Below, piece by piece: positions 1-64,000 of a DNA stretch of 64,000 nt (positions are counted from its first letter, which is position 1; the number at the start of each line of letters is the position of its first letter). The stretch lies in the NCBI RefSeq assembly GCF_900167955.1, contig NZ_FUYK01000007.1:146173-210172 (forward strand), given 5' to 3'. Under the pieces are notes generated by a model, which worked only from the letters and a program-made list of their open reading frames with translations, ran no database searches and was not told the origin of the DNA. A program made the translations under genes and the position numbers. The stretch is from Candidatus Nitrosotalea bavarica (lineage in GTDB: Archaea; Thermoproteota; Nitrososphaeria; Nitrososphaerales; Nitrosopumilaceae).

Positions 1-904
1 AGGAAAGAGTACAATACTATGGACTGCCAAGGATGTATCTGGCAACACATCTAATGCTACTCAAGTAATTGATGTAGTTGATACCACTTCACCAAAGATC
101 ACTGCACCACATGATATTATAGTAAACGCCACAAGTTCGACTGGAACTAGTGTGAATATTGGAAATGTTACAGCTAGTGATAATGTAAAAGTAGTTACAA
201 TTACAAACAATGCTCCTATGTTCTTCCAATTCGGGAATACTACTGTAGTGTGGACTGCAAAAGATGAAGCAGGAAATACTGCAAATACAACGCAGATAAT
301 TCAAGTCGTTGACAAATTGCCACCTCAATTATCAATTCCTAAGGATATAGTAACTGACGCAACAGCGTTTGAAACACCACTTGTAATAGGAGATGCCAAC
401 GGTACCGGAATTATTGACACATCTCCAAAGATAACTAATAATTCTACTGGACTATTTCATATCGGTAAAACAGTAATCCAGTGGATTGCAACTGACAAGT
501 TTGGCAATGAAAATGCACTAGATCAAACTGTTACAGTACTTGCATGTGGAAAACCATCATCAGACTATAACTTGGTAATGGGAACCAATGGCGGTGAAAC
601 ACTAACAGGTTCAATGGTGCCTAACTTGATAATTGGATTAGAGGGCAATGACGTGATTCATGAGGGTCCTGCTGGAGACTGTGTAATTGCTGGTGATGGT
701 AACAATATCATTTACGCTGGAAATGACACCAACACAATTTATGCAGGCAATGGTGATAATATCATAAAAGGAGGAACTGGAAACATGCAGGTCTTTGTCG
801 GTACGGGAAGTAACATAATTCAAGGTGGAAGTGGACAGAATACATGTTATCTCGGCAATCCTTCAAAGGATACCGTTGTAAATTGCCAGTCTCAGCTCCA
901 CTAA
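1..904 (+). CDS. HYR-domain surface protein with calcium-binding-type repeats (5' truncated by window)
   Basis: The frame is open from base 2 to the TAA at 902-904, so this is the C-terminal 300 residues of a larger protein. It contains HYR-type immunoglobulin-like repeats, recognised by the recurring WTAKDxxGN and VVDxxxP segments near 20-90, 240-310 and 470-530 bases. A glycine/asparagine/aspartate-rich stretch follows (about bases 620-850; units such as GNDVI, GDGNNI, GNGDNI, GGSGQN) that resembles degenerate RTX calcium-binding nonapeptides. HYR proteins are usually extracellular adhesion or surface-layer proteins. No C-terminal membrane anchor or PEF sorting tail is present, so this end is probably exposed. 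The signal peptide would lie outside the window. Confidence 0.8.
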   Translation, partial: GKSTILWTAKDVSGNTSNATQVIDVVDTTSPKITAPHDIIVNATSSTGTSVNIGNVTASDNVKVVTITNNAPMFFQFGNTTVVWTAKDEAGNTANTTQIIQVVDKLPPQLSIPKDIVTDATAFETPLVIGDANGTGIIDTSPKITNNSTGLFHIGKTVIQWIATDKFGNENALDQTVTVLACGKPSSDYNLVMGTNGGETLTGSMVPNLIIGLEGNDVIHEGPAGDCVIAGDGNNIIYAGNDTNTIYAGNGDNIIKGGTGNMQVFVGTGSNIIQGGSGQNTCYLGNPSKDTVVNCQSQLH

Positions 905-965
905 TTTTTCGATAAACGTTATTTTTCATATAGATTATAATTACATTCGATCTCTTTCTAGGTAA

Positions 966-2240
966 ATGGCAAGTTCCAAGAACCTATTTGCACGTGCCAA
1001 AAAAATCATCCCGTCAGGTATTAACAGCCCGGTACGATATTATGATCCATATCCATTCTTTGTCAAAAAAGCCAAAGGTAGTATGATGTGGGATGTAGAT
1101 GGAAAAAATTACATTGATTACTGTAATGCATATGGCGCATTACTCTTAGGGCATGGGAGAAAAGAAATCATTTCTGACGTTAAAAAACAACTACAAAAAG
1201 GTACTCTGTATTGTGCGCCTACTGAAATTGAGGTAGAACTTTCCGAATTGATATCTCAGAATTTTCCATCTATGGAAAAAGTACGTTTGGTTAATACTGG
1301 TAGTGAAGCAACCATGACTGCAATTAGATTGGCAAGGGGATTTACAAAAAAGAAAAAAATAATAAAATTTGAGGGTTGTTATCATGGCGCACATGATTAT
1401 GTTTTGGTAAAAGCTGGTTCAGGTGCTGCACATATTGGGATATCAGTCTCGGAAGGAAGCTTGGAAGAAGTCTCTAAAAATACACTTGTAGTAAAGTATA
1501 ACAATTCTCAAGAACTACAATCATTACTGGAAAAAGAAAAGGATGTGGCTGCAGTAATTATAGAGCCAGTTCTTGCAAACATGGGTCTTGTACTACCAGA
1601 AAAGAATTTTCTAAATGAGGTACGAAAGATCACATCAGAAAATGATATTGTATTAATTTTTGATGAAGTAGTTACAGGATTTAGAATGTCTATAGGTGGT
1701 GCCCAAAAATACTTTACAATAAAACCTGATATTACTACACTTGGAAAAGCACTAGGAAATGGTTTTCCAATTGCGGCAGTAGGGGGAAAAAATGAGATTA
1801 TGGATATGCTATCTCCAGAAGGTAATGTCTATCAAGCTAGTACATATGCAGGAAATCCCATATCTGTTTCTGCAGGAGTTTCTTCTGTAAAAACCATGAA
1901 TAAACTCCAGTCCAAATTATATCCTAAACTTGAAAAGAATTGTACAAAGCTAGTTTCAGCAATCCATGATTTAGCAACAGATATGAAAATTCCACATCAA
2001 ATTAATTCTATTTCATCCATGTTTCAGATATTTTTTACCGATGATCCTGTTGTAGATTATTCTTCTGCAAAAAAAGCAGATATGATAAAATTCAAAAAAT
2101 TGTTTGAAGTGTTGCTTAAAAATGGAATTTTCATTGCGCCATCTCAATTTGAGACCGTCTTTCTATCGTATGAACACTCTAAAGATGATATACACAAAAC
2201 TATTTCTGCTTATGAAAAAGCGCTAAAAGCGGTGAAATGA
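966..2240 (+). CDS. hemL: Glutamate-1-semialdehyde 2,1-aminomutase
   Basis: PLP enzyme converting glutamate-1-semialdehyde to 5-aminolevulinate, the second step of the C5 tetrapyrrole route; HemA at 21371 supplies the substrate. The 424-residue length is normal. The N-terminus has IPSGINSPVR, a hallmark of the family, and the PLP lysine sits in TLGKALGNGFP at about residue 261. NTGSEATMTAIRLARG (cofactor phosphate region) and IFDEVVTGFR are also present. An AGGT lies just before the ATG. It is the first gene of an overlapping operon with hemC (4-base ATGA overlap), SUMT and hemD. Other class III aminotransferases are the only alternative, and the motifs and neighbours argue against them. Confidence 0.97.
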   Translation: MASSKNLFARAKKIIPSGINSPVRYYDPYPFFVKKAKGSMMWDVDGKNYIDYCNAYGALLLGHGRKEIISDVKKQLQKGTLYCAPTEIEVELSELISQNFPSMEKVRLVNTGSEATMTAIRLARGFTKKKKIIKFEGCYHGAHDYVLVKAGSGAAHIGISVSEGSLEEVSKNTLVVKYNNSQELQSLLEKEKDVAAVIIEPVLANMGLVLPEKNFLNEVRKITSENDIVLIFDEVVTGFRMSIGGAQKYFTIKPDITTLGKALGNGFPIAAVGGKNEIMDMLSPEGNVYQASTYAGNPISVSAGVSSVKTMNKLQSKLYPKLEKNCTKLVSAIHDLATDMKIPHQINSISSMFQIFFTDDPVVDYSSAKKADMIKFKKLFEVLLKNGIFIAPSQFETVFLSYEHSKDDIHKTISAYEKALKAVK

Positions 2241-3175
2241 TGAAATATCTAATTGGTACTAGGGGTAGCTTGCTTTCACTTACTCAGACAAACTGGGTGG
2301 TATCTAAGATAAAAAATAAGTCACCTCAAACAGAATTTGAGATAGTTACAATCAAAACACAAGGTGATACTGACGCACGCCCTCTTTTTACTATAAATCA
2401 AAAAGGAATATTTGAAAAGGAAATCGATAGAGCGGTTGCAGAAAAGAAAGTTGACTTTGCAGTACACAGTCTAAAAGATGTTCCTGCTGAACTACCAGAA
2501 GATTTGGTATTGGCAAGTGTTCCAAAAAGAGAAGAGGCAAATGATGTCTTTATCGCAAACGATGGGAGTACGTTGGACACAATAAAAAAGGGGGCAGTTA
2601 TTGGGACTAGTAGCTTGAGAAGGGCAGTTCAGATTATTAGACTTAGGCCAGATGTTATAGTAAAACCAATTCGTGGAAATATTGAAACAAGAATAAGAAA
2701 AGTGCATGATGGGGAATTTGATGGGGTGGTATTGGCCCAAGCTGGAATCTCAAGATTAGGGCTAGATGTTAAATTTCAGAGACTCTCCTTGGATGAATTC
2801 CCTCCTTCTCCAGGACAAGGTGCACTTGGCATTGTGTCAAGAAAAGATAATGTACAATTAATTGAATTGTTACAACAGATTGAAGATCCTGAGACTAGAA
2901 ACGCAATCGAAGCAGAAAGATCCCTCTCTAAGTTTGTAGATTCTGGATGTAGATTTCCAGTTGGAGCATTTGCTCATAAAGATAATGATCGACTAAGATT
3001 AAAAGTGATAGTCTATTCTGTAGATGGGAGCAGATCTATAATGGTAGAAAAAGATTCAGAAATAAATCAAGCAAATGAACTTGGAAGACAAGTTGCAACA
3101 GAACTTAAAGAAAAGGGAATTTCTGATATTGCAAAAAATTGGAGAGAAAAAGTAGAGGAATGGAATAGTAAATGA
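2237..3175 (+). CDS. hemC: Porphobilinogen deaminase (hydroxymethylbilane synthase)
   Basis: Polymerises four porphobilinogens into hydroxymethylbilane. The 312-residue protein starts GTRGSLLSLTQTNWV, typical of the family. It contains the catalytic-loop region VHSLKDVPAELP, the conserved FPPSPGQGALGI, and Cys238 in DSGCRFPVGAF, the site that binds the dipyrromethane cofactor. Two adjacent ATG codons (2237 and 2240) could be used; the first gives the ATGA overlap with hemL that recurs in this operon. The gene overlaps SUMT by 4 bases, so the enzymes are probably translationally coupled. Confidence 0.97.
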   Translation: MMKYLIGTRGSLLSLTQTNWVVSKIKNKSPQTEFEIVTIKTQGDTDARPLFTINQKGIFEKEIDRAVAEKKVDFAVHSLKDVPAELPEDLVLASVPKREEANDVFIANDGSTLDTIKKGAVIGTSSLRRAVQIIRLRPDVIVKPIRGNIETRIRKVHDGEFDGVVLAQAGISRLGLDVKFQRLSLDEFPPSPGQGALGIVSRKDNVQLIELLQQIEDPETRNAIEAERSLSKFVDSGCRFPVGAFAHKDNDRLRLKVIVYSVDGSRSIMVEKDSEINQANELGRQVATELKEKGISDIAKNWREKVEEWNSK

Positions 3176-3912
3176 CAGGAAAAGTTTTCATTGTTGGAGC
3201 AGGCCCTGGAGATCCAAAACTTATCACACTAAAAGCTGTTGAAGCGATTAAATCCTCAGATGTAGTTCTGTATGATAGGCTAGTAAGTAAGAAAATAGTT
3301 GCAATGATTCCAAAAAAGGCCGAAAAAATGTATGTTGGAAGAGATGTTGGCGACGATTACAAACATCAAGATACAACAAATGATTTGATGGTAAAATTTG
3401 CTAAAAAAAATAAAAATGTCGTGAGATTGAAAGGAGGAGATCCCTTCATCTTTGGACGAGGAGGCGAAGAGGCAGAATTCCTAAAACAACACAAAGTCAA
3501 ATATGAGATAATTCCTGGTATCACATCTGGTATTGGATCTGCCGAATACTCTGGAATACCTCTTACACACAGAGACTATGCATCTTCTGTAGTGTTTGTT
3601 ACAGGTCATGAGGATGCCAAGAAAAAAGAAGGAATAGTTGACTGGAAGAAACTTGCAAAAGCGGTTGACACTATAGTGATCATGATGGGTCTATCACGAC
3701 TTGAGATAATATCAAAGAAATTGATTAGTGGAGGACTTGACAAAAGTACCCCGGTGGCTGTAATTCAAAACGGAACTACTGATGAACACCGATTGATAAA
3801 AGGCACTCTTTCAAATATATCGAAAAAAGTAAGTGATGCAAAAATTAAACCTCCGACTATTATTATAGTAGGCAAGGTAGTAAATCTCTCTGATAAAATA
3901 GGGTGGAGATGA
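3172..3912 (+). CDS. cobA: Uroporphyrinogen-III C-methyltransferase (SUMT)
   Basis: SAM-dependent methylation of uroporphyrinogen III at C2 and C7 to give precorrin-2, the branch point to siroheme, Ahb-type heme and cobalamin. The 246 residues show the full family pattern: VGAGPGDPKLITLKA at the N-terminus, DVVLYDRLVS, the SAM-site motif GGDPFIFGRGGEE, PGITSGIGSAEYSGIPLTHR and a C-terminal PPTIIIVGKVV. It lies between hemC and hemD with overlaps on both sides. It is a single-domain enzyme; the dehydrogenase partner of the trifunctional CysG is encoded separately at 20721. Confidence 0.95.
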   Translation: MTGKVFIVGAGPGDPKLITLKAVEAIKSSDVVLYDRLVSKKIVAMIPKKAEKMYVGRDVGDDYKHQDTTNDLMVKFAKKNKNVVRLKGGDPFIFGRGGEEAEFLKQHKVKYEIIPGITSGIGSAEYSGIPLTHRDYASSVVFVTGHEDAKKKEGIVDWKKLAKAVDTIVIMMGLSRLEIISKKLISGGLDKSTPVAVIQNGTTDEHRLIKGTLSNISKKVSDAKIKPPTIIIVGKVVNLSDKIGWR

Positions 3913-4706
3913 TGATACAAGGAAAAGTTATTGCTATTACCAGATCAAAAGATGATTCAGAGGAATTCACACAATTAATATCTGACGCAAAAGCAAAAGC
4001 AATATCACTACCAACAATAGAGTTGGTAAGTAAAGGCAATGATATGGTAGATGAATTTCTTGATGCTATCAAGATCGATGATCCGGATTATTCTGTATTT
4101 ATGAGCTCAAAGGCAGTCAAACTTTTGTTTGATACTGCAAAGAAAATTTCAAAATATGAGAAACTTCAGCTTGCTGTTGCAAATACTACGGTGATTGCAG
4201 TGGGACCAAAAACAAAATCTGCTCTAGAATTGGAGGGGATTAGAGTATCACACGTTCCAGATAGGTTTTCATCAGTTGGAGTAGGAGAAGTCTTTACCAC
4301 TCTAAATGCTGAAGGAAAAAAAGCAATTATCCCAAGAAGTGGTGCATCAACACCATTTCTTGCACAACTGCTAGAAAAGATCGGACTTAAGGTAAAAGAA
4401 GTCTATCTATACGATGTCAAATCTTCCAGTGCATTATCTTATTGGGTGGAATTCAAAGAACTTTTTTCGCAAAATAAAGTTGATGGAATTATTTTTACTA
4501 GTGCATCATCAGTTAGAGCATTTTTTGATATAATGTTATCTGATTATGACGAAAAAACTCTAAAGCAACACTTGGGAAAAACTACTATTATTGCAATAGG
4601 ACCATTCACTGCTGATGAGCTTAAGAAATTTGAGGTAAAACCCATCACTGCAGATGTACATACAGTATATGGTGCAGTAGAATCAATCAAGAATTGCTTT
4701 TGTTAG
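3909..4706 (+). CDS. hemD: Uroporphyrinogen-III synthase
   Basis: Cyclises hydroxymethylbilane with inversion of ring D. HemD is poorly conserved, so the call rests on the two-domain Rossmann-like layout, VIAITRSKDDSEEF at the N-terminus, SSKAVKLLF, VIAVGPKTKSALELEGI, FTSASSVRAFF and IIAIGPFTADELKK, and on its place after hemC and SUMT. Start choices are ATG 3909, ATG 3912 or a GTG at 3903. ATG 3909 overlaps the SUMT stop as ATGATGA and has GGTGGAG just upstream. The operon appears to end here, as a new TATA-like element (ttttaataac) precedes the next gene. Confidence 0.93.
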   Translation: MMIQGKVIAITRSKDDSEEFTQLISDAKAKAISLPTIELVSKGNDMVDEFLDAIKIDDPDYSVFMSSKAVKLLFDTAKKISKYEKLQLAVANTTVIAVGPKTKSALELEGIRVSHVPDRFSSVGVGEVFTTLNAEGKKAIIPRSGASTPFLAQLLEKIGLKVKEVYLYDVKSSSALSYWVEFKELFSQNKVDGIIFTSASSVRAFFDIMLSDYDEKTLKQHLGKTTIIAIGPFTADELKKFEVKPITADVHTVYGAVESIKNCFC

Positions 4707-4741
4707 GTGGACAATTTTAATAACGGTCAAATAGTCATAAA

Positions 4742-5932
4742 ATGACAGAAAGTAACTTGAGTATAATCCAGAAAGAGGTATTAATCAGTAGGAAACGTTC
4801 TCTTTCCATCGTTATTCCTACCTATAATGAATCTAAAAATATTGTAAAAATACTTGATTCTTTGCGTTCAGCACTAACACGAGAAATGAATGCTGAAATA
4901 ATAGTGGTTGATGATAATTCTCCTGACGGTACAAGTAACACTGTTGAAGAGTATGTAAAAAACTCCAAAAATCCTAGTTATTCTATCCAGATAATTCGTC
5001 GTGAGGACAAGAGAGGATTAAGCTCTGCTATTGTAACTGGTATAGAACATGCTAAAGGCGACGCAGTAGTTGTTATGGATAGTGATCTATCTCACCCTCC
5101 ACAAACTATCCCACAAATGGTAGAAGAATTACAAAATTCTGATTGCGATATAGTGGTAGCATCAAGATATGTGAAAGGTGGCTCTGTCTCAGGTTGGCCA
5201 TTTAAAAGAAAATTAATCAGTAAAGGAGCTACCAAGATTGCTCAACATGGACTTGGAATAAAGATCAAAGATCCCATGTCTGGATTTTTTGCATTCAAAC
5301 GCCATATTGTAAATAATATCAAATTTGATGCAATTGGATATAAAATACTACTTGAGATTCTTGTAAAAGCACGAGGTGCAAAAGTCAAGGAAATTCCTTA
5401 TAATTTCATCGACCGTACCACGGGTTCAAGCAAGATGGATTTTTCAATATGTGTTGATTATTTACAATCTGTATGGAGACTATATCGATATGGAAAATCT
5501 GTAAAAACAAATGAAAGACGTACATCTGTTCATTTCTTATCCAAAGCTGGAAGATTTTACACCGTCGGTGCTTCTGGATTGTTGGTAAACTATTTTGTCT
5601 CTTTTATGTTTGGAGCTGTACTTTCCAATCTTTGGTATATCTATGCTACCATGATAGGAATTGTTTTCTCAATGAGCTCTAATTTTATTCTCAACAAGAT
5701 CTGGACATTTGAAGATAGAAACTTTGATACAAAAAGAACACTTGCGCAATATGGATTGTTCCTTGGCTTTAGTGGTATTGGAGCAGTCTTTCAATTGTTA
5801 TTGGTTTATGGTCTAGTTGAATTGAGACACTTGAATTACTCTATTGCATTATTCTTAGCAGTTGCTATTGCATCAGTAGGAAACTTCTTACTAAATAAAA
5901 AATGGACCTTCCAAGAAAAAGTTTGGAGTTAG
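4742..5932 (+). CDS. Dolichol-phosphate mannosyltransferase-like GT2 glycosyltransferase fused to GtrA-type membrane domain
   Basis: Residues about 15-250 form a family 2 glycosyltransferase: SIVIPTYNESKNI at the N-terminus, VVDDNSPDGT, the metal-binding VVMDSDLSHPP (DxD-like) and KDPMSGFFAFKR. The C-terminal roughly 125 residues hold four hydrophobic segments of GtrA type ending in NFLLNKKWTF. This arrangement is seen in archaeal and bacterial DPM1-like enzymes that charge polyprenyl phosphate with a sugar for protein N-glycosylation or lipid-linked glycan assembly at the cytoplasmic membrane. The sugar cannot be told from sequence. A TATA-like ttttaataac lies about 26 bases before the ATG, suggesting a leaderless transcript. 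Confidence 0.9.
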   Translation: MTESNLSIIQKEVLISRKRSLSIVIPTYNESKNIVKILDSLRSALTREMNAEIIVVDDNSPDGTSNTVEEYVKNSKNPSYSIQIIRREDKRGLSSAIVTGIEHAKGDAVVVMDSDLSHPPQTIPQMVEELQNSDCDIVVASRYVKGGSVSGWPFKRKLISKGATKIAQHGLGIKIKDPMSGFFAFKRHIVNNIKFDAIGYKILLEILVKARGAKVKEIPYNFIDRTTGSSKMDFSICVDYLQSVWRLYRYGKSVKTNERRTSVHFLSKAGRFYTVGASGLLVNYFVSFMFGAVLSNLWYIYATMIGIVFSMSSNFILNKIWTFEDRNFDTKRTLAQYGLFLGFSGIGAVFQLLLVYGLVELRHLNYSIALFLAVAIASVGNFLLNKKWTFQEKVWS

Positions 5933-6019
5933 ATACGCAACCGTTACATAAAATGGTCTAAAATGATCGAAAAATAATTTTTAATTTTTCTTTAATCCTA
6001 TTGTATAAACAACTTCTTG

Positions 6020-6058
6020 TTCTAAATTATTAGAATGAATTCTCTTAGCTGGTCCTAA
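6020..6058. promoter_or_regulatory. Paired palindromes upstream of sufBDSU, shared with sufC
   Basis: Two inverted repeats stand side by side: TTCTAA-ATTA-TTAGAA (6020-6035) and TTAG-CTGGTC-CTAA (6045-6058). In transcription orientation the first matches the sufC upstream region (28755-28770 complement) in 16 of 17 bases including the following T, and the second has the same TTAG-N6-CTAA layout and the same order relative to the gene. An AT-rich element (tatttttatt, 6061-6070) follows at once and could be the TATA box of the suf operon. The TTAG-N6-CTAA form is reminiscent of DtxR/IdeR-type iron boxes; that assignment is an inference. Confidence 0.55.
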
Positions 6059-6094
6059 TCTATTTTTATTTTCTTGATATTGTTTAGCTTGGCC

Positions 6095-6126
6095 TACTCC
6101 GCTATACGAGTGTGAAGCGTGGTGTA
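6095..6126 (+). promoter_or_regulatory. Possible hairpin in the sufB leader
   Basis: In an otherwise AT-rich spacer the segment 6091-6128 is GC-richer. TACTCCGCT (6095-6103) can pair with AGCGTGGTGTA (6116-6126) as nine base pairs with two bulged U residues and a 12-base loop. If transcription starts downstream of the AT box at 6061-6070, this hairpin would sit in the 5' UTR of sufB. A second TATA-like stretch (ttttttataat, 6129-6138) lies downstream of it, so a shorter transcript is equally possible. No known riboswitch class was recognised. Confidence 0.3.
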
Positions 6127-6150
6127 ACTTTTTTATAATATAACGGGGTT

Positions 6151-7560
6151 ATGAAATATATGACTTCTGAGAATCTTAACATGGATTATAGTAAATATGA
6201 TTTCAAAGACTCTACTGAGATGTATGTATACACCAGTAAAAAGGGTCTGTCCAAGGAAGTCGTTGAAGAAATAAGCAGAATGAAAGGCGAACCACAATGG
6301 ATGCTTGACTTTAGACTTCGTTCATATGACATCTTTATGAAAAAACCCATGCCAAACTGGGGAGGCTCTCTTGGCCAAATTGATTTTAATAATATTTACT
6401 ATTATGCAAAAGCTTCTGAAAAAACAGAAAAGGATTGGGACAATGTTCCAGCTGAAGTAAAGGCAACATTTGATAAATTAGGAATTCCTGAAGCTGAAAA
6501 GAAATTCCTAGCAGGTGTAGGTGCTCAATACGAATCCGAAGTTGTTTATCATCATCTCAGAGAAGATCTTGCAAAACAAGGTGTACTATTCCTAGATACT
6601 GATACTGCATTAAAAGAGCATCCTGAAGTCTTCAAAAAATATTTTGGTAAAGTAATACCACCTGAAGATAACAAGTTTGCAGCACTCAACAGTGCAGTGT
6701 GGAGTGGAGGATCTTTCATCTATATTCCAAAAGGAGTTAAAGTAGATCTGCCATTACAAGCATACTTTAGAATCAATAAAGAAAATATCGGTCAATTTGA
6801 AAGAACTCTTATAATTGCAGATGAAGGTGCAGAAGTACATTACATCGAAGGTTGTACCGCTCCTGTATATTCTTCAGAATCTTTACACTCTGCAGTTGTA
6901 GAATTGATTGCTATGAAGGGCGCAAAATTAAGATACACTACAATTCAGAATTGGAGTAACGATGTTTACAATCTAGTTACAAAGAGAGCATATGCATACG
7001 AAGGTGCACGTGTAGAATGGATTGATGGAAATATTGGAAGTAAATTGACAATGAAATATCCTGGAATCTATCTTCTAGGTCAACGTGCACACGGAGAAAC
7101 GCTTTCTATTGCATTTGCTGGTAAAAATCAACATCAAGACACAGGTGCAAAAATGGTACATCTTGCTCCAAATACAACATCTAGAACAACATCCAAATCC
7201 GTAAGCAAAAATAATGGAAGAACTACCTATCGAGGTCTCTTACATGTAGCAAAGGGTGCAACCAACGTCAAGGCCTCCGTTAGATGTGATGCCTTGCTAT
7301 TAGATGACATATCAAAGACTGATACTTATCCATATATGGAAATCAATCAGGAGGATGCAACAGTAACTCATGAGGCAACTGTTGGTAAGATTGGCGATGA
7401 GCAAATTTTCTATCTTATGACAAGAGGATTCACTGAGGAAGAAGCACTTACACTTATTGTAAATGGATTCATTGAACCGTTTACCAAAGAGCTTCCAATG
7501 GAATATGCAGTAGAGCTTAACAGACTAATTAAAATGGAAATGGATGGCTCAGTCGGCTAG
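6151..7560 (+). CDS. sufB: Fe-S cluster assembly scaffold SufB
   Basis: Core scaffold subunit of the SufBC2D complex that builds iron-sulfur clusters in the cytoplasm. The 469 residues carry the typical SufB body: [16 protein letters not shown] near the N-terminus, [31 protein letters not shown] (conserved Cys region) and the C-terminal [17 protein letters not shown] and [23 protein letters not shown] 6151 or ATG 6160 may be the start; GGGG at 6145-6148 is better placed for 6160. First gene of sufB-sufD-Rieske-sufS-sufU; the ATPase sufC is 20 kb away at 27916. Confidence 0.96.
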
Positions 7561-7588
7561 TGCCGATTGTGTCACTTTGTGATGTGAA

Positions 7589-8989
7589 ATGTCATCTTTT
7601 GTTCTCTCTAAACTTGGCTCTAATCATATAGAAGAAATTTCTGAAGTAAATAATGATCCTGCATGGTTAAGAGAATACAGAAAGAGTGCTTTTACAATGT
7701 TTCAACAACTTCCACAAGAAGTCTCTCCTCTTTACAACAAGTACAGCGATGCAAACAAGATGGATCCAGAACAGATCACATTTTCTTTAAGTTCTGATAG
7801 TACTATTCCAGATTTTGTAAAAGACAGATTATTAGAAATTGGTGAAAATCCAAGCATAGTTCAGATTGGAACAAATATTCATAAAATTACTATTCCGTCT
7901 GAGTTAAAGGACAAGGGTCTTGTGATATGTTCAATCCAGGATGCAATAAAAAATCATGGTGACAAGATAAAAAAATCATTTGAACAAACGGATTCAAAGA
8001 GAGATAAATATATTGCACTAAACAATGCTTTTTTCAATTCTGGAATTTTTATCTACATTCCAAAAAATCTCATTTTGGAAAAAACAATTCATGTCGTGTC
8101 CTCACTCTCACTAGATCAAACTTCAACAATATCTCGTAATGTTATAGTGGCAGAGGAAAATAGCAAGGCGTCAATTGTTCAAGAGATCTATGCTCCACAG
8201 GCCACAAAACAACAAGCGTATCTTGAATTGTTGGACATATCAGTAAGTCCTAATAGTCAATTTGACTTGGTTACACTCCAAGCAATGGATGAAACAGCTA
8301 TTAATTTCTCTTCAAGAGTGGCAAGAATAGAGCGTGATGGGAGAATGAACTGGTATCTTGGATTGTTTGGTTCACATCTTTCAAGATACAAGATAGATAA
8401 TTTTCTTAATGGTCCTGGAGCAACTGCACGAGATACTGAAGTGGTTTTTGGAAACAAGAATCAATCATACGATCTCGCTTCAAATTTAATTCATAATGCC
8501 CCCTCTACAATTGGTAGAGTTTTAGAAAAATCTGTTCTTAAAGATACCGCAAAATCCCTCTTTAAGGGAATGATACGAATTGAGAAAGATGCACATCATG
8601 CAGAATCCTATCTTTCAGGACACTCTATCTTATTGGACAAGGGAGCAAAGTCAGATTCTATACCAGGGCTTGAAATATTTACAAATGATGTCAAGGCGAC
8701 ACACTCTGCCTCAGTAGCTCAGATGGATGAGGAACAGATCTTTTATCTTGCCACAAGATGCTTGAGCAAATCCGATGCTCAGAAAATTATAGTGGAAGGA
8801 TTTCTTGAACCTCTTTCGAGAAAAATGTCATATCAGGTTCGTGCATGGATAAGTTACCTAATAGATTCCAAGTGGGCAGGACGCAATTTGACTATCAAGA
8901 CAGACGAACAACTCAAAGCTATGCTTGAAGTTGAAGAAACAAGATATCGTGAAACTGATACATTTGAAAGTCATTACAAATACAGGTGA
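7589..8989 (+). CDS. sufD: Fe-S cluster assembly protein SufD
   Basis: Second scaffold subunit of the SufBCD complex, a paralogue of SufB. The 466-residue protein has the short N-terminal PAWLREYRKSAFTMF motif, the central beta-helix region (YIALNNAFFNSGIFIYIPKN) and the C-terminal SufBD signature ATHSASVAQMDEEQIFYLATR followed by EGFLEPLSRKM. It lacks the Cys-rich GCTAP segment seen in the upstream SufB, as expected for SufD. It lies 28 bases after sufB, and the next gene begins 4 bases after its stop. Confidence 0.93.
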   Translation: MSSFVLSKLGSNHIEEISEVNNDPAWLREYRKSAFTMFQQLPQEVSPLYNKYSDANKMDPEQITFSLSSDSTIPDFVKDRLLEIGENPSIVQIGTNIHKITIPSELKDKGLVICSIQDAIKNHGDKIKKSFEQTDSKRDKYIALNNAFFNSGIFIYIPKNLILEKTIHVVSSLSLDQTSTISRNVIVAEENSKASIVQEIYAPQATKQQAYLELLDISVSPNSQFDLVTLQAMDETAINFSSRVARIERDGRMNWYLGLFGSHLSRYKIDNFLNGPGATARDTEVVFGNKNQSYDLASNLIHNAPSTIGRVLEKSVLKDTAKSLFKGMIRIEKDAHHAESYLSGHSILLDKGAKSDSIPGLEIFTNDVKATHSASVAQMDEEQIFYLATRCLSKSDAQKIIVEGFLEPLSRKMSYQVRAWISYLIDSKWAGRNLTIKTDEQLKAMLEVEETRYRETDTFESHYKYR

Positions 8990-8993
8990 GATC

Positions 8994-9305
8994 TTGTCTA
9001 ATTGGATAAATGTTTGCAAATTAAATCAGCTAAAGAAAGGTGAGATGATTGACTTTGATTATGAAGACAAGAAGATCTTACTTGCAAATCTAGACGGAAA
9101 GCTATATGCCTCTGACAGAATATGTACTCATGCAGATGCCGACCTTTCAACTGGAATACTAACTGAAGAGGGCGTAACATGTCCATTACATCTCTCAACT
9201 TTTAATCTAAAGACGGGTGTACCAGCGAACCTTCCTGCCGAAATACCATTAAAAATCTACAATGTTAAAATAGAACAAAACGAGATCTACATCGAGGTTA
9301 ATTAA
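8994..9305 (+). CDS. Rieske [2Fe-2S] ferredoxin-like protein
   Basis: Small Rieske-type electron carrier of 103 residues. The ligand boxes are CTHADADL and CPLHLSTF, giving the Cys-x-His and Cys-x2-His pattern. I place the start at TTG 8994 because AGGTGAG (8984-8990) directly precedes it. An upstream ATG at 8925 in the same frame would overlap sufD by 65 bases and add residues not typical of the family. Such proteins usually serve as the ferredoxin subunit of oxygenases; inside a suf operon it may carry electrons or act as a cluster acceptor, which is inference. Confidence 0.88.
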   Translation: MSNWINVCKLNQLKKGEMIDFDYEDKKILLANLDGKLYASDRICTHADADLSTGILTEEGVTCPLHLSTFNLKTGVPANLPAEIPLKIYNVKIEQNEIYIEVN

Positions 9306-9306
9306 T

Positions 9307-10551
9307 TTGCAAACAAGTTTTATAAATATTGAAAATATTAGAAATGATTTTCCAATTCTAAAAAGAAAGGTGCACAAGGATAAACCACTTGTTTATCTTG
9401 ATAATGCTGCTACTACTCAAAAACCTATTCAAGTAATTGATGCCATCAGCAATTATTACCTAACTTACAATTCCAATATACACAGGGCAGTTCATGAACT
9501 TGCTGAAGAGGCAACACTGGCATATGAAGCAACAAGAGACAAGGTAGCAAAATTCATCAATGCAAAAAATCGTGAAGAAATTATCTTTGTTAGGGGAACT
9601 ACTGAGGCAATCAATCTTGTTGCTTATGCATGGGGAAGACAGAATGTTAACAAAGATGACATTATCGTAACTACGGAATATGAGCATCATAGTAACATAG
9701 TTCCGTGGCAACTTTTGGCAAAAGAAAAAGGCGCAAAACTGGAATACATTGGAGTAGATGACGACGGGGATCTGATTCTTGATCATCTGGATAAATATCT
9801 CCAGACTGGCAAGGTAAAAATTGTAACATTTAGTCAAATGTCTAATGTTCTGGGAACAATAACAAACTCTGAGGAGATTGTCAATAGGTGCAAAAAATAT
9901 GGTGTGCGAGTATTAATTGATGGAGCACAATCTGTTCCACATCTTAAAGTTGATCTCCAAAAACTTGACTGCGACTTTTTTGCTTTTTCTGCACACAAAA
10001 TGCTTGGTCCTACTGGAGTAGGGATCCTTTGGGCGCGAAAAGAATTACTTCAAGAGATGGTTCCATTCAACGGTGGAGGAGATATGATACGTGAGGTTCA
10101 CAAGTATGAGACAACATGGAATGATCTTCCATACAAGTTTGAAGCAGGAACTCCTAACATTGCAGATGTAATAGGATTTGCTGCAGCGATAGACTATCTT
10201 GATAGAATAGGTATGGACAAGGTACGTGAACATGAAATGGAGTTGACAAAATATGCATTGGATAAACTTTCTCAAATGAAAGGAATAATTCTATACGGTC
10301 CAAAGGACATAACAAAACGAGGTGGTGTTATTTCTTTTAACTTGGGAGATATACACCCACATGATCTTGCTACTATAATTGACGAAGACGGAATTGCCAT
10401 ACGTTCCGGTCATCATTGTGCACAGGTCTTGATGGAAAGATTAGATGTATCTGCAACATCTCGCGCAAGCTTTTATATCTATAATACAAAAGAAGAGATA
10501 GATGTTTTTGTTAAATCCCTTAACAGAGCAAAGGAATTGTTTAGGATATGA
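9307..10551 (+). CDS. sufS: Cysteine desulfurase SufS
   Basis: Class II cysteine desulfurase that supplies persulfide sulfur for cluster assembly. The 414 residues include YLDNAATTQKP, the PLP lysine at about residue 231 in FSAHKMLGPTGVG, and the active-site Cys at about 371 in RSGHHCAQ, the normal SufS motif. The start is TTG 9307, one base after the stop of the Rieske gene; no nearby in-frame ATG would keep the N-terminal helix. The 4-base overlap with sufU (ATGA) suggests the desulfurase and its sulfur acceptor are made together. Confidence 0.96.
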   Translation: MQTSFINIENIRNDFPILKRKVHKDKPLVYLDNAATTQKPIQVIDAISNYYLTYNSNIHRAVHELAEEATLAYEATRDKVAKFINAKNREEIIFVRGTTEAINLVAYAWGRQNVNKDDIIVTTEYEHHSNIVPWQLLAKEKGAKLEYIGVDDDGDLILDHLDKYLQTGKVKIVTFSQMSNVLGTITNSEEIVNRCKKYGVRVLIDGAQSVPHLKVDLQKLDCDFFAFSAHKMLGPTGVGILWARKELLQEMVPFNGGGDMIREVHKYETTWNDLPYKFEAGTPNIADVIGFAAAIDYLDRIGMDKVREHEMELTKYALDKLSQMKGIILYGPKDITKRGGVISFNLGDIHPHDLATIIDEDGIAIRSGHHCAQVLMERLDVSATSRASFYIYNTKEEIDVFVKSLNRAKELFRI

Positions 10552-10988
10552 GTAGTGCTGATATTTACAGAGAGATAATACTTGATTATTACAGAAATCC
10601 GAGAAATTATGGTAAGATACAAGATCCGGATATTTCTCAACGAGATAGTAATCCTCTTTGTGGTGATGAACTAGAAATGCACATTAACATAAAAGATGAT
10701 AAAGTTGCAGACGTGAAATTCACAGGAAAAGGATGTGCCATAAGCCAGGCAAGTGCATCAATGCTTACAGAGCTTATTATGGGCAAAGATTTTGAATATG
10801 TGAAAAAACTTACAAAAGACGATATTCTTGATAATTTAGGACTTCATGATCTTGGACCTGCTAGAATAAAATGTGCTTTATTATCATTAAAGGTTCTCAA
10901 GTCTGGACTCTATTCCTATATTGTTGACAAGCTAAAAGATACTACATCAGCAGATCAGATAAAAGAACAAGCCTCAGGTCTTTACTAA
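10548..10988 (+). CDS. sufU: SufU/IscU-type Fe-S scaffold or sulfurtransferase
   Basis: The 146-residue protein has the three conserved ligand cysteines of the IscU/SufU family: NPLCGDE near residue 38, GKGCAISQAS near residue 65 and RIKCALLSLKVLK near residue 119. The N-terminal YREIILDYYRNPRNYGKI is the family signature. Next to sufS it most likely accepts persulfide from SufS and passes sulfur to SufBCD. The sequence does not decide between a SufU zinc-dependent role and an IscU scaffold role. Confidence 0.93.
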   Translation: MSSADIYREIILDYYRNPRNYGKIQDPDISQRDSNPLCGDELEMHINIKDDKVADVKFTGKGCAISQASASMLTELIMGKDFEYVKKLTKDDILDNLGLHDLGPARIKCALLSLKVLKSGLYSYIVDKLKDTTSADQIKEQASGLY

Positions 10989-10989
10989 A

Positions 10990-11328
10990 TTGGCTATCCC
11001 GAGTGTGGCGCTACCGCTCCAGATAAGAAAAATTATTTTTGAAAAATTTAATGACGTTAATCTGAGATTTACAAACGATGAAATCTTTGAATTGCTTAAA
11101 ACAGATGGCCTAGATCCTTCTCTCACAATTGATGATGTAGAACAATACTTTAATCAATTACGTGATGGTGGTTTAATCAGGCAGATTGCTCAGAACTTTA
11201 CTACTAATCATTACAAGCTCTTCGATGTGGTAGAGAAAATAAAATGTAATTCATGTAACCTAGAAATTTACTTGGGAAAAATGGAGCCTCGAGTTTGTCC
11301 TAACTCTGAGTGTAAGGCAACTATTTAG
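10990..11328 (+). CDS. Winged-helix-like protein with C-terminal zinc ribbon
   Basis: A 112-residue protein starting at TTG one base after the sufU stop. Residues about 20-80 look like a winged-helix fold (FTNDEIFELLKTDGLD, VEQYFNQLRDGGLIRQIAQNF). The last 30 residues hold CNSC and CPNSEC, a four-cysteine zinc or metal knuckle. I do not recognise a named family. Its place as the last gene of the suf operon suggests a regulator that senses metal or clusters, but that is inference. The 3' end overlaps the tail of convergent pgk by 8 bases. Confidence 0.75.
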   Translation: MAIPSVALPLQIRKIIFEKFNDVNLRFTNDEIFELLKTDGLDPSLTIDDVEQYFNQLRDGGLIRQIAQNFTTNHYKLFDVVEKIKCNSCNLEIYLGKMEPRVCPNSECKATI

Positions 11329-12529
11329 AACGATATCTCGCAGCTGCTTCTTCTAAGGCCTGTATCATTGGAAGCTTTACGCCTGTCAAGTACAATACCA
11401 AAGCTCCTCCTGCAGTACTGATATGATTTATTTTTTCGGCAAGGCCATATCTCTTCAACGCCGCAGTTAAGTGACCGCCGCTTACAATTGTAGTTGCAAA
11501 TGAATTTGCTACTCCTTTGAGCAAAGACTCTGTTCCAAACTTGAAATTCTCATTTTCAAAAAATCCTGCAGGGCCACTCATAAAGACAGTTCCTGCACCT
11601 TGGATTGATTTTAAATAATAATCGACTGATTTTGGTCCCAAATCAAATATTTGTTCGCCTTTTACAAGTTCACGAACATCCATCTCTACTCTTTTTCCAT
11701 TTCTCTCTACTGCAATATCTACAGGAAATGAAAACACCTCTGGATATTCACCAATTAATGCATGTGCTTTTGAAACAACCTCTTCTTCTCTTTTAATTCC
11801 TAGCGGGAACTTGATTCTTCCCTGAGCTCTTAGGAATACATTGGCAATTACGCCTGTGAGAAGAACCTGATCAGCTCTGCCATTTTGAATTAATTCTTTT
11901 ATTGCCTCTAATCTATCTACCACTTTGGATCCTCCAAGCACCACCACGTGGGGTCCCTTGGCAACAGTCATTATCTCATCTAGCTTTCTTACTTCTCGTT
12001 CTACCAATCTACCGGCGCAAGATGGAAGGACATGTGCAAAGCCAATTATTGATGGATGTGATCTGTGCGAACTTGGAAATGAATCTAAGACACAGATATC
12101 AAATAACTTTGATAATCTTTGAACCATTATTGTTTTAGATGCTTCAGAAGCTGCAAACTCATAATTTTCTTCCGCACACAATCTTAAATTATCAAGCAGT
12201 ATAATATCGCCATCTTTCATATTTTTAATCTCCCTCTGTGCTTCGGCACCAATTACATCTTCAATGTATTTTATTTTACGTCCTAGAATTTGTTCTAGTA
12301 CCTTTGCATGTTTTTCCATTCCGGTGTAATCTTTGTTTCCGACTCTTCCCTGATGTGATCCAATGACTACTTTGGCACCTTCCAGATCTTTGAGAGACTC
12401 TGTTGATTCTCTAATTCGACTTGTTTCAATTATATTCAGGGTAACAGGATCAATGGGACAATTCATGTCCACTCTAAGAAAAACAGTTTTACCTTTGGTA
12501 TCAAAATCGTCTATTGTTAGGATCCTCAA
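11321..12529 (-). CDS. pgk: Phosphoglycerate kinase
   Basis: Interconverts 1,3-bisphosphoglycerate and 3-phosphoglycerate; in autotrophic archaea mainly gluconeogenic. The 402-residue protein opens with VFLRVDMNCPID, carries GSHQGR for substrate binding, VVLGGSKVVDRLEAI (nucleotide region), GPAGFFENENFKFGT and the terminal glycine-rich SGGHLTAALKRYGL. It is transcribed alone toward the suf operon and shares its upstream region with the gene at 12674. Confidence 0.96.
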   Translation of the reverse strand: MRILTIDDFDTKGKTVFLRVDMNCPIDPVTLNIIETSRIRESTESLKDLEGAKVVIGSHQGRVGNKDYTGMEKHAKVLEQILGRKIKYIEDVIGAEAQREIKNMKDGDIILLDNLRLCAEENYEFAASEASKTIMVQRLSKLFDICVLDSFPSSHRSHPSIIGFAHVLPSCAGRLVEREVRKLDEIMTVAKGPHVVVLGGSKVVDRLEAIKELIQNGRADQVLLTGVIANVFLRAQGRIKFPLGIKREEEVVSKAHALIGEYPEVFSFPVDIAVERNGKRVEMDVRELVKGEQIFDLGPKSVDYYLKSIQGAGTVFMSGPAGFFENENFKFGTESLLKGVANSFATTIVSGGHLTAALKRYGLAEKINHISTAGGALVLYLTGVKLPMIQALEEAAARYRSK

Positions 12530-12673
12530 TGTCGATCCTATCTAGAGATGTGGTTAAAATCTTTTAGTCAGAAAACGATCAAAAGGGAACCTCTTCAAAG
12601 ATGAGTACTTTGATTTTAATATGGAAGGATATCCGATCTTAGTACTGATGTTAATACTTGGGAGGAGATTTCT

Positions 12674-13333
12674 TTGCAGAATTGGATCTTCGATATAAGA
12701 AGTAGAACATTTTTCTTACTATTAGTAGCTTTTTTAATTCTACTTTATCTTGCTGTTGCAAAAATAGTATTAGTGTATGACACTGGCTTTGAAAGTTATA
12801 TTTCAAAACTTGTAGGCAATAGAACAATAGATCTTACTATGGGAGTATTTACAGAACTGGGATGGGTACTTTATCCCATATTTGTTAGCATCATTTTGTT
12901 TATAATCAAAAGAACAAGGCGACTTGGTCTAGTACTACTACTTTCATTATTGGTAGGTAGCATGGCTGTAGCTTACATGAGATGTTATACTGGATACGAA
13001 AAACCAACGCTTGAGTACTTGGGGGCGCAACTACCAATTAAATCGGGAGCAGATGTTGGCGTACCATGTCAGATTGATGGGACGTTCCCCGCAGGGGCCA
13101 CTGTGAGAACTACAATATTTGCATTCATTATTGGATATGCACTGTCTAGGCGATTTCCTCGTGGTTGGTATCTATTGTGGATCTACCCAGCAGTTGTCTC
13201 AATTAGCAGATTATACCTATTGCAAGAATATCCGTCAACTGTACTATCCGGTGTAATCTTTGGAATATTGATTGCCAATATTGTATCCAAGAAATTAAAG
13301 ATCGAACTTATCTTTGATAACTCAAAAACCTAA
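12674..13333 (+). CDS. PAP2-fold integral membrane protein lacking the catalytic residues
   Basis: A 219-residue protein with about six hydrophobic segments. Its layout matches type 2 phosphatidic acid phosphatases: FPAGATVRTTIFAFIIGYAL occupies the place of the PSGH motif, and SRLYLLQEYPSTVLSGVIFG the place of SRxxxxxHxxxD. The catalytic histidines are replaced (PSGH to PAGA; SRxxxxxH to SRLYLLQE), so phosphatase activity is unlikely. TTG 12674 has a strong GGAGGAG (12661-12667) just upstream. It may bind a lipid or polyprenyl phosphate without hydrolysing it. It overlaps the 3' end of the convergent gene at 13322 by 12 bases. Confidence 0.75.
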   Translation: MQNWIFDIRSRTFFLLLVAFLILLYLAVAKIVLVYDTGFESYISKLVGNRTIDLTMGVFTELGWVLYPIFVSIILFIIKRTRRLGLVLLLSLLVGSMAVAYMRCYTGYEKPTLEYLGAQLPIKSGADVGVPCQIDGTFPAGATVRTTIFAFIIGYALSRRFPRGWYLLWIYPAVVSISRLYLLQEYPSTVLSGVIFGILIANIVSKKLKIELIFDNSKT

Positions 13334-13633
13334 TTCTTGCATGACTTTGGAGCTTATCAAAACCATTGCATAATGATCTTTGTCATGACTATATATCCAA
13401 TATCTGATATCCCGTTCTTGTTTTGCTTTTCTTAATCCAAAATTTAATTCGTTCATGATTGTAAATCCGATCTTCTTTGCGACTTTTTCTTCTTTTGTCA
13501 TGATTACTTTGAATGCTCCTTTTTGCATTGAAAAACCCATTCTTACCATTTGTGACGCCACGTCTCCAGATTTTCGTTCATCTTCGATCATGAAAGAATG
13601 GACAATTGGTAACTGTGATGGATGAAATTCCAT
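13322..13633 (-). CDS. Conserved hypothetical protein
   Basis: A 103-residue soluble protein with no recognised domain. It is mixed alpha/beta and rich in Met and Lys, including MVRMGFSMQKGAFKVIMTKEE and a C-terminal YWIYSHDKDHYAMVLISSKVMQEL that looks like a beta hairpin followed by a helix. It is flanked by AT-rich promoter-like sequence and has normal codon use, so I take it as real. It is convergent with the PAP2-like gene. No function can be given. Confidence 0.65.
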   Translation of the reverse strand: MEFHPSQLPIVHSFMIEDERKSGDVASQMVRMGFSMQKGAFKVIMTKEEKVAKKIGFTIMNELNFGLRKAKQERDIRYWIYSHDKDHYAMVLISSKVMQELGF

Positions 13634-13790
13634 GCCTTCAATACGTATTTGGTAAATAAAATCTACTTGGTGATACTTGTTATGCCTTAATATTTTAGGA
13701 AATGGATCAAAAATATGTTAAAAATTTTAACTCGTATGTCAAATACTGATCATAACACAAACTTAATCGATTACAAAAGCTCATTACCGC

Positions 13791-14528
13791 ATGGGATCAC
13801 TTGAGGCACTTTCAAAGTCATATGGCATAAAAAAAGCAGAAGTATCAAAATTACGAAAACAGGTTGAAAATAAACTAAAAGAATCTATTTCTAAAAAAAG
13901 AAGATCATCATCTGGACTTGTTGCACTTGATAAGAAAAAAGAAGATCTAACCAGGACAAAGGACCATGCGGTTCAAGTTCTTAATCAGCATCTATCCCAA
14001 AAAGCAAGTATTGAGAGGCTCAAGATTGCAGCTGAGGAGAGACTAAAACATGAGGAAAATGCAAAGGATGAGGCAAAACAACAAAGTGAATATGGTGCTC
14101 CAGAAGAAAAGATCAATGCAGTTCAAAGACTAAAGTATGTTGATGAAAAAATAGCAGAATTACATGCAGAATTAAAAGAAAGGGAATCTAACCAGATAAG
14201 ACTAGAAAAGGAAATAGAATCTACTGAGAAGGAGAAAGCAAAGATTGAAGAGCAGTTAAAGAAACAAATTCATGCTAAACCTGCACTAGTTGAACAACTA
14301 AAGGTTGGTACAAAAGAAGAGGCTATCCTGAGACCAAGATTTGAGTCTCTGCAAAAGATTGAAACCCAGGTAAGCGCAGCATTATCAATAGTTCAAAAGA
14401 AGCTAGCGATAATTGCAGCTCAGAAAAGAAAGAGAATCAGCAATTGCAGCTCAGAAAAGAAAGAGAATGGCAGCAATTGCAGCTCAGAAAAGAAAGAGAA
14501 AAGGACCAACAAACAGAAAACCTACTAA
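13791..14528 (+). CDS. Long coiled-coil protein, apparently frameshifted before a basic tail
   Basis: Residues 1-200 are an almost continuous charged coiled coil (KSYGIKKAEVSKLRKQVENK, ERESNQIRLEKEIESTEKEK). At about base 14410 the gene enters a repeat encoding IAAQKRKR. The current frame reads one copy, then changes to a Cys/Ser/Asn-rich composition (ISNCSSEKKENGSNCSSEKK) and ends at 14528. The +1 frame carries on with two more IAAQKRKR copies and a histone-like Lys/Arg/Pro tail to 14607. The first two repeat copies are 31 bases apart, the second and third 33, so a 2-base loss in the repeat explains it. Function unknown; a DNA- or RNA-binding filament-like protein is plausible. Confidence 0.75.
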   Translation: MGSLEALSKSYGIKKAEVSKLRKQVENKLKESISKKRRSSSGLVALDKKKEDLTRTKDHAVQVLNQHLSQKASIERLKIAAEERLKHEENAKDEAKQQSEYGAPEEKINAVQRLKYVDEKIAELHAELKERESNQIRLEKEIESTEKEKAKIEEQLKKQIHAKPALVEQLKVGTKEEAILRPRFESLQKIETQVSAALSIVQKKLAIIAAQKRKRISNCSSEKKENGSNCSSEKKEKRTNKQKTY

Positions 14529-14607
14529 AAGAAAAGTAGCAAAAAGTAAAACAAAACCTCGTACAAAAAAAGTACCTAAAAGAAAAATTAAATCTAGACG
14601 AAAGTAG
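14411..14607 (+). repeat. Short tandem repeat and out-of-frame basic tail of the coiled-coil gene
   Basis: Three copies of a unit beginning AATTGCAGCTCAGAAAAGAA start at 14411, 14442 and 14475. Copy 1 ends in agaatcagc and copy 2 in agaatggcagc, so the spacing is 31 then 33 bases; only 33 keeps the frame. From the second copy the +1 frame reads AIAAQKRKRMAAIAAQKRKR and then a tail very rich in Lys, Arg, Thr and Pro, stopping with TAG at 14605-14607. This tail resembles chromatin or H1-like tails and is probably the real C-terminus when the frame is intact. Confidence 0.65.
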
Positions 14608-14692
14608 TAATTGTACGCTTAATTAATATTGAATTAATTTTTCTGTAGCGATATGTCTCTACCAATTTCACAACATGACAAAAGATTAGGAT

Positions 14693-15310
14693 ATGTCAAT
14701 TAAAATGAAAAAACGCGGTCCGATAATTCTGATTACTGGTACAATAATGATTATCTTGGCTGCATCTGTGGCATATTCTATTATACCACAAGAGCAACAA
14801 GGTACTAATGGTGATTTCTTTCCTTCTCCAGAAAGCCTATTTGATAATGTATCTGATAAAGTAACAATTGATGCAGGTAATGTGTATATATTCTCACATA
14901 CTGTCAATACAGCTGGAGTACCTCTGATGTGGGGAGTTCACATAGTGGATTATACTCCAAATGATAATATTGGAATATCAATATCGAATATCTTTGGGGA
15001 TAAATTCGGCTCATTTGTTGAAGGTGATCCAATTTTCATAAAATCATTTGATGTATCAAAAGCTGATACGTACAACTTTAATGTTGAAAACAAAGGTAAG
15101 GAACCAATAACTGTAGTAATGTTATTCACAGAGAACCCTGAAAAATCAAAAGCATTAACTGATCCCAACTCAACATTTGTCAAAAATATAATTCCCTTGG
15201 CCGAGGCCGGGTTTCTATTGATTGTTGGAATTATTGTAGTAATAGCTGGGATAATACTTAGCGTAATGGACTGGAGAAAGGGGAAGAATCAGTCTAGCAG
15301 ATATATCTAG
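14693..15310 (+). CDS. Conserved membrane-anchored protein with extracytoplasmic domain
   Basis: A 205-residue protein with an N-terminal hydrophobic helix (about residues 9-31), an exported domain of about 130 residues and a C-terminal helix (about 170-195) followed by a short basic tail (DWRKGKN). The middle domain is beta-rich with repeated VxxADTYNFNVENKGKEPITV-like strands, suggesting a small beta sandwich. I recognise no family. The start may be ATG 14693 or ATG 14705. Its stop overlaps that of the convergent OB-fold gene. Confidence 0.65.
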   Translation: MSIKMKKRGPIILITGTIMIILAASVAYSIIPQEQQGTNGDFFPSPESLFDNVSDKVTIDAGNVYIFSHTVNTAGVPLMWGVHIVDYTPNDNIGISISNIFGDKFGSFVEGDPIFIKSFDVSKADTYNFNVENKGKEPITVVMLFTENPEKSKALTDPNSTFVKNIIPLAEAGFLLIVGIIVVIAGIILSVMDWRKGKNQSSRYI

Positions 15311-15606
15311 AATTCTAGTACTACTAGTTTTCCATATTTTCCAACATTGAGAGCGTTTTCTCCTCTGAATGTAGAAATGTATCCGTTTTCAATTCTGACC
15401 TTGGAACCTTGTTTTACCATCTTTATCTGTGCATCCCATAGACTAAGCTTAATCTGTCCTGTTTCATCTTTTAACATTGCATCTGCAACCTGAGCTTGTC
15501 CGCCTGTTTTGAGGCTGACGGTTCTTGGTTCGCTAATGCTCTCGATTACTCCTTCAACTGGTTCAAGCTTATTTTGTGGTCTACTCAGTTGGTCTATATT
15601 TGGCAT
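15307..15606 (-). CDS. OB-fold single-stranded DNA-binding protein (RPA/SSB-like)
   Basis: A 99-residue single OB fold. GVIESISEPRTVSLKTGG, a second strand AQVADAMLKDETGQIKLSLW and the final strands GSKVRIENGYISTFRGENAL match the archaeal single-OB SSB/RPA domain, in which Trp and Phe residues stack with nucleobases. It lacks the long acidic C-terminal tail of crenarchaeal SSBs. It is likely a ssDNA- or RNA-binding protein; a role as an accessory RPA subunit cannot be excluded. Confidence 0.8.
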   Translation of the reverse strand: MPNIDQLSRPQNKLEPVEGVIESISEPRTVSLKTGGQAQVADAMLKDETGQIKLSLWDAQIKMVKQGSKVRIENGYISTFRGENALNVGKYGKLVVLEF

Positions 15607-15691
15607 TTAAGGAAATTTTCTATCTTCAAATAATAAGTGTTTTGATGAATAGTTCTATTTTCTCTAATCAAGTTGTAATGAATTTTTAAAT

Positions 15692-16060
15692 CTACTTGGA
15701 AATGATCTGACCTTTCAACCAGAGTGCAATTTGTTTGGTTGCAGCGTTGTGCGACATGTCAATTATTGGTAAGAGAACATTATTGGTGCTATTTTTTAGA
15801 TATGGTTTGTATTGTGGCATCTCTGTGTACTCTATTGCTGCAAAATGGATCTTTCCCTCAATCTGATCCTTGATAATTTCAGGTGTGGGAGGAAAACCTT
15901 GTGGTTCGTATAATATTCCATCGGCCCAACGTGCGGGAGGTGCAGAATTACCTAGGGGAATATTGTTGGTCTTGATATTGAGAAAATCTTCGATACTATT
16001 GACTTTGACAAGTTCATGTATTATAATTTCATTTATTGGCTGATGTCTGATTGTGACCAT
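15692..16060 (-). CDS. Conserved hypothetical protein
   Basis: A 122-residue soluble protein with no recognised motif. Notable stretches are SAPPARWADGILYEPQGFPP in the middle, rich in Pro and aromatics, and a C-terminal helix KQIALWLKGQIISK. No signal peptide or membrane segment is seen. It is transcribed alone, away from the gene at 16402. A spacer of about 340 bases follows, in which only the 31-codon gene at 16179-16274 and the promoter of 16402 can be suggested. Confidence 0.6.
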   Translation of the reverse strand: MVTIRHQPINEIIIHELVKVNSIEDFLNIKTNNIPLGNSAPPARWADGILYEPQGFPPTPEIIKDQIEGKIHFAAIEYTEMPQYKPYLKNSTNNVLLPIIDMSHNAATKQIALWLKGQIISK

Positions 16061-16178
16061 GTTTGTAGAGCAATAGTTGGATCATTTAATGGATCCGATC
16101 TAGATCGAATTTTTTAATATTGTTATCATTAATTAGGTATAATTTTCCCTTTGAATTTTATCTGTGTCAGTTATAGTT

Positions 16179-16274
16179 TTATGAGTTTGACTGTAGAACC
16201 AAAATAATCATCACGATTGTAAATGCGCCAAAAATAGAACCAATTCCTATTATAATCTTGGCATTTCGCTTCAT
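16179..16274 (-). CDS. Very small single-helix membrane peptide
   Basis: ATG at 16274 to TAA at 16179 encodes 31 residues: a basic start (MKRNAK), then about 20 hydrophobic residues (IIIGIGSIFGAFTIVMIILV) and a short polar end (LQSNS). The positive-inside charge and length fit a one-pass membrane peptide. It fills part of the 16061-16401 gap, which otherwise shows only the TATA-like ttttaaataagg about 26 bases before 16402. Evidence is composition only. Confidence 0.45.
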   Translation of the reverse strand: MKRNAKIIIGIGSIFGAFTIVMIILVLQSNS

Positions 16275-16401
16275 GTTCTGTAAGCCGCAAGTCAGCTAAT
16301 TTAAGATATCATTACATGATATGGATTATCTAAGATTTTGTTTTATCAAACCTGGTTAATTTGATTAGATTTTAAATAAGGTAATACTAGACTAACTCAT
16401 T

Positions 16402-17073
16402 ATGAGTGAACCACCCAGAACCTTTTTCAATTTCTCCTTCTTCAAAGTAGATCCAAAATGGCGTTGGATGGCCGATCTTGCAAAAGAGGAATCCGCAAAA
16501 GAAGTAGATATTGTTCTTAAAAATTCTCAGATAATGTACAGGACATATTCTACATTGGGGCTAAGAGATGATGCAGAATTTATGCTATGGTTTGCATCAG
16601 AATCAGTTGAAAAAATTCAGGATATTACATCCAAATTGTACCTCACCGTCTTTGGAAAATATATTATTCCAACACATGTTTATTTGTCAAACACAAGACC
16701 GTCAATTTATGCAAATAATCCTCCACTGCGTGGCTGGCTTGGAGGCGAAGCCCAGAAAAAATATGTCATTGTGTATCCTTTTATCAAAATACGAGAATGG
16801 TATCTTTTACCAGCTGAAAAACGAAAAGAGATGATGGTAGAACATATTCAAGTTGGACACAAATATCCTGAAGTGCAATTAAACACTACTTACTCATTTG
16901 GAATTCATGATGAGGATTTCATGCTTGCTTTTGAAACTGACACACTAGACAAATTCCAAGATCTAATTATGGACCTACGAGAGACTCGCGTCAGTGGATA
17001 CGTTGCAGTGGATACACCAATGCTTGTTTGTGTCAAAAAAGACATTGTTCCGCTGATTAGGAGTCTTGGATGA
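16402..17073 (+). CDS. Chlorite dismutase-family heme protein (candidate coproheme decarboxylase)
   Basis: A 223-residue protein of the Cld/HemQ/ChdC family: FFNFSFFKVDPKWRW at the start, YPFIKIREWYLLPAEKRKEM, then EHIQVGHKYP, where His148 is the expected proximal heme ligand, then LNTTYSFGIHDEDFMLAFET and a C-terminal SGYVAVDTPMLVC. In many prokaryotes this family converts coproheme to heme b. With siroheme-pathway genes nearby (20-23 kb) it could take the last step in place of AhbD; this is inference. It begins an operon with DUF1802 and an aldo-keto reductase (4-base overlaps). A TATA-like ttttaaataa lies about 26 bases before the ATG. Confidence 0.85.
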   Translation: MSEPPRTFFNFSFFKVDPKWRWMADLAKEESAKEVDIVLKNSQIMYRTYSTLGLRDDAEFMLWFASESVEKIQDITSKLYLTVFGKYIIPTHVYLSNTRPSIYANNPPLRGWLGGEAQKKYVIVYPFIKIREWYLLPAEKRKEMMVEHIQVGHKYPEVQLNTTYSFGIHDEDFMLAFETDTLDKFQDLIMDLRETRVSGYVAVDTPMLVCVKKDIVPLIRSLG

Positions 17074-17618
17074 TGAAAGCACTAAAAGAATGGGCAACTG
17101 TTGTAACAGCACTTGAAAACGGAGATCAAACAGTTCTTCTACGAAAAGGTGGAATACTTGAGACTGCATCTGGTTTCAAAATTGAAGACAAAAAATTTGC
17201 ACTCTTTCCAACATATGAACACCAAGACAATGCTTCTCTAAAATCACAATTTTATAGATATCTTGCAGATGTACGAGAACAAAAACCCAGGGAGGGATTT
17301 AACAGAATAACCTCATATGCCGAAGTACTTGCAGAGCATGAAGTTTCTTCGATGAACCTAATCGAGGCTTTATCTCAATTTCATATCTGGAGTGATTCGT
17401 ATATGGTGGCGAGAATGAACTGGATGCCTCAGAAACCCATGATTGCAATTTTTTTGAAGGTATACAAGATTCCTTCAACTGAGATTCCCATTCTTCCAGA
17501 ATATCATGGATGCAAATCTTGGATAGAATTAAATGTCAATACCGAGGCTGGAAAAGCTGTTTTAAATGAATCAGATCTTCAACAAAAAATATCTGAGTTT
17601 AGGAGGATTGTAAATTGA
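17070..17618 (+). CDS. DUF1802 family protein
   Basis: A 182-residue protein matching DUF1802: ALKEWATVVTALENGDQTVLLRKGGI at the start, then FALFPTYEHQ, and a conserved central Trp-rich segment (QFHIWSDSYMVARMNWMPQKP). No biochemical role is established that I know of. It overlaps both neighbours (ATGA with the Cld-family gene, TTGA with the aldo-keto reductase), so the three are probably translated together, which points to a shared role, perhaps in heme or porphyrin handling. Confidence 0.8.
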   Translation: MMKALKEWATVVTALENGDQTVLLRKGGILETASGFKIEDKKFALFPTYEHQDNASLKSQFYRYLADVREQKPREGFNRITSYAEVLAEHEVSSMNLIEALSQFHIWSDSYMVARMNWMPQKPMIAIFLKVYKIPSTEIPILPEYHGCKSWIELNVNTEAGKAVLNESDLQQKISEFRRIVN

Positions 17619-18613
17619 AATATAGAAAACTGGGTAAAAGTGGAATTGACGTATCCGAAATAGGATTTGGAGCTTGGACTCTAGGTCTTGATTGGTGGGG
17701 TAAAAAAATAGAAGACGATGAGGCTAAAAAAATGCTGAAACGAGCATTTGATCTAGGCATTAATTATTTTGAAACTGGTGATATCTACGGAAGAGGAAAA
17801 AGCGAGAAGCTAATAGGCGAAGTATTTTCTGGAATGAGAAATGAAATAGTATTATCAACAAAATACGGTTATGATATTTACTCTACTGAACAGATAGGTC
17901 ACAAGGAACTTCCACAAAAATTTACAACCGAATTTACAGATTTTGCTCTTAAGAAAAGTCTTGAAAGATTACAAACAGATTATGTTGATGTATATGGTTT
18001 ACACAATCCAAAAATCTACACTATCAAAGACAAGCAAATCTTTGATTTTTTGGACAAAAAGATCAAGGAAGGTGTAATCAAAAGTTATCAGATTGCATTG
18101 GGTCCTGCTATAGGATGGACACAAGAAGGTTTGGAATCGATGAAGGTAACTAATGCTACTGCGGTACAAACTGTCTATAATATACTTGAACAAAACCCTG
18201 GAAACTTACTGATTGCAGAAGCAGAAAAACACAATGTAGGAATTCTAGTTCGAGTACCTGATGCCTCTGGGATATTGACAGGAAAAGTAAATGCAGATAC
18301 AAAAATTAGCGAAAAGGATCATCGTTCAGTACGAACTGGAGACTGGGTAAAAGAGGCACTAAAGAAAGTAGATCAGTTGACACCAATTGCAAAAAGAAAT
18401 GGATTAAACATTACTGAACTTGCAATTAAATTCATTCTCTCTCAAAAATCTATCTCATCAGTACTTCCTACTGTAGTAAGCGAAGAAGAGATTGAGATGT
18501 TCTCTGCCATGTCTGATGGAAAATACCTGAGTGATGATGACAAGAATGAGGTGATTGGATTATTCAACCAGTGGCCTTCATACGAGTTAAAAGCATCAGC
18601 TCAAACTGCTTAG
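17615..18613 (+). CDS. Aldo/keto reductase
   Basis: NAD(P)H-dependent TIM-barrel oxidoreductase of 332 residues. Visible are the N-terminal KLGKSGIDVSEIGFGAWTLG, the catalytic region ETGDIYGRGKSEKLIGEV (Asp and Tyr of the tetrad), LSTKYGYD (Lys) and DYVDVYGLHNP (His), and a C-terminal ISSVLPTVVSEEEIEMF in the cofactor-binding region. It starts at TTG overlapping the upstream TGA. Substrate unknown. Confidence 0.9.
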   Translation: MKYRKLGKSGIDVSEIGFGAWTLGLDWWGKKIEDDEAKKMLKRAFDLGINYFETGDIYGRGKSEKLIGEVFSGMRNEIVLSTKYGYDIYSTEQIGHKELPQKFTTEFTDFALKKSLERLQTDYVDVYGLHNPKIYTIKDKQIFDFLDKKIKEGVIKSYQIALGPAIGWTQEGLESMKVTNATAVQTVYNILEQNPGNLLIAEAEKHNVGILVRVPDASGILTGKVNADTKISEKDHRSVRTGDWVKEALKKVDQLTPIAKRNGLNITELAIKFILSQKSISSVLPTVVSEEEIEMFSAMSDGKYLSDDDKNEVIGLFNQWPSYELKASAQTA

Positions 18614-18673
18614 ATACTACTAAAATTCTAGAAAAATAAAACAAATTATATTCAAAGAAAACAAATCAAAGTA

Positions 18674-19204
18674 ATGGTTCTAAATACAAAGAAGACGTCC
18701 ACTATGACATTTAGAATTGATGAAGATGTCCTAAGTAAACTTCGTTCAGAATCAAAACATCGAGAAACTAGTCTCAACACATTTGTCAATCACATATTCA
18801 AAAGATACGTAGAGTGGGATATGTATGAAGCAAAGGTGGGCATGGTTCCAATTGCAAAACCGATCATTGTTGAACTCTTTGGAAAGATGACTAAAGATCA
18901 AGCAATAGACATGGCTAATCGAATTGGTAAAAATGTAGTCAGAGATACTGCATTGTTCATGCAAGGAGATATGGGCCTTGATTCATTCATCACTTGGTTT
19001 GAAGCAAGAATGCGTGCATCTTCAATCGAGATAAACCATAACATGAAAAATAATATTCATACATTTATCATTAAACACGATCTTGGTGAGAACTGGTCAT
19101 TATATCATACAACAGTGCTTGAATTAATTTTCCGAGAAGTTTTAGGGAAAAAGGTTGATTTTGACTATAATGTTGGTATGATGTCGTTCAAATTTGCTGA
19201 ATAG
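18674..19204 (+). CDS. Ribbon-helix-helix N-terminal regulator-like protein
   Basis: A 176-residue protein. Residues about 8-50 (STMTFRIDEDVLSKLRSESK, then TSLNTFVNHIFKRYVEW) have the strand-helix-helix pattern of CopG/Arc-type DNA-binding domains. The remaining 125 residues are mainly helical with a conserved-looking RIGKNVVRDTALFMQGDMGL and do not match a domain I know. It is probably a transcription factor with a sensor or oligomerisation domain. It is followed after 73 bases by a second small regulator. Confidence 0.7.
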   Translation: MVLNTKKTSTMTFRIDEDVLSKLRSESKHRETSLNTFVNHIFKRYVEWDMYEAKVGMVPIAKPIIVELFGKMTKDQAIDMANRIGKNVVRDTALFMQGDMGLDSFITWFEARMRASSIEINHNMKNNIHTFIIKHDLGENWSLYHTTVLELIFREVLGKKVDFDYNVGMMSFKFAE

Positions 19205-19208
19205 GTGA

Positions 19209-19234
19209 TTGCAAATGCTTGCAACTGAGTGCAA
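19209..19234. promoter_or_regulatory. Three helically phased TTGCAA boxes
   Basis: TTGCAA at 19209-19214 and 19219-19224 and GTGCAA at 19229-19234 are spaced exactly 10 bases apart, one DNA turn. The outer ends also form the inverted repeat GATTGCA/TGCAATC (19207-19213, 19230-19236). They lie before a TATA-like ttatattttt (about 19249-19258), which is about 26 bases before the GTG start of the regulator at 19278. The layout fits an operator for autoregulation or an activator site. Confidence 0.45.
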
Positions 19235-19277
19235 TCTAACCGAGCATGTTATATTTTTGTAGTCTGTTGATGTATGC

Positions 19278-19598
19278 GTGCAGGTACTCCGACAGGGTAG
19301 AATTCTTGAAGGGGAAAACGCGGACAATATTTTAAAGATTATGTCCAATGACCAAGCCATGCAAATACTTCGAACTACTACTGACGCACCAAAATCTGCA
19401 TGGGAGATTAGCACAAAATCTGGAATCCCTCTAACTCAAGTGTATAGGTGGGTTCGCAGACTTCACAACTCTGGGCTTGTACGTGTTTCGGGGGATACAA
19501 ATTCCTCTGGTAAAAAATTCTTTATGTATCAAAGTAAGATAAATTCGATTAAAGTTTCATTGAACTCTTTTCCTGAACCTATAATTGAGATATCCTAG
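19278..19598 (+). CDS. Small winged-helix transcriptional regulator (ArsR-like)
   Basis: A 106-residue protein with a single winged helix: DNILKIMSNDQAMQILRTTT, SAWEISTKSGIPLTQVYRWV as recognition helix, RRLHNSGLVRVSGD and the wing SSGKKFFMYQS. This is the layout of short archaeal ArsR/MarR-like regulators. GTG 19278 is the only start in frame after a TAG at 19260, unless the internal ATG at 19341 is used. It has three phased TTGCAA boxes upstream. Confidence 0.75.
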   Translation: MQVLRQGRILEGENADNILKIMSNDQAMQILRTTTDAPKSAWEISTKSGIPLTQVYRWVRRLHNSGLVRVSGDTNSSGKKFFMYQSKINSIKVSLNSFPEPIIEIS

Positions 19599-19618
19599 AA
19601 ATTTACCTTATAGATATA

Positions 19619-20653
19619 TTATACAGTAATTGGATCTTCTATGTTAAATTCGTGTTCAACAAAGTATTCTACTCTTGTTTTCTTGAATTCTCTTGAACTA
19701 AAAAGAATCTTGTAATCGTTAACCTCTACCTGCTTCTGGATTTGTTTTGCCATCTCTTCTGCATCTGCGATTGATTTACAATGTACCATGGAAAATACAC
19801 TGTATGGCCAGTCTGGATATACTGGTCTTTGATAGCAATGACTTATCTGCGGAAAGGCACCAAGTTTTTCTCCAACTTCCTCAATTCTTTCATCTGGAAC
19901 TTTCCATACTATCATACCGTTTGCAGTAAAGCCTACTTCCCTATGTCGTAAAATGGCTGCAAATCTTCGCATGACTCCTATTTCTTCATATTTTTTTACC
20001 TTTTCGAGGAGTTGCTCTTCAGTTATTCCAAGTTTTTGAGAAGATTTTAAAAACGGTCTTTCAATTATCTCTAAATCTTTTTGTAACTCACGTATGTAGT
20101 TTTTTTCTTCTTCAGTTGCAATAAATTTTGTTTCTGTAATTTTCTTTTTTTCTTCAGATGGTTTGACATCTGATTTCTTTTCTTCTACCATCTCAAGCTT
20201 TACTCCAATCTTAAATAATTTTATAGTAGGAAGTAGTCTTGTTTTTTTAATTCCTGGTAACTTGGAGAATTTATCTATCTCTGTTTTTAGATCAGCTCCT
20301 GGGGGAACTGCTAGAGTAAACCAAAGATTGTATTCGTGATTTCTCTCATAATTGTGAGATACGCCTGGATGTCTGTTTACTTGATTTGCAACATAATCTA
20401 ATTTTTCTGACTCGATTGCCATTGCAACCAATGCACTCTTGTATCCTAACTTTCTTGTATCAAATATTGCGCTAATCTGTCTGATTATTCCTGCATCTTT
20501 GAGGACACGAAGTCTCTGCATCATATCCTGATCTGATAATCCAAATTTCTTTGCCATTTCCATATATGGTTTTGGTGTTAAAGGGAAAGTCCACTGGATC
20601 TCATTTAGAATCTCTTTGTCCAGATTATCCATGATAAATGCAAAGTCTACCAT
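19619..20653 (-). CDS. ahbAB: Siroheme decarboxylase, AhbA and AhbB fused in one chain
   Basis: A 344-residue protein built from two homologous Lrp/AsnC-like units of the NirDLGH/Ahb family. Unit 1 (about 1-150) has LDKEILNEIQWTFPL and the signature SHNYERNHEYNLWFTL. Unit 2 (about 195-344) has ISHCYQRPVYPDWPYSVFSM and the closing SSREFKKTRVEYF. A Lys/Glu-rich linker joins them. AhbA/B convert siroheme to 12,18-didecarboxysiroheme. ATG 20653 or ATG 20632 may be the start; a TATA-like attaaaaatg (20657-20666) fits a leaderless start at 20632. It is divergent from precorrin-2 dehydrogenase. An ordinary Lrp regulator is the alternative, but the signature motifs favour the enzyme. Confidence 0.88.
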   Translation of the reverse strand: MVDFAFIMDNLDKEILNEIQWTFPLTPKPYMEMAKKFGLSDQDMMQRLRVLKDAGIIRQISAIFDTRKLGYKSALVAMAIESEKLDYVANQVNRHPGVSHNYERNHEYNLWFTLAVPPGADLKTEIDKFSKLPGIKKTRLLPTIKLFKIGVKLEMVEEKKSDVKPSEEKKKITETKFIATEEEKNYIRELQKDLEIIERPFLKSSQKLGITEEQLLEKVKKYEEIGVMRRFAAILRHREVGFTANGMIVWKVPDERIEEVGEKLGAFPQISHCYQRPVYPDWPYSVFSMVHCKSIADAEEMAKQIQKQVEVNDYKILFSSREFKKTRVEYFVEHEFNIEDPITV

Positions 20654-20720
20654 TACAATTAAAAATGTTGCCTAGATTCCCATAGAATCTATAAATATCA
20701 TCCAAAGTCAGCGTGATTGA

Positions 20721-21374
20721 TTGATAGTTGATCTGAATCTTAGGGGAGATTTGGTAATTATAGTAGGTGGAGGAAATGAGGGCCTAAAAAAAGTAAATAC
20801 TCTTTTAACACAAGATTGCAAAATTCTTCTTATCAGTGATTCAACTAATAGGCAAATCCAAAACTATGTCAAACAAAAAAAAATATCTTTTAAACAAATG
20901 AAACTTGATAATGCAAATTTCCTACAAAAATATAAACCGTTTATGGTATTAGCTACAACAAACAATAAAGAACTTAATCGTAAAATTGTAGTACAAGCAA
21001 AGACGATGCGTTGTTATGCATATGCTTCCGATGATCCCGAAGTGAGTGATTTTGCATTTGGATCTGTAATTAACATCGCTGATACTGTACAAATCGCAAT
21101 ATCAACAGGAGGTCGAAGTCCTGCCATGGCAAGGAAATTAAAAATACAGGCCGAGCAAGTCTTTAAAAAATTAATTAAAAAAGAAGATATTTACCATATA
21201 AAACTACAAGATTTTGCCAGAAAAGCCGCCAAAGCAAAGATCTCTACCTTTCCTGAAAGAAGGAAGTTTCTCTACGGTGTTATGAATGACAATCATGTTA
21301 AACAATTAATACAAGATGGAAATCTAAAAAAAGCACAGAAGCGGGTTATGGAAATGCTAGGTGATCTAATCTGA
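20721..21374 (+). CDS. Precorrin-2 dehydrogenase / sirohydrochlorin ferrochelatase
   Basis: Oxidises precorrin-2 to sirohydrochlorin and, in Met8p-like members, inserts iron to form siroheme. The 217 residues have the NAD-binding VIIVGGGNEGLKKVNTLL, FMVLATTNNKELN, a central AYASDDPEVSDFAFGSVI and the family motif ISTGGRSPAMARKLK. TTG 20721 is the start; tctataaatatc about 26 bases upstream suggests a leaderless message. It receives product from SUMT (3172) and feeds AhbAB. Its last codons overlap the CTG start of hemA. Confidence 0.92.
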   Translation: MIVDLNLRGDLVIIVGGGNEGLKKVNTLLTQDCKILLISDSTNRQIQNYVKQKKISFKQMKLDNANFLQKYKPFMVLATTNNKELNRKIVVQAKTMRCYAYASDDPEVSDFAFGSVINIADTVQIAISTGGRSPAMARKLKIQAEQVFKKLIKKEDIYHIKLQDFARKAAKAKISTFPERRKFLYGVMNDNHVKQLIQDGNLKKAQKRVMEMLGDLI

Positions 21375-22627
21375 CAAGTGATGTAATCAACGCTAGAGTT
21401 ACTTTTAGAAAATCGCCTATTCATATGCTTGAAAGATTCACTTTTCGAGATGTAGATTCTGCTTATGAATCATTTTTGAGACATTCTGGATTACAAGAAT
21501 GCGTCATACTACAAACTTGTAATAGAGTTGAACTCTTTGGTTGTACTGTTACTACTGATCTTGAAAAAATAAAAAAAACATGGGCATCTGTTGCAGGACT
21601 AGAAGAAAATGCGTTTAAAGATAATCTTGAGATAAGCAAAGGAATTGATGCATATGCTCATTTACTCAAGCTCACATCTGGACTTGATTCTCTTGTAATA
21701 GGGGAGGAACAGATACTTGGCCAAATAAAAGACTCTATCAGCACTGCTCGCGGACTAAAGGCCTCTGGAGATAATCTCAATACTTTGTTTGACAAGGCAA
21801 TTAGAGTTGGTTCTCGTGTACGTCAGGCAACTGGAATTGGAAAGGGTAGTATCTCTGTTGGTTCCATGGCAGTAAATCTTGCAGAAGAAAATGTTGATGA
21901 TTTAAAATCAAAACATATTTTGTTAATTGGAACTGGAGAAGCAGCAAGTTTAGTTGCAAAATCCCTCAAAAAACGAGAAATTAATTTTCTTGTTACTAGT
22001 AGAACATTTGAACGTTCAAAAGCTTTTGCTGAAACTGCAGGCGGAATACCGATACCATTTGATGAAGCTACCTCTAATTTCAAATCAATCGATGTACTGT
22101 TTGTAGCCACAGTCGCGCCATATTTTCTTGTTACATATGATAGAGTAAAGGAAGCAATGGAATCTGGTAAGGATGGTATGCTCATAATGGATCTTTCTAA
22201 TCCTAGAACTGTGGATGATAAGGTTGGAACTATTGATAAAATCAAAGTTATGAACATGGACCAGATTGCACAGATGGTAGATAAGAATATGCAGACTAGA
22301 ATGGGAGTTGTATCATCAGCAGAACAAATTATTAATGAAGAGCTTCCTGTAGTAGAAGCAGCGATGAAGAGACTTGAAGTTGAACCAATCGTCACTAATG
22401 TATTCAAGGAGATAGACCAAGCGCGAGTCAAAGAACTAAAGAAGGCTCTTCAAATGCTAGGCGAAAAAGATGCACAAAAAATACGAATTATTGACCAACT
22501 TACTCAGGCAATAGTTGAAAATATCATGTCAATTCCTATGAATAATCTAAGAAAAGCCTCAGAACAAGGTGATTCTGAAATTCTAAAAACTGTCACAAAA
22601 CTCTTTGATTATAAGACCAGAGAGTAA
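21371..22627 (+). CDS. hemA: Glutamyl-tRNA reductase, CTG start
   Basis: Reduces glutamyl-tRNA(Glu) to glutamate-1-semialdehyde, the first committed tetrapyrrole step. The catalytic Cys lies in LQTCNRVELF; also present are SGLDSLVIGEEQILGQI and a NADPH domain with LLIGTGEAASLVAKSL. The first ATG (21425) would remove the conserved first strand. The frame upstream encodes SDVINARVTFRKSPIHMLER, as in other HemA proteins, and has no ATG, GTG or TTG. CTG 21371 is preceded by AGGTGAT (21359-21365) with 5-base spacing and overlaps the upstream TGA as CTGA, so I take it as the start (418 residues). Confidence 0.9.
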   Translation: MTSDVINARVTFRKSPIHMLERFTFRDVDSAYESFLRHSGLQECVILQTCNRVELFGCTVTTDLEKIKKTWASVAGLEENAFKDNLEISKGIDAYAHLLKLTSGLDSLVIGEEQILGQIKDSISTARGLKASGDNLNTLFDKAIRVGSRVRQATGIGKGSISVGSMAVNLAEENVDDLKSKHILLIGTGEAASLVAKSLKKREINFLVTSRTFERSKAFAETAGGIPIPFDEATSNFKSIDVLFVATVAPYFLVTYDRVKEAMESGKDGMLIMDLSNPRTVDDKVGTIDKIKVMNMDQIAQMVDKNMQTRMGVVSSAEQIINEELPVVEAAMKRLEVEPIVTNVFKEIDQARVKELKKALQMLGEKDAQKIRIIDQLTQAIVENIMSIPMNNLRKASEQGDSEILKTVTKLFDYKTRE

Positions 22628-22661
22628 CAAATTATATTGCTAAAAAAAGGTATTTTATCTA

Positions 22662-23642
22662 ATGTCTTTTCCTAATTTAAGACTAAGACGTCTTAGAAAA
22701 ACTGGTAAAATTAGGGAGCTTTTAGAAGAAGTAAGACTTTCCCCAAAGGATCTAATATGTCCAATTTTTGTCCAAGAGGATCTAAAATCAAAAATCCCTG
22801 GTAGTTCAATGCCTGGCATGGAGAGACTTGCGTTATCTGATGTGACAAACGAAGTAAATTCAATTGCAGAATTGAAAATTCCGGCAGTAATGGTATTTGG
22901 AATACCTACTCAGAAAGATGATCACGGTACATCAGCTTTTACCCCGAATGGAATCGTACAAAAAACAATTTCTGAAATTAGAAAGAATCTTGGAAATGAT
23001 ATTGCGATCATGGCTGATGTTTGTCTTTGTCAGTATACTAGTTCTGGTCATTGTGGGCTCGTTAAAGGAGATAAGATAGATAATGATTCCAGTCTTGAAA
23101 CATTGGCAAAAATTGCAGTAAGTCAAGCTCAATCTGGGGTAGATGTCGTATCTCCTTCTGCTATGATGGATGGACAAGTAAAAGCAATAAGACAAGGTCT
23201 GGATGATGCTGGTTTTCACGATGTTGCAATAATGTCACACTCTGCAAAACATCGCTCTTCATTATATTCTCCTTTCAAAGATATGGCACATTCTGCTCCA
23301 CAGTTTGGAGATAGAAAGACCTACCAATTACCATACACTAATCCAAAAGAAGCCATGCGTGAAGTTGAAACTGACATACAAGAAGGTGTAGACATTGTTA
23401 TGATAAAACCCGCACTTGCCTATCTTGACTTGATCTATAGGACTAAAGCAAAATTCAACATACCTATAGCTGCATACAGCGTCTCAGGAGAATATGCTCT
23501 AGTCAAGGCGGCAGCTATGGCAGGATATGTTGATGAAACAGAGGTGACACTTGAAATTCTTACTGCAATCAAACGTGCTGGCGCAGATATGATAGTAACA
23601 TATTTCTCAAAGGGTGCAGCAAAAGCACTTAATCAGAGATGA
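22662..23642 (+). CDS. hemB: Delta-aminolevulinic acid dehydratase (porphobilinogen synthase)
   Basis: Condenses two 5-aminolevulinates to porphobilinogen. The 326-residue protein has the N-terminal RLRRLRKTGKIRELLEEVRL and CPIFVQEDL, zinc-type ligands in DVCLCQYTSSGHCG (three Cys, so a zinc rather than purely magnesium enzyme), the first active Lys in MSHSAKHRSSLYSPFKD and the Schiff-base Lys in VMIKPALAYLD. It follows hemA after 34 bases and overlaps the next gene by 4 bases. Confidence 0.97.
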   Translation: MSFPNLRLRRLRKTGKIRELLEEVRLSPKDLICPIFVQEDLKSKIPGSSMPGMERLALSDVTNEVNSIAELKIPAVMVFGIPTQKDDHGTSAFTPNGIVQKTISEIRKNLGNDIAIMADVCLCQYTSSGHCGLVKGDKIDNDSSLETLAKIAVSQAQSGVDVVSPSAMMDGQVKAIRQGLDDAGFHDVAIMSHSAKHRSSLYSPFKDMAHSAPQFGDRKTYQLPYTNPKEAMREVETDIQEGVDIVMIKPALAYLDLIYRTKAKFNIPIAAYSVSGEYALVKAAAMAGYVDETEVTLEILTAIKRAGADMIVTYFSKGAAKALNQR

Positions 23643-23950
23643 GAGAAGACCAATCATTTGAGATAACTCGTGCATATGATCTACTACCACATGTAGTTGG
23701 TGCAAGCTGGGCATCAATTTGGTTTAGGATGAACAAGAGAAGAAGACCTACAAAAGAAGAATTCAGAGAAAAAGTAGCTGAATATTTTAAGATGCTAGTT
23801 CCCCTTACTAACGCATTTCCAGAGGAAGAAAATTTCAAAGAAATAATTGGCTATATCAAAGAAAAGCATGAAGATGAAATTAGAAAAATTCTAACTGGTA
23901 ATAATCCTGAAATTGAAACGAGATACAAAAGATATGTCGACTATGGCTAG
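23639..23950 (+). CDS. Conserved hypothetical protein at the end of the hemA-hemB operon
   Basis: A 103-residue, highly charged, mainly helical protein (RAYDLLPHVVGASWASIWFR near the start, then FREKVAEYFKMLVPLTNAFP and a Glu/Lys-rich C-terminus). No domain recognised. The 4-base overlap with hemB suggests it is co-translated, so a link to tetrapyrrole synthesis is possible, but no motif supports a specific role. Its stop overlaps that of the convergent HD hydrolase by 4 bases. Confidence 0.7.
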   Translation: MREDQSFEITRAYDLLPHVVGASWASIWFRMNKRRRPTKEEFREKVAEYFKMLVPLTNAFPEEENFKEIIGYIKEKHEDEIRKILTGNNPEIETRYKRYVDYG

Positions 23951-24573
23951 ATCTCTTTTTTTAATTCATCCAGAAAATTTTTCATTATTTTAATTCTATT
24001 TCTTGCCATTATTTTTCCAGTCTTCGTGTTCATTGTTTTTTCTAAAAGTAAAAGTTTCTTGTAAAAGTGATCTAATGTCCAATTCTTGTCATCTGGAGAG
24101 CGCTTCTTACAAAATGGATCATCTTTATTGTAAAATGGTCTGTTCTCAGCACCGCCTACTGCAAATGCTCTTGCTATTCCTATTGATCCTAATGCATCTA
24201 ATCTATCAGCATCTTGCAATATTTTACCTTCCACTGTTTGAGGAACAACTCCTCTTGAAAAACTATGATCTCTAATAGCATCAGAAATGATTTTAATTTC
24301 ATCATGGGTAAAATTGTATTTTTTTAAAATCTTTTTTGATTCTTCTGCACTCTCTAGAGAAGAATTTTTTGAACGAGGATCAGATTTTGGGTAAGAGATT
24401 ATGTCGTGCAATAACACAGAAGCAGTAATCAATACCATGTCTGATTTTTCTTTTCTTGCAATTATTGTTGCGTTCTTAAGCACTCTCATAACATGCTCAA
24501 AGTCATGTGCGGTATCATTTTCTATCTCTTTTTTTACATATTCCTTTAATTTTTCTAATTTCAATTTGGTCAT
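23947..24573 (-). CDS. HD-domain phosphohydrolase
   Basis: A 208-residue metal-dependent phosphohydrolase of the HD superfamily. The metal ligands are seen as H (AHDFEHVMRVLK), HD (ASVLLHDII), H (AIRDHSFSRG) and D (ILQDADRLDALGSIGIARAF). The DADRLDALG motif is typical of the group that includes E. coli YedJ-like enzymes. Substrate, probably a nucleotide, is unknown. No partner gene on this strand. Confidence 0.88.
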   Translation of the reverse strand: MTKLKLEKLKEYVKKEIENDTAHDFEHVMRVLKNATIIARKEKSDMVLITASVLLHDIISYPKSDPRSKNSSLESAEESKKILKKYNFTHDEIKIISDAIRDHSFSRGVVPQTVEGKILQDADRLDALGSIGIARAFAVGGAENRPFYNKDDPFCKKRSPDDKNWTLDHFYKKLLLLEKTMNTKTGKIMARNRIKIMKNFLDELKKEI

Positions 24574-24753
24574 TAGAATTAATTACATTTTTATAAATTG
24601 AAGTTATCGAAATGTCTTTCTAGTTATAGTGTGAAGAAAAATTCAAGAAATGTTGTTGAATTTGGGAAATATTTCAAGTAATTGGATCCTAGAAACCTTG
24701 TTATATCAAAAAATAGAACAATAATCCAATATCCTTATTAATTAAATTCACGT

Positions 24754-24885
24754 ATGGTTCCCATGAGTACTAAAGCGTGGAAGTGTTATAGGTGCAATTT
24801 GACCTTTACTGATGAATCCCACGCTGCTTTACATGAGGATCTTTCAAAACATAATGTTCGAGAGATTCAAATAGTAAAAGTATAG
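24754..24885 (+). CDS. Small C2H2-type zinc finger protein
   Basis: ATG 24754 (or ATG 24763) to TAG 24885 encodes 43 residues. The core KCYRCNLTFTDESHAALHED has Cys-x2-Cys, a Phe at the expected place and several His residues ending in LSKH, so a single classical zinc finger is likely. It is a complete one-finger protein of the kind found in archaea. The preceding spacer (24574-24753) shows no other gene. It lies in the gap of about 350 bases before the acyl-CoA dehydrogenase. Confidence 0.7.
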   Translation: MVPMSTKAWKCYRCNLTFTDESHAALHEDLSKHNVREIQIVKV

Positions 24886-24929
24886 AAACTCAAATGAAAT
24901 AATATCCTTGGAGATAACTGGATAGATAA

Positions 24930-26183
24930 ATGTCATACTCAAATATTTCCAAGATGAATTTTGAAGTATCAGAAGAGCAAAAAATTTTTCTTGATAAGAT
25001 AGATAGAGTTTGTAAATCAATTAGAGATCATGAAACAAAATGTTATCTAGATGAAAAATCAAATGACCGAGTAATTCCTGAATTTGGAGAAATAGGTATG
25101 CTTGGATGTCCTATATCGAAAAAATATGGAGGTCTTGGATATGATATTTTAACATATTTGTTTGCGATGGAAAGAATAGGACAAGAAGGAAATTCACTTC
25201 GTACCTTTTTCTCTGCGCATATATCAATTGGTCAAATGGTGATACAAAACTGGGGAAATGAGGAACAAAAAAAGAAGTATCTTTCAAATGCCACTACTGG
25301 TAATAGTATAATGGGTTTTGCACTAACAGAGCCAGATGCAGGAAGTGATCCTGGTAAGACTTCGACAAAATTTGAAGAACGTGGAGATAATTATGTTCTA
25401 AATGGAGTAAAACATTGGGTGGGAAATGGGACATTTGCTAAAGTTATAACAACATATGCGAGAGGAACTGACGGAAAAATTTCTGCGTTTATAGTAGATA
25501 CAAACTCCGAGGGATTTCACGCAGAAGAGATGCATAACAAAATGGGATTGCTTACGGTGAAAAATGCAGAGATTACTTTTGAAAATTGTTTAGTTCCAAA
25601 ACAAAATCTTCTTGGGAAAATTGGAAATGGTCTTAGTGTTGCATTTAGTGCATTAATTGATGGAAGATTGAGTGTAGCTGCAGGCGCTGTAGGAGTAATG
25701 AAAGATTGCCTTGATGAATCAATAACATACTCGCAAAAAAGAGAACAACATGGTTCTGTTCTTGCAAAAAAACAACTAATTCAGGAACACCTTGCTACAA
25801 TGATTGTAAACATAGAAAGTTCCAGATGGCTAGTATATCGTGCAGGGGCAGCAAGGCAAAAACTCCATGATTATGTAGAAAACCTCAAAGAAAACGATGT
25901 AAATTGGCTATCTTTACTTGATCGAGAAAACAAGGAATATTCTTCACTGCGAAATAGGGTTGATAGGCTTGCCGCTATTGCCAAGTTGCACGCAACAAAC
26001 GCTGCATTTGACTGTGCAAATAGGGCAGTTCAGGTCTTTGGCTCTTATGGATATCAGAAAACAAGCAGAGTAGCAAGACATTTTCTTGATTCTAGGGCAA
26101 TTGTAATCTACGAAGGGGCAAACGAAGTGCTAAAACTCAAAATAGCATCACTTGAGATGGGTGACAAATATACTGCATACTAG
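24930..26183 (+). CDS. Acyl-CoA dehydrogenase
   Basis: FAD enzyme of 417 residues oxidising acyl-CoA esters. Seen are FALTEPDAGSDPGKTSTK (flavin and substrate contacts), the middle-domain HWVGNG and the C-terminal helices with QVFGSYGYQKTSRVARHFLD. The likely catalytic Glu lies in IYEGANEVLKLKIA, placed as in the glutaryl-CoA and isobutyryl-CoA groups. In autotrophic thaumarchaea such a gene may serve amino acid or fatty acid turnover; the substrate is not clear. It is convergent with the aminotransferase (4-base overlap). Confidence 0.92.
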   Translation: MSYSNISKMNFEVSEEQKIFLDKIDRVCKSIRDHETKCYLDEKSNDRVIPEFGEIGMLGCPISKKYGGLGYDILTYLFAMERIGQEGNSLRTFFSAHISIGQMVIQNWGNEEQKKKYLSNATTGNSIMGFALTEPDAGSDPGKTSTKFEERGDNYVLNGVKHWVGNGTFAKVITTYARGTDGKISAFIVDTNSEGFHAEEMHNKMGLLTVKNAEITFENCLVPKQNLLGKIGNGLSVAFSALIDGRLSVAAGAVGVMKDCLDESITYSQKREQHGSVLAKKQLIQEHLATMIVNIESSRWLVYRAGAARQKLHDYVENLKENDVNWLSLLDRENKEYSSLRNRVDRLAAIAKLHATNAAFDCANRAVQVFGSYGYQKTSRVARHFLDSRAIVIYEGANEVLKLKIASLEMGDKYTAY

Positions 26184-27406
26184 CTTTTCATCAATACTTG
26201 GTGCATAATCTCTAGGCCTTCATGTATCTGCTCTCTTGTAATTATGAGTGGAGGTATAATTCTCATTGATTTTTGACCTGCTCCGAGAGTCAACAAACCA
26301 TGTTTGAATAATTCGGTAAGTTTTTTGTCACGGTGTAATGTTGTATCAAATTCAACTCCTACCATCAAGCCTAATCCCCTTACATCTACTACGCCTTTTT
26401 TTCCAGTCATCTCTGTCAAACCTTTTCTAAGCATGTTGCCCATCTTTGTTGCATTATCTAATAACTTGTCTCGTTTTATTACCTCTATTACTCGTGAGCC
26501 AACTGCCATGTCAATTCTATTTCCTCCTCCCCATGTACTTGATAACACTGATCTTTGTCCTGGATCAAACTTTTTGTCATATGCAGTAGCTCCTATCTGT
26601 AATGCCTTTGCAGTACTCATGATGTCTGGTTTGATTCCATAATGCTCAAAGGCCCACCACTTGCCAGTATGACCTATTCCAGATTGAACTTCATCCAATA
26701 TTAATGGGACTCCATACTTTGTTGCAAATTTTCTCAGATTTGAAATGAATTTTTTACTTGCGACATTGTAACCTCCTTCTCCTTGGATTATTTCAGTTAG
26801 GATGAATGCAATTTTATTCTCTTTTAATAGATTTTCTGCGGCGTCAATTTCTACATCGTCATCTTTTATGCAAAACTTGATTCTTTTTGATGGAAATTCT
26901 GGAAAATTATATTTCTGCACAGGTCTACTATGTGTAAAACTAAGAGCACCTAATGTCCTTCCATGAAATGCACCGGTACACGAAATTCCAGGAAGTGGAC
27001 CTTTCTTTCTATATGCAATCTTTATTGCATTCTCAACAGCTTCTGCACCACTATTTATGAAAAACGTCTTAAAACCTGCAGGCAATATGGCTGAAATATT
27101 TTCTGCAAGATCGGCATGTTCTTGGCAGTAAAAATCCTGACCTGCAATCTTGTATGTCCCATTTGATGAATATGCTGCAAGTATTTCTATAATATCTGGA
27201 TGTGAATATCCTAAAGGACAAGCTCCTATGTTGGATGTAAAATCAAGATACTTGTTACCATCTACATCTTCGATGATACAATTGTGTCCATGTGAAACAA
27301 CCAACGAATACATGAATGTTGAATCATAAGCATGCTTTTTCATGGTATCAATAATACGCCTGGCTTTTGGCCCTGGTATTTTGTCCCTTGTCTCTATCTT
27401 CTCCAT
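26180..27406 (-). CDS. Class III aminotransferase (acetylornithine/4-aminobutyrate type)
   Basis: PLP enzyme of 408 residues. LDFTSNIGACPLGYSHP, FINSGAEAVENAIKIA (phosphate-binding), GAFHGRTLGALSFT, ILDEVQSGIGHTGKWWAFEH and the PLP Lys in STAKALQIGATAYD are all visible, as is a C-terminal GLGLMVGVEF. The SFTHSRPVQK and AFEHYGIKPDI regions fit GABA or acetyl-lysine/ornithine transaminases; the exact amine donor cannot be told. No adjacent arginine or lysine genes help. Confidence 0.9.
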   Translation of the reverse strand: MEKIETRDKIPGPKARRIIDTMKKHAYDSTFMYSLVVSHGHNCIIEDVDGNKYLDFTSNIGACPLGYSHPDIIEILAAYSSNGTYKIAGQDFYCQEHADLAENISAILPAGFKTFFINSGAEAVENAIKIAYRKKGPLPGISCTGAFHGRTLGALSFTHSRPVQKYNFPEFPSKRIKFCIKDDDVEIDAAENLLKENKIAFILTEIIQGEGGYNVASKKFISNLRKFATKYGVPLILDEVQSGIGHTGKWWAFEHYGIKPDIMSTAKALQIGATAYDKKFDPGQRSVLSSTWGGGNRIDMAVGSRVIEVIKRDKLLDNATKMGNMLRKGLTEMTGKKGVVDVRGLGLMVGVEFDTTLHRDKKLTELFKHGLLTLGAGQKSMRIIPPLIITREQIHEGLEIMHQVLMKS

Positions 27407-27523
27407 AGCATGATATGGAAAAATTTTCTAATAAACACTAGCATGTACCACCATGGGTGAAAATCACAGAGGATATGATGAACTAAATCGTAAACAGAGA
27501 CAGAGAAGAGAAAAAAAGAAAAA

Positions 27524-27622
27524 TGCAGAGAGTGGGATTTGAACCCACGAACCCCTAAGGGAAGGGATATCTTATAGAAGATCTTGAGTCCCTCTCGGTT
27601 GACCGGGCTTCGGTACCTCTGC
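27524..27622 (-). tRNA. tRNA-Leu(CAA) with a 14-base intron
   Basis: Read on the minus strand the gene starts GCAGAGG and ends TCTCTGC plus A; no CCA is encoded. The T arm is GTGGG TTCAAAT CCCAC and a long variable arm (TCCCTTAGGGG) marks a type II tRNA. The anticodon stem AGGGA/TCCCT encloses 21 bases: a 7-base loop CTCAAG-A with anticodon CAA plus a 14-base insert after position 37. The insert can fold (ATCTT/AAGAT) into a bulge-helix-bulge. A TATA box (gaatatataa, about 27643-27652) lies about 25 bases upstream, and a long T run follows the 3' end. Confidence 0.9.
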
Positions 27623-27685
27623 AACGAGAGATCACTATACTGAATATATAACTGAAACCGTGACTGTATTGATTTTTGATTGCTT

Positions 27686-27844
27686 TTACTGCTCGCTTGC
27701 AATTTTCTCTGACATGGCAGGCATGGTATAGAAAAATTCATCTTCAAAACCAAAATCCTGTTTTCCAGTCTTTCTTAATGCTTCAAAATATCTCATACAA
27801 TTCGTGTAAAACTCACTTGATTTGGATTGACTACTTGTCTGCAT
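27686..27844 (-). CDS. Small acidic hypothetical protein
   Basis: ATG at 27844 to TAA at 27686 encodes 52 residues. Composition is that of a real soluble protein: a helix-like EFYTNCMRYFEALRKTGKQD followed by an acidic FGFEDEFFYT. It lies between tRNA-Leu and sufC on the same strand. A T/A-rich promoter-like stretch lies upstream near 27850-27865. No family recognised. Confidence 0.5.
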   Translation of the reverse strand: MQTSSQSKSSEFYTNCMRYFEALRKTGKQDFGFEDEFFYTMPAMSEKIASEQ

Positions 27845-27915
27845 ATGTATGGATTAAAAAAATAATGTTTGTATACCGATGTGAGAAATTTTAGACTAAT
27901 AATATAAGAAGTTCT

Positions 27916-28692
27916 TTATTCTGTAGTTTCTTGAATTCCAAGCCACGCATAGCCTTTCTGTTCCAATTCATCGGCAAGCTCTTTTGGACCTTCTTTGATC
28001 ATCTTTCCTTGTGCCATTACATGAACAAAATCAAGCTTGTCTAGGAATTTTAGAATTCTTGCATAATGGGTGATGACAATTACTGTGGCATCTTTTCTTG
28101 AGACTGAACTGATGGCTTTTGCTACTGCTTGTACTGCATCAATATCTAAACCTGAATCTGGTTCATCAAGAATGGATATTCTTGGCTGTAATACTGCCAT
28201 CTGTAAAACCTCTGATCTTTTTTTCTCTCCACCCGAAAATCCTTCATTGAGGTATCTTGATAAGAAATCATGTTTTAGTCCTACTTCATCAAGATTTTTC
28301 TTCAGATAGTTTTGAAATTCTCTGACTGTAAGAAAAACTTCTCTTTTTTCATCTCCAAGTGACTTGCTTAATGCATTGTATGCCGTTCTTAGAAAATGTG
28401 AGTAACCTACCCCCGAAACTTCTGTTGGATATTGAAATGCCAAGAACAATCCTTTCTTTGCTCTTTCATCAGGGGAAAGACCAAGTATACTTTCTCCATC
28501 TAGTAAAATATCTCCTTTTGTAACTTCATACTTTGGATGACCTAAAATCGTATATGATAAAGTACTCTTACCAGATCCGTTTGGTCCCATGATGGCATGA
28601 ACTTCGCCTGGACCTGTTTTGAGATTTACTCCCTTGAGAATTTCTTTACCGTCTCTTTGTACGTGAAGATCTTTAATCTCAAGTGTTGCCAT
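27916..28692 (-). CDS. sufC: Fe-S cluster assembly ATPase SufC
   Basis: ABC-type ATPase that binds SufB and SufD and drives cluster assembly. The 258 residues contain Walker A GPNGSGKST, the SufC-specific signature FSGGEKKRSEVLQM, Walker B ISILDEPDSGLDID and the switch His in VIVITHYARIL. It is transcribed alone, about 20 kb from sufB/sufD, unlike the usual contiguous suf operon. A TATA box (ggatatataag, 28713-28723) is about 26 bases before the ATG, so it is probably leaderless. Confidence 0.96.
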   Translation of the reverse strand: MATLEIKDLHVQRDGKEILKGVNLKTGPGEVHAIMGPNGSGKSTLSYTILGHPKYEVTKGDILLDGESILGLSPDERAKKGLFLAFQYPTEVSGVGYSHFLRTAYNALSKSLGDEKREVFLTVREFQNYLKKNLDEVGLKHDFLSRYLNEGFSGGEKKRSEVLQMAVLQPRISILDEPDSGLDIDAVQAVAKAISSVSRKDATVIVITHYARILKFLDKLDFVHVMAQGKMIKEGPKELADELEQKGYAWLGIQETTE

Positions 28693-28733
28693 TATCTTTA
28701 CAAGATGATTTTGGATATATAAGCTAACAAAAA

Positions 28734-28771
28734 ATTAGCTAGCGCTAATTCTAATTCTAAGAATTTAGAAT
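28734..28771. promoter_or_regulatory. Paired palindromes upstream of sufC, shared with sufB
   Basis: ATTAGC-TAGC-GCTAAT (28734-28749) stands about 10 bases upstream of the sufC TATA box and is followed by ATTCTAA-GAAT-TTAGAAT (28754-28771). The second repeat, read in sufC orientation, matches the site at 6020-6036 before sufB in 16 of 17 bases. The order relative to the start codon is the same at both loci, with 6- and 9-base spacers. The position next to the TATA box fits a repressor or activator operator. Confidence 0.6.
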
Positions 28772-28900
28772 GATCTTATCATACGTAAGTGATTCAAAAT
28801 GTATCTTACTGACTACTGATTGTCTTTGAATGATTTGTATTTGGTGTATGTTGGAGAGGTTTTCCAAGTGTTGTGGCATTCTTGGCGTAATATGTTTACA

Positions 28901-29464
28901 CTATCTTTCTTTAGTCTTCAGATGATTCTTAAAGGAAAACAGCATCACTGAAAAATTAAACTCCTTTGTGGTTAAAGGTATGTGGATTGATTTTGAAGAC
29001 AATGCCATGATTCTAAAAATAATTCTTACACATTCGTGTCGGAAAAATTCTATTGAACGATGTGTCAAGACGAATGCCTTTTTCTCTATTTTGTCACTGT
29101 ATTCAAACAAGGTTGGTTCGTACTTGAGATAATAAAAGAAGATTATTCTTACATATTTTACATACCTGTGATCTATTTTATAGCAAAGAAAATTTAGCCA
29201 ATCTAGAAAACTATCTTTTTCATATTGATGACTTTTATTCATGGTGTGATATTTTGTTGCGTCGTTTACCCTGGTATATGAGCTATTTTTTACACGTAGG
29301 GTATGATACGCCTCGGCTATCATTTTGAATTTTACACCGTCTTTTGCAGATGTATTTTTGTCAGGATGATATTCTAAGGCAAGTCTACGATATGCATCCT
29401 TTATCTCATTTATGGGTGCGCCTTCGCTCACGCCAAGTAATTTGTAACACTGACTACTGTCCAA
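28901..29464 (-). CDS. J-domain (DnaJ-like) protein
   Basis: A 187-residue protein whose first 60 residues are a J domain: CYKLLGVSEGAPINEIKDAY, RRLALEYHPDKNTSAKDG with the essential HPD, and KMIAEAYHTL. There is no Gly/Phe region or zinc-finger domain, so it is a type III co-chaperone. The C-terminal 110 residues are rich in aromatics and basic residues and unlike any domain I know. The start is TTG 29464. The J domain implies stimulation of an Hsp70-type ATPase, with the C-terminus giving specificity. Confidence 0.85.
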   Translation of the reverse strand: MDSSQCYKLLGVSEGAPINEIKDAYRRLALEYHPDKNTSAKDGVKFKMIAEAYHTLRVKNSSYTRVNDATKYHTMNKSHQYEKDSFLDWLNFLCYKIDHRYVKYVRIIFFYYLKYEPTLFEYSDKIEKKAFVLTHRSIEFFRHECVRIIFRIMALSSKSIHIPLTTKEFNFSVMLFSFKNHLKTKER

Positions 29465-29537
29465 TGATTAGATATTACTTGATCCGTTTTAATAAAGTTT
29501 GATCGCATTTTTCTTGGTATATTTGTAAACTAGAATC

Positions 29538-30293
29538 TTAGATGTTGCTTGGAATCATCTTTACTCTTCCAAGTACTACAACTGCTCCTACCATTATTGC
29601 AACAACCAATCCTATGATGGAAACTGGAAATTCTGGTACGGCGGGTGCTTGTGAAGGGCTTGAAATCTGAAGAGTGTTAACCATGCTGTCAAAAGCTGCA
29701 ACTTGGGAATCATACCCTGAAGAAGAGTTTGCTCTATAACTTAGCATGATATTTGCCGAACCTGTTTGAGTCGTCTCAGCCTTGGATTTCATTTCAATAG
29801 GATTCTCATTAGAATCTGTCCCTGTACAGTCTTTTGTTAACACGTTAAGATTCAAACCGTTGACAGTATTAGTTGATGTAGAATTAGTACATGTTAATCC
29901 CTGCATGGTTCTCATCGTATATTGAGAAGTTGTTGAACTAATTGGGGTCATGGACATGCTAATTGTAATTGGTGGACGTGGGGCTCCCTGCGTTGATTGA
30001 TATCCTCCTGGTGCTATCATTACTCTAGTACTTCCTGAAGTTGATTTCATCTCAAAACCACTCCATCCATCTGGAAGTGTTATCTGTACTCCAAAGTTAG
30101 AATTGGTATAAGTGCCATTTACAGGAGTATGTGTACCCTGGAATTGGTGTTGACTTCCAGTTCCATTTCCACCTTGGTATCCTTGACCTCCTTGTACTGG
30201 GGATTGTGCACTAGCTTGTGTCGCAAATATCATACTTGTAACAAACACTACAGCAATTAATCCTAAAAGTAAAATGGGTTTCAATATACTCAA
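29538..30293 (-). CDS. Secreted PsbP-like protein with PEF-type C-terminal sorting tail
   Basis: A 251-residue protein with an N-terminal signal peptide (PILLLGLIAVVFVTSMIFAT, cleavage near QASAQ), a Gly/Gln-rich linker, a domain resembling PsbP/Mog1 (FGVQITLPDGWSGFEMKSTS, then AAFDSMVNTLQI) and a C-terminal PAVPEF followed by a hydrophobic helix and a short basic end. PEF tails are archaeosortase-type sorting signals. TTG 30293 or TTG 30284 may be the start; a TATA-like element at about 30305-30315 fits the latter. An element AACAAAGTTCTTGA (30324-30337) shared with nearby genes lies upstream. Confidence 0.8.
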   Translation of the reverse strand: MSILKPILLLGLIAVVFVTSMIFATQASAQSPVQGGQGYQGGNGTGSQHQFQGTHTPVNGTYTNSNFGVQITLPDGWSGFEMKSTSGSTRVMIAPGGYQSTQGAPRPPITISMSMTPISSTTSQYTMRTMQGLTCTNSTSTNTVNGLNLNVLTKDCTGTDSNENPIEMKSKAETTQTGSANIMLSYRANSSSGYDSQVAAFDSMVNTLQISSPSQAPAVPEFPVSIIGLVVAIMVGAVVVLGRVKMIPSNI

Positions 30294-30411
30294 TTATTTT
30301 TCAGAGATATTTATGTATTAGTTAACAAAGTTCTTGATGCTAGAACCTTTCAATTTTCTTACTGCTTAATCCTTTTTCCTATGATGATTTTACAGTCTTT
30401 GGTCTTTAGTA

Positions 30412-30939
30412 CTATTCATCGCCTAATTCTTTGTCTACTTTATCTTGGAGTGATTTGAATTTGGTGAATCGCTTGCTCCAATGTACAAAGAATTTGTACT
30501 CCTTAATTGCTATAAGCAATAGGATTACAGCAAATATTATTGAGATTATTATGAATACCCGTAATCCTAAAAATATGGATGTAGTATGAGTACGGTTTGC
30601 TTGCCCTGTAGGTACTTCCCTTATGACCGTGCCATTTTGATCAACTAGTTGAAGGTGTGCTCCTGGTGGAATGTGACGAAGTTCATTTCCACTTCCTTGC
30701 TGTGTTTCTAATTGTCTTATACTGTAATCAGGATGTTCGAGTAAAATTCCTCCTAGTATTATTGCGGCAGGTCCAAAAAATAATGCGGTTGCAATAAAAG
30801 TCAGAAATAACCGTCTTGACCTGTTAGTATGAGCTAAAAGTTCGTCTAAAATTTTTAAAATATTGTCAGATTTTCTTCCCTCGTCTTTGTCTTCTGGCAT
30901 TTTCTCTTTTTTAGGAGAATTGTTCTCAGGCTCTGACAT
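30412..30939 (-). CDS. Conserved two-helix membrane protein
   Basis: A 175-residue protein with a charged cytoplasmic N-terminus (SEPENNSPKKEKMPEDKDEG), a first membrane helix at about 42-65, an exported loop of about 50 residues, a second helix at about 125-147, and a basic cytoplasmic tail. The loop (HIPPGAHLQLVDQNGTVIREV) resembles a small beta domain. No family recognised. It lies upstream of the PsbP-like gene on the same strand with 118 bases between them. Confidence 0.65.
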   Translation of the reverse strand: MSEPENNSPKKEKMPEDKDEGRKSDNILKILDELLAHTNRSRRLFLTFIATALFFGPAAIILGGILLEHPDYSIRQLETQQGSGNELRHIPPGAHLQLVDQNGTVIREVPTGQANRTHTTSIFLGLRVFIIISIIFAVILLLIAIKEYKFFVHWSKRFTKFKSLQDKVDKELGDE

Positions 30940-30976
30940 TTACTAGATTTCCCCTATTTGCATTAAAAATGCTTCG

Positions 30977-31309
30977 CTAACTTTGTTCTTCAACGTGTCT
31001 CTCCTTCCTAGGAAACATATCCTCATATGGCTCTAAAATTAATTTGAAAAACTCCCGTCCCTTTTGAGTCACTGAGTATTTTATTATCTTTTTATTTCCC
31101 CATGCCTGCTCGGCCCTATCTATGAAGCCTTTTTTCTCAAGGCTTTCAAGAATGTCTTTATGTTTCATTAAATTCAAGCCACAATAGCTGAGAAGTGATG
31201 TCTGATTGAGCTCACCATGCTCTGTTAATTTTAAAATAATGTCTTTTCGTATGTAAATTCTATCTCTATATTCGTGTGACAAGTTATAGTTTGATGCGGT
31301 ATCAGTCAA
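30977..31309 (-). CDS. Winged-helix transcriptional regulator
   Basis: A 110-residue protein: YRDRIYIRKDIILKLTEHGE, then LNQTSLLSYCGLNLMKHKDI (recognition helix region), ESLEKKGFIDR, KIIKYSVTQKGREFFKLILE. This pattern is typical of small archaeal winged-helix regulators related to Sso10a and PadR-like proteins. It precedes the membrane gene at 30412 by 37 bases and may regulate the secretion-related cluster around it. It is divergent from 31440. Confidence 0.8.
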   Translation of the reverse strand: MTDTASNYNLSHEYRDRIYIRKDIILKLTEHGELNQTSLLSYCGLNLMKHKDILESLEKKGFIDRAEQAWGNKKIIKYSVTQKGREFFKLILEPYEDMFPRKERHVEEQS

Positions 31310-31380
31310 GTATTAATCTTTATTCGTAATTATTTTATTTGGGCCAAAAGTTGTATTTTCAGCAGCATTTGCCATTCAGT

Positions 31381-31417
31381 AACAATGTTACTGAACAAAG
31401 TTTGATAAGTGTTTTAT
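31381..31417 (+). promoter_or_regulatory. 37-base promoter element, first copy
   Basis: The segment begins AACAATGTTACTGAACAAAG and ends AAGTGTTTTAT. It matches 32488-32524 at 33 of 37 positions. It combines a dyad AACA-A-TGTT, a second box GAACAAAGTTTGA and a TATA-like tttat near 31412-31417, which is 26 bases before the ATG at 31440. So it looks like an operator plus core promoter of a leaderless gene. Confidence 0.5.
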
Positions 31418-31439
31418 CTGAAATTAATGATTCTTAGAT

Positions 31440-31862
31440 ATGGAATTTGATATGCAATCAGTTCAAAACACTAGTCAAAAAAATTTTTCTCAAGAAAGAC
31501 TTGAATCTTTTTGCAATGAGATCCTTAATTTAGATCCTAAAATTAGATTTGTCGGAATCATTACTGATAAGGGAAAACTGCTTGCCGAAAATAAGAGAAA
31601 AGGATTGAAAGTTTTCATCGATCCCAAAGACCTAGAGATCTTGTTAATGGAAACTGCATTAGGAGTACGTATGCGTAGAGTACACGATGACCAGCTTGGA
31701 CCAGTAAATTTCACAATTTCATATGGGCAAAACTCAATATCTATAATCTTTCCATTGGAGACCCAAATGTTATGCATCACCGCCGAAAAAGATTTAGATT
31801 TTTTAAAAATTCCGTTTTTTATACTAAAACTCTTGGAAGAAAAAATTGTCAAAAAGGATTAA
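31440..31862 (+). CDS. Roadblock/LC7-like small protein (DUF6659-type)
   Basis: A 140-residue alpha/beta protein. DPKIRFVGIITDKGKLLAEN, LLMETALGVRMRRVHDDQLG, VNFTISYGQNSISIIFPLE and MLCITAEKDLDFLKIPFFIL give the strand order of a roadblock-like fold. Proteins of this kind occur in several copies in thaumarchaeal genomes; the gene at 40880 is a distant relative. A signalling or sensor role is likely but unproven. The promoter element directly upstream is shared with the ABC exporter locus. Confidence 0.7.
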   Translation: MEFDMQSVQNTSQKNFSQERLESFCNEILNLDPKIRFVGIITDKGKLLAENKRKGLKVFIDPKDLEILLMETALGVRMRRVHDDQLGPVNFTISYGQNSISIIFPLETQMLCITAEKDLDFLKIPFFILKLLEEKIVKKD

Positions 31863-32045
31863 AATTATATGCAAAAATCCCACAGATCATCAATTATGAA
31901 TTTCAATGTTGGTAATAGATTTGGTCACTAAAACAAAACGATTTGGAATAATTGTATTTTCTGATATGCTGTTATTAGATCTAAAAAACACTGGGTATTG
32001 CCTAACTCGCACTAATTTGCTAACAAATGAGATGTGAAAAATATA

Positions 32046-32186
32046 ATGTTTCATAAAGAAAAAGACTTTCAATGTAAAATACACAAAATGCAATTTAGTG
32101 ATATTATCAGATTAGAGCGTCACTCAAAAGTTGTACATCCGACAAAACATGATGGATTTAGGCAAAAATGGTATTGGGATAATTAA
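32046..32186 (+). CDS. Small single C2H2-like zinc finger protein with Cys-x2-His
   Basis: ATG 32046 to TAA 32186 encodes 46 residues. The core FQCKIHKMQFSDIIRLERHS continues KVVH, matching the classical pattern F-x-C-x2-C-x3-F-x5-L-x2-H-x4-H except that the second Cys is His. The spacing of Phe, Leu and both final His is exact, which is unlikely by chance. The preceding 180 bases (31863-32045) show no gene. Confidence 0.6.
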   Translation: MFHKEKDFQCKIHKMQFSDIIRLERHSKVVHPTKHDGFRQKWYWDN

Positions 32187-32280
32187 TACATGTTTTTTAA
32201 AAATTTTTTGGGGGACACATTATATTATAATCAAGGAATTTTCTTATTGTACGATCTTTTTAGAAAGGGAGATCAAAATA

Positions 32281-32442
32281 ATGCAGATTAAACTAGAACC
32301 CAAAGATGTTGCAAGACTTGATACATTTGGAAATAACAAGTGTAGAAAATGTGCTCTTGGATTTGTGGAAGGCGACACGGTATTACGAATTGGAGCAAGA
32401 CCTCCAAAATATTTTCATCTGGAATGTTTCAAACCGTATTAG
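32281..32442 (+). CDS. Small zinc-binding protein (LIM/treble-clef-like)
   Basis: ATG 32281 is chosen because AGGGAG (32266-32271) precedes it; the frame is open further upstream but that extension is low-complexity and hydrophobic. The 53-residue product holds NNKCRKCALGFVEGDTVLRI and a final FHLECF, giving Cys-x2-Cys and His-x2-Cys, the first half of a LIM or PARP-type finger. It is probably a structural zinc protein with a nucleic-acid or protein partner. Confidence 0.7.
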   Translation: MQIKLEPKDVARLDTFGNNKCRKCALGFVEGDTVLRIGARPPKYFHLECFKPY

Positions 32443-32487
32443 GCGTATATCTTATTTCCTTATTTGAAAATCATCTTAATCTTCACT

Positions 32488-32524
32488 AACAATGTTCTTG
32501 AACAAGGTTTGACAAGTGTTTTAT
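32488..32524 (+). promoter_or_regulatory. 37-base promoter element, second copy
   Basis: Begins AACAATGTTCTTGAACAAGG and ends AAGTGTTTTAT; 33 of 37 positions equal the copy at 31381-31417. The included TATA-like ttttat would start a transcript near 32546. The ABC exporter ATG is at 32633, so this copy implies a leader of about 85 bases. A 19-codon frame from ATG 32548 lies exactly at the predicted transcript start; whether it is translated is unknown. Confidence 0.45.
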
Positions 32525-32632
32525 GTAAAAAAATTAACTAAAATATCATGATATCGCATACTTTGGAAATATTTACTTTAATGAATTTATTAATATTGAG
32601 GGATTAAGATATGAATCTAAAAGGAATTGATT

Positions 32633-33373
32633 ATGAGTAATAAACAAAATTTAGTATCTAAAAAAAATACTGAAACCGGATCTGATGATTCACATGCTCT
32701 AAAAGTTGAGAATCTTTCAAAGATCTATGATACTTCTGCAGGAAGAGTTGTTGCATTGGATAATGTGAGTTTTACTATTCAAAAAGGTGAATTTGTATCA
32801 ATTGTGGGACCGTCTGGAAGTGGAAAATCTACTGTTCTTAATATGATTGGTGCACTTGATAGGCCTACTAGAGGGAAAATCTCTGTTGATGGTATAGATA
32901 TGTTCTCTATGAATGATTCTGAGATTGCTACCTTGAGAAATGAACGAATTGGATTTATTTTCCAATCGTTTAATCTTATCAATAGAACAACTGTCCTGAA
33001 AAATGTAAAACTTCCCGGACTTATTGCTGGTATGTCACATGATATTGCAAACTTTCGTGCCATGAAAATTCTAGAAGCACTTGGTATAGATGATAAGAAA
33101 GACCAAAAACCGGTAAATCTTAGTGGTGGACAACAACAAAGAGTTGCTATAGCTCGTTCCTTGATAAATAACCCATCTATAATTTTAGCTGATGAACCTA
33201 CTGGAAACCTAGATACAAAGACTGGTGATGACGTGTTTGCCATGCTGAAAAATCTTTCACACAAATTCAAACGTACTATAATAATGGTTACTCACAATCC
33301 GGAACTTGCTGAAAAAAGTGATAGATCTATATTACTAAGAGATGGGAGAATAGAAAAAGATGTCTACCACTAA
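32633..33373 (+). CDS. ABC transporter ATP-binding protein (MacB/LolD type)
   Basis: ATPase of about 246 residues. Walker A GPSGSGKST, Q-loop FQSFNLINRTTVLKNV, signature LSGGQQQR, Walker B ILADEPTGNLDTKTG and the switch His in MVTHNPEL are complete. The sequence type (EPTGNLD, DALSKIYD-like start) is that of LolD/MacB ATPases, which work with FtsX-type permeases. ATG 32633 has AAAGGA upstream; a TTG 6 bases earlier is possible. It is followed by an exported protein and the permease, each overlapping the last. Confidence 0.94.
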   Translation: MSNKQNLVSKKNTETGSDDSHALKVENLSKIYDTSAGRVVALDNVSFTIQKGEFVSIVGPSGSGKSTVLNMIGALDRPTRGKISVDGIDMFSMNDSEIATLRNERIGFIFQSFNLINRTTVLKNVKLPGLIAGMSHDIANFRAMKILEALGIDDKKDQKPVNLSGGQQQRVAIARSLINNPSIILADEPTGNLDTKTGDDVFAMLKNLSHKFKRTIIMVTHNPELAEKSDRSILLRDGRIEKDVYH

Positions 33374-35576
33374 ATCTTTTACCAAGTTTTTCTCAAGAAA
33401 ACTTGCAGTCAAAGTTGTAATTCCAATTTTAATCCTGATGCTTTTTGCACCTACTATGATTTCATCTTTTAATGCATATGGACAGGTAACCACTACCGCA
33501 GCAACAGGAGGTAGCTTGTCAGTACAACAAACACAGGATTGTTTTGCACCTCTTACTACTATCCTTGATGCCACTTATGCAGGCCCTGTAGTTGTAGACT
33601 CGTATTGGGTAGATCAAGGAACATCTTCAACCACCGACATTACTAGCAATCCTGTCAAAAAAGAAATAGGTCCAGGTGAAGGACCTTCAGTTTTTGCGGT
33701 GGTCATGACAAACAGAAATTCAAATTTTCCCATAGAATCTGTTACTGCTTATCTTAATCTTCCATCAGGATTTACACCTACAGGAGAAAGTGCAAATCCT
33801 CAATTGCTTGAACAACACTATCAAGCAGGACGTGTTACAATTACTCCCGCCATCGCAAATTATTATGGCCAAATACCAGTTGGAGGGTCATTTACTATGT
33901 ATTTTAACATAAATGTACTACCTACTGCCGCGGTGGGTACTCATGCTACAACTGTTGTTGCAAATTATGTACAAGTGGGAGTAGTTGGACAACAATGTAC
34001 CTCTGCACTGCTTAACGTACCGCTTGTTCTTCCTGGTAAGGTAATAATGGATGCATCAATTACCAATTCAGAAATTGCACCACAAACTAAAAGTCCTATA
34101 GATATAGTAATTCAAAACAAGGGTTCTGCTGATGCAACCGGAGTTGTTGCTACAATTGCAAATCTTGGACAGTCTAAAGGTGCTACTGGAAGTTCTTCTA
34201 GCGGAGGAGCAATTACATTGTCTTCAACTACCACAAATATTGTTAATCTTGGACCTAGTACTTTCAACATTGGAACCATCCATGCAAACTCACAAGCTGT
34301 GATAAGTACAACTGTTTATCCAGGAACTGGTGCAAGTGGATCTACCCAGCAGGTAGAACTACTAATCAGTTATCAAAATGCATGGGGCAAGCTTTTAACC
34401 GCTGATGTTGTCACAGGTCTTGTCATATCTCCTAATCCACCAGAATCTATTACTTTATCATATCTTGGAAATCAATCCACTCCTGTAATTGTTTCAGGAA
34501 ATTTGGATGATCTTGATTTTACTGTATCCAATAATGGTAATAATACAATGTCTAATGTAATTATAAATCTCGTACCACAATCAACTTCTGTCTCTATTGT
34601 TGGAACTTCTACTTGGACAATACAAAACTTGCAACCAGGAGATAGACAAGTACTCTCAACTAAGGTATTTGCAGCAACTTCATTAATTAATACTCCAACT
34701 TCGTTTACACTAACTGCTAATTATGTTTCAAAAGGTCAATCTCAAACAAATTCCCTTACCTTGGGTGCATTTGTTGTAGGTGACATCAAGCTCCAAGTAT
34801 ATGGTCTATCTGCAACTACTACTGGTGGAACTTCTAGCATAGTGGGTAACTTGCTCAATCAAGGTAGTACAACTGCATTGTTTACAACGGTTCAACTTGC
34901 ACCATCCCCACTTTTGGATGCAATGAGAGCTGCAAGACTTGCAAATTCAACAAATAATCAAACTCATTCATCTACACCATCTGGACAAGGAGGCGCAGGT
35001 GGACAAGGATACTCTGGAGGTAGTGGAGCCGGAGGCACAGGTGGACAAGGATACTCTGGAGGTAGTGGAGCCGGAGGCACAGGTGGACAAGGATACTCTG
35101 GAGGAGGTACTGGCGGAGGCGCAGGACGCTCTGGAGGAGGCGGAGCAGCAAGTTCATCGCAACAATTCATAGGTGATCTTTCACCAGATTCGCCAATCCC
35201 AATCAGTGTACCGCTTAGTAGAGGAGTTAGTTCAATACCATCTGGAATGTATGTGGTAGCATTCAAGGTAGTATATGCTGATGACCTGAAGGTCTTTCAC
35301 ACTGTGATTGTAAATGGAACCGTAGCTATTTCAAAAGCTCGTCAAACCCCTACAGCTACCCACTCTGGTTCTATACTCAGTCAGATACCGATACTTAATC
35401 AAATACCTCTACCAGAACCAGTAACTATTGGAATAATTGTTGCAGTGGCAGTAGTGATTGCATTCCTGGTTAGAAAGAAAAAATTAGCAAAGAAAAAACT
35501 AAAGATGGTAACACAGGGGGATACTGACATAGTATCGATATTTGATGATACCAAAAAGAAAGAAAATGAATCCTAG
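33360..35576 (+). CDS. Large exported, C-terminally anchored protein of the ABC exporter locus
   Basis: A 738-residue protein with an N-terminal membrane signal (AVKVVIPILILMLFAPTMI), long beta-rich extracytoplasmic domains of the CARDB/S-layer type (DVTV-like strands such as LDDLDFTVSNNGNNTMSNVI), a Gly-rich segment at about residues 540-600, and a C-terminal membrane helix (VTIGIIVAVAVVIAFLV) with a long basic tail. It overlaps the ATPase by 14 bases and the permease by 11. It is probably the extracytoplasmic partner of the FtsX-type permease, in the place of a MacA-like adaptor, but it has no coiled-coil hairpin. Confidence 0.8.
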   Translation: MSTTKSFTKFFSRKLAVKVVIPILILMLFAPTMISSFNAYGQVTTTAATGGSLSVQQTQDCFAPLTTILDATYAGPVVVDSYWVDQGTSSTTDITSNPVKKEIGPGEGPSVFAVVMTNRNSNFPIESVTAYLNLPSGFTPTGESANPQLLEQHYQAGRVTITPAIANYYGQIPVGGSFTMYFNINVLPTAAVGTHATTVVANYVQVGVVGQQCTSALLNVPLVLPGKVIMDASITNSEIAPQTKSPIDIVIQNKGSADATGVVATIANLGQSKGATGSSSSGGAITLSSTTTNIVNLGPSTFNIGTIHANSQAVISTTVYPGTGASGSTQQVELLISYQNAWGKLLTADVVTGLVISPNPPESITLSYLGNQSTPVIVSGNLDDLDFTVSNNGNNTMSNVIINLVPQSTSVSIVGTSTWTIQNLQPGDRQVLSTKVFAATSLINTPTSFTLTANYVSKGQSQTNSLTLGAFVVGDIKLQVYGLSATTTGGTSSIVGNLLNQGSTTALFTTVQLAPSPLLDAMRAARLANSTNNQTHSSTPSGQGGAGGQGYSGGSGAGGTGGQGYSGGSGAGGTGGQGYSGGGTGGGAGRSGGGGAASSSQQFIGDLSPDSPIPISVPLSRGVSSIPSGMYVVAFKVVYADDLKVFHTVIVNGTVAISKARQTPTATHSGSILSQIPILNQIPLPEPVTIGIIVAVAVVIAFLVRKKKLAKKKLKMVTQGDTDIVSIFDDTKKKENES
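35001..35105 (+). repeat. 42-base tandem repeat encoding a Gly/Ser linker
   Basis: A unit beginning GGACAAGGATACTCTGGAGG starts at 35001, 35043 and 35085: two complete 42-base copies and a partial third. Each complete unit encodes 14 residues of GQGYSGGSGAGGTG type. A degenerate copy begins near 34983. The two complete copies are identical, so the number probably changes by slippage. It forms a flexible linker between the beta domains and the membrane end of the exported protein. Confidence 0.85.
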
Positions 35577-36807
35577 AGATCTTTTTTTACTGTCATTTGA
35601 GGCACTAGTTGATAGAAAGGTAAGAACACTACTTACAATTTTAATGGTTGTACTTGGTAGCAGTCTTGTTGTGGTATTAAATGGTCTAAGTGCAGGTCAG
35701 GCTGCCTTCTTAGAACAACAATTTAACACATTAGCAGCTAATGTTCTTTTTGTAGGTAGTGGACAACGTTCCCTTAGCTCCTATGCAACTTCCACAAGTA
35801 ATTCTATAACCATCAATGATGTCATTGTACAAAAACTCAAGACCCTTCCAAATGTATCGGATGTTATACCTGAGTATACAGGTTCTGTACAAATGAATTC
35901 ACAGGGAAACGTTCAGCGTGCTTCCATTACTGCAATTGATCCATCAAAATTGTCTGTCGAACTGCCAAATGTCCAATATATTGATGGTTCTACAATACGT
36001 GCAGGAGATCGATCAGCGGCATTAGTGGGAGATACGATAGTAAATCCGCCTGGTGCAGATACCGCTTTTGTCACTCTTGGAGAAACAATCAAGACAACTT
36101 CAACTTATTCTGATTCAAGTGGATCACATACAGTAATAAAAAATTACATAGTTTCAGGAATCCTAAAACCGTCTGGTAATACTGGAATTGATCGTTCAGT
36201 CATTATAAATCTCGATGCCGGCAATGAATTACTGCACAAACAAAACAAGTATGATCAACTAATAATTACTGCAACTACTCCAGATGATGTTGATACTGTA
36301 CAGCAAGAGATTACTAGTATGTTTGGAAAAACTCTTGGTGCTACAACTCCTAAAGCACTTATGGCAGTAAGGCAGCAAGCTGCAAGCGGAAACGCAGCTT
36401 TTATTCTAATGGTTGGAATTATCGCACTTGTTGTAGGTGCAGTTGGTATTGTTACTACGTTATACAATTCTGTTACAGAAAGAATTCGTGAGATAGGTAC
36501 AATGAAGGCAATAGGGGCTCAGAATGCCGAAATACTTGCGCTATTCCTAGTTGAGGCTGCTCTGATTGGCATAATTGGTGCTTCTTCAGGGATGGCAATT
36601 GGCATGGTTGCAGGTGTCCTATTAGGTATCCTTACAACCACCACTCCTACTGGAGGAGGCGCACCTGTTCACATACCACCAATCTATATTCCTACAGATT
36701 TGATTAAAGTTTGGTTACTTTCTTTGGGACTAAGTGTTTTGGCAGGAATGTATCCTGCATGGAAGGCATCAAAGCTTTCTCCAATGGTTGCATTAAGAAG
36801 AGAATAA
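35566..36807 (+). CDS. ABC transporter permease (MacB/FtsX type)
   Basis: A 413-residue protein with a first membrane helix near 20-40, a periplasm-like MacB domain of about 220 residues (VIPEYTGSVQMNSQG near its start) and three C-terminal helices with the FtsX signature VTERIREIGTMKAIGAQNAE and YPAWKASKLSPMVALR at the end. ATG 35566 (MNPRDLFLLSFEALVDRKVR) is the natural start; an in-frame ATG 24 bases earlier is possible. It overlaps the exported protein gene by 11 bases. It pairs with the ATPase at 32633 as a mechanotransmitting exporter or envelope machine. Confidence 0.92.
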   Translation: MNPRDLFLLSFEALVDRKVRTLLTILMVVLGSSLVVVLNGLSAGQAAFLEQQFNTLAANVLFVGSGQRSLSSYATSTSNSITINDVIVQKLKTLPNVSDVIPEYTGSVQMNSQGNVQRASITAIDPSKLSVELPNVQYIDGSTIRAGDRSAALVGDTIVNPPGADTAFVTLGETIKTTSTYSDSSGSHTVIKNYIVSGILKPSGNTGIDRSVIINLDAGNELLHKQNKYDQLIITATTPDDVDTVQQEITSMFGKTLGATTPKALMAVRQQAASGNAAFILMVGIIALVVGAVGIVTTLYNSVTERIREIGTMKAIGAQNAEILALFLVEAALIGIIGASSGMAIGMVAGVLLGILTTTTPTGGGAPVHIPPIYIPTDLIKVWLLSLGLSVLAGMYPAWKASKLSPMVALRRE

Positions 36808-37045
36808 AATTTAGTTTGTTTTTAAAATTTAATCTAAACGATTAGGACTTTTACAAACTAAAATTTATTCACAATCAAATTTTCATAAAATTCTTTTCTT
36901 ATTGTGATTAGGTTATATGACAAACTATGGTTATTCTGTTACCAGTCTCGAATCTTGATTTTTATGGCAAGTTTTCTTTTGAACCTTGAAAATTAAAATA
37001 TGTAATTATTAGAATTTTTAAAGTGTATCAATATTAATAGTGATT

Positions 37046-37765
37046 TTATGGTTTGATTATGCCAGCACTAATCAGGTATTGGATACTTTTGACAAAGTCT
37101 GCATCTGACATTTGACCTATTGCCCACCATTTTGCATTATTTTTGATCCAGCTAGGAATGTGATTAGTGTTTTCAGAACTGACTTGTGTTGTAGGTATTT
37201 GAATAACTCCTGTATGTATCATGTATTGTAATCCTCCTACAAAGTCCGTATCGTTAACCTGTCCTTGTGACCAATACTTTGCAGTGCTCTTTACCCATGA
37301 AGGAATGGAGATGTTACTGCTAGTTGTATTGTATCTGGTCATATTTTGTGAAAATGCACTTTGATTATTGTCATGATTAAACCCAGTCATGTTGTGTGAA
37401 ACCCATCTTTGATTATTGTCATGATTGAATGATGTCATGTTATAGTTGGTATTGCCTTGTGGGAATCCTCCTTGAACATTATTCTGACTAGACGAAGTCA
37501 TGTTATGAGAAAGCCATCTTTGGTTATTACCATGATTAAATGAAGTCATGTTGTATCCAGTGGTACTCATTGGAGTTCCTCTATGATGGTGACCGATATG
37601 TGTATGAGTTTGAGCTCCCACGTTTCCTTGTTGTGGTTGTTGATACTGACCATATGCTCCTGACAATCCCGTTGAAGTAAAAATGACTATCCCTAGAATC
37701 ATGGCAAGTACAGCTTTATTCTTTGTCATACCTTTCGCATTCATTGCAGCTTCTACGATGTTCAT
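37046..37765 (-). CDS. Secreted Asn/Gln-rich repeat protein with two C-terminal IPSW-type repeats
   Basis: Signal peptide KNKAVLAMILGIVIFTSTGL, then His/Asn/Gln-rich repeats around NMTSFNHDNNQRW (about four), then two homologous 37-residue modules beginning IPSWVKSTAKYWSQGQV and IPSWIKNNAKWWAIGQM and ending in YMIHTGVIQIP or YLISAGIIKP. These modules occur widely in thaumarchaeal secreted proteins. ATG 37765 is the longest start, but ATG 37744 lies 26 bases after the TATA-like tctttattta and fits a leaderless start better. Function unknown, probably cell-surface. Confidence 0.8.
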   Translation of the reverse strand: MNIVEAAMNAKGMTKNKAVLAMILGIVIFTSTGLSGAYGQYQQPQQGNVGAQTHTHIGHHHRGTPMSTTGYNMTSFNHGNNQRWLSHNMTSSSQNNVQGGFPQGNTNYNMTSFNHDNNQRWVSHNMTGFNHDNNQSAFSQNMTRYNTTSSNISIPSWVKSTAKYWSQGQVNDTDFVGGLQYMIHTGVIQIPTTQVSSENTNHIPSWIKNNAKWWAIGQMSDADFVKSIQYLISAGIIKP

Positions 37766-37782
37766 TAAATAAAGAATTGTGG

Positions 37783-37809
37783 CACATTGTCAATGAACAA
37801 TGTTACTGA
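37783..37809. promoter_or_regulatory. Inverted-repeat element upstream of the secreted repeat protein
   Basis: ACATTGT (37783-37789) and ACAATGT (37796-37802) form a perfect inverted repeat with a 6-base spacer. AACAATGTTACTGA at its right side is identical over 14 bases to the start of the element at 31381. It sits about 7 bases upstream of the TATA-like stretch of the minus-strand gene at 37744. Confidence 0.4.
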
Positions 37810-37855
37810 TGATTCTTGAAACTAACACGATCAAAAATTAATGTGTAAAATAAAA

Positions 37856-39046
37856 TTATAGTGCGCTAAAGTCTTTAGTCCAGTTTGAATACTCTTGAAT
37901 CATTCCTTGATTAACACTAGGTTTTCTTTTTTTAATGATCTTCTTAAAATCATCCATGGTACAATCTCGCAGTTTGACATGTGTAAGATCTTTATCCCCT
38001 TTTGCATCTGCTACACTGAAATATTCATCTATTACAGATAGCTGTGCCGATTGACAGATGTCTTTTACGTCACTTGCACTATACCCATCTGTTAATTGAC
38101 CAAGTTCTAATGAATTTACTGAAGCATCTTTTTTTAGTTTTGATAAATATATTGAAAAGAGACTTTCTCTTGCTTCTAGTGCTGGCAGTGGTATGTATAC
38201 TCTTTTTGAAAATCTTCTAAGAAACGCCCAATCTAATTTCCAAGGCTTGTTAGTAGCTGCAATAACATAAGTTTGAAGATTTTTTCCCTTGTCATTTATT
38301 CCATCCATTTCTGTAAGGAACTGGTTCTTTACTCTAATCTCTCCACCGTTCTCATTCTGCGAATTTCCAAGGAGCGAGTCTACCTCATCAATTAACATTA
38401 TAACTGGTACATTTTCTTTTTTAGAAGAATCCCGTGCCATGTGAAATAGCTTGGATACATTTTTTTCAGCATCACCTAGCCATTTACTCATCATTGAAGC
38501 TGCATCGACATTTATGAAATAACCTGCAATCTCACTGGCAGTTGCTGCAGCAAGCATTGTTTTTCCACATCCTGGAGGTCCGTATAGAAGAATTCCTCTT
38601 GGCCAACCCAGTGTGAAGAGTTCTGGTTTTCTGGCAGGATATACGATGGCTTCGCGTAGTGCTGTCTTGACATCCTCTAGGCCTATTACTTCCTTCCAAC
38701 TGACATTTGGTTTTTCTTTTAATATCATGTTTTCAAGATTGTTGTTAGAAACTGTTTGATTGGAGTTACCTTGAGATGAACCGTTGTTGCCAGAATTTTC
38801 GTTTGGAGATGAATTATCAGGCGAAGATTGTAACTCGCCTATTCTCTTCTGGTACTGTTCACAATGTTGTTGATAAACGGCATTCAAAGTATTATCTGGA
38901 AAAAGATGGATTAGTCTTGTTAGTGCCTCAATAGCTCTCTGATAATTAGTAATCGCAATGCCTCTAGCACCTTGGTTGTCTTGCTTTATTGCCTCAGCTG
39001 CATATTTGCCAGCTACATCTTCTAATGCTAGTGCAGCTTCGCTCAT
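37856..39046 (-). CDS. cdvC: CdvC/Vps4-like AAA ATPase
   Basis: ESCRT-disassembly ATPase of the archaeal Cdv division machinery. Residues about 1-80 form an MIT-like helical bundle (SEAALALEDVAGKYAAEAIK), followed by a Ser/Asn/Gln linker and an AAA module with Walker A GPPGCGKTM, Walker B IMLIDEVDSLLG, sensor ATNKPWKLDWAFLRRFSKRV with the Arg finger, and a C-terminal Vps4 helix. ATG 39046 (MSEAALAL) is preferred over ATG 39079, which adds an odd 11-residue extension. CdvA and CdvB are not in the window. Confidence 0.92.
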   Translation of the reverse strand: MSEAALALEDVAGKYAAEAIKQDNQGARGIAITNYQRAIEALTRLIHLFPDNTLNAVYQQHCEQYQKRIGELQSSPDNSSPNENSGNNGSSQGNSNQTVSNNNLENMILKEKPNVSWKEVIGLEDVKTALREAIVYPARKPELFTLGWPRGILLYGPPGCGKTMLAAATASEIAGYFINVDAASMMSKWLGDAEKNVSKLFHMARDSSKKENVPVIMLIDEVDSLLGNSQNENGGEIRVKNQFLTEMDGINDKGKNLQTYVIAATNKPWKLDWAFLRRFSKRVYIPLPALEARESLFSIYLSKLKKDASVNSLELGQLTDGYSASDVKDICQSAQLSVIDEYFSVADAKGDKDLTHVKLRDCTMDDFKKIIKKRKPSVNQGMIQEYSNWTKDFSAL

Positions 39047-39161
39047 GATGATATCACTATTACATTCAATGATTTCCAAGGTATGCGTTACTGTGAAATC
39101 GTATGGTGCTATTAGTTAAATTAGTTAAAGCGATTTTTTCTTTGCTTTTATTTTTGATTAA

Positions 39162-40556
39162 TTGATTATCTATCTGATATCTATTATAATACCCAATTAT
39201 GATTACTATTTGAGATATAATTTGGAACCGCTTGAATTTTGTGATATTTGCTTTCAGAAAGGAAGACCGAATCTATGTGAGACATACAAGAATGAATTTA
39301 CAAAAATCATTTCGTTACAATTTTCACAAAAATCAAGGCTGGATAAAGTTCTCAATAGGCTAGAGATTAGACCCAGATCCGTCGAGAAACGTTGGACACT
39401 TGTTATGGATTCTGAAAAACGAAAGGAATTTCTTGATTCATTGTGGGGAATGGCAATTACGGTTCATACATTAGAAGATCATGTAAAAACTATAACAAGG
39501 CTTTACAAGCCAGATGTAAGAAAACTTGGGGAAGAAAAACAAGTCGAACTTCCTAGTCCAGAAACCTGGGAAGAGTTTGATCCTAAATCGCGAGACTGGA
39601 CTCCCATAAAAGTTGAAACAAAGAAAGAAAAATTCTATGTCAAAGTAAATCTTGGCAACGTACTCAAATGTTCAAGTTTTGAAGGAACAACTTATTTTCG
39701 TACTTATCTGAATGATTCAACTCCAATGCTTGCACCTATGGAGAAACGTGCGGTATACAATATTGTATCTACAATTGCCCAGCCAATAGCAGCTTCCTGG
39801 AAATCTGATGGTGAAGGTAAACGTGGATTTATTGAACAAAATCAGTTACCCAATACACCAGATGAGATTTTCAATGTCTTGCGAAGATTGGCAACTGTGG
39901 ATAAGAGAATTCCTGATACTTTGATATTTGAAAGTGATGATTTTGAGTTGGTAAAAACTGTACTAGGCTGTATCAAGATTGATCTGATAAAATCCTCTGA
40001 AACCATAACTACATTATCTGATAAAAAATCTGATACTCCTATACCACTTGAAGAGATACAAAAGGATCGACTTCAAGTCATGCTGGATATTGTTAAAGAG
40101 ATGAGTGGTAAGATTGAATCTGGAAAAGACGAACTGACTATTTCAGGTACTCGCGGTTTGGTCAAGATAATATTTGTAGACAATGATAAAAGTGCTCAAG
40201 ATGGAAATATGGTACGAATATCTGTATCTGCACTTGAAGATCCGCCTAGGTTTATAGAAATTTTATTTATGATCAAAAAAAGATTAGGTCTTTTAGATTT
40301 GCCACTTGAGAATGTATTGAGTCAGCATTGGCCAATCATATCTGATAATGATTTACAATATGTAATCCAGACTGCAATTTCATGGTGGTCAAACAATCCT
40401 GTTTTGGCTACAAAAATAATTGGAGATGGAGACAAGTTTGCCAAAGTACGAGAATGGAATAATAAAATTAAGCAAGGAAAAATTCGTTCAACTCTTGATA
40501 CTATAACACTAGGAAAGATAATCAAACAAAAGGAATCAAATCTAATCATAAAGTGA
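39162..40556 (+). CDS. Conserved hypothetical protein, 464 residues
   Basis: No family recognised. The likely true start is TTG 39222 (LEPLEFCDICFQKGRPNLCE), because the 20 residues before it are hydrophobic and lack conservation-like composition. It contains an N-terminal Cys-x2-Cys...Cys group (CDICFQKGRPNLC) and a beta-rich central domain (KVNLGNVLKCSSFEGTTYF), and the second half is mainly helical. It is divergent from cdvC across about 80-140 bases, which may be shared control. No enzyme motif is visible. Confidence 0.65.
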   Translation: MIIYLISIIIPNYDYYLRYNLEPLEFCDICFQKGRPNLCETYKNEFTKIISLQFSQKSRLDKVLNRLEIRPRSVEKRWTLVMDSEKRKEFLDSLWGMAITVHTLEDHVKTITRLYKPDVRKLGEEKQVELPSPETWEEFDPKSRDWTPIKVETKKEKFYVKVNLGNVLKCSSFEGTTYFRTYLNDSTPMLAPMEKRAVYNIVSTIAQPIAASWKSDGEGKRGFIEQNQLPNTPDEIFNVLRRLATVDKRIPDTLIFESDDFELVKTVLGCIKIDLIKSSETITTLSDKKSDTPIPLEEIQKDRLQVMLDIVKEMSGKIESGKDELTISGTRGLVKIIFVDNDKSAQDGNMVRISVSALEDPPRFIEILFMIKKRLGLLDLPLENVLSQHWPIISDNDLQYVIQTAISWWSNNPVLATKIIGDGDKFAKVREWNNKIKQGKIRSTLDTITLGKIIKQKESNLIIK

Positions 40557-40637
40557 AGAAAAATTTCTTTCTAAGGTATTGTCAATTCTATCTTCATTTC
40601 CTGTCATCTAAACAATAGAACTAGTAATTGTGGGGAG

Positions 40638-40699
40638 GGTCTACAAAAATCCAGAAAACCTTGACATGTAAAGGAATCTCTGTAGACCGATCTACAGAG
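40638..40699 (+). other. Two mutually exclusive hairpins in a convergent intergenic gap
   Basis: In the gap 40557-40879 there is a perfect hairpin: CTCTGTAGA (40678-40686), loop CCGA, TCTACAGAG (40691-40699). The left arm's TGTAGACC (40681-40688) can instead pair with GGTCTACA at 40638-40645. A third hairpin, CGATC/GATCG, lies at 40778-40792. The gap lies between the 3' ends of two convergent genes, so terminator or processed 3' RNA is the natural reading. The rest of the gap shows no convincing gene. Confidence 0.4.
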
Positions 40700-40879
40700 T
40701 ACTATTTTTATCTAAATATTGTCTATAGTATATTCGATCATAGCATAGTCCACTTGTTTGTTACATGGTATGTCACACGATCAATAAGATCGAGTAAATG
40801 GATTCATTTTTTTTATAAATCGTTATTTTCCTAATACGGAATTATCTATTTGTGTCATGGAAATATATTCGAGAATAAT

Positions 40880-41284
40880 CTATTGTACTAGTTCTACTTT
40901 TCTACTGTTGATTATTGTCTCTGAAATTTTGTTCTTGATCTCTATTGGATTGATGCTGGGTTTTGATATTATTAATAACACATAGTCTAACATCTCAAAT
41001 GATAGAACTGTAAATTTCTCTCTCTCAAGAATGGAACTAAAGACATTGCCAAATTCATGATTGTGTTCCTTATTCATGTTAGATTTTAGTACGCATTCCA
41101 TGAAGAGCATTTCTCTTTTCTGTGGAGTAAGATCTTTGTTAATGCCTTCCTCTTTGGCAATCATTTCTATGGCTCTACCTTTGTTATTTAGCACTGCAAT
41201 TAACTCAATATCCTCGTCAATCTTTGCAATGTTGCTACAAAGGACATCAAACTCAAACAGACTCTCAAAATAACTTGTTGTCAT
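40880..41284 (-). CDS. Roadblock/LC7-like small protein (DUF6659-type)
   Basis: A 134-residue protein distantly like the one at 31440: DVLCSNIAKIDEDIELIAVL and NNKGRAIEMIAKE at the start, a central LFMECVLKSNMNKEHNHEFG, a beta strand FTVLSFEMLDYVLLII and a C-terminal helix. The arrangement of strands and helices and the length fit the same family, with little direct identity. A role is unknown; a sensory partner protein is the usual suggestion. Confidence 0.65.
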   Translation of the reverse strand: MTTSYFESLFEFDVLCSNIAKIDEDIELIAVLNNKGRAIEMIAKEEGINKDLTPQKREMLFMECVLKSNMNKEHNHEFGNVFSSILEREKFTVLSFEMLDYVLLIISKPSINPIEIKNKISETIINSRKVELVQ

Positions 41285-41472
41285 ACTATTGTGATGTATT
41301 TGGTGGATGAAAAGGATAAGCCGTATAGAATGTTATTACCTATGATATCAATATAGTACTAAGAGATTACATAGTATTGTTTCTACAAATATTCTCATCA
41401 TGCCTATTTTCTGGGAAACTCTGCGATCAAGTTTTTATTTGATAATAATTATTTGTTTTTTAGGTAATTATT

Positions 41473-41835
41473 TTGGAACTAATTACAATGACGGTACAAT
41501 ACAAAGTGAAAAAGAAAAAACTCACTAAAGCAAAAGATGCACTGTCAGAGTACGTGGATGCAGTAAAAAAAAATGAATCAGGAACAATCGAATACAAAGT
41601 GTTTCAGGATGATGACGACAGTTCTTCATTTGTACACATAATGTCCTTTGCAGATAAAAATGCCAAGAAAACACATGAAAAAACTGAGCATCTAAAAAAA
41701 TTGAAAAAAATTCTAGTCCCAATCTCAAAAGGAAAAGCTGTGTATACTACTCTGACGGAGGTTAAGTTTGTCAAATCACCAGAAAAATCCGAAGAAACCC
41801 CCAAAGATATGGTACCCTCGCACAAGCCAATTTAA
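41473..41835 (+). CDS. Antibiotic biosynthesis monooxygenase (ABM)-fold protein
   Basis: A 120-residue protein. ITMTVQYKVKKKKLTKAKDA, EYVDAVKKNESGTIEYKVFQ and SSFVHIMSFADKNAKKTHEK match the dimeric ABM ferredoxin-like fold, with the order strand-helix-strand-strand-helix. TTG 41473 or ATG 41488 may be the start. The C-terminal 25 residues are polar and probably disordered. ABM proteins are small heme-free or heme-degrading oxygenases or stress proteins; the ligand is unknown. Confidence 0.75.
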   Translation: MELITMTVQYKVKKKKLTKAKDALSEYVDAVKKNESGTIEYKVFQDDDDSSSFVHIMSFADKNAKKTHEKTEHLKKLKKILVPISKGKAVYTTLTEVKFVKSPEKSEETPKDMVPSHKPI

Positions 41836-41874
41836 TAAAATTTTTTATACTCGTATAATAAGTTGGTTTTCTAA

Positions 41875-42606
41875 TTATTTGTGACCAACATGACGAAGAA
41901 AATTATCTATTCTCTTCTGCAGGTCATTATGGATCTCCTGCATAGTTCTATTGCCATTGATAGGTATTAGACCATATCTTTTTTGCATCAAATGAAACTC
42001 TTGTGATACTCTCTTTTGATAAATTAAAAATGACTCATACATGTCATTTGATAACCCCATATCTGCCCCAGATTCATAATAGTCTAATGTTGAATTCTTT
42101 TGAAAAACTCGATGTATCAGGACTGATGGTTCTACATCTAGATAAAATACCACATCTGGCTTGATGGCAAATCCGTATAAATTGTGACACCAAGTTTTAT
42201 CTAAGCCTCTTGCCAAATTTCTTGCTATTAGTGTGTAGATGTATCTGTCTGCAAGTACAATGTAGCCTGCTTGCAATGCTGGTATTATCTTGTATTCGAA
42301 TTGGTCTGCAAAATCTGCGGCATAGTATAACGCTAGAGTTTTCTTACCTAATGTGTAATTTTCCTTTGCTTCCAATATCCCTTTCCCCACAAGTTCTGAT
42401 CTTTTTAGACCGGTATTGAGTACTGCATGACCATCTGCTTCCAATCTTGTAGTAATTGACTGGATCTGTGTACTACGACCTGATGCATCTGGCCCTTCAA
42501 TTACAATCAACCTTCCCTTGACTTCAGTATCTTGCAAACTCTTTATTCCGTGACCATAAAATTCTACAGTTCTAGTTCCAAGATCCTTGTATTTGTCTCG
42601 CGTCAT
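41875..42606 (-). CDS. Thymidylate-kinase-like P-loop kinase, paralogue with Arg in Walker A
   Basis: A 243-residue protein of the TMPK fold. LIVIEGPDASGRSTQIQSIT is the P-loop, where the invariant Lys is Arg. VLADRYIYTLIARNL corresponds to the DRY motif, KPDVVFYLDV to the nucleotide contact, and DYYESGADMGLSNDMYESF to a motif shared with its neighbour. An N-terminal extension of about 26 residues precedes the P-loop. It lies 3 bases after the next gene (42610) in one operon, close to SixA, Ppx and CHAD genes. It could be a dTMP kinase paralogue, a nucleotide kinase using polyphosphate, or a non-catalytic partner; activity is uncertain. Confidence 0.8.
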   Translation of the reverse strand: MTRDKYKDLGTRTVEFYGHGIKSLQDTEVKGRLIVIEGPDASGRSTQIQSITTRLEADGHAVLNTGLKRSELVGKGILEAKENYTLGKKTLALYYAADFADQFEYKIIPALQAGYIVLADRYIYTLIARNLARGLDKTWCHNLYGFAIKPDVVFYLDVEPSVLIHRVFQKNSTLDYYESGADMGLSNDMYESFLIYQKRVSQEFHLMQKRYGLIPINGNRTMQEIHNDLQKRIDNFLRHVGHK

Positions 42607-42609
42607 ATC

Positions 42610-43281
42610 TTATCTTCTAGTCCTTGCCCTGATTGGTTTCATGTCCTCTAAAAGTGGCATGATCTTTTTTCTTACAATGTTTTGCTGTTCTTCGATATTT
42701 AATGTACCATCTATTATGGTAAACCCTTCACTTTCTGCAAGTGCGTCATATTGCTCGATTATTCTTCCTTGGAAAATTCTATAACTCTCATACGGGTCGT
42801 TACTCAAATTCATATCCATTCCAGCTTCGTAATACTTTAGCTTGGGTCTACCTATGAGAATTCTATCAACTGCAATATCAACTGGAACTTTAAAGTAAAA
42901 CGCAACATCTGGTTTGACTGCAAAATCATAAACTTTCTTGACCCATGCAGGATTACAACCTCTAACTATATCCCTTGCAAATGCTGTGTAAACAAATCTA
43001 TCTGCCAAAACAAAATAGCCTGCTCTTAACAATGGTGAAATATTTCTTTCATATCTATCTGCAAAGTCTGTAGCATGCAACAAACTAAATGTAGTAGGAG
43101 TGAGTAATCCTTTCTTTTTCCCCTTGGACGTGATCTCTTTTACCATTTCAGAAGAATTCCATTCTGACTTGAAAACATTGACACCTTTGAATGCAAGCCA
43201 CTTTTCTAAAAGATGAAGCTGTGTTGATTTTCCTGAACCGTCTATGCCTTCAACTATGATTAGTTTTCCTCTCTTTTCCAT
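42610..43281 (-). CDS. tmk: Thymidylate kinase-like protein
   Basis: A 223-residue protein with an intact P-loop (LIIVEGIDGSGKSTQLHLLE), YFVLADRFVYTAFARDIV (DR motif), KPDVAFYFKVPVDIAVDRIL and YYEAGMDMNLSNDPYESYRI. TMPK phosphorylates dTMP to dTDP. The DRF and AGMDMNLSND features differ from E. coli Tmk and define a subgroup shared with the downstream paralogue. The start is ATG 43281. Whether this is the cell's dTMP kinase or a phosphate-island specialist cannot be settled from the window. Confidence 0.85.
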   Translation of the reverse strand: MEKRGKLIIVEGIDGSGKSTQLHLLEKWLAFKGVNVFKSEWNSSEMVKEITSKGKKKGLLTPTTFSLLHATDFADRYERNISPLLRAGYFVLADRFVYTAFARDIVRGCNPAWVKKVYDFAVKPDVAFYFKVPVDIAVDRILIGRPKLKYYEAGMDMNLSNDPYESYRIFQGRIIEQYDALAESEGFTIIDGTLNIEEQQNIVRKKIMPLLEDMKPIRARTRR

Positions 43282-43386
43282 TTTTATAATCTCGAATTAC
43301 TTTGTGATATGACGGCAATTTTAGGTTTTACTGTCATTTTTACATTTGTCATGTGTTTTGTAAAATTTCATCAAGTAATTACTATG

Positions 43387-43398
43387 ATCTATATAGTA
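43387..43398. promoter_or_regulatory. Candidate Pho-type palindrome
   Basis: ATCTATATAGTA with core CTATATAG (43389-43396), within TGATCTATATAG as before DUF47 (48240-48251). It lies in the divergent spacer between the kinase gene (start 43281) and SixA (start 43523 or 43529). It is farther from both starts than the other copies, so the target is unclear; a 30-codon frame (43426-43518) just before sixA could be a leader peptide. Confidence 0.35.
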
Positions 43399-43522
43399 AA
43401 CATAACACTAAAAAAATAATAAATCATGGTTAGAATTTTAGATATCATTTCATTTCAAATCTACATTATGGATTGCCATGCTAAACCTTCTTTAACTCAT
43501 AAATATTTGAAAAACTGATGAC

Positions 43523-44020
43523 TTGTCTATGGATTTGTTAGTACTACGACATGGTGAAGCCGGAAAACGATCTCCCTCGCCAGGAGATTCTAAGAGAACA
43601 CTTACCGCTGAAGGGCGACAAGAAATTGTAGATCTATCAAATGGTCTAAAACACTTGGAAGTACAATTGGATTATATCCTTACTAGTCCTCTCTTACGCG
43701 CCAAAAATACAGCTGAAATTGTAGCAAAATCTCTCAAATACAAAGGTAAAATTGAAGAATTAGATGTCCTGAAACCTGAAGGTAGCAGGCTAGAATTTTA
43801 TTCTGCCTTGTCAAAGTTAAAACGAGAATCTGTAGTACTTGTAGTAGGGCATGAACCATATCTGAGTGAAATGATAAGTGAGGCGATATCTCAATCTGAT
43901 TGTAGAATAGATCTAAAGAAAGCCGGACTAGCTAGGATAAGAGTACTGTCCATACTCCCTAAACTCAAAGGAGATCTAAGATGGTTGCTCACTCCAAAAC
44001 TTTTGAAGAAAATGTCATAG
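43523..44020 (+). CDS. sixA: SixA-type histidine phosphatase
   Basis: A 165-residue protein of the histidine phosphatase superfamily: LLVLRHGEAGKRSPSPGDSK with the catalytic RHG, RTLTAEGRQEI, YILTSPLLRAKNTAEIVAKS and VVLVVGHEPYLSEMI with the second His. SixA removes phosphate from phosphohistidine proteins; archaeal members may act on other small phosphates. The start is TTG 43523 or ATG 43529. It is followed by Ppx/GppA on the same strand, consistent with phosphate and polyphosphate metabolism. Confidence 0.88.
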   Translation: MSMDLLVLRHGEAGKRSPSPGDSKRTLTAEGRQEIVDLSNGLKHLEVQLDYILTSPLLRAKNTAEIVAKSLKYKGKIEELDVLKPEGSRLEFYSALSKLKRESVVLVVGHEPYLSEMISEAISQSDCRIDLKKAGLARIRVLSILPKLKGDLRWLLTPKLLKKMS

Positions 44021-44113
44021 GTTTACGTTTCCTATATTTTTCATTTAGTGAAAAAATGTAAATCAGAAGTAGATTAATAGTTACATGTTAGTAAAAAAGT
44101 GGGTAATGTTTAA

Positions 44114-45625
44114 CTGAAAATATCTGTAATCGATCTTGGTTTTAACTCTGCTAAATTGGTCATCTATAATGTCAAAGACGATGATTCATTTGATGTTTAT
44201 CAGCAAGAAGGAATCAAAGTAAGACTGGGAGAAGGACTAGATGAAAAAGGCAAATTGGGAAAAAAACCCATGTCAAGAGCAATAGATACACTTCAAGTTT
44301 TTAGAGATATAATTCAATTAAATCCAATAAAATCAGTTCTACCTATTGCTACTAGTGCAGTAAGAGAGGCACGCAACAAGGAAGACTTTCTAAATGTTGT
44401 TTCCAAAGAAACTGGATTTAATTTCAAAGTTCTATCTGAACGCGAGGAAGCACTGTACTCCTATGTCGGTGCTATAAAATCACTTCATATCCCAGATTCA
44501 TTATTTTTCGACATTGGGGGTGGTAGCTTGGAGATTGTTTACGCAGAACGATTCAAGATAAAAAAAGTAATCTCATTACCTCTTGGAGCTCTGCGACTGA
44601 CACATCAATTTGATGGCCGAAAAGGTAAATTCACTGAAAAGAATCTCCGAGACCTAAAACGATACATCTGGAATCTCCTTCCTGGAAAAAAAGATTTGGG
44701 TATGAGTAAAGATGTAAAGCTTGTTGGAGTTGGAGGTGCATTGCGTGCCTTGGCCAGATATGAGCAAAGAGTTTCATTATATCCACTGGATAAAATTCAT
44801 AATTATAAAATTAGTCATAAATCTCTTGATTCTACAATTGGTGGGCTAGCAAAAATGAGTTCGGATGATATTTCAAAGATCTCAGTCTTAGGTTCTAGTA
44901 GAGCTGAGACAATTATTGCAGGATCTTATGTGATTAACACATTAATGGAAAAATACGATTTTTCTGATTTGTATGTGAGTAACCATGGACTCAGAGAGGG
45001 AGCACTTTCAATATTTTTAGAAGATCCCAAGGCATATCATGATGGATATCTCACTGCTGAACAAATTAGAAAAACAATCGGTCTTGATGAACCACGTAGA
45101 ACAAGTTCTGAAAAAGAAACTTTTCTTAACAATTTTTTATCAATCAAACTTATTTCTAAACGAGAGAAAACGATACTTGATTATGCCGAAAAAATTATGT
45201 CAGAGAAATCATCATTTAGCAGTCCACAAAGTGTATTTTATTCAATCATGGATGAAGATATTCCACTTGATCATAATGATCAACTAGTCTTGGGACTTTC
45301 TTTAGTACATGCACGACATACTAAAACATCTGATTGGTTATTTGCCCGATACAGAACAATTCTATCTCAACAAGATAAGGTATCTATGAAGAAAATTTCA
45401 GCATTGATTACTCTGAGAAAGATTCTTGAAAGAACCAAGTCAAAGATTGAATTAAAACAACATGGGTCAAGAATAATAGAAATCACTATCACTCAATCAC
45501 GATCTACTCAGAAATTTTTACTCAAAGATGCCTTGAAAAAGTTTGAGATTGTATTTGATGTTAAAGTTATTCTCTCGACCCGTCCGTATCAGGGAAGTTC
45601 ACAAAGCTCCATCCTAGAATTATAG
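44114..45625 (+). CDS. ppx: Ppx/GppA exopolyphosphatase, probable CTG start
   Basis: ASKHA-fold phosphatase of about 503 residues that cleaves terminal phosphates from polyphosphate (or pppGpp in bacteria). The phosphate-1 strand KISVIDLGFNSAKLVIYNV, the acidic SAVREARNKEDF, DIGGGSLEIVY (phosphate-2) and GVGGALRALAR are visible. The first TTG (44156) would cut the phosphate-1 motif. In frame upstream there is only CTG 44114 after a TAA at 44111, so CTG is the likely start, with AGTGGG 9 bases upstream. The C-terminal half is an HD-like helical domain. It ends at the base before the stop of the convergent CHAD gene. Confidence 0.88.
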   Translation: MKISVIDLGFNSAKLVIYNVKDDDSFDVYQQEGIKVRLGEGLDEKGKLGKKPMSRAIDTLQVFRDIIQLNPIKSVLPIATSAVREARNKEDFLNVVSKETGFNFKVLSEREEALYSYVGAIKSLHIPDSLFFDIGGGSLEIVYAERFKIKKVISLPLGALRLTHQFDGRKGKFTEKNLRDLKRYIWNLLPGKKDLGMSKDVKLVGVGGALRALARYEQRVSLYPLDKIHNYKISHKSLDSTIGGLAKMSSDDISKISVLGSSRAETIIAGSYVINTLMEKYDFSDLYVSNHGLREGALSIFLEDPKAYHDGYLTAEQIRKTIGLDEPRRTSSEKETFLNNFLSIKLISKREKTILDYAEKIMSEKSSFSSPQSVFYSIMDEDIPLDHNDQLVLGLSLVHARHTKTSDWLFARYRTILSQQDKVSMKKISALITLRKILERTKSKIELKQHGSRIIEITITQSRSTQKFLLKDALKKFEIVFDVKVILSTRPYQGSSQSSILEL

Positions 45626-46429
45626 CTAGAAATATCCTGCCTTTGGTATTATTTTCTTAAAGGCAGATACAAACTCGTTGTACTTTTTTCTTCTTTCTGA
45701 AACTTCGGATTCTATAATATCTAAATATTTTGAATTTTGTTCAATACTTCTAAGATAATCGATAATTATGTCGCTATCATGAATATCACCTAACATGTCT
45801 TGAATTTCTTTTAAATTTTTGAGGATTTGGACTGTTTTTCCTTTACATGATACTAATTCAAATGAGTATCGTAATTTTTTAAAATCTTTTCTTAGCATAT
45901 GGAGTTCTTCTATTTTTTTCTCGTCTCCAAGTGCAATTATTGTATTTTTCTGTATGTCTAACTCCATCTTGCCTAAGATTTTAAAATATCTCTTATTCAA
46001 TTTTGATTCTCTTATAATATTGGTAGAGATCTTGGGGGTGGTCGTATGTAGGATTTTTAATGCAATTTCATTAGCACTATGAAGTTTTTCAATTCTGAAA
46101 TTTTTTAAAGTAGCTACTAATTCATATGTTTGGTCTTGATATTTAGATTCCATTTTTGCACATATGATATCATAATCCCTTATCTTTGCATTCAATTTGA
46201 AAAGTGTTTTAGCTTGTTTTACATAATTTGTATTTTTTTCTTTTTTCCTTACATTATTTGGCAGAATTTTGTAAGCTGTCTCTAAACGTCTAATTGTAAC
46301 TCTTATATCATGGATATTTTCATCGCTTGGATTTTTTATGTAATCTAGTAATTTCTGATAGAATCTCTCTTGAATTTTTTCAAACTTCACAAGGAATAAT
46401 TTCTTGTCCAAATCTAAAATTTCTTTCAT
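45626..46429 (-). CDS. CHAD-domain protein
   Basis: A 267-residue, strongly basic, helical protein. NIHDIRVTIRRLETAYKILP, HMLRKDFKKLRYSFELVSCK and IQDMLGDIHDSDIIIDYL are the conserved histidine/lysine/arginine elements of the CHAD fold, which binds inorganic polyphosphate. It stands next to the Ppx/GppA gene (convergent, no spacer), as is common for CHAD genes. It could store, recruit or target polyphosphate; no enzyme motif is present. Confidence 0.92.
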   Translation of the reverse strand: MKEILDLDKKLFLVKFEKIQERFYQKLLDYIKNPSDENIHDIRVTIRRLETAYKILPNNVRKKEKNTNYVKQAKTLFKLNAKIRDYDIICAKMESKYQDQTYELVATLKNFRIEKLHSANEIALKILHTTTPKISTNIIRESKLNKRYFKILGKMELDIQKNTIIALGDEKKIEELHMLRKDFKKLRYSFELVSCKGKTVQILKNLKEIQDMLGDIHDSDIIIDYLRSIEQNSKYLDIIESEVSERRKKYNEFVSAFKKIIPKAGYF

Positions 46430-46557
46430 TATGTTTGTGATAATGTGCTATTTCTTTTAAGTTATGACCTGTCAATTCTATGACATGAAAAGAATTTAAA
46501 AAATTGCATACTGGCTTTAATTAAATGTCTGATTCTAGCCTAATTGAAATTTTGTAA

Positions 46558-47547
46558 TTAATGAGATATTGCTTTTATGAATAGCATTATTACAAATGAT
46601 ACTGCCGCACTAGCAGGTATGGTTATAATCCATGCCCACACGATCCTTTTTCCTATGCCCCACCTTACTGCTGACATTCTTCTTACTGCACCTACTCCCA
46701 TTATGCTTCCAGAGATTGCATGAGTTGTACTTGCGGGAATTCCAAACCATGCGAGAGTTGCAAGTATAGTAGCTGCACTTGTTTCTGCAGCAAAACCTTG
46801 GTAGGGTCTAAGCTGAGTAATCTTTACTGCCATTGTCTTTACTATGCGCCATCCTCCGAAAAATGTTCCAAGACTTATAGCTAATGCAGCCATTATGATC
46901 ACATAGTATGGAACACTAAATTTTGTAATTACTCCCTGAGTTAGTAAAATCAAAGCAATGACTCCCATTGTTTTTTGTCCGTCATTTGCTCCATGGGTCA
47001 AAGAAAAGTAGGTAGCTGAAACTAATTGTAGTCTTCCAAAGGCAGAGTTTACTGCATGAGGTTTTGCTTTTGCAAATATCATCATTATCACCAATCCAGT
47101 TACAAATGCTGCGGCAAAACCTGCAATGGGGGAGACTAAAATTCCCATAACTACTTTTTGTATTCCATCAACAACTATTGCCTTGGTTCCAGCTCCTGCT
47201 ATTCCGGCACCTATGATTCCACCCACCAATGCGTGACTGCTAGACGTTGGCAAACCCAGTAGCCATGTGATGATGTCCCATACTATGCCACCAACTAGAG
47301 CACCGATAATTATGTTGAGTGTAACAAAGTCTGGATTTATGATTCCTTTTCCTACCGTTGTTGCAACTGCAACTCCGAAGAGAAATGGACCAATAAAATT
47401 GGCAACTGCTGCTAATGACACAGCGTGAAGAGGTCTTAGGATTCTAGTACCTATCACAGTTGCAACGGAATTTGCAGCATCATGGAATCCATTAAGGAAA
47501 TCAAAAACTAGTGCTGCTACAATTGCACCTATAGCTAATTCAATCAT
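46558..47547 (-). CDS. pit: PiT-family inorganic phosphate transporter
   Basis: A 329-residue permease with about ten membrane helices. The two PiT signatures are GFHDAANSVATVIGTRIL near the start and THGANDGQKTMGVIALILL in the second half. GLPTSSSHALVGG and GIPASTTHAISGSIMG are the paired inverted elements. It is a low-affinity, ion-coupled phosphate importer. It follows the DUF47/PhoU-like gene after 9 bases in one operon, the usual pairing. Confidence 0.95.
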   Translation of the reverse strand: MIELAIGAIVAALVFDFLNGFHDAANSVATVIGTRILRPLHAVSLAAVANFIGPFLFGVAVATTVGKGIINPDFVTLNIIIGALVGGIVWDIITWLLGLPTSSSHALVGGIIGAGIAGAGTKAIVVDGIQKVVMGILVSPIAGFAAAFVTGLVIMMIFAKAKPHAVNSAFGRLQLVSATYFSLTHGANDGQKTMGVIALILLTQGVITKFSVPYYVIIMAALAISLGTFFGGWRIVKTMAVKITQLRPYQGFAAETSAATILATLAWFGIPASTTHAISGSIMGVGAVRRMSAVRWGIGKRIVWAWIITIPASAAVSFVIMLFIKAISH

Positions 47548-47556
47548 AGAAAATAC

Positions 47557-48210
47557 CTATGTGTATTTGAGAACAATGTCCTCTATGGAATCAGCTACAT
47601 CCAGACATCTATCTGAGGCATTCTCAAGTGCTTCATAGGTATCTTTCATTTTTATAATATTGATAACATCTGTTGACTCAAATAATTCTCCTATGGCTTT
47701 ACGGAAAATAGCGTCAACGTTATGCTCTTGTTCATTTACTACACGGCAGTGTTCAATTAGTGATTTGTCTGCCTTTACCTTGTTTAATCTTGTAATCATT
47801 AAATTAATTTCCTTTGTAGAATTGTGAATTTCTTTTGCCATTTCAAGCATGTATGGTGGAGGAGTTTTTATTTTGAAACCAATTATTCTTCCCACTATTC
47901 CATCAATGTAATCTATGATATCATCTGTCTTTGACGCAATTCTAGAAATGTCTTCTCTATCTAGGGGAGTAATGAATGTCTTGTTTAATTCTTCGAAGAT
48001 GGAATGTGTAAGTTTGTCTGCTTCTTTTTCTAGTTTTTCAATTTGGGCCTGATTTTCATTTATTTTATTAAAGTTTGAAAATAGATCAACTAGTAGTTTT
48101 GCAGACTCTTCTGCTTTGCCAGCAAGATCATTTAATATTGCAATAATTTCTTTATCATTTGATTTTATCCAAGACAACCATTTTGCCATGTGGGGTTTCA
48201 TAAGATTCAT
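47557..48210 (-). CDS. DUF47/PhoU-like phosphate transport regulator
   Basis: A 217-residue helical protein of the DUF47 (PhoU-like) family. It contains EKEADKLTHSIFEELNKTFI, TPLDREDISRIASKTDDIID and EHNVDAIFRKAIGELFE, and ends with ALENASDRCLDVADSIEDIV. Such proteins pair with PiT transporters and are thought to gate them. TATA-like tatatatga (48227-48235) and a perfect ATCTATATAGAT palindrome lie just upstream of the start. Confidence 0.92.
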   Translation of the reverse strand: MNLMKPHMAKWLSWIKSNDKEIIAILNDLAGKAEESAKLLVDLFSNFNKINENQAQIEKLEKEADKLTHSIFEELNKTFITPLDREDISRIASKTDDIIDYIDGIVGRIIGFKIKTPPPYMLEMAKEIHNSTKEINLMITRLNKVKADKSLIEHCRVVNEQEHNVDAIFRKAIGELFESTDVINIIKMKDTYEALENASDRCLDVADSIEDIVLKYT

Positions 48211-48241
48211 AGATAAATACCTGCCCTATATATGACAAGTG

Positions 48242-48253
48242 ATCTATATAGAT
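48242..48253. promoter_or_regulatory. Candidate Pho-type palindrome before DUF47-PiT
   Basis: ATCTATATAGAT is a perfect 12-base palindrome. It lies directly upstream of the TATA-like tatatatga of the DUF47-pit operon, about 32 bases before the ATG at 48210. The same core CTATATAG occurs at 49383 and 52823, each just before a phosphate-gene TATA box. Confidence 0.55.
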
Positions 48254-48274
48254 AAAATATGCCTGTTTTTCTAT

Positions 48275-49327
48275 CTACGGAGAGACATTCTCAGAAATTA
48301 CATCCTGAACGGTTTCATTAATTACAGCTTCAGCAATATCACTGGAATATTCCGCAGTTCTACGAATATCTTCCAAGACAAATTTGATCACACTAGAATA
48401 TTTCTTTGATTCCTCAAGGCTATCTGTAAACTCTTTTTCTTTTTCAGCTATTCGGCATGCATTGGTTGCAACATTGTCTGCAAGGGCATAGTCTCTCTTA
48501 TTTAATGCCAAAATGGAATCCTCGAAGACTTTGAGTGATTCTTCACTTAGACGAGTTATCTTTTGTATTAATGCCGGTTCTAAAGTTGATTTTAAAAATT
48601 TTATCCTACTTGCAATTGATACTGCATGGTCTGCAATTCTTTCAATTGACTTTACAACTATTCTGTAACTAATGCAATCTGATGGTTTTTTAAGTCCTAC
48701 ATCTCGAAGGATTTTTTCATGTTCAACTGCAAGTGTTAGATTTCTAAGTATGTATAGACTGAATCTGTCTACTTCATCATCTAAATGAGTAATCTCTTCG
48801 CCCAGTTCGACATCCATTTCTTTTAGGGCATCAATTGCCTGTCTGTGCATCGTTGATGTGAGTAAAAACATCCTCTTCAGGGCATCACTTATTGAAAGTT
48901 CTGGAAGACTGGTTAAAACCTGGATTGTGAGAGATTCGGGGGTAGACTCTACTATTTCAGTTCCGATCATGTTTTTTCTTACAAGATCTCTTATTGCCTG
49001 TTTGTGTTCTAATTGAATTCTGCCTCCTTTTGCATGAATTTCTATAATTTGATAACCTGACAAGTACATTGCAATGATCTTTCTTTGAACTGATTCTACA
49101 CTGTCTTTTTGACTAATCACTGTCTTTGATTTTGAAAGCTTTTGACTTGAGGAATTGGTTGTTGGTAATATTGAGAGAGATTTGTTGACATTTTTAATTA
49201 TTGAAACGGAATCTCCTGTCTTTAGTTTCAGTTCATCAACCCATTTTTTGGGAAGGGATAGAACGTATGTGGAGCCACCAACAAGTTGTAGTTTTCTAAC
49301 CTCTCTATCGTTTAGTACTTCGGACAA
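48275..49327 (-). CDS. PhoU-type phosphate regulator with N-terminal AbrB/SpoVT DNA-binding domain
   Basis: A 350-residue protein. Residues about 8-50 (REVRKLQLVGGSTYVLSLPK, then KWVDELKLKTGDSVSII) are an AbrB/SpoVT swapped-hairpin DNA-binding domain. The rest contains two PhoU repeats (EITHLDDEVDRFSLYILRNL, SIERIADHAVSIASRIKFL, DIRRTAEYSSDIAEAVI). This combination is known in archaea as a phosphate uptake regulator. It is divergent from pstC across 94 bases that hold the CTATATAG palindrome, so it is the best candidate for the protein binding that site. Confidence 0.92.
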   Translation of the reverse strand: MSEVLNDREVRKLQLVGGSTYVLSLPKKWVDELKLKTGDSVSIIKNVNKSLSILPTTNSSSQKLSKSKTVISQKDSVESVQRKIIAMYLSGYQIIEIHAKGGRIQLEHKQAIRDLVRKNMIGTEIVESTPESLTIQVLTSLPELSISDALKRMFLLTSTMHRQAIDALKEMDVELGEEITHLDDEVDRFSLYILRNLTLAVEHEKILRDVGLKKPSDCISYRIVVKSIERIADHAVSIASRIKFLKSTLEPALIQKITRLSEESLKVFEDSILALNKRDYALADNVATNACRIAEKEKEFTDSLEESKKYSSVIKFVLEDIRRTAEYSSDIAEAVINETVQDVISENVSP

Positions 49328-49380
49328 TGAATTTATTGTATATCCTATAATTAAAGAACTTGCCCCCTATTTCTATATAT

Positions 49381-49392
49381 GACTATATAGTT
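49381..49392. promoter_or_regulatory. Candidate Pho-type palindrome before pstC
   Basis: GACTATATAGTT holds the core CTATATAG (49383-49390). It lies just upstream of ttctatattg (49391-49400), the TATA-like box 26 bases before the pstC ATG (49422), and about 40 bases from the TATA-like stretch of the divergent PhoU-AbrB gene. Additional tatata-rich sequence (49372-49380) precedes it. Confidence 0.5.
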
Positions 49393-49421
49393 CTATATTG
49401 AACTATGAGATCTAAGAAATC

Positions 49422-50435
49422 ATGGTCGATTCTCTCATATCTAATATAATATCATCAAAATGTGTAATGCTGACCATTAAAATGAAGAAAGGGTCACCTC
49501 ACGTTGATAAAATTTTTAAAATTATTGCGTTAGCGGCAGCCACGTATGTTCTAGTAATTATTGCAATGATTGTAATTAATCTTGTCACCGGTTCAGCGCC
49601 AGTTTGGCAGAAAGAGGGAATATCATTTCTTACAGGTTCTGATTGGAATTCTGTTGAAGACAGGGAATCTTATGGGGCATTTCCTTACATAATGGGTACT
49701 CTGGTTAACGCTGGAATTGCCATGCTAATAGCAGTGCCTCTAAGCTTTGGAATTGGTATGTTTCTTTCTGAACTTTCTCCCAAACTACTAAGAACTCCAC
49801 TTGCTATGGTCATAGAACTTCTTGCAGCTATTCCAAGTGTAGTGTACGGATTATGGGGCTTGCTCGTATTCAGAGCTTACATCCAAGACTGGATAGAGAC
49901 CCCACTTCATAACCTCTTTGGAGACCAGAGCATAATATTTGCAGGAACTCCTTTTGGACTGGATATTCTTACAGCAAGTATAATTTTAGCTATTATGATA
50001 ATTCCTACCATTGCTTCTATTTCAAAAGAAATAATGTTGGCAGTACCAAATAGTCAACGTGAAGCGGCGTATATGCTTGGAGCTACAAAATGGGAAGCTT
50101 TCAGGCTTGCAGTGTTACCATATTCAAAATCTGGATTAATCGGTGCGACAATATTGGGTCTTGGAAGAGCTGTGGGAGAGACCATGGCAGTTACAATGTT
50201 GATAGGAAATGCAACTGGAGCAGCTGCAATTCCAACCTCATTGTTCCAACCTGGACAGACATTGGCTACTATAATGGCAAACGAATTTGCTGAAGCCTCT
50301 CAAGGAGGTCTTCATTTAGCAGCTCTTGTTGGTATTGGACTAATTCTTTTCATTATGGCCTTTGTCATTAATGTAGTTGCACATCTTCTTGTTGCTAAAG
50401 TAGTAAAGTCACATGAGGGAGCAGTACTGGCATGA
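49422..50435 (+). CDS. pstC: Phosphate ABC transporter permease PstC
   Basis: A 337-residue membrane protein with six helices. GTLVNAGIAMLIAVPLSFGI, ELLAAIPSVVYGLWG, and the EAA loop EAAYMLGATKWEAFRLAVLP are the family motifs. ATG 49422 fits a leaderless start since a TATA-like box is 26 bases before it, although the N-terminal 25 residues are poorly PstC-like and ATG 49482 may also be used. It forms an overlapping operon with pstA and pstB. Confidence 0.95.
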   Translation: MVDSLISNIISSKCVMLTIKMKKGSPHVDKIFKIIALAAATYVLVIIAMIVINLVTGSAPVWQKEGISFLTGSDWNSVEDRESYGAFPYIMGTLVNAGIAMLIAVPLSFGIGMFLSELSPKLLRTPLAMVIELLAAIPSVVYGLWGLLVFRAYIQDWIETPLHNLFGDQSIIFAGTPFGLDILTASIILAIMIIPTIASISKEIMLAVPNSQREAAYMLGATKWEAFRLAVLPYSKSGLIGATILGLGRAVGETMAVTMLIGNATGAAAIPTSLFQPGQTLATIMANEFAEASQGGLHLAALVGIGLILFIMAFVINVVAHLLVAKVVKSHEGAVLA

Positions 50436-51352
50436 TTACTCCAGAACAAAGAGCTGAATTTAGAAAACATTTTCGTTATAATGTTGGTAGGAGACTTGTA
50501 CTGGACAAAATTGTTAAGGGTGTAGTCTTTTCATGTGTGATAGTTGCTATTGTTCCACTAGTAGCCATCTTGGTCAATGTCTTTAGTAATGGAGCAGCTG
50601 CATTAACATGGAATTTTCTCACTGAAATACCTGGAGCTGTGGGAAGTGATGACCCGGGAGGAATTGGTCCTGCTATTCAAGGAACTATGGTGCTAATTGG
50701 AATGTCTAGTCTTATTGGAGTTCCGGTTGGTGTAATGGGTGGAATATTTCTCTCAGAATATGGTAACAACAGATATGGTAGAACAGTTAGATTTTTCAAC
50801 GATGTACTTGCAGAATTTCCAACCATTGTAATTGGTGTGTTTGCATTTGTTTTAATTGTTTTAACAGTTGGAAACTTTTCTGTTTGGGCAGGTTCCTTTG
50901 CACTCTCTATTGTTATGTTGCCAATCATAATGCGAACTACTGAAGAATCACTCAAATTAGTGCCTGTTACATATAGGGAAGCTGGACATGCTTTAGGAAT
51001 TCGAAGATATAGAGTAATTTTTACTATAGTACTTAGTAGTGCAAAAAATGGTCTTGTAACTGGAATTCTGTTGGCAGTTGCAAGAATAGCTGGTGAAACA
51101 GCACCGCTTGTATTTACAATTCTTGGTAGTAGCCAATTCATATCTGACCTTAATGGACCAATTGACGCACTTCCACTTAGGATATGGAGACTCTCATCAC
51201 TCCCATATGATAGTGCTGTAACTCAAGGATGGGGGGCTGCATTTATTTTGATAATTATGGTTCTTTCAATCAACATTGGTGTGAGGTATATATTTTTGAG
51301 AAATAAAGAAAAAACATTTTTAAAGTTCAAGAAGATGGGGGTAGCATCATGA
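50432..51352 (+). CDS. pstA: Phosphate ABC transporter permease PstA
   Basis: A 306-residue membrane protein, six helices. [40 protein letters not shown], and the EAA loop [20 protein letters not shown] are typical, as is [17 protein letters not shown]. It overlaps pstC (ATGA) and pstB by 4 bases. With PstC it forms the channel for high-affinity phosphate import. Confidence 0.96.
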
Positions 51353-52158
51353 TGGAAACAGCTACAAAAACTCCTGTAAAGGGAGTTTCAATTGATGATG
51401 TAAAATACAAACTTATTGCAGAAAATATTTCTGCAAGCTATGATGGTATAGTGGCTGTAAAGAATGTATCAATGAAATTTCAAGACAGAGCCGTCACAGC
51501 TCTTATAGGACCATCTGGATGTGGAAAGACAACATTTCTTAGATGTTTAAACAGAATGCACGAGCTTACAAAGAATGCTACACTGACAGGAAAAGTTTTA
51601 CTTGATGGCGAGGATCTTTACTCTACCAAAGTTGATCCTATCATAAATCGAAGAAAAATCGGAATGGTATTCCAAAAACCAAATCCGTTCCCTACCATGT
51701 CTATTTATGATAATGTTGCATGTGGCCTAAAACTTAATGGGGTCAAAGACAGAAAAATACTTGACGAGGTAGTGGAAGGATGTCTTAAGATGGCATCACT
51801 TTGGAATGAAGTAAAGAATGATCTGAAAAAACCAGGAATGAGTCTTTCGGGAGGACAACAACAGCGTTTGTGCATTGCTAGAGCACTTGCTATACAGCCT
51901 GAAGTTCTTTTAATGGATGAGCCGGCTTCTGCCCTTGATCCTATAGCAACCCAGAAAATTGAAGAGATGATTCAGGAACTAAAAAAAGAATATACCATAA
52001 TTATTGTAACACATAACATGCAACAAGCAACTAGAGTTTCTGATTATACTGGCTTTATGTATCTTGGAGACTTGGTTGAATTCGGAGAAACAAAACAAAT
52101 ATTTGAAAATCCTAGAAATGAGATAACTGCAAAGTATGTTCAAGGTCAGTTTGGATAG
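51349..52158 (+). CDS. pstB: Phosphate ABC transporter ATPase PstB
   Basis: A 269-residue ATPase with Walker [21 protein letters not shown]-loop [19 protein letters not shown], signature [16 protein letters not shown], Walker [15 protein letters not shown] and the switch His in [18 protein letters not shown]. The CLNRMHE and KPNPFP features are specific to PstB. Start ATG 51349. It drives phosphate import through PstCA. Confidence 0.97.
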
Positions 52159-52161
52159 GCA

Positions 52162-52785
52162 ATGACACGTCTTATAGATCCACATTTACAAAATTTGTCT
52201 GAAATGATGAAACAAATGTCTGATTTGTCAATCCAGTCCGCGAATCTTGCAATTGATTCCTACTTGGGCGGACAAAATGCTAGAAAACAAGTTCATGAAC
52301 TTTCTAGCCAAATGATGAATTTGTATGACAAAGTTGGCGATTTGACCTTTGAGATGATTCTTAGGTACCAGCCTGTAGCGAGTGACTTTAGGCTTATTCG
52401 TTCCTCACTTGAGATTTCATATGGATTTACTCGATTGAGCAGATATGCATATGATATTACAATGGTTCGTGAAACTTTTGGAGATCTTTCTGATTGCAAG
52501 AATGAAGTGATCTATACTTTATCTGGAGAAATAAAGCAGATGGTACAACTTGCTGTGGAATGTTTTGCGACTCTTGATCTTGACAAGGCTCACGAATTGC
52601 GAACCGATGAAGACCTTGTTGACAAATATTATAACAAACATTTGCCAATGTTGATAACAATGGGCAATGTAAAATGTGCTCTTGCTGATGCCTTGGTTCT
52701 AAGATATATGGAGAGAATGGCAGACCATGCTGCATTTGTAGGTGACTCGGTAAACTATATTGTCACTGGCGCAAGAACCTATTAG
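52162..52785 (+). CDS. phoU: Phosphate transport regulator PhoU
   Basis: A 207-residue protein of two three-helix PhoU repeats: HELSSQMMNLYDKVGDLTFE, RYQPVASDFRLIRSSLEISY (PhoU signature region) and YMERMADHAAFVGDSVNYI. It binds metal and down-regulates Pst uptake and signalling in other organisms. It follows pstB after 3 bases. It differs from the AbrB-containing PhoU at 48275, so this window holds three PhoU-type proteins including DUF47. Confidence 0.95.
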   Translation: MTRLIDPHLQNLSEMMKQMSDLSIQSANLAIDSYLGGQNARKQVHELSSQMMNLYDKVGDLTFEMILRYQPVASDFRLIRSSLEISYGFTRLSRYAYDITMVRETFGDLSDCKNEVIYTLSGEIKQMVQLAVECFATLDLDKAHELRTDEDLVDKYYNKHLPMLITMGNVKCALADALVLRYMERMADHAAFVGDSVNYIVTGARTY

Positions 52786-52818
52786 TAGTTTAATTTGTAA
52801 AATTTATTTTATGAGGTC

Positions 52819-52854
52819 AAATCTATATAGATTTCATATTAGTATGAAATCTAT
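52819..52854. promoter_or_regulatory. Compound palindromic operator upstream of pstS1
   Basis: AAATCTATATAGATTT (52819-52834) is a perfect 16-base palindrome holding the CTATATAG core. Its right half also begins a second inverted repeat: ATAGATTTCATA (52827-52838), spacer TTAG, TATGAAATCTAT (52843-52854), 12-base perfect arms. AAATCTAT thus occurs three times (52819, 52847 forward; 52827 reverse). A TATA-like region follows near 52866-52876, about 26 bases before the pstS1 ATG. Confidence 0.65.
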
Positions 52855-52894
52855 GATGGTCAAAGGTAAATAAGATATTTTTTACATAATCTAC

Positions 52895-54073
52895 ATGACA
52901 AACAAAGTCATTCTAGGATTAACATTTATGTTAATTCTAATAGTGCCAGCAATGTCGTTGCATGCAAGTGCACAGACAAGTTACACGATCACAGGGGCAG
53001 GATCAACCTTCGTGTTTCCATTAATGGACACATGGAGAGTTGATTATAACAAAATCCACCAGAACATTCAACTTAACTACCAGTCAATTGGAAGTGGAGC
53101 AGGAATAAAACTCTTAGAACAAAAGAGTGTAGATTTTGCTGCATCTGATGCACCATTGTCAACAGCTGATCAACAAAAAGCACCAGGAGTACTTACTTTT
53201 CCAGATTCAATAGGCGCAATAACAATCGCGTATAATATTCCTGGAATGGATAAAGGCCTAAAACTCACAGGACCTGTAATTGCACAGATCTTTATGGGGA
53301 ACATAACCTCATGGAATGATCCTGCAATTGCTAACCTCAATCCGGGGGCAACTCTACCTAATCAAAATATTGTAGTAGCTCACAGATCTGATGGTTCTGG
53401 AACAACATATGCATTTACTGATTATCTTTCCAAAGTCAGTCCTGACTGGAAGACCAAAGTGGGTCAAGGAAAGTCAGTACCTTGGCCAGTTGGTACGGGA
53501 GGAAATGGAAATGCTGGTGTTGCTAACATAGTGAAAACTACACAGTATGCTATTGGATATGTAGAACTTGCGTATGTTTTTCAAAATAACATGACATATG
53601 CCTTTGTCCAAAACGCTGATGGAAATTCCTTTGTAGAGCCCACTCTTGACACTGTTGCAGCAGACGCCACAGCAGCTAGTGCAAACTTGCCAGCAGCAGA
53701 CGGAGACTGGAGTAAGGTATCTATTGTTAACCAACCGGGAAGTAATTCGTACCCAATATCCACATTGACTTATGTCATGATATATCAGGACATGAGTACA
53801 ATAAATGGGGAAACACAGGATAAATCAACTGAGGTAGTCAATTTCCTCACCTGGATACTTAATGATGGTCAGCAATATTCCTCCGGCTTGTTGTATGTTC
53901 CCTTGCCCGACTCACTTAAGAAGATAGGCGAGGATGGACTTGCTAAAGTGACATTCACTGGTGGAGCAGTACCAGAATTTGGTCCAATCGCAGCTCTAGT
54001 TCTTGCAATTGCAATTGTATCAATAATTGCAGTTTCTGCAAAGACTGGATTGAGATTTAGTGCAAAATTCTAA
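52895..54073 (+). CDS. pstS: Phosphate-binding protein PstS with PEF-type membrane anchor
   Basis: A 392-residue binding protein: signal peptide (LTFMLILIVPAMSLHASAQ), the PstS pattern ITGAGSTFVFPLMDTW, GSGAGIKLL, HRSDGSGTTYAFTDYLSKV and the C-terminal AVPEFGPIAALVLAIAIVSI, a PEF/PEFG sorting tail with membrane helix and basic end. It captures phosphate at the cell surface for PstCAB. It is preceded by a compound palindromic operator and followed by a hairpin with T-runs. Confidence 0.95.
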   Translation: MTNKVILGLTFMLILIVPAMSLHASAQTSYTITGAGSTFVFPLMDTWRVDYNKIHQNIQLNYQSIGSGAGIKLLEQKSVDFAASDAPLSTADQQKAPGVLTFPDSIGAITIAYNIPGMDKGLKLTGPVIAQIFMGNITSWNDPAIANLNPGATLPNQNIVVAHRSDGSGTTYAFTDYLSKVSPDWKTKVGQGKSVPWPVGTGGNGNAGVANIVKTTQYAIGYVELAYVFQNNMTYAFVQNADGNSFVEPTLDTVAADATAASANLPAADGDWSKVSIVNQPGSNSYPISTLTYVMIYQDMSTINGETQDKSTEVVNFLTWILNDGQQYSSGLLYVPLPDSLKKIGEDGLAKVTFTGGAVPEFGPIAALVLAIAIVSIIAVSAKTGLRFSAKF

Positions 54074-54102
54074 ACTCTTTTTTATTTTTAATTTTGTCCG
54101 CC

Positions 54103-54121
54103 TACGGATTTTTTATCCGTA
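54103..54121 (+). terminator. Hairpin between pstS1 and pstS2
   Basis: TACGGAT (54103-54109), loop TTTTT, ATCCGTA (54115-54121): a perfect 7-base stem. T-rich stretches (cttttttattttta) lie just upstream, after the pstS1 stop. In archaea T-runs rather than hairpins terminate, so the T-run is the likelier signal and the hairpin may stabilise the 3' end. Confidence 0.4.
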
Positions 54122-54304
54122 TAACTATTTTTGTAAAGTGAAAATTATGCATCAATAATTAATTTAATTTCTAATCTGTCATTATATGGTAATTCTATAA
54201 CCTATGTTGATCTACAAGTGAATTTCATATGTCAATATATCATACAGATAGTTACATGATCTATGTCGATCTTACGTATATAACAAATATTTCATACTTG
54301 GTCA

Positions 54305-55510
54305 ATGACAAAGAAAATCTTACTAGGATTGACATTAATGTTAATTCTACTAGTACCAACAACTGTTCTTAGTGCACATGCACAAACAACAAATCCCGGT
54401 CCTACACCACCTGCTGATGGTGATAAATTCAATTACAATGCCGGGGGTTCAACTTTCGTATATCCATTAATGGATAAATGGAGAGTTGAATATAATCAAC
54501 TATACTCTGGAATCAAATTGAACTATCAGCCTGTAGGTAGTGGAGCTGGTATCAAACTGTTTACAGCAAAGAAAGTAGATTTTGCAGGAACTGATGCACC
54601 ATTGCAATCTTCAGATATTAAGAAAGCTCCGCAAGGAACTCTTACTATTCCAGAATCAATGGGCGCAATAGTTATGACTTACAATCTTCCAGGAGTTCAG
54701 AAAAATGGACTCTTGCTAACGGGAGATGTAATAGCAAAAATCTATCTGGGTCAGATAATTTACTGGCATGATGATGCTATAGTAAGTCTTCAAACAGATC
54801 CATCTATTGCACAAGCATTGAAGGACGACAAAAACAAGATCATTCTTGTACACAGATCTGATGGCTCTGGCACAACATTTGCCTTCACCGATTATCTCAG
54901 CAAAGTCAATTCTGACTGGGCTGGTAGGGTAGGGCATGCAACATCTGTTCCATGGCCAGCAGGGATGGGAGGCCCAGGTAATGCTGGAGTCGCAAATATC
55001 GTCAAGAAAGTTTCTGAATCTCTAGGATATGTTGAATTGGGATATGCCGTACATAACAAGATGGTATCCAAAACAGGCAACGGTGCGGGCGTAACAGGCT
55101 CAGGCCAAATCTCCATGCCGTATGCATATATTCAGAACGCTGACGGGAATGCATTTGTTCAACCAACCGTGTTAAATGTTGAAGCAGCTGCAGCACAAGG
55201 AATATCTTCACTACCAACAGCAGACGGAGTTTGGAGTAATGTGTCGATTAATAATCAGCCGGGTCCAAATACCTATCCGATTGTCTCATTCACCTATCTA
55301 TTGGTGGATCCAAACCTTGACCAGATCAAAGGTGAGAGTCAACAAAAGGCACAGGATCTAGTCCACATGCTCTACTGGATGGTAACAGACGGCCAACAAT
55401 ATGCGACAAAACTAAGTTATGCCCCATTGCCAGGTACACTACAAGACTTGGACATGACGGGCCTATCTGAAATAAAATACGACGGCACGCAGATTTGGGC
55501 ATATCCATAA
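54305..55510 (+). CDS. pstS: Second phosphate-binding protein PstS, without C-terminal anchor
   Basis: A 401-residue paralogue: signal peptide (LLGLTLMLILLVPTTVLSAH), NAGGSTFVYPLMDKWRVEY, GSGAGIKLF, HRSDGSGTTFAFTDYLSKV and NAGVANIVKKVSESLGYVEL. It ends QIWAYP with no hydrophobic helix or PEF motif, unlike pstS1, so it may be soluble or held otherwise at the surface. A TATA box (cgtatataac, 54274-54283) is about 26 bases before the ATG, with GATCTAT half-sites (54258) upstream instead of the full palindrome. Confidence 0.94.
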   Translation: MTKKILLGLTLMLILLVPTTVLSAHAQTTNPGPTPPADGDKFNYNAGGSTFVYPLMDKWRVEYNQLYSGIKLNYQPVGSGAGIKLFTAKKVDFAGTDAPLQSSDIKKAPQGTLTIPESMGAIVMTYNLPGVQKNGLLLTGDVIAKIYLGQIIYWHDDAIVSLQTDPSIAQALKDDKNKIILVHRSDGSGTTFAFTDYLSKVNSDWAGRVGHATSVPWPAGMGGPGNAGVANIVKKVSESLGYVELGYAVHNKMVSKTGNGAGVTGSGQISMPYAYIQNADGNAFVQPTVLNVEAAAAQGISSLPTADGVWSNVSINNQPGPNTYPIVSFTYLLVDPNLDQIKGESQQKAQDLVHMLYWMVTDGQQYATKLSYAPLPGTLQDLDMTGLSEIKYDGTQIWAYP

Positions 55511-55520
55511 AGAACAACCA

Positions 55521-55549
55521 CCTTTTCTTTTTTATTTTTATTTTTTTCA
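55521..55549 (+). terminator. T-rich terminator after pstS2
   Basis: A run of mostly T (ccttttcttttttattttta then tttttttc) begins about ten bases after the pstS2 stop. T-rich tracts of this kind are the usual archaeal termination signal. No stem-loop is seen with it. Confidence 0.5.
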
Positions 55550-55696
55550 TAGGATAGACCATATTCTATCATATGTCTTGATCAATATCATACTGAACTT
55601 TGTTATAAAATAAAATCTGATTCATATGGTGAACTACTAAATCTATTTGCATTCAACTAAAAGCAAAGATCTAGTTATCACAAGTGTGGTTGTATA

Positions 55697-55885
55697 ATGC
55701 CTGATGAAAGTTGCAGAATCTGCGGAGGAGAACTTGTGAAACATCTTTGGTGTGGCCATTGCAGAAAGACGATACAAAAAATATGCAAGATATGTACCAG
55801 AGAAACATTAAGGCAACAACATACTACCTGTCTTTCTTATATCTCAAATGAAGGATACATGACAAAAATAGCCATACTTGGATAG
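55697..55885 (+). CDS. Small multi-cysteine zinc protein
   Basis: A 62-residue protein with four Cys-pair-like knuckles: CRICGGE, WCGHCRKTI, KICKICTRE and a single C in TTCLSYIS. The spacing suggests two interleaved zinc sites of treble-clef or zinc-ribbon type. The composition is basic. The gap before it (55511-55696) shows the pstS2 terminator. It is convergent with TFB. Likely role: protein or nucleic acid binding, unproven. Confidence 0.7.
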   Translation: MPDESCRICGGELVKHLWCGHCRKTIQKICKICTRETLRQQHTTCLSYISNEGYMTKIAILG

Positions 55886-55925
55886 AACATCCTAGTGAAC
55901 TAGATTAAAAATAAGAAAAAGGGGG

Positions 55926-56885
55926 TTAGTTCTTGACTGATGATTGTCGTAATGTCACTTTAATCTTGTATGCTGTGAGAATTTCCTTGCATCTGTTTCT
56001 TATGGTGACCTCAGTTATTCCTGCTACGCTTGAGACATCTCTTTGAAGGATGCTCTGTCCAAGGAGGGTTGATGCTATGTATAGATATGCAGCAGCCAAT
56101 CCGTTTGGAGCTTTTCCGTCGGCAAGACTGTGATCAGATGTTTTTTCTGCAATTTCTGCAGCAAGTCTTTCTACACGAACTTCAAGTTTTGCCAGATTTG
56201 CTATTTTTGATATGTATTTTTCAAGAGTTACTACTGGTGCTGTTTTAGAACCTAGTTCCATCACAAGTGTTCTATAGTATTTTGCCGTTAGTTTGACATT
56301 GAGCTTTTCTTCTTTTGAACTTCCTGTTGCAGCACAGATTTCATCAAGGGATCTTACAACATCGCATTGTTTGCATGCCATGTAAATTGTTGCAGCTGAC
56401 ATGCATGCAACTGACTTGCCTTTTGCGTCTGCCTGTCCCTGAAAGTTTCTGTATATCATGGATGCTGACTCGATTACATTTCTTGGCAATGACAGGGCGT
56501 GACATGTTTCTCCTATCTTTGCTAAAATGTTTGCAAGTCTTCGTTCTTCTGGTGATGCAACTCTGATTCTAGTCTGCCATTTTCTTAGATTGTACATCTG
56601 ATTTGCCATGTCACTTGATATTGTTCTTCCACTGAAGTCTTTTGTTCCCATGGCGATCTCTGTTCTAATTCCCAAGTCATGTTGTGCATAACTTGTCTGT
56701 CCTGATGCTCGTGTCAACTTCATCTTGTCTTCTGGATTTGTTGCTCTTGATTCATGTCCGTAATCTGGCATCTGTTCCATTGCGACCAATCCGCAGCCAG
56801 AACAAATCTTCTCCCCACTATGAATGTCGTCAATTAAATTGGAACGACATTCGGGGCAATTTGTTTGTAGTTCTGTCATGGTCAT
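55926..56885 (-). CDS. tfb: Transcription initiation factor B (TFB)
   Basis: A 319-residue TFIIB homologue. N-terminal zinc ribbon CPECRSNLIDDIHSGEKICS with GCGLV, the B-finger/linker region (TGRASGQTSYAQHDLGIRTE-like), then two cyclin folds (LPRNVIESASMIYRNFQGQA; KTSDHSLADGKAPNGLAAAY) and a C-terminal ITEVTIRNRCKEI recognition helix for the BRE. Such genomes carry several TFB genes; this is one of them. It overlaps gar1 by 4 bases, so it is co-transcribed with gar1 and possibly srp19/rps8e. Confidence 0.95.
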   Translation of the reverse strand: MTMTELQTNCPECRSNLIDDIHSGEKICSGCGLVAMEQMPDYGHESRATNPEDKMKLTRASGQTSYAQHDLGIRTEIAMGTKDFSGRTISSDMANQMYNLRKWQTRIRVASPEERRLANILAKIGETCHALSLPRNVIESASMIYRNFQGQADAKGKSVACMSAATIYMACKQCDVVRSLDEICAATGSSKEEKLNVKLTAKYYRTLVMELGSKTAPVVTLEKYISKIANLAKLEVRVERLAAEIAEKTSDHSLADGKAPNGLAAAYLYIASTLLGQSILQRDVSSVAGITEVTIRNRCKEILTAYKIKVTLRQSSVKN

Positions 56886-57169
56886 CTTCTTCTATTTCCT
56901 TTGAATCTTTTGGGTCTCATCACAGGAGTTTCTTCGACGATGAAAACTTTTTTCCCGATGTATTTTTTGATATTGTTGGTAAGCGGGACCGCTGAAGCAT
57001 ATGGTGCATCAACAGGACCTATCATTTCTGATACTTTGGCGATTTTGACTCCAGAATTGTCTACGACTATCTGGTTATCTCTTAGATGTTTTGTGAGCCT
57101 AATGATGACTCTGCCGCTACTCGCTAGATGCAATACTTCGCCTACCTCCTGCAATTGAATTCTCAACAA
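56882..57169 (-). CDS. gar1: H/ACA RNP protein Gar1
   Basis: A 95-residue beta-barrel protein: EVLHLASSGRVIIRLTKHLR, VVDNSGVKIAKVSEMIGPVD, APYASAVPL and KYIGKKVFIVEE are the Gar1 core, with a short basic end (RPKRFKGNRRR). It assists Cbf5 in pseudouridylation. The start is TTG 57169. Its tail overlaps the tfb start, as in many archaeal gar1-tfb pairs. Confidence 0.93.
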   Translation of the reverse strand: MLRIQLQEVGEVLHLASSGRVIIRLTKHLRDNQIVVDNSGVKIAKVSEMIGPVDAPYASAVPLTNNIKKYIGKKVFIVEETPVMRPKRFKGNRRR

Positions 57170-57228
57170 AATACTGTTATCAATAGAGTTCTGTCAAAAT
57201 TACTTTAGCTTCAAGCTATAAACACTAT

Positions 57229-57528
57229 TTACTTGGTCTGTTTGGCTCTTCTTGAAACTAGTTTTTCAGAAATTGCAGAAATTATTTTTGATTTTGGCTG
57301 GGCCTTGATAAGTGTAATGTAGCCAGACCTGACATATGGTCTTCTTGGAAATCTAACTTGATCATTTGTCTCGGTTGGCTCAAGCCCTGCAGCCTTGGCA
57401 GCCGATATCAGTTCATTTAGTGATGGATCAAAGATACTTTTTTCACGGGAGACTCGTCTACCCATTTTTTTTGTAATATTTTTATTAAAATAATCCAGCC
57501 AGACTACGACGTGTTCGTAATCCTTCAT
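57229..57528 (-). CDS. srp19: Signal recognition particle protein SRP19
   Basis: A 99-residue RNA-binding protein. VVVWLDYFNKNITKKMGRRV is the N-terminal core, RRVSREKSIFDPSLNELI and VRFPRRPYVRSGYITLIKAQ are the RNA-binding face. It binds 7S RNA to help SRP54 (encoded at 62998) load. ATG 57528. Four bases separate it from the S8e stop. Confidence 0.93.
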   Translation of the reverse strand: MKDYEHVVVWLDYFNKNITKKMGRRVSREKSIFDPSLNELISAAKAAGLEPTETNDQVRFPRRPYVRSGYITLIKAQPKSKIISAISEKLVSRRAKQTK

Positions 57529-57532
57529 CTCA

Positions 57533-57913
57533 TCACTTTATCAAGATTGCATTTACTGCGCCATCTTGACCAGGTCTAGAAATCACTCTGCACTGACCTG
57601 CTTCTGTTTCTAATATTGCTCCTTTAGAAATTACTCCACGTCTTTCATAATCTTTGTTTGATGAATTCTTTAACACCTTGAGAATTTTTAATTTCTTGAC
57701 CTTGGAACCTGGGACTGATAAATTTACAACATCTGTGGTCTTCACTGATGTTTTCTGATTTCCTCCTCGAGTCTTTCGTGATATGGTAACCTGTTCTCCT
57801 TTGATTGCTTCTACGGAATATCTGTCGATTTCATACTTTCGTCTTGATCTGAGAGGATATCTTCTTCCACCAGTAATCTTACTTGTAGCAAGATTTTCCA
57901 CAGATTTCTTCAT
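57533..57913 (-). CDS. rps8e: 30S ribosomal protein S8e
   Basis: A 126-residue protein with the S8e signature ITGGRRYPLRSRRKYEIDRY, then KTRGGNQKTSVKTTDVVNLS and a C-terminal GAILETEAGQCRVISRPGQDG. Its place before srp19, gar1 and tfb is a conserved archaeal arrangement. ATG 57913 is the start. Confidence 0.96.
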   Translation of the reverse strand: MKKSVENLATSKITGGRRYPLRSRRKYEIDRYSVEAIKGEQVTISRKTRGGNQKTSVKTTDVVNLSVPGSKVKKLKILKVLKNSSNKDYERRGVISKGAILETEAGQCRVISRPGQDGAVNAILIK

Positions 57914-57977
57914 GTTGATTCGATAAAGTAACTCTAATTTATACCATTTACAGTATGGGACGCTATTTTTGGTTTGA

Positions 57978-58559
57978 TTATTGGCTTGGAGTCAATGGTT
58001 CAGCAGGTATGGATTCTTGTGCAACTGTAACCTGACTTGGGTTTCTTACTTTTGTAAAGAGTTTTTGTTTGAGAAGATCCTTGTCTCCTTGAATGCCGAA
58101 ATATTTCTGGAATTTTTCTGTGGTGTTGTAAATCTTTAATCTTCCAACATTTTGGTGTTCGATGTAGTCCAGCTGTTGTAATAATTTTAGATGCATGTAT
58201 ACGCCAGATCCTCTTACTTCTACTAGTCTCTTTGAAGAGACTGGTTGCATGTATGCAATATATGATAATGTCTTAAGAGTGGCAGTAGGCAAAAGTGGCT
58301 TTGATGCATACTTTCGAATTACTGTGTTAAACTCTGGTTTTAGTTGAAATACATATGACCCATCTGGCAGACTAGCTACCTCTATTGCTCTAAATACTGA
58401 TTTTGTCTTTTTGACAAGATTTGTCATCAAGGTCAATGTCTTGGTTCTGGATTCTGTTCCAGAAGCTCTTATCAATTCCTCTATGGTTAGGGGTCTTCCT
58501 GCTGAATATAGTGAGGCTTCTAGTCTTGCCATTGCCTCGTCATCTTCTATCTTTCCCAT
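57978..58559 (-). CDS. scpB: Segregation and condensation protein ScpB
   Basis: A 193-residue protein of winged-helix type: DDEAMARLEASLYSAGRPLT, SYVFQLKPEFN-like and the region LPTATLKTLSYIAYMQPVSS. ScpB dimers bind ScpA in the SMC complex. ATG 58559 (MGKIEDDEA) is preferred over TTG 58568. It follows scpA after 70 bases. SMC is not in the window. Confidence 0.92.
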   Translation of the reverse strand: MGKIEDDEAMARLEASLYSAGRPLTIEELIRASGTESRTKTLTLMTNLVKKTKSVFRAIEVASLPDGSYVFQLKPEFNTVIRKYASKPLLPTATLKTLSYIAYMQPVSSKRLVEVRGSGVYMHLKLLQQLDYIEHQNVGRLKIYNTTEKFQKYFGIQGDKDLLKQKLFTKVRNPSQVTVAQESIPAEPLTPSQ

Positions 58560-58629
58560 ATAGAACAAGGTTAGGGTTAGAGCATACTTAAATGAAATTC
58601 CTACTGACTGTTGATCTACTTGTAAATTT

Positions 58630-59289
58630 CTATTTTATCAGAGAGACCACTATGTCGTCTTCTGTCTGTTCAAGGTCTACTTTCATATCTCTTGCCAAAA
58701 AGAGAATGGCAAAGAAACATCTGATTACATCAATGAGCTGAAGCTCTGACACTATATTCTTAAAGGATCCAAAACCTGTGGCCTTTATTTTGTTCATTAT
58801 CAGTTCTTCATATTGTCCTATTATCTTCTCAAGGGAGATGAAATAATCATCAAAATTGGGGGCTTGGACTGGCTCAAACTCAAGTTGTCTTCTACTTGAA
58901 CGCGGGTTTGCTATTGTTCCAATGAGATTCTCAAGAACTGATAACAATTCATCTAGTGTTACTGGATATGTAGACTCGTGTCTGTATGGCATGTTTATTA
59001 TTTCAATGTCCACATCTTCTCTCTGGGTAAGAGGTTTTTTCTCCATGGCGGCCTTTTGTAGTGCAAAAATGCTCTCTACTTTCATTCTATGTATCATGGC
59101 TGAAGACAAGGCAGCAATTCCTGCTACTCTAAGATCTTTTTTATCTGTCTGACTGAGAATTTTTATCAAAATATCTAGGATGCGTATTATATCTATACTC
59201 CATACATCCTTTTTTGAAACATCTAGAGGACTAAATAGTATATTCACTGGAGGTTGAGAAATGCCCACATCTGGATTTTCTTTACTCAC
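58630..59289 (-). CDS. scpA: Segregation and condensation protein ScpA (kleisin)
   Basis: A 219-residue kleisin. The N-terminal VWSIDIIRILDILIKILSQT and VAGIAALSSAMIHRMKVESI, and the C-terminal winged helix (VSELQLIDVIRCFFAILFLA, then RDMKVDLEQTEDDIVVSLIK), match archaeal ScpA, which bridges SMC heads. The start is GTG 59289. The central part is an acidic linker. Confidence 0.9.
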   Translation of the reverse strand: MSKENPDVGISQPPVNILFSPLDVSKKDVWSIDIIRILDILIKILSQTDKKDLRVAGIAALSSAMIHRMKVESIFALQKAAMEKKPLTQREDVDIEIINMPYRHESTYPVTLDELLSVLENLIGTIANPRSSRRQLEFEPVQAPNFDDYFISLEKIIGQYEELIMNKIKATGFGSFKNIVSELQLIDVIRCFFAILFLARDMKVDLEQTEDDIVVSLIK

Positions 59290-59398
59290 TCTTTTACTAC
59301 TCCATTTTTGTTTATAATACGTGTTTTATCTACTCTTTTCCTAGCTCAAGTCAAGAGTTTTCCTCTAACACATCCCAAATATTATAAGCCGATCTTGT

Positions 59399-60154
59399 AT
59401 GTTTCTAGAAATGGACAAAGACTTAGAAAAATTCGACCTTGCATGTACCTATCTAAAAAATGATCAGAGTGCCGCAGCTCACAACTTGTTTTCTGCTCTT
59501 GCTCAAAAAGAGATGAAAAACAACAGCTACAAAGCCGGGCTTTATCTAATACTGGCATCTGAATGTAAATCCAAGCAGGGAAAGGAAAGAAAAGAGGAAC
59601 TTTTGGAAGCTGCCAATTTCTATATCAAGATTGCAAAAAAGGATCCCAATAATGCAAATTATGCCTATCAGTGTGCCGCAAGATGTTTTCTAAGGACTGG
59701 ACATTATGATGACGCAATGAAGGCATTTGAATCTGCTCAAAAGTACACTCTTAATGTAATTGAGGAAAAAAGACCAATTGTTGTAGTTGATGACAGTCCT
59801 GCAATTTTATTGCGACTCAAAAATTTTCTCCAACAGTTAGGATATGATGATATCCAAACAGCCACAAATGGCAAGTCTGCAATTAACCTCGTTTCCGCAC
59901 TTGTAAAATCAAAGCAAAATCCAATTGTATTGCTTGATATGGATTTGCCAGACATAAAAGGAGACGTGATTGCAAAAACTCTTCTAAACTCAAAACCAGA
60001 TATTTCAATTATATTGATTACCGCAGACGAAAAATCAGCACCACGTGTTCGAAGTACTATTGGTTATGGTTCAACGGCATTTGTTCAAAAACCCTTTTCA
60101 ATAAACGAGTTAAAAAATGCTCTAGATGCAACTAAATTATCTGAAATCAATTAA
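59399..60154 (+). CDS. TPR-like protein with C-terminal response-regulator receiver domain
   Basis: A 251-residue protein. Residues about 1-115 form helical repeats of TPR or SNAP type (AAHNLFSALAQKEMKNNSYK, YAYQCAARCFLRTGHYDDAM). Residues about 122-245 form a receiver domain: IVVVDDSPAILLRLKNFL, phospho-acceptor in VLLDMDLPDIKG, LITAD and QKPFSINELKNAL. There is no output DNA-binding domain, and no kinase gene is adjacent. It is likely to relay a phosphorylation state to a protein partner. ATG 59399 or ATG 59411 may be the start. Confidence 0.88.
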   Translation: MFLEMDKDLEKFDLACTYLKNDQSAAAHNLFSALAQKEMKNNSYKAGLYLILASECKSKQGKERKEELLEAANFYIKIAKKDPNNANYAYQCAARCFLRTGHYDDAMKAFESAQKYTLNVIEEKRPIVVVDDSPAILLRLKNFLQQLGYDDIQTATNGKSAINLVSALVKSKQNPIVLLDMDLPDIKGDVIAKTLLNSKPDISIILITADEKSAPRVRSTIGYGSTAFVQKPFSINELKNALDATKLSEIN

Positions 60155-60653
60155 GTAATAACATTGACATGTTAAGTAGATTCACATCTTTAATTTGAAT
60201 TCCATTTATCTTGTAATCTATTATCTGGTCGGAGAATTTTTCCACTACTCGAGCTGATGGGGTTTTTTCTGTTCCTTCTACCCTAAGTACTGTAATCATA
60301 TTCCAATCTCCATCCACTGTTGCAACAAATAGATAATTTGGCAAAGTCTTGATGTAATTTTTTATGGATTCTGTTATGGTATCCATGGATCTTGTTATTT
60401 TGAGTTTGAGAAATAATGCTTCAAACTGATCATTTGAAGATATGCCGCTCAATACCGCCTTGTAGCCTTTTATGATTCCATTCTTCTCTAGTCTTTCAAT
60501 TCTTTTTCGAATTGTTCTATCTGATACATCTACTCCGAAATTTCTTAATTCACTTGCTATTTCTTTTGATGGTGTCCTTGCATTCTTGTTAAGAATATTG
60601 ATTATCTTTTGATCAACCTCATCTAATGTAGACCAGTTTTGATCATCTGACAT
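60147..60653 (-). CDS. Lrp/AsnC-family transcriptional regulator
   Basis: A 168-residue protein: helix-turn-helix LDEVDQKIINILNKNARTPS, VSDRTIRKRIERLEKNGIIK, and a C-terminal RAM-type ligand domain (LFVATVDGDWNMITVLRVEG). The HTH and RAM domains are well spaced as in the family. It is convergent with the TPR-receiver gene (8-base overlap). It may sense an amino acid; the target is unknown. Confidence 0.92.
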   Translation of the reverse strand: MSDDQNWSTLDEVDQKIINILNKNARTPSKEIASELRNFGVDVSDRTIRKRIERLEKNGIIKGYKAVLSGISSNDQFEALFLKLKITRSMDTITESIKNYIKTLPNYLFVATVDGDWNMITVLRVEGTEKTPSARVVEKFSDQIIDYKINGIQIKDVNLLNMSMLLLN

Positions 60654-60691
60654 AGTTTTCTATTTGAGTGATGACTTTTTGAAGTTTATGA

Positions 60692-60815
60692 TGGTCCCAC
60701 GCGCAGGATTTGAACCTGCGACAACCCGGTTTCTGTAAGCCTGATAGGCTGAATGACAGTTAGCCGATGGCCAACCACTACAGCCGGAAGCTCTACCAGG
60801 CTGAGCTAGCGTGGG
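60692..60815 (-). tRNA. tRNA-Tyr(GTA) with a 47-base intron
   Basis: On the minus strand the gene starts CCCACGC at 60815 and ends GCGTGGG plus A at 60695, then CCA (60694-60692) is encoded. C1-G72 fits archaeal tRNA-Tyr. The D arm is GCTCAGCCTGGTAGAGC and the T arm GCAGG TTCAAAT CCTGC. The anticodon stem TCCGG/CCGGG encloses 54 bases, of which CTGTAG plus a final A are the mature loop with anticodon GTA; the other 47 are an intron after position 37. CTGTA pairs with TACAG next to the splice sites. A TATA-like gtattaaataac lies upstream (60839-60850). Confidence 0.93.
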
Positions 60816-60960
60816 ACTGTTTCTCACGCAGTTTTTTCGTATTAAATAACTATCGATAATCCGTTATTTTCAAAAATTCTAATCTTACTACTAAATTTTT
60901 TAACTGATCAAATTACATATAAACAGGATAAATTGTTTCGATAATGTGTCGGGAGCGAAT

Positions 60961-61557
60961 ATGTCTGAAGGTGGATATGTATGTGTACCATATTTACAAA
61001 ACAATGCCTTCACTACACTAAAGAATACTTTTGAAAATTCAGATCTTGTCGATGATGTATATTTTGTAACGGCGACTTTTTCAGAAGATGGTCGTGCATA
61101 TTTTCCATCACGCTCCAATACATATCTTCTTGCAAGATTCAAAGATCGTTCCCAAATTATGAATGAAGTTGAAAAATGTAATCAAGAAACTCCTACATTT
61201 GTTTTTACAAAAAGTGATGAATTATTTGAGAGATTGGAGGATAATAATTTGAATTTATTATCGATCTACTATCTGGAATGTGGTGATTCTCAATCTGATC
61301 TATCTGAACTTGGCTTTATTGTTGCCAAACGTAACAGAGTACGAAGAGCAGAGATGGGAAATCTTAAACTATCTACTAATCAAATCCAAAAATTCACTTT
61401 TCCATATGAGGAAAATTTGGTAGTTCTTGAGGTTTCAAGTGATAACAAACATCAAGCCGATAACAAATATTGTGAGAAGACAAGAAAAGAGGTACAAAGA
61501 AAAGGAATTGGGATGACCAATCTTCTTAATCTATCGGTAATTGAGAAAATAAAATAG
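60961..61557 (+). CDS. Conserved hypothetical protein
   Basis: A 198-residue protein from ATG 60961, preceded by GGGAG (60951-60955); a GTG 15 bases earlier is also in frame. VCVPYLQNNAFTTLKNTFEN and VYFVTATFSEDGRAYFPSRS suggest a mixed alpha/beta fold; YLLARFKDRSQIMNEVEKCN and LSIYYLECGD follow. The C-terminus is lysine-rich. No family recognised. It lies between tRNA-Tyr and aIF5A on the plus strand. Confidence 0.65.
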   Translation: MSEGGYVCVPYLQNNAFTTLKNTFENSDLVDDVYFVTATFSEDGRAYFPSRSNTYLLARFKDRSQIMNEVEKCNQETPTFVFTKSDELFERLEDNNLNLLSIYYLECGDSQSDLSELGFIVAKRNRVRRAEMGNLKLSTNQIQKFTFPYEENLVVLEVSSDNKHQADNKYCEKTRKEVQRKGIGMTNLLNLSVIEKIK

Positions 61558-61643
61558 ATTTTTTGAGAATCTCTTTTCAAGAGATCACTTGTAACTCTAT
61601 AGTAATAGAAAAGTTATATACTCTTCCAAATTCTGTTTTGGTA

Positions 61644-62051
61644 ATGAGTAAGCCATCTGAGCTCGGTGCGCTAAAAATTGGCTCTTACATATTACTTCCA
61701 GTAGGTGGACCAAATGAAGAGCCATGTAGAATTGTAGAATATGATACAAGTAAACCGGGTAAACACGGTGCAGCAAAGGCAAGAATTGTGGGAGTTGGAA
61801 TATTTGACAAGAAAAAATATTCACACGTCTCACCAGTTAGTGCACAAGTTCAAGTTCCTCTTATAGATAAAAGAGTAGGCTCCATAATTTCAAAAACACC
61901 TGTAAGTACTCAGATAATGGATTCTGAAACCTTTGAAGTATTTGATGCACAGCTTATTGAAGACGAAATTAAAGACAAAGTTGCACAGGGTTCAGACGTT
62001 GAATACTGGAAAGTTATGGACAGAACTATTATAGTTAGAATTAAGAATTAA
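61644..62051 (+). CDS. eif5A: Translation initiation factor 5A
   Basis: The 135-residue factor begins MSKPSELGALKIGSYILLPV and has the hypusine loop KPGKHGAAKARI, with the modified Lys in GKHG. A C-terminal OB domain follows. ATG 61644 is chosen since the ttatatac box (61612-61620) is about 26 bases before it and the family starts here; an in-frame upstream ATG-free stretch to 61563 is not conserved-looking. It helps the ribosome at stalling motifs. Confidence 0.95.
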   Translation: MSKPSELGALKIGSYILLPVGGPNEEPCRIVEYDTSKPGKHGAAKARIVGVGIFDKKKYSHVSPVSAQVQVPLIDKRVGSIISKTPVSTQIMDSETFEVFDAQLIEDEIKDKVAQGSDVEYWKVMDRTIIVRIKN

Positions 62052-62056
62052 AATTC

Positions 62057-62122
62057 GGATGCTGATGATGACTAGAAAAGCCAATTGATGGTATGATGAA
62101 GATTATGAGTATTGAAGCATCC
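62057..62122 (+). ncRNA. Candidate C/D-box guide sRNA
   Basis: A terminal stem GGATGC/GCATCC (62057-62062, 62117-62122) encloses C box ATGATGA (62065-62071), a 13-base guide, D' TTGA (62085-62088), 4 bases, C' ATGATGA (62093-62099), a 12-base guide and D TTGA (62112-62115). Spacing matches archaeal 2'-O-methylation guides. Both D boxes read TTGA rather than the usual CTGA. It begins 6 bases after the aIF5A stop and is followed by a short T run. Targets were not identified. Confidence 0.5.
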
Positions 62123-62175
62123 AGGCTTTTCAAATATTAGAACTAGTTATACAGTACAACTTGTATGGGTACAAT

Positions 62176-62289
62176 GTGAAAGGACTATGTCATGTTTGTC
62201 TGGCGTCTAATGTAGAGACTATGCTAAGGGGCCATCTTTCACTATGTGCCAATTGCTTGAAGCAAGTAAATGTACTGGAAAAAAAATAA
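62176..62289 (+). CDS. Very small zinc-ribbon protein
   Basis: GTG 62176 to TAA 62289 encodes 37 residues. LCHVCLASNVETMLRGHLSL and CANCLK give two Cys-x2-Cys knuckles 17 residues apart, a complete zinc ribbon. A TATA-like ttatacag (about 62145-62152) lies about 26-30 bases before the GTG, fitting a leaderless start. It is upstream of dph6; function unknown. Confidence 0.6.
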   Translation: MKGLCHVCLASNVETMLRGHLSLCANCLKQVNVLEKK

Positions 62290-62314
62290 TTAACTTTAAA
62301 GGTATGACAATAAA

Positions 62315-63004
62315 TTGAAATTAGCGTCTCTTTTTTCAGGTGGAAAGGATAGCACATATGCAATATACAAAGCCAAACAAGAGGGTCATAGCGTAGAATG
62401 TCTTGTTTCCATATTTCCACAATCTGAAGAAAGCTATCTTTTACACTATCCAAACATTTCAGTTACATCGCTACAATCCCTGGCAATGAAAATACCTCAA
62501 ATTCTAAGTAGCGTAAAATCAACTGATCCTAAAATTGAACTTGAGGGATTACAAAATCTATTAGAAAAAGCAAAGAAGGATTTTGGAATAGAGGGGATAG
62601 TACATGGAGGATTGTTTAGTAATTATCAAAGAATTCGCTTTGAAACAATTGGAACTAATCTAAATCTAAAAGTGCTATCGCCCTTGTGGCATGTTGATCA
62701 AAAAAACTATTTGAACGAACTGTTAGATTCTAAATTCAAGTTTATCATAACAAGTGTAACTTCAGCAGGACTTGATGAAACATGGTTAGGACACGAAATA
62801 ATTAGAGATGATGTAGAACAACTTATCTTATTGTCTGCAAAACATGGTTTTAATTTAACATTTGAAGGGGGAGAGGCTGAGACATTTGTTATAGATTGTC
62901 CCCTTTTTTACTCTCCGATTAAAATAATCAACGCAAACAAGATCTGGGATGGCTATAGAGGAAGATTTGAAATAACCGAAGCGGTCTTAGCAAAGCAATG
63001 TTAG
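62315..63004 (+). CDS. dph6: Diphthine-ammonia ligase (Dph6)
   Basis: A 229-residue N-type ATP pyrophosphatase. KLASLFSGGKDSTYAIYKAK holds the PP-loop SGGKDS; GIVHGGLFSNYQRIRFETIG, LSPLWHVDQKNYLNELLDSK and GGEAETFVIDCPLFYSP are Dph6 motifs. It makes diphthamide on elongation factor 2. The start is TTG 62315. Its stop overlaps the SRP54 start by 7 bases, so the two are translated together. Confidence 0.93.
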   Translation: MKLASLFSGGKDSTYAIYKAKQEGHSVECLVSIFPQSEESYLLHYPNISVTSLQSLAMKIPQILSSVKSTDPKIELEGLQNLLEKAKKDFGIEGIVHGGLFSNYQRIRFETIGTNLNLKVLSPLWHVDQKNYLNELLDSKFKFIITSVTSAGLDETWLGHEIIRDDVEQLILLSAKHGFNLTFEGGEAETFVIDCPLFYSPIKIINANKIWDGYRGRFEITEAVLAKQC

Positions 63005-64000
63005 ACGGTCTAAAAACAGGCCTTAGGGCGGCATTAAAGAAAATAGTAAACTCTTCAGGAATTGATGAGGCCCTCATCAAGGAACTTTCAAAAGATATCC
63101 AAAGGGCGTTACTACAATCTGATGTAAATGTAAAACTAGTTTTTCAAATTACTAAAAACTTGGAAGAGAGATCCATCAAAGAGACTCCTCCTCCTGGACT
63201 TTCTAGAAAAGATCACATTGTCAAAATTCTATATGATGAACTTGCTAAATTATTAGGCACGGAAGAACAATTCGTATTCCAGCCTGGTAAAGTAAACAAG
63301 GTTTTGATGCTAGGAATTCAGGGAAGTGGAAAAACTACTGTAACTTCAAAACTTGCCAAGCTCTTGACAAGACAAGGTTACAGAGTTGCAGTTATTGGTG
63401 CTGATACTTACAGACCTGGAGCACTTACGCAACTTAAGACAATGTGCGAAAAGGCAAATGTGGAAGTGTATGGTGATGAAGGAAACAAAGATTCTCCAGA
63501 AGTTGTAAAAAATGGTCTTAAGCATTTTGAGGGACAAAATTTTGATATCATTTTAATAGACACAGCTGGAAGACACAAGGAAGAAAAAGATCTTCTTGAC
63601 GAAATGACAAGAATTAGTAAAATTGCAAACCCTGATCTTGCATTATTGATAATTGATGGAACTATTGGACAACAATGTTACAATCAAGCTGAAGCATTTC
63701 ATAAAACAGTTCCAGTGGGAGGAATTATAATCACAAAATTGGATAGTAGTGCAAAGGGTGGTGGTGCACTTGCAGCAGCAGCTGCAACAGGTGCACAAAT
63801 AATGTACATTGGAACAGGTGAGAGAATAGATGATCTTGAAAAATTCTCGCCAACAAGATTTGTTGGAAGAATGCTTGGAATGGGTGACATTCAAGCATTG
63901 CTTGACATGGCAAAAAGACTTGAGACTGAAGGCAATGAAGATAGACTAAAGAGAATATCGCATGGAAAAATGAATATGGAAGATTTCTACTTTCAAATTG
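62998..64000 (+). CDS. srp54: Signal recognition particle GTPase SRP54 (3' truncated by window)
   Basis: ATG 62998 opens a frame that runs to the window end (334 codons). LDGLKTGLRAALKKIVNSSG is the N domain, LGIQGSGKTTVTSKLAKLL the P-loop, DTYRPGALTQL, IDTAGRHKEEKDLLDEM and TKLDSSAKGGGALAAAAATG the GTPase motifs, and RFVGRMLGMGDIQALLDMA the junction to the M domain, which lies beyond the window. It binds signal peptides and 7S RNA for membrane targeting; SRP19 is at 57229. Confidence 0.97.
   Translation, partial: MLDGLKTGLRAALKKIVNSSGIDEALIKELSKDIQRALLQSDVNVKLVFQITKNLEERSIKETPPPGLSRKDHIVKILYDELAKLLGTEEQFVFQPGKVNKVLMLGIQGSGKTTVTSKLAKLLTRQGYRVAVIGADTYRPGALTQLKTMCEKANVEVYGDEGNKDSPEVVKNGLKHFEGQNFDIILIDTAGRHKEEKDLLDEMTRISKIANPDLALLIIDGTIGQQCYNQAEAFHKTVPVGGIIITKLDSSAKGGGALAAAAATGAQIMYIGTGERIDDLEKFSPTRFVGRMLGMGDIQALLDMAKRLETEGNEDRLKRISHGKMNMEDFYFQI

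Follow-up and report, generated by a model that had tools for sequence, protein, structure and literature searches.

The promoters of the two suf loci in this Nitrosotalea genome share a palindromic site, motif B, with genes for metal uptake, and this shared site points to a metal sensor of the DtxR family that would couple the assembly of Fe-S clusters to metal supply. We consider it probable, judging from sequence patterns and their distribution, that a metal-activated DtxR-family protein acts on suf and on uptake genes through B, and that two other palindromes, A and C, serve as further operators. The sites link Fe-S assembly with Nramp and ZIP transporters and with a multicopper oxidase. 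In the open-access literature, to which our search was confined, we found no regulator or operator described for SUF in ammonia-oxidizing archaea. A, B and C are short, testable DNA targets, and two candidate proteins are named.

Palindromic sites upstream of sufB and sufC

We analysed a stretch of 64,000 nucleotides (the window) from a genome of Nitrosotalea, a genus that also includes Ca. Nitrosotalea devanaterra and several MAGs. Patterns were defined as TTCTAAN4TTAGAA for A and TTAGN6CTAA for B and were searched in 37 Nitrosotalea genomes, whose kinship means that the counts are not independent events, though the flanking DNA differs between genomes. Copy numbers for the source genome (G000) come from the same kind of pattern search, and dinucleotide shuffles, with means of at most 0.37, gave the background for counts in upstream regions. 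Proteins at the suf loci were identified by TIGRFAM profile scores, others as stated for each gene (Table 1). Comparison with relatives favoured 6160 over 6151 as the start codon of sufB.

Table 1. Genes and promoter elements of the suf loci in the window
Feature	Position	Strand	Remarks
Motif A at sufB	6020-6035	+	TTCTAAATTATTAGAA; palindrome
Motif B at sufB, distal copy	6045-6058	+	TTAGCTGGTCCTAA
B-like site at sufB, proximal copy	6084-6097	+	TTAGCTTGGCCTAC; most conserved sufB copy; missed by the sequence-only reading
TATA box of sufB	6130-6139	+	TTTTTATAAT; conserved in relatives
Motif C at sufB	6140-6152	+	ATAACGGGGTTAT; between TATA box and start codon; absent from the sequence-only reading
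sufB	6160-7560	+	TIGR01980, 722 bits
sufD	7589-8989	+	TIGR01981
Rieske-type ferredoxin gene in suf operon	8925-9305	+	Identity read off sequence; position conserved
sufS	9307-10551	+	TIGR01979
sufU	10548-10988	+	TIGR01994
Gene for a four-cysteine winged-helix protein, at the end of the suf operon	10990-11328	+	Candidate regulator
sufC	27916-28692	-	TIGR01978, 317 bits
TATA box of sufC (TTATATA)	28716-28722	-	Distance to B exactly 12 bp in 29/29 loci
Motif B at sufC	28735-28748	-	TTAGCGCTAGCTAA
Motif A at sufC	28755-28770	-	TTCTAAATTCTTAGAA; lineage-restricted

Reading towards the gene, A comes first and B next at both loci, which lie 22.7 kb apart. The palindromes reported by the sequence-only reading are present where it had placed them, with 16 of 17 bases matching in the first repeat, A; the gap between A and B measures 9 bp upstream of sufB, against 6 bp upstream of sufC. 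Only two copies of A without mismatch exist in the window, namely these two. The search in relatives that the same reading had called for found the exact pair A-N(2-14)-B 14 times across the 37 genomes, against 0 matches for a reversed-pattern control, and all 14 lie upstream of sufB or sufC, at a distance of about 150 bp at most, as judged by their positions relative to the sufB and sufC hits. Such a distribution is far from chance. Loose matching was uninformative: in the window, A with up to three mismatches was found 94 times where 91.7 were expected, which is chance level, and B, allowing one mismatch at most, fell below expectation (32 against 39.8). An Rfam search of positions 5900-6300 returned no match and hence no known RNA element there. 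Taken together, the patterns support the view that the sites at suf behave as operators.

The near identity of A at two loci of one genome might also suggest a mobile repeat or a local duplication as the source of the shared pair. Yet the two loci have only the palindromes in common, not their flanks or spacing; B extends well outside the genus, A varies independently of it, and the occurrence of B without A contradicts such an origin, to which we assign a negligible probability.

The proposal that A and B form a single operator pair was not borne out. In Nitrosotalea, A was found in 24 of 28 upstream regions of sufB and in 7 of 29 of sufC, and B in 25 of 28 and 29 of 29, respectively, far above the numbers from the shuffled sequences. 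B stands without A at sufC of most relatives, at Nramp, and throughout the other Nitrosopumilaceae. Conversely, A stands without B at the ferredoxin promoter of the ferredoxin/PpiC region, where 24 of 26 sequences carry A and none carries B. We therefore reject a single, fixed A-B unit; their separate distributions suggest independent inputs that happen to adjoin at suf.

Motif B and the DtxR-family proteins

By its distribution, B is a separate and deeply conserved predicted operator, older and wider than A. At sufC its distance from TTATATA is a constant 12 bp in all 29 Nitrosotalea loci, and B recurs there in 21/21 further Nitrosopumilaceae genomes, where TTAGGATTAGCTAA is the usual form; one of these genomes bears the label Nitrosotalea. 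Seven Nitrososphaeraceae genomes had no B at sufC; their sufC promoters carry C or C-like sites, or neither. At sufB, the proximal copy TTAGCTT(A/G)GCCTAC is nearly invariant across Nitrosotalea, and B-like sites occur in 38/38 sufB promoters of other Nitrosopumilaceae, mostly in tandem and 1-2 bp apart. The proximal copy of Nitrosotalea appears to lie about 21 bp, or two helical turns, further from the TATA box than its counterparts in those other genomes.

The source genome has 18 exact B sites, eight of which are located in six promoter regions: two at Nramp, two at a divergent ZIP/winged-helix pair, and one each at the multicopper oxidase, in the intergenic region between an ABC transporter and argininosuccinate synthase, at sufB and at sufC. 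The remaining sites lie in ORFs, in apparent rRNA, or between genes with no clear link to metals. B was found at 27/30 Nramp promoters, in 18 genomes as tandem sites 5 bp apart and 2 bp from the TATA box, and at 30/30 ZIP promoters, in 27 of them 2-3 bp downstream of TATA. In the ZIP region of the source genome (L126, 1114-2395; G000:C11, about 123600-124900), the ZIP gene is divergent from a small gene for a TrmB-like winged-helix protein, and their intergenic sequence holds two B sites, each just downstream of one TATA box; in most relatives A lies between them.

The fixed distance between B and TATA at sufC could also be expected if the palindromes were core-promoter or structural features that serve no dedicated regulator. 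However, B follows the TATA box at ZIP and is on that account no promoter element, variation falls in its centre and spares the symmetric arms, and 8 of the 18 exact copies in the genome sit at suf, Nramp, ZIP, multicopper oxidase and ABC promoters. We regard a purely structural role as very improbable.

The likeness of TTAG-N6-CTAA to the iron boxes of DtxR-type regulators, pointed out in the sequence-only reading, gained support from this recurrence at Nramp, ZIP, the multicopper oxidase and the ABC operon. The revised consensus for IdeR/DtxR is the 14-bp sequence TTAGGNNNNCCTAA (PMC8464063). It is matched by the ZIP and multicopper oxidase copies TTAGGCAAGCCTAA, and TTAGG-N4-CCTAA is found in full in one ZIP copy and in the copy at the multicopper oxidase; the suf and Nramp copies retain TTAG-N6-CTAA but differ at positions 5 and 10. 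Like the actinobacterial IdeR/DtxR box, B is a 14-bp inverted repeat at metal-uptake promoters in genomes that encode a DtxR-family protein. Unlike it, the putative sites described here belong to archaeal promoters, have looser inner bases (TTAGC/TTAGA, GCTAA) and would include SUF among their direct targets. As a putative DtxR-type operator, B is well supported.

Its regulator had been supposed to lie outside the window, and Fe-type and Mn-type DtxR homologues were indeed found elsewhere in genomes of the genus. The C-terminal domain of the family, PF02742, exceeded its cut-off in 35/37 genomes, with two such proteins per genome in most and two in the source genome. These archaeal proteins measure about 145-150 aa and are too short for an SH3-like domain. 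The Fe-type paralogue (gene G000:C12:86837) has Met..Cys..Glu-His ligands in the sequences VEMYL and VCGIEH, residues that correspond to the primary-site set of DtxR known from the literature; at the ancillary site the His found in DtxR is missing, the sequence being R-N-S-R versus R-K-H-R in SloR. The MntR-type paralogue (C15), when aligned to 6kta and 1on1, displays the full set of Asp, Glu, His, Glu, Glu and His. Its best PDB match is MntR 6kta (E 6e-28), and it scored 133 bits against PRK03902, slightly under the cut-off of 138. In four genomes (G006, G013, G023 and G026) its gene is divergent from Nramp. As a point against the DtxR reading, no clear B site was seen upstream of either DtxR gene in the loci read.

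Rrf2-type IscR and RirA jointly control Fe-S assembly and iron uptake. Nitrosotalea resembles these systems in the joint control proposed here and differs in that its 37 genomes contain no Rrf2 protein over the family cut-off; the weak matches fall on the HTH of the Fe-type DtxR protein. An Rrf2-type regulator was rejected on this ground.

B is not uniform, ending in ...CCTAA at sufB and ZIP and in ...GCTAA at Nramp and most sufC promoters, so that two proteins may share it. Alternatively, the MntR-type paralogue alone might bind B, and suf would then follow manganese, or a mixture of Mn and Fe, rather than iron. The position of the MntR-type gene, divergent from an Nramp gene with B upstream, is consistent with this reading, as is the ...GCTAA form common to sufC and Nramp. 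Against it stand the ...CCTAA copies at ZIP, multicopper oxidase and sufB, which are nearer to IdeR boxes, and the equally wide occurrence of the Fe-type paralogue; a manganese rule for Fe-S assembly would, moreover, be hard to rationalise. We consider sole control by the MntR-type protein unlikely. The pair itself resembles the known control of mntH by MntR in the protein with its full ligands, in the Nramp target and in the divergent arrangement of some genomes, and differs in that the operator is the DtxR-like TTAG-N6-CTAA.

We infer the binder of B, its metal and the sign of control as follows. A DtxR-family regulator activated by metal would have B as its operator, most likely the Fe-type paralogue at suf and the MntR-type paralogue at Nramp. 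On uptake promoters the metal-loaded regulator would repress, as suits a site that abuts or directly follows the TATA box. At sufC and sufB, B is located just upstream of BRE/TATA, which from the anatomy of archaeal promoters is an activator-like position, and we lean slightly towards the metal-loaded protein turning suf on, rather than off, when iron is plentiful. Both repression and activation are known in the DtxR family (PMC13001254; PMC8464063), and in C. diphtheriae DtxR activates ferritin from a site adjoining the core promoter (PMC13001254). Streptococcus mutans SloR offers a parallel as a DtxR-family protein that affects suf, but in that species the protein was not seen to bind the suf promoter directly (PMC11631912), which counts against a direct reading of B. 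The Nramp and ZIP families of Nitrosotalea reportedly entered by lateral transfer (PMC5767755), and an older regulon may thus have taken control of transporters gained more recently.

Motifs A and C and the winged-helix protein of the suf operon

Motif A is, from its predicted sites, a feature of Nitrosotalea that marks the sufB, ZIP and ferredoxin/PpiC promoters and only some sufC promoters, which it may link as a second operator under another factor. It was present at 26/30 ZIP loci, in 25 of them 11 bp from TTTAAAT. The TrmB-like winged-helix protein encoded next to ZIP was considered as the binder of A, with evidence pointing both ways: two ZIP loci without its gene (L215 and L216) are also without A at ZIP, but A persists elsewhere in both genomes. 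At sufC of many relatives, the stretch that would hold A is coding sequence, where the upstream gene ends with KDKVDKEL or a similar sequence at the C terminus of its product. In the window this gene (30412-30939) sits 1.7 kb away and A is present, which suggests a connection between A at sufC and a rearrangement of the upstream region. The intervening stretch, 28772-30412, contains a J-domain gene and a gene for a small secreted protein; in many relatives the 30412-30939 gene directly precedes sufC.

Motif C (ATAACN3GTTAT) occurs at sufB as ATAACNNNGTTAT, which begins at the end of the TATA box. The source genome has just four copies: that at sufB, one at the second ferredoxin gene (G000:C15:14806), one in the ABC/argininosuccinate synthase promoter region (G000:C9:31465) and one inside an ORF. 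The third of these regions, which also carries a B site (L128 and L353; G000:C9, about 31465-31520), is shared by the ABC operon and the argininosuccinate synthase gene. The sufB copy was found in 27/28 Nitrosotalea, as AACN3GTT in 34/38 other Nitrosopumilaceae, and as AACN3GTTAT in 17/17 Nitrososphaerales-type loci outside Nitrosopumilaceae; it is thus retained across the class Nitrososphaeria. Variants of C are found at the first ferredoxin gene, and in several Nitrososphaeraceae the sufC promoter carries C or a C-like site. C may be a third operator, probably that of a repressor reporting Fe-S status.

The gene at 10990, named as a candidate regulator in the sequence-only reading, proved to close a sufB-sufD-Rieske-sufS-sufU operon that is conserved throughout Nitrosopumilaceae and at several Nitrososphaera loci. 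This makes it a fair candidate, but nothing ties it to any particular site, and its product is not DtxR-like. Three cysteines of the protein are invariant and the fourth nearly so. The predicted structure (mean pLDDT 75.5) consists of a winged helix and a small strand-rich tail, and a fold search gave Fur-type proteins (Fur/PerR/Zur) as best matches, with a TM of 0.5. This resemblance is confined to the fold: Pfam FUR matched 1 of 32 members of the family, and hhalign gave a probability of 0.8 against E. coli Fur. We therefore rejected the identification as Fur; the product matches no known family above cut-off. We regard it as a candidate Fe-S or metal sensor.

Such a sensor, encoded in the operon like SufR, might itself read the suf sites, be it A, B or C, in which case B at suf would be no DtxR site. 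Its conserved place in the operon, the predicted winged helix with its Fur/PerR/Zur-like fold, and the class-wide conservation of C across the operon start all speak for this reading. B, however, also occurs at transporters unlinked to the 10990 gene, and the protein is not Fur by sequence, with a model of only modest mean pLDDT. We hold this explanation to be improbable, and prefer a DtxR-family protein at B.

The comparison with SufR of cyanobacteria and actinobacteria is apt in that a winged-helix protein is encoded with suf and that C, at the start of the operon, would suit such a repressor; the difference is that the 10990 product matches no established family above cut-off. A more speculative scheme, which we put forward as a rather doubtful possibility, would have three signals converge on the SUF promoters of ammonia-oxidizing archaea. 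Metal would be read by a DtxR-family protein at B, Fe-S status by the 10990 product at C, and a lineage-specific regulator would act at A; the 10990 product would then represent an undescribed family and be the archaeal counterpart of SufR.

Finally, tetrapyrrole genes flank the suf operon in two blocks, at 966-4706 and 19619-23642. Their names, mostly read from sequence, include hemL-, hemC-, uroporphyrinogen methyltransferase- and synthase-like genes, a gene for a siroheme-decarboxylase-like AsnC protein, and hemA- and hemB-like genes.
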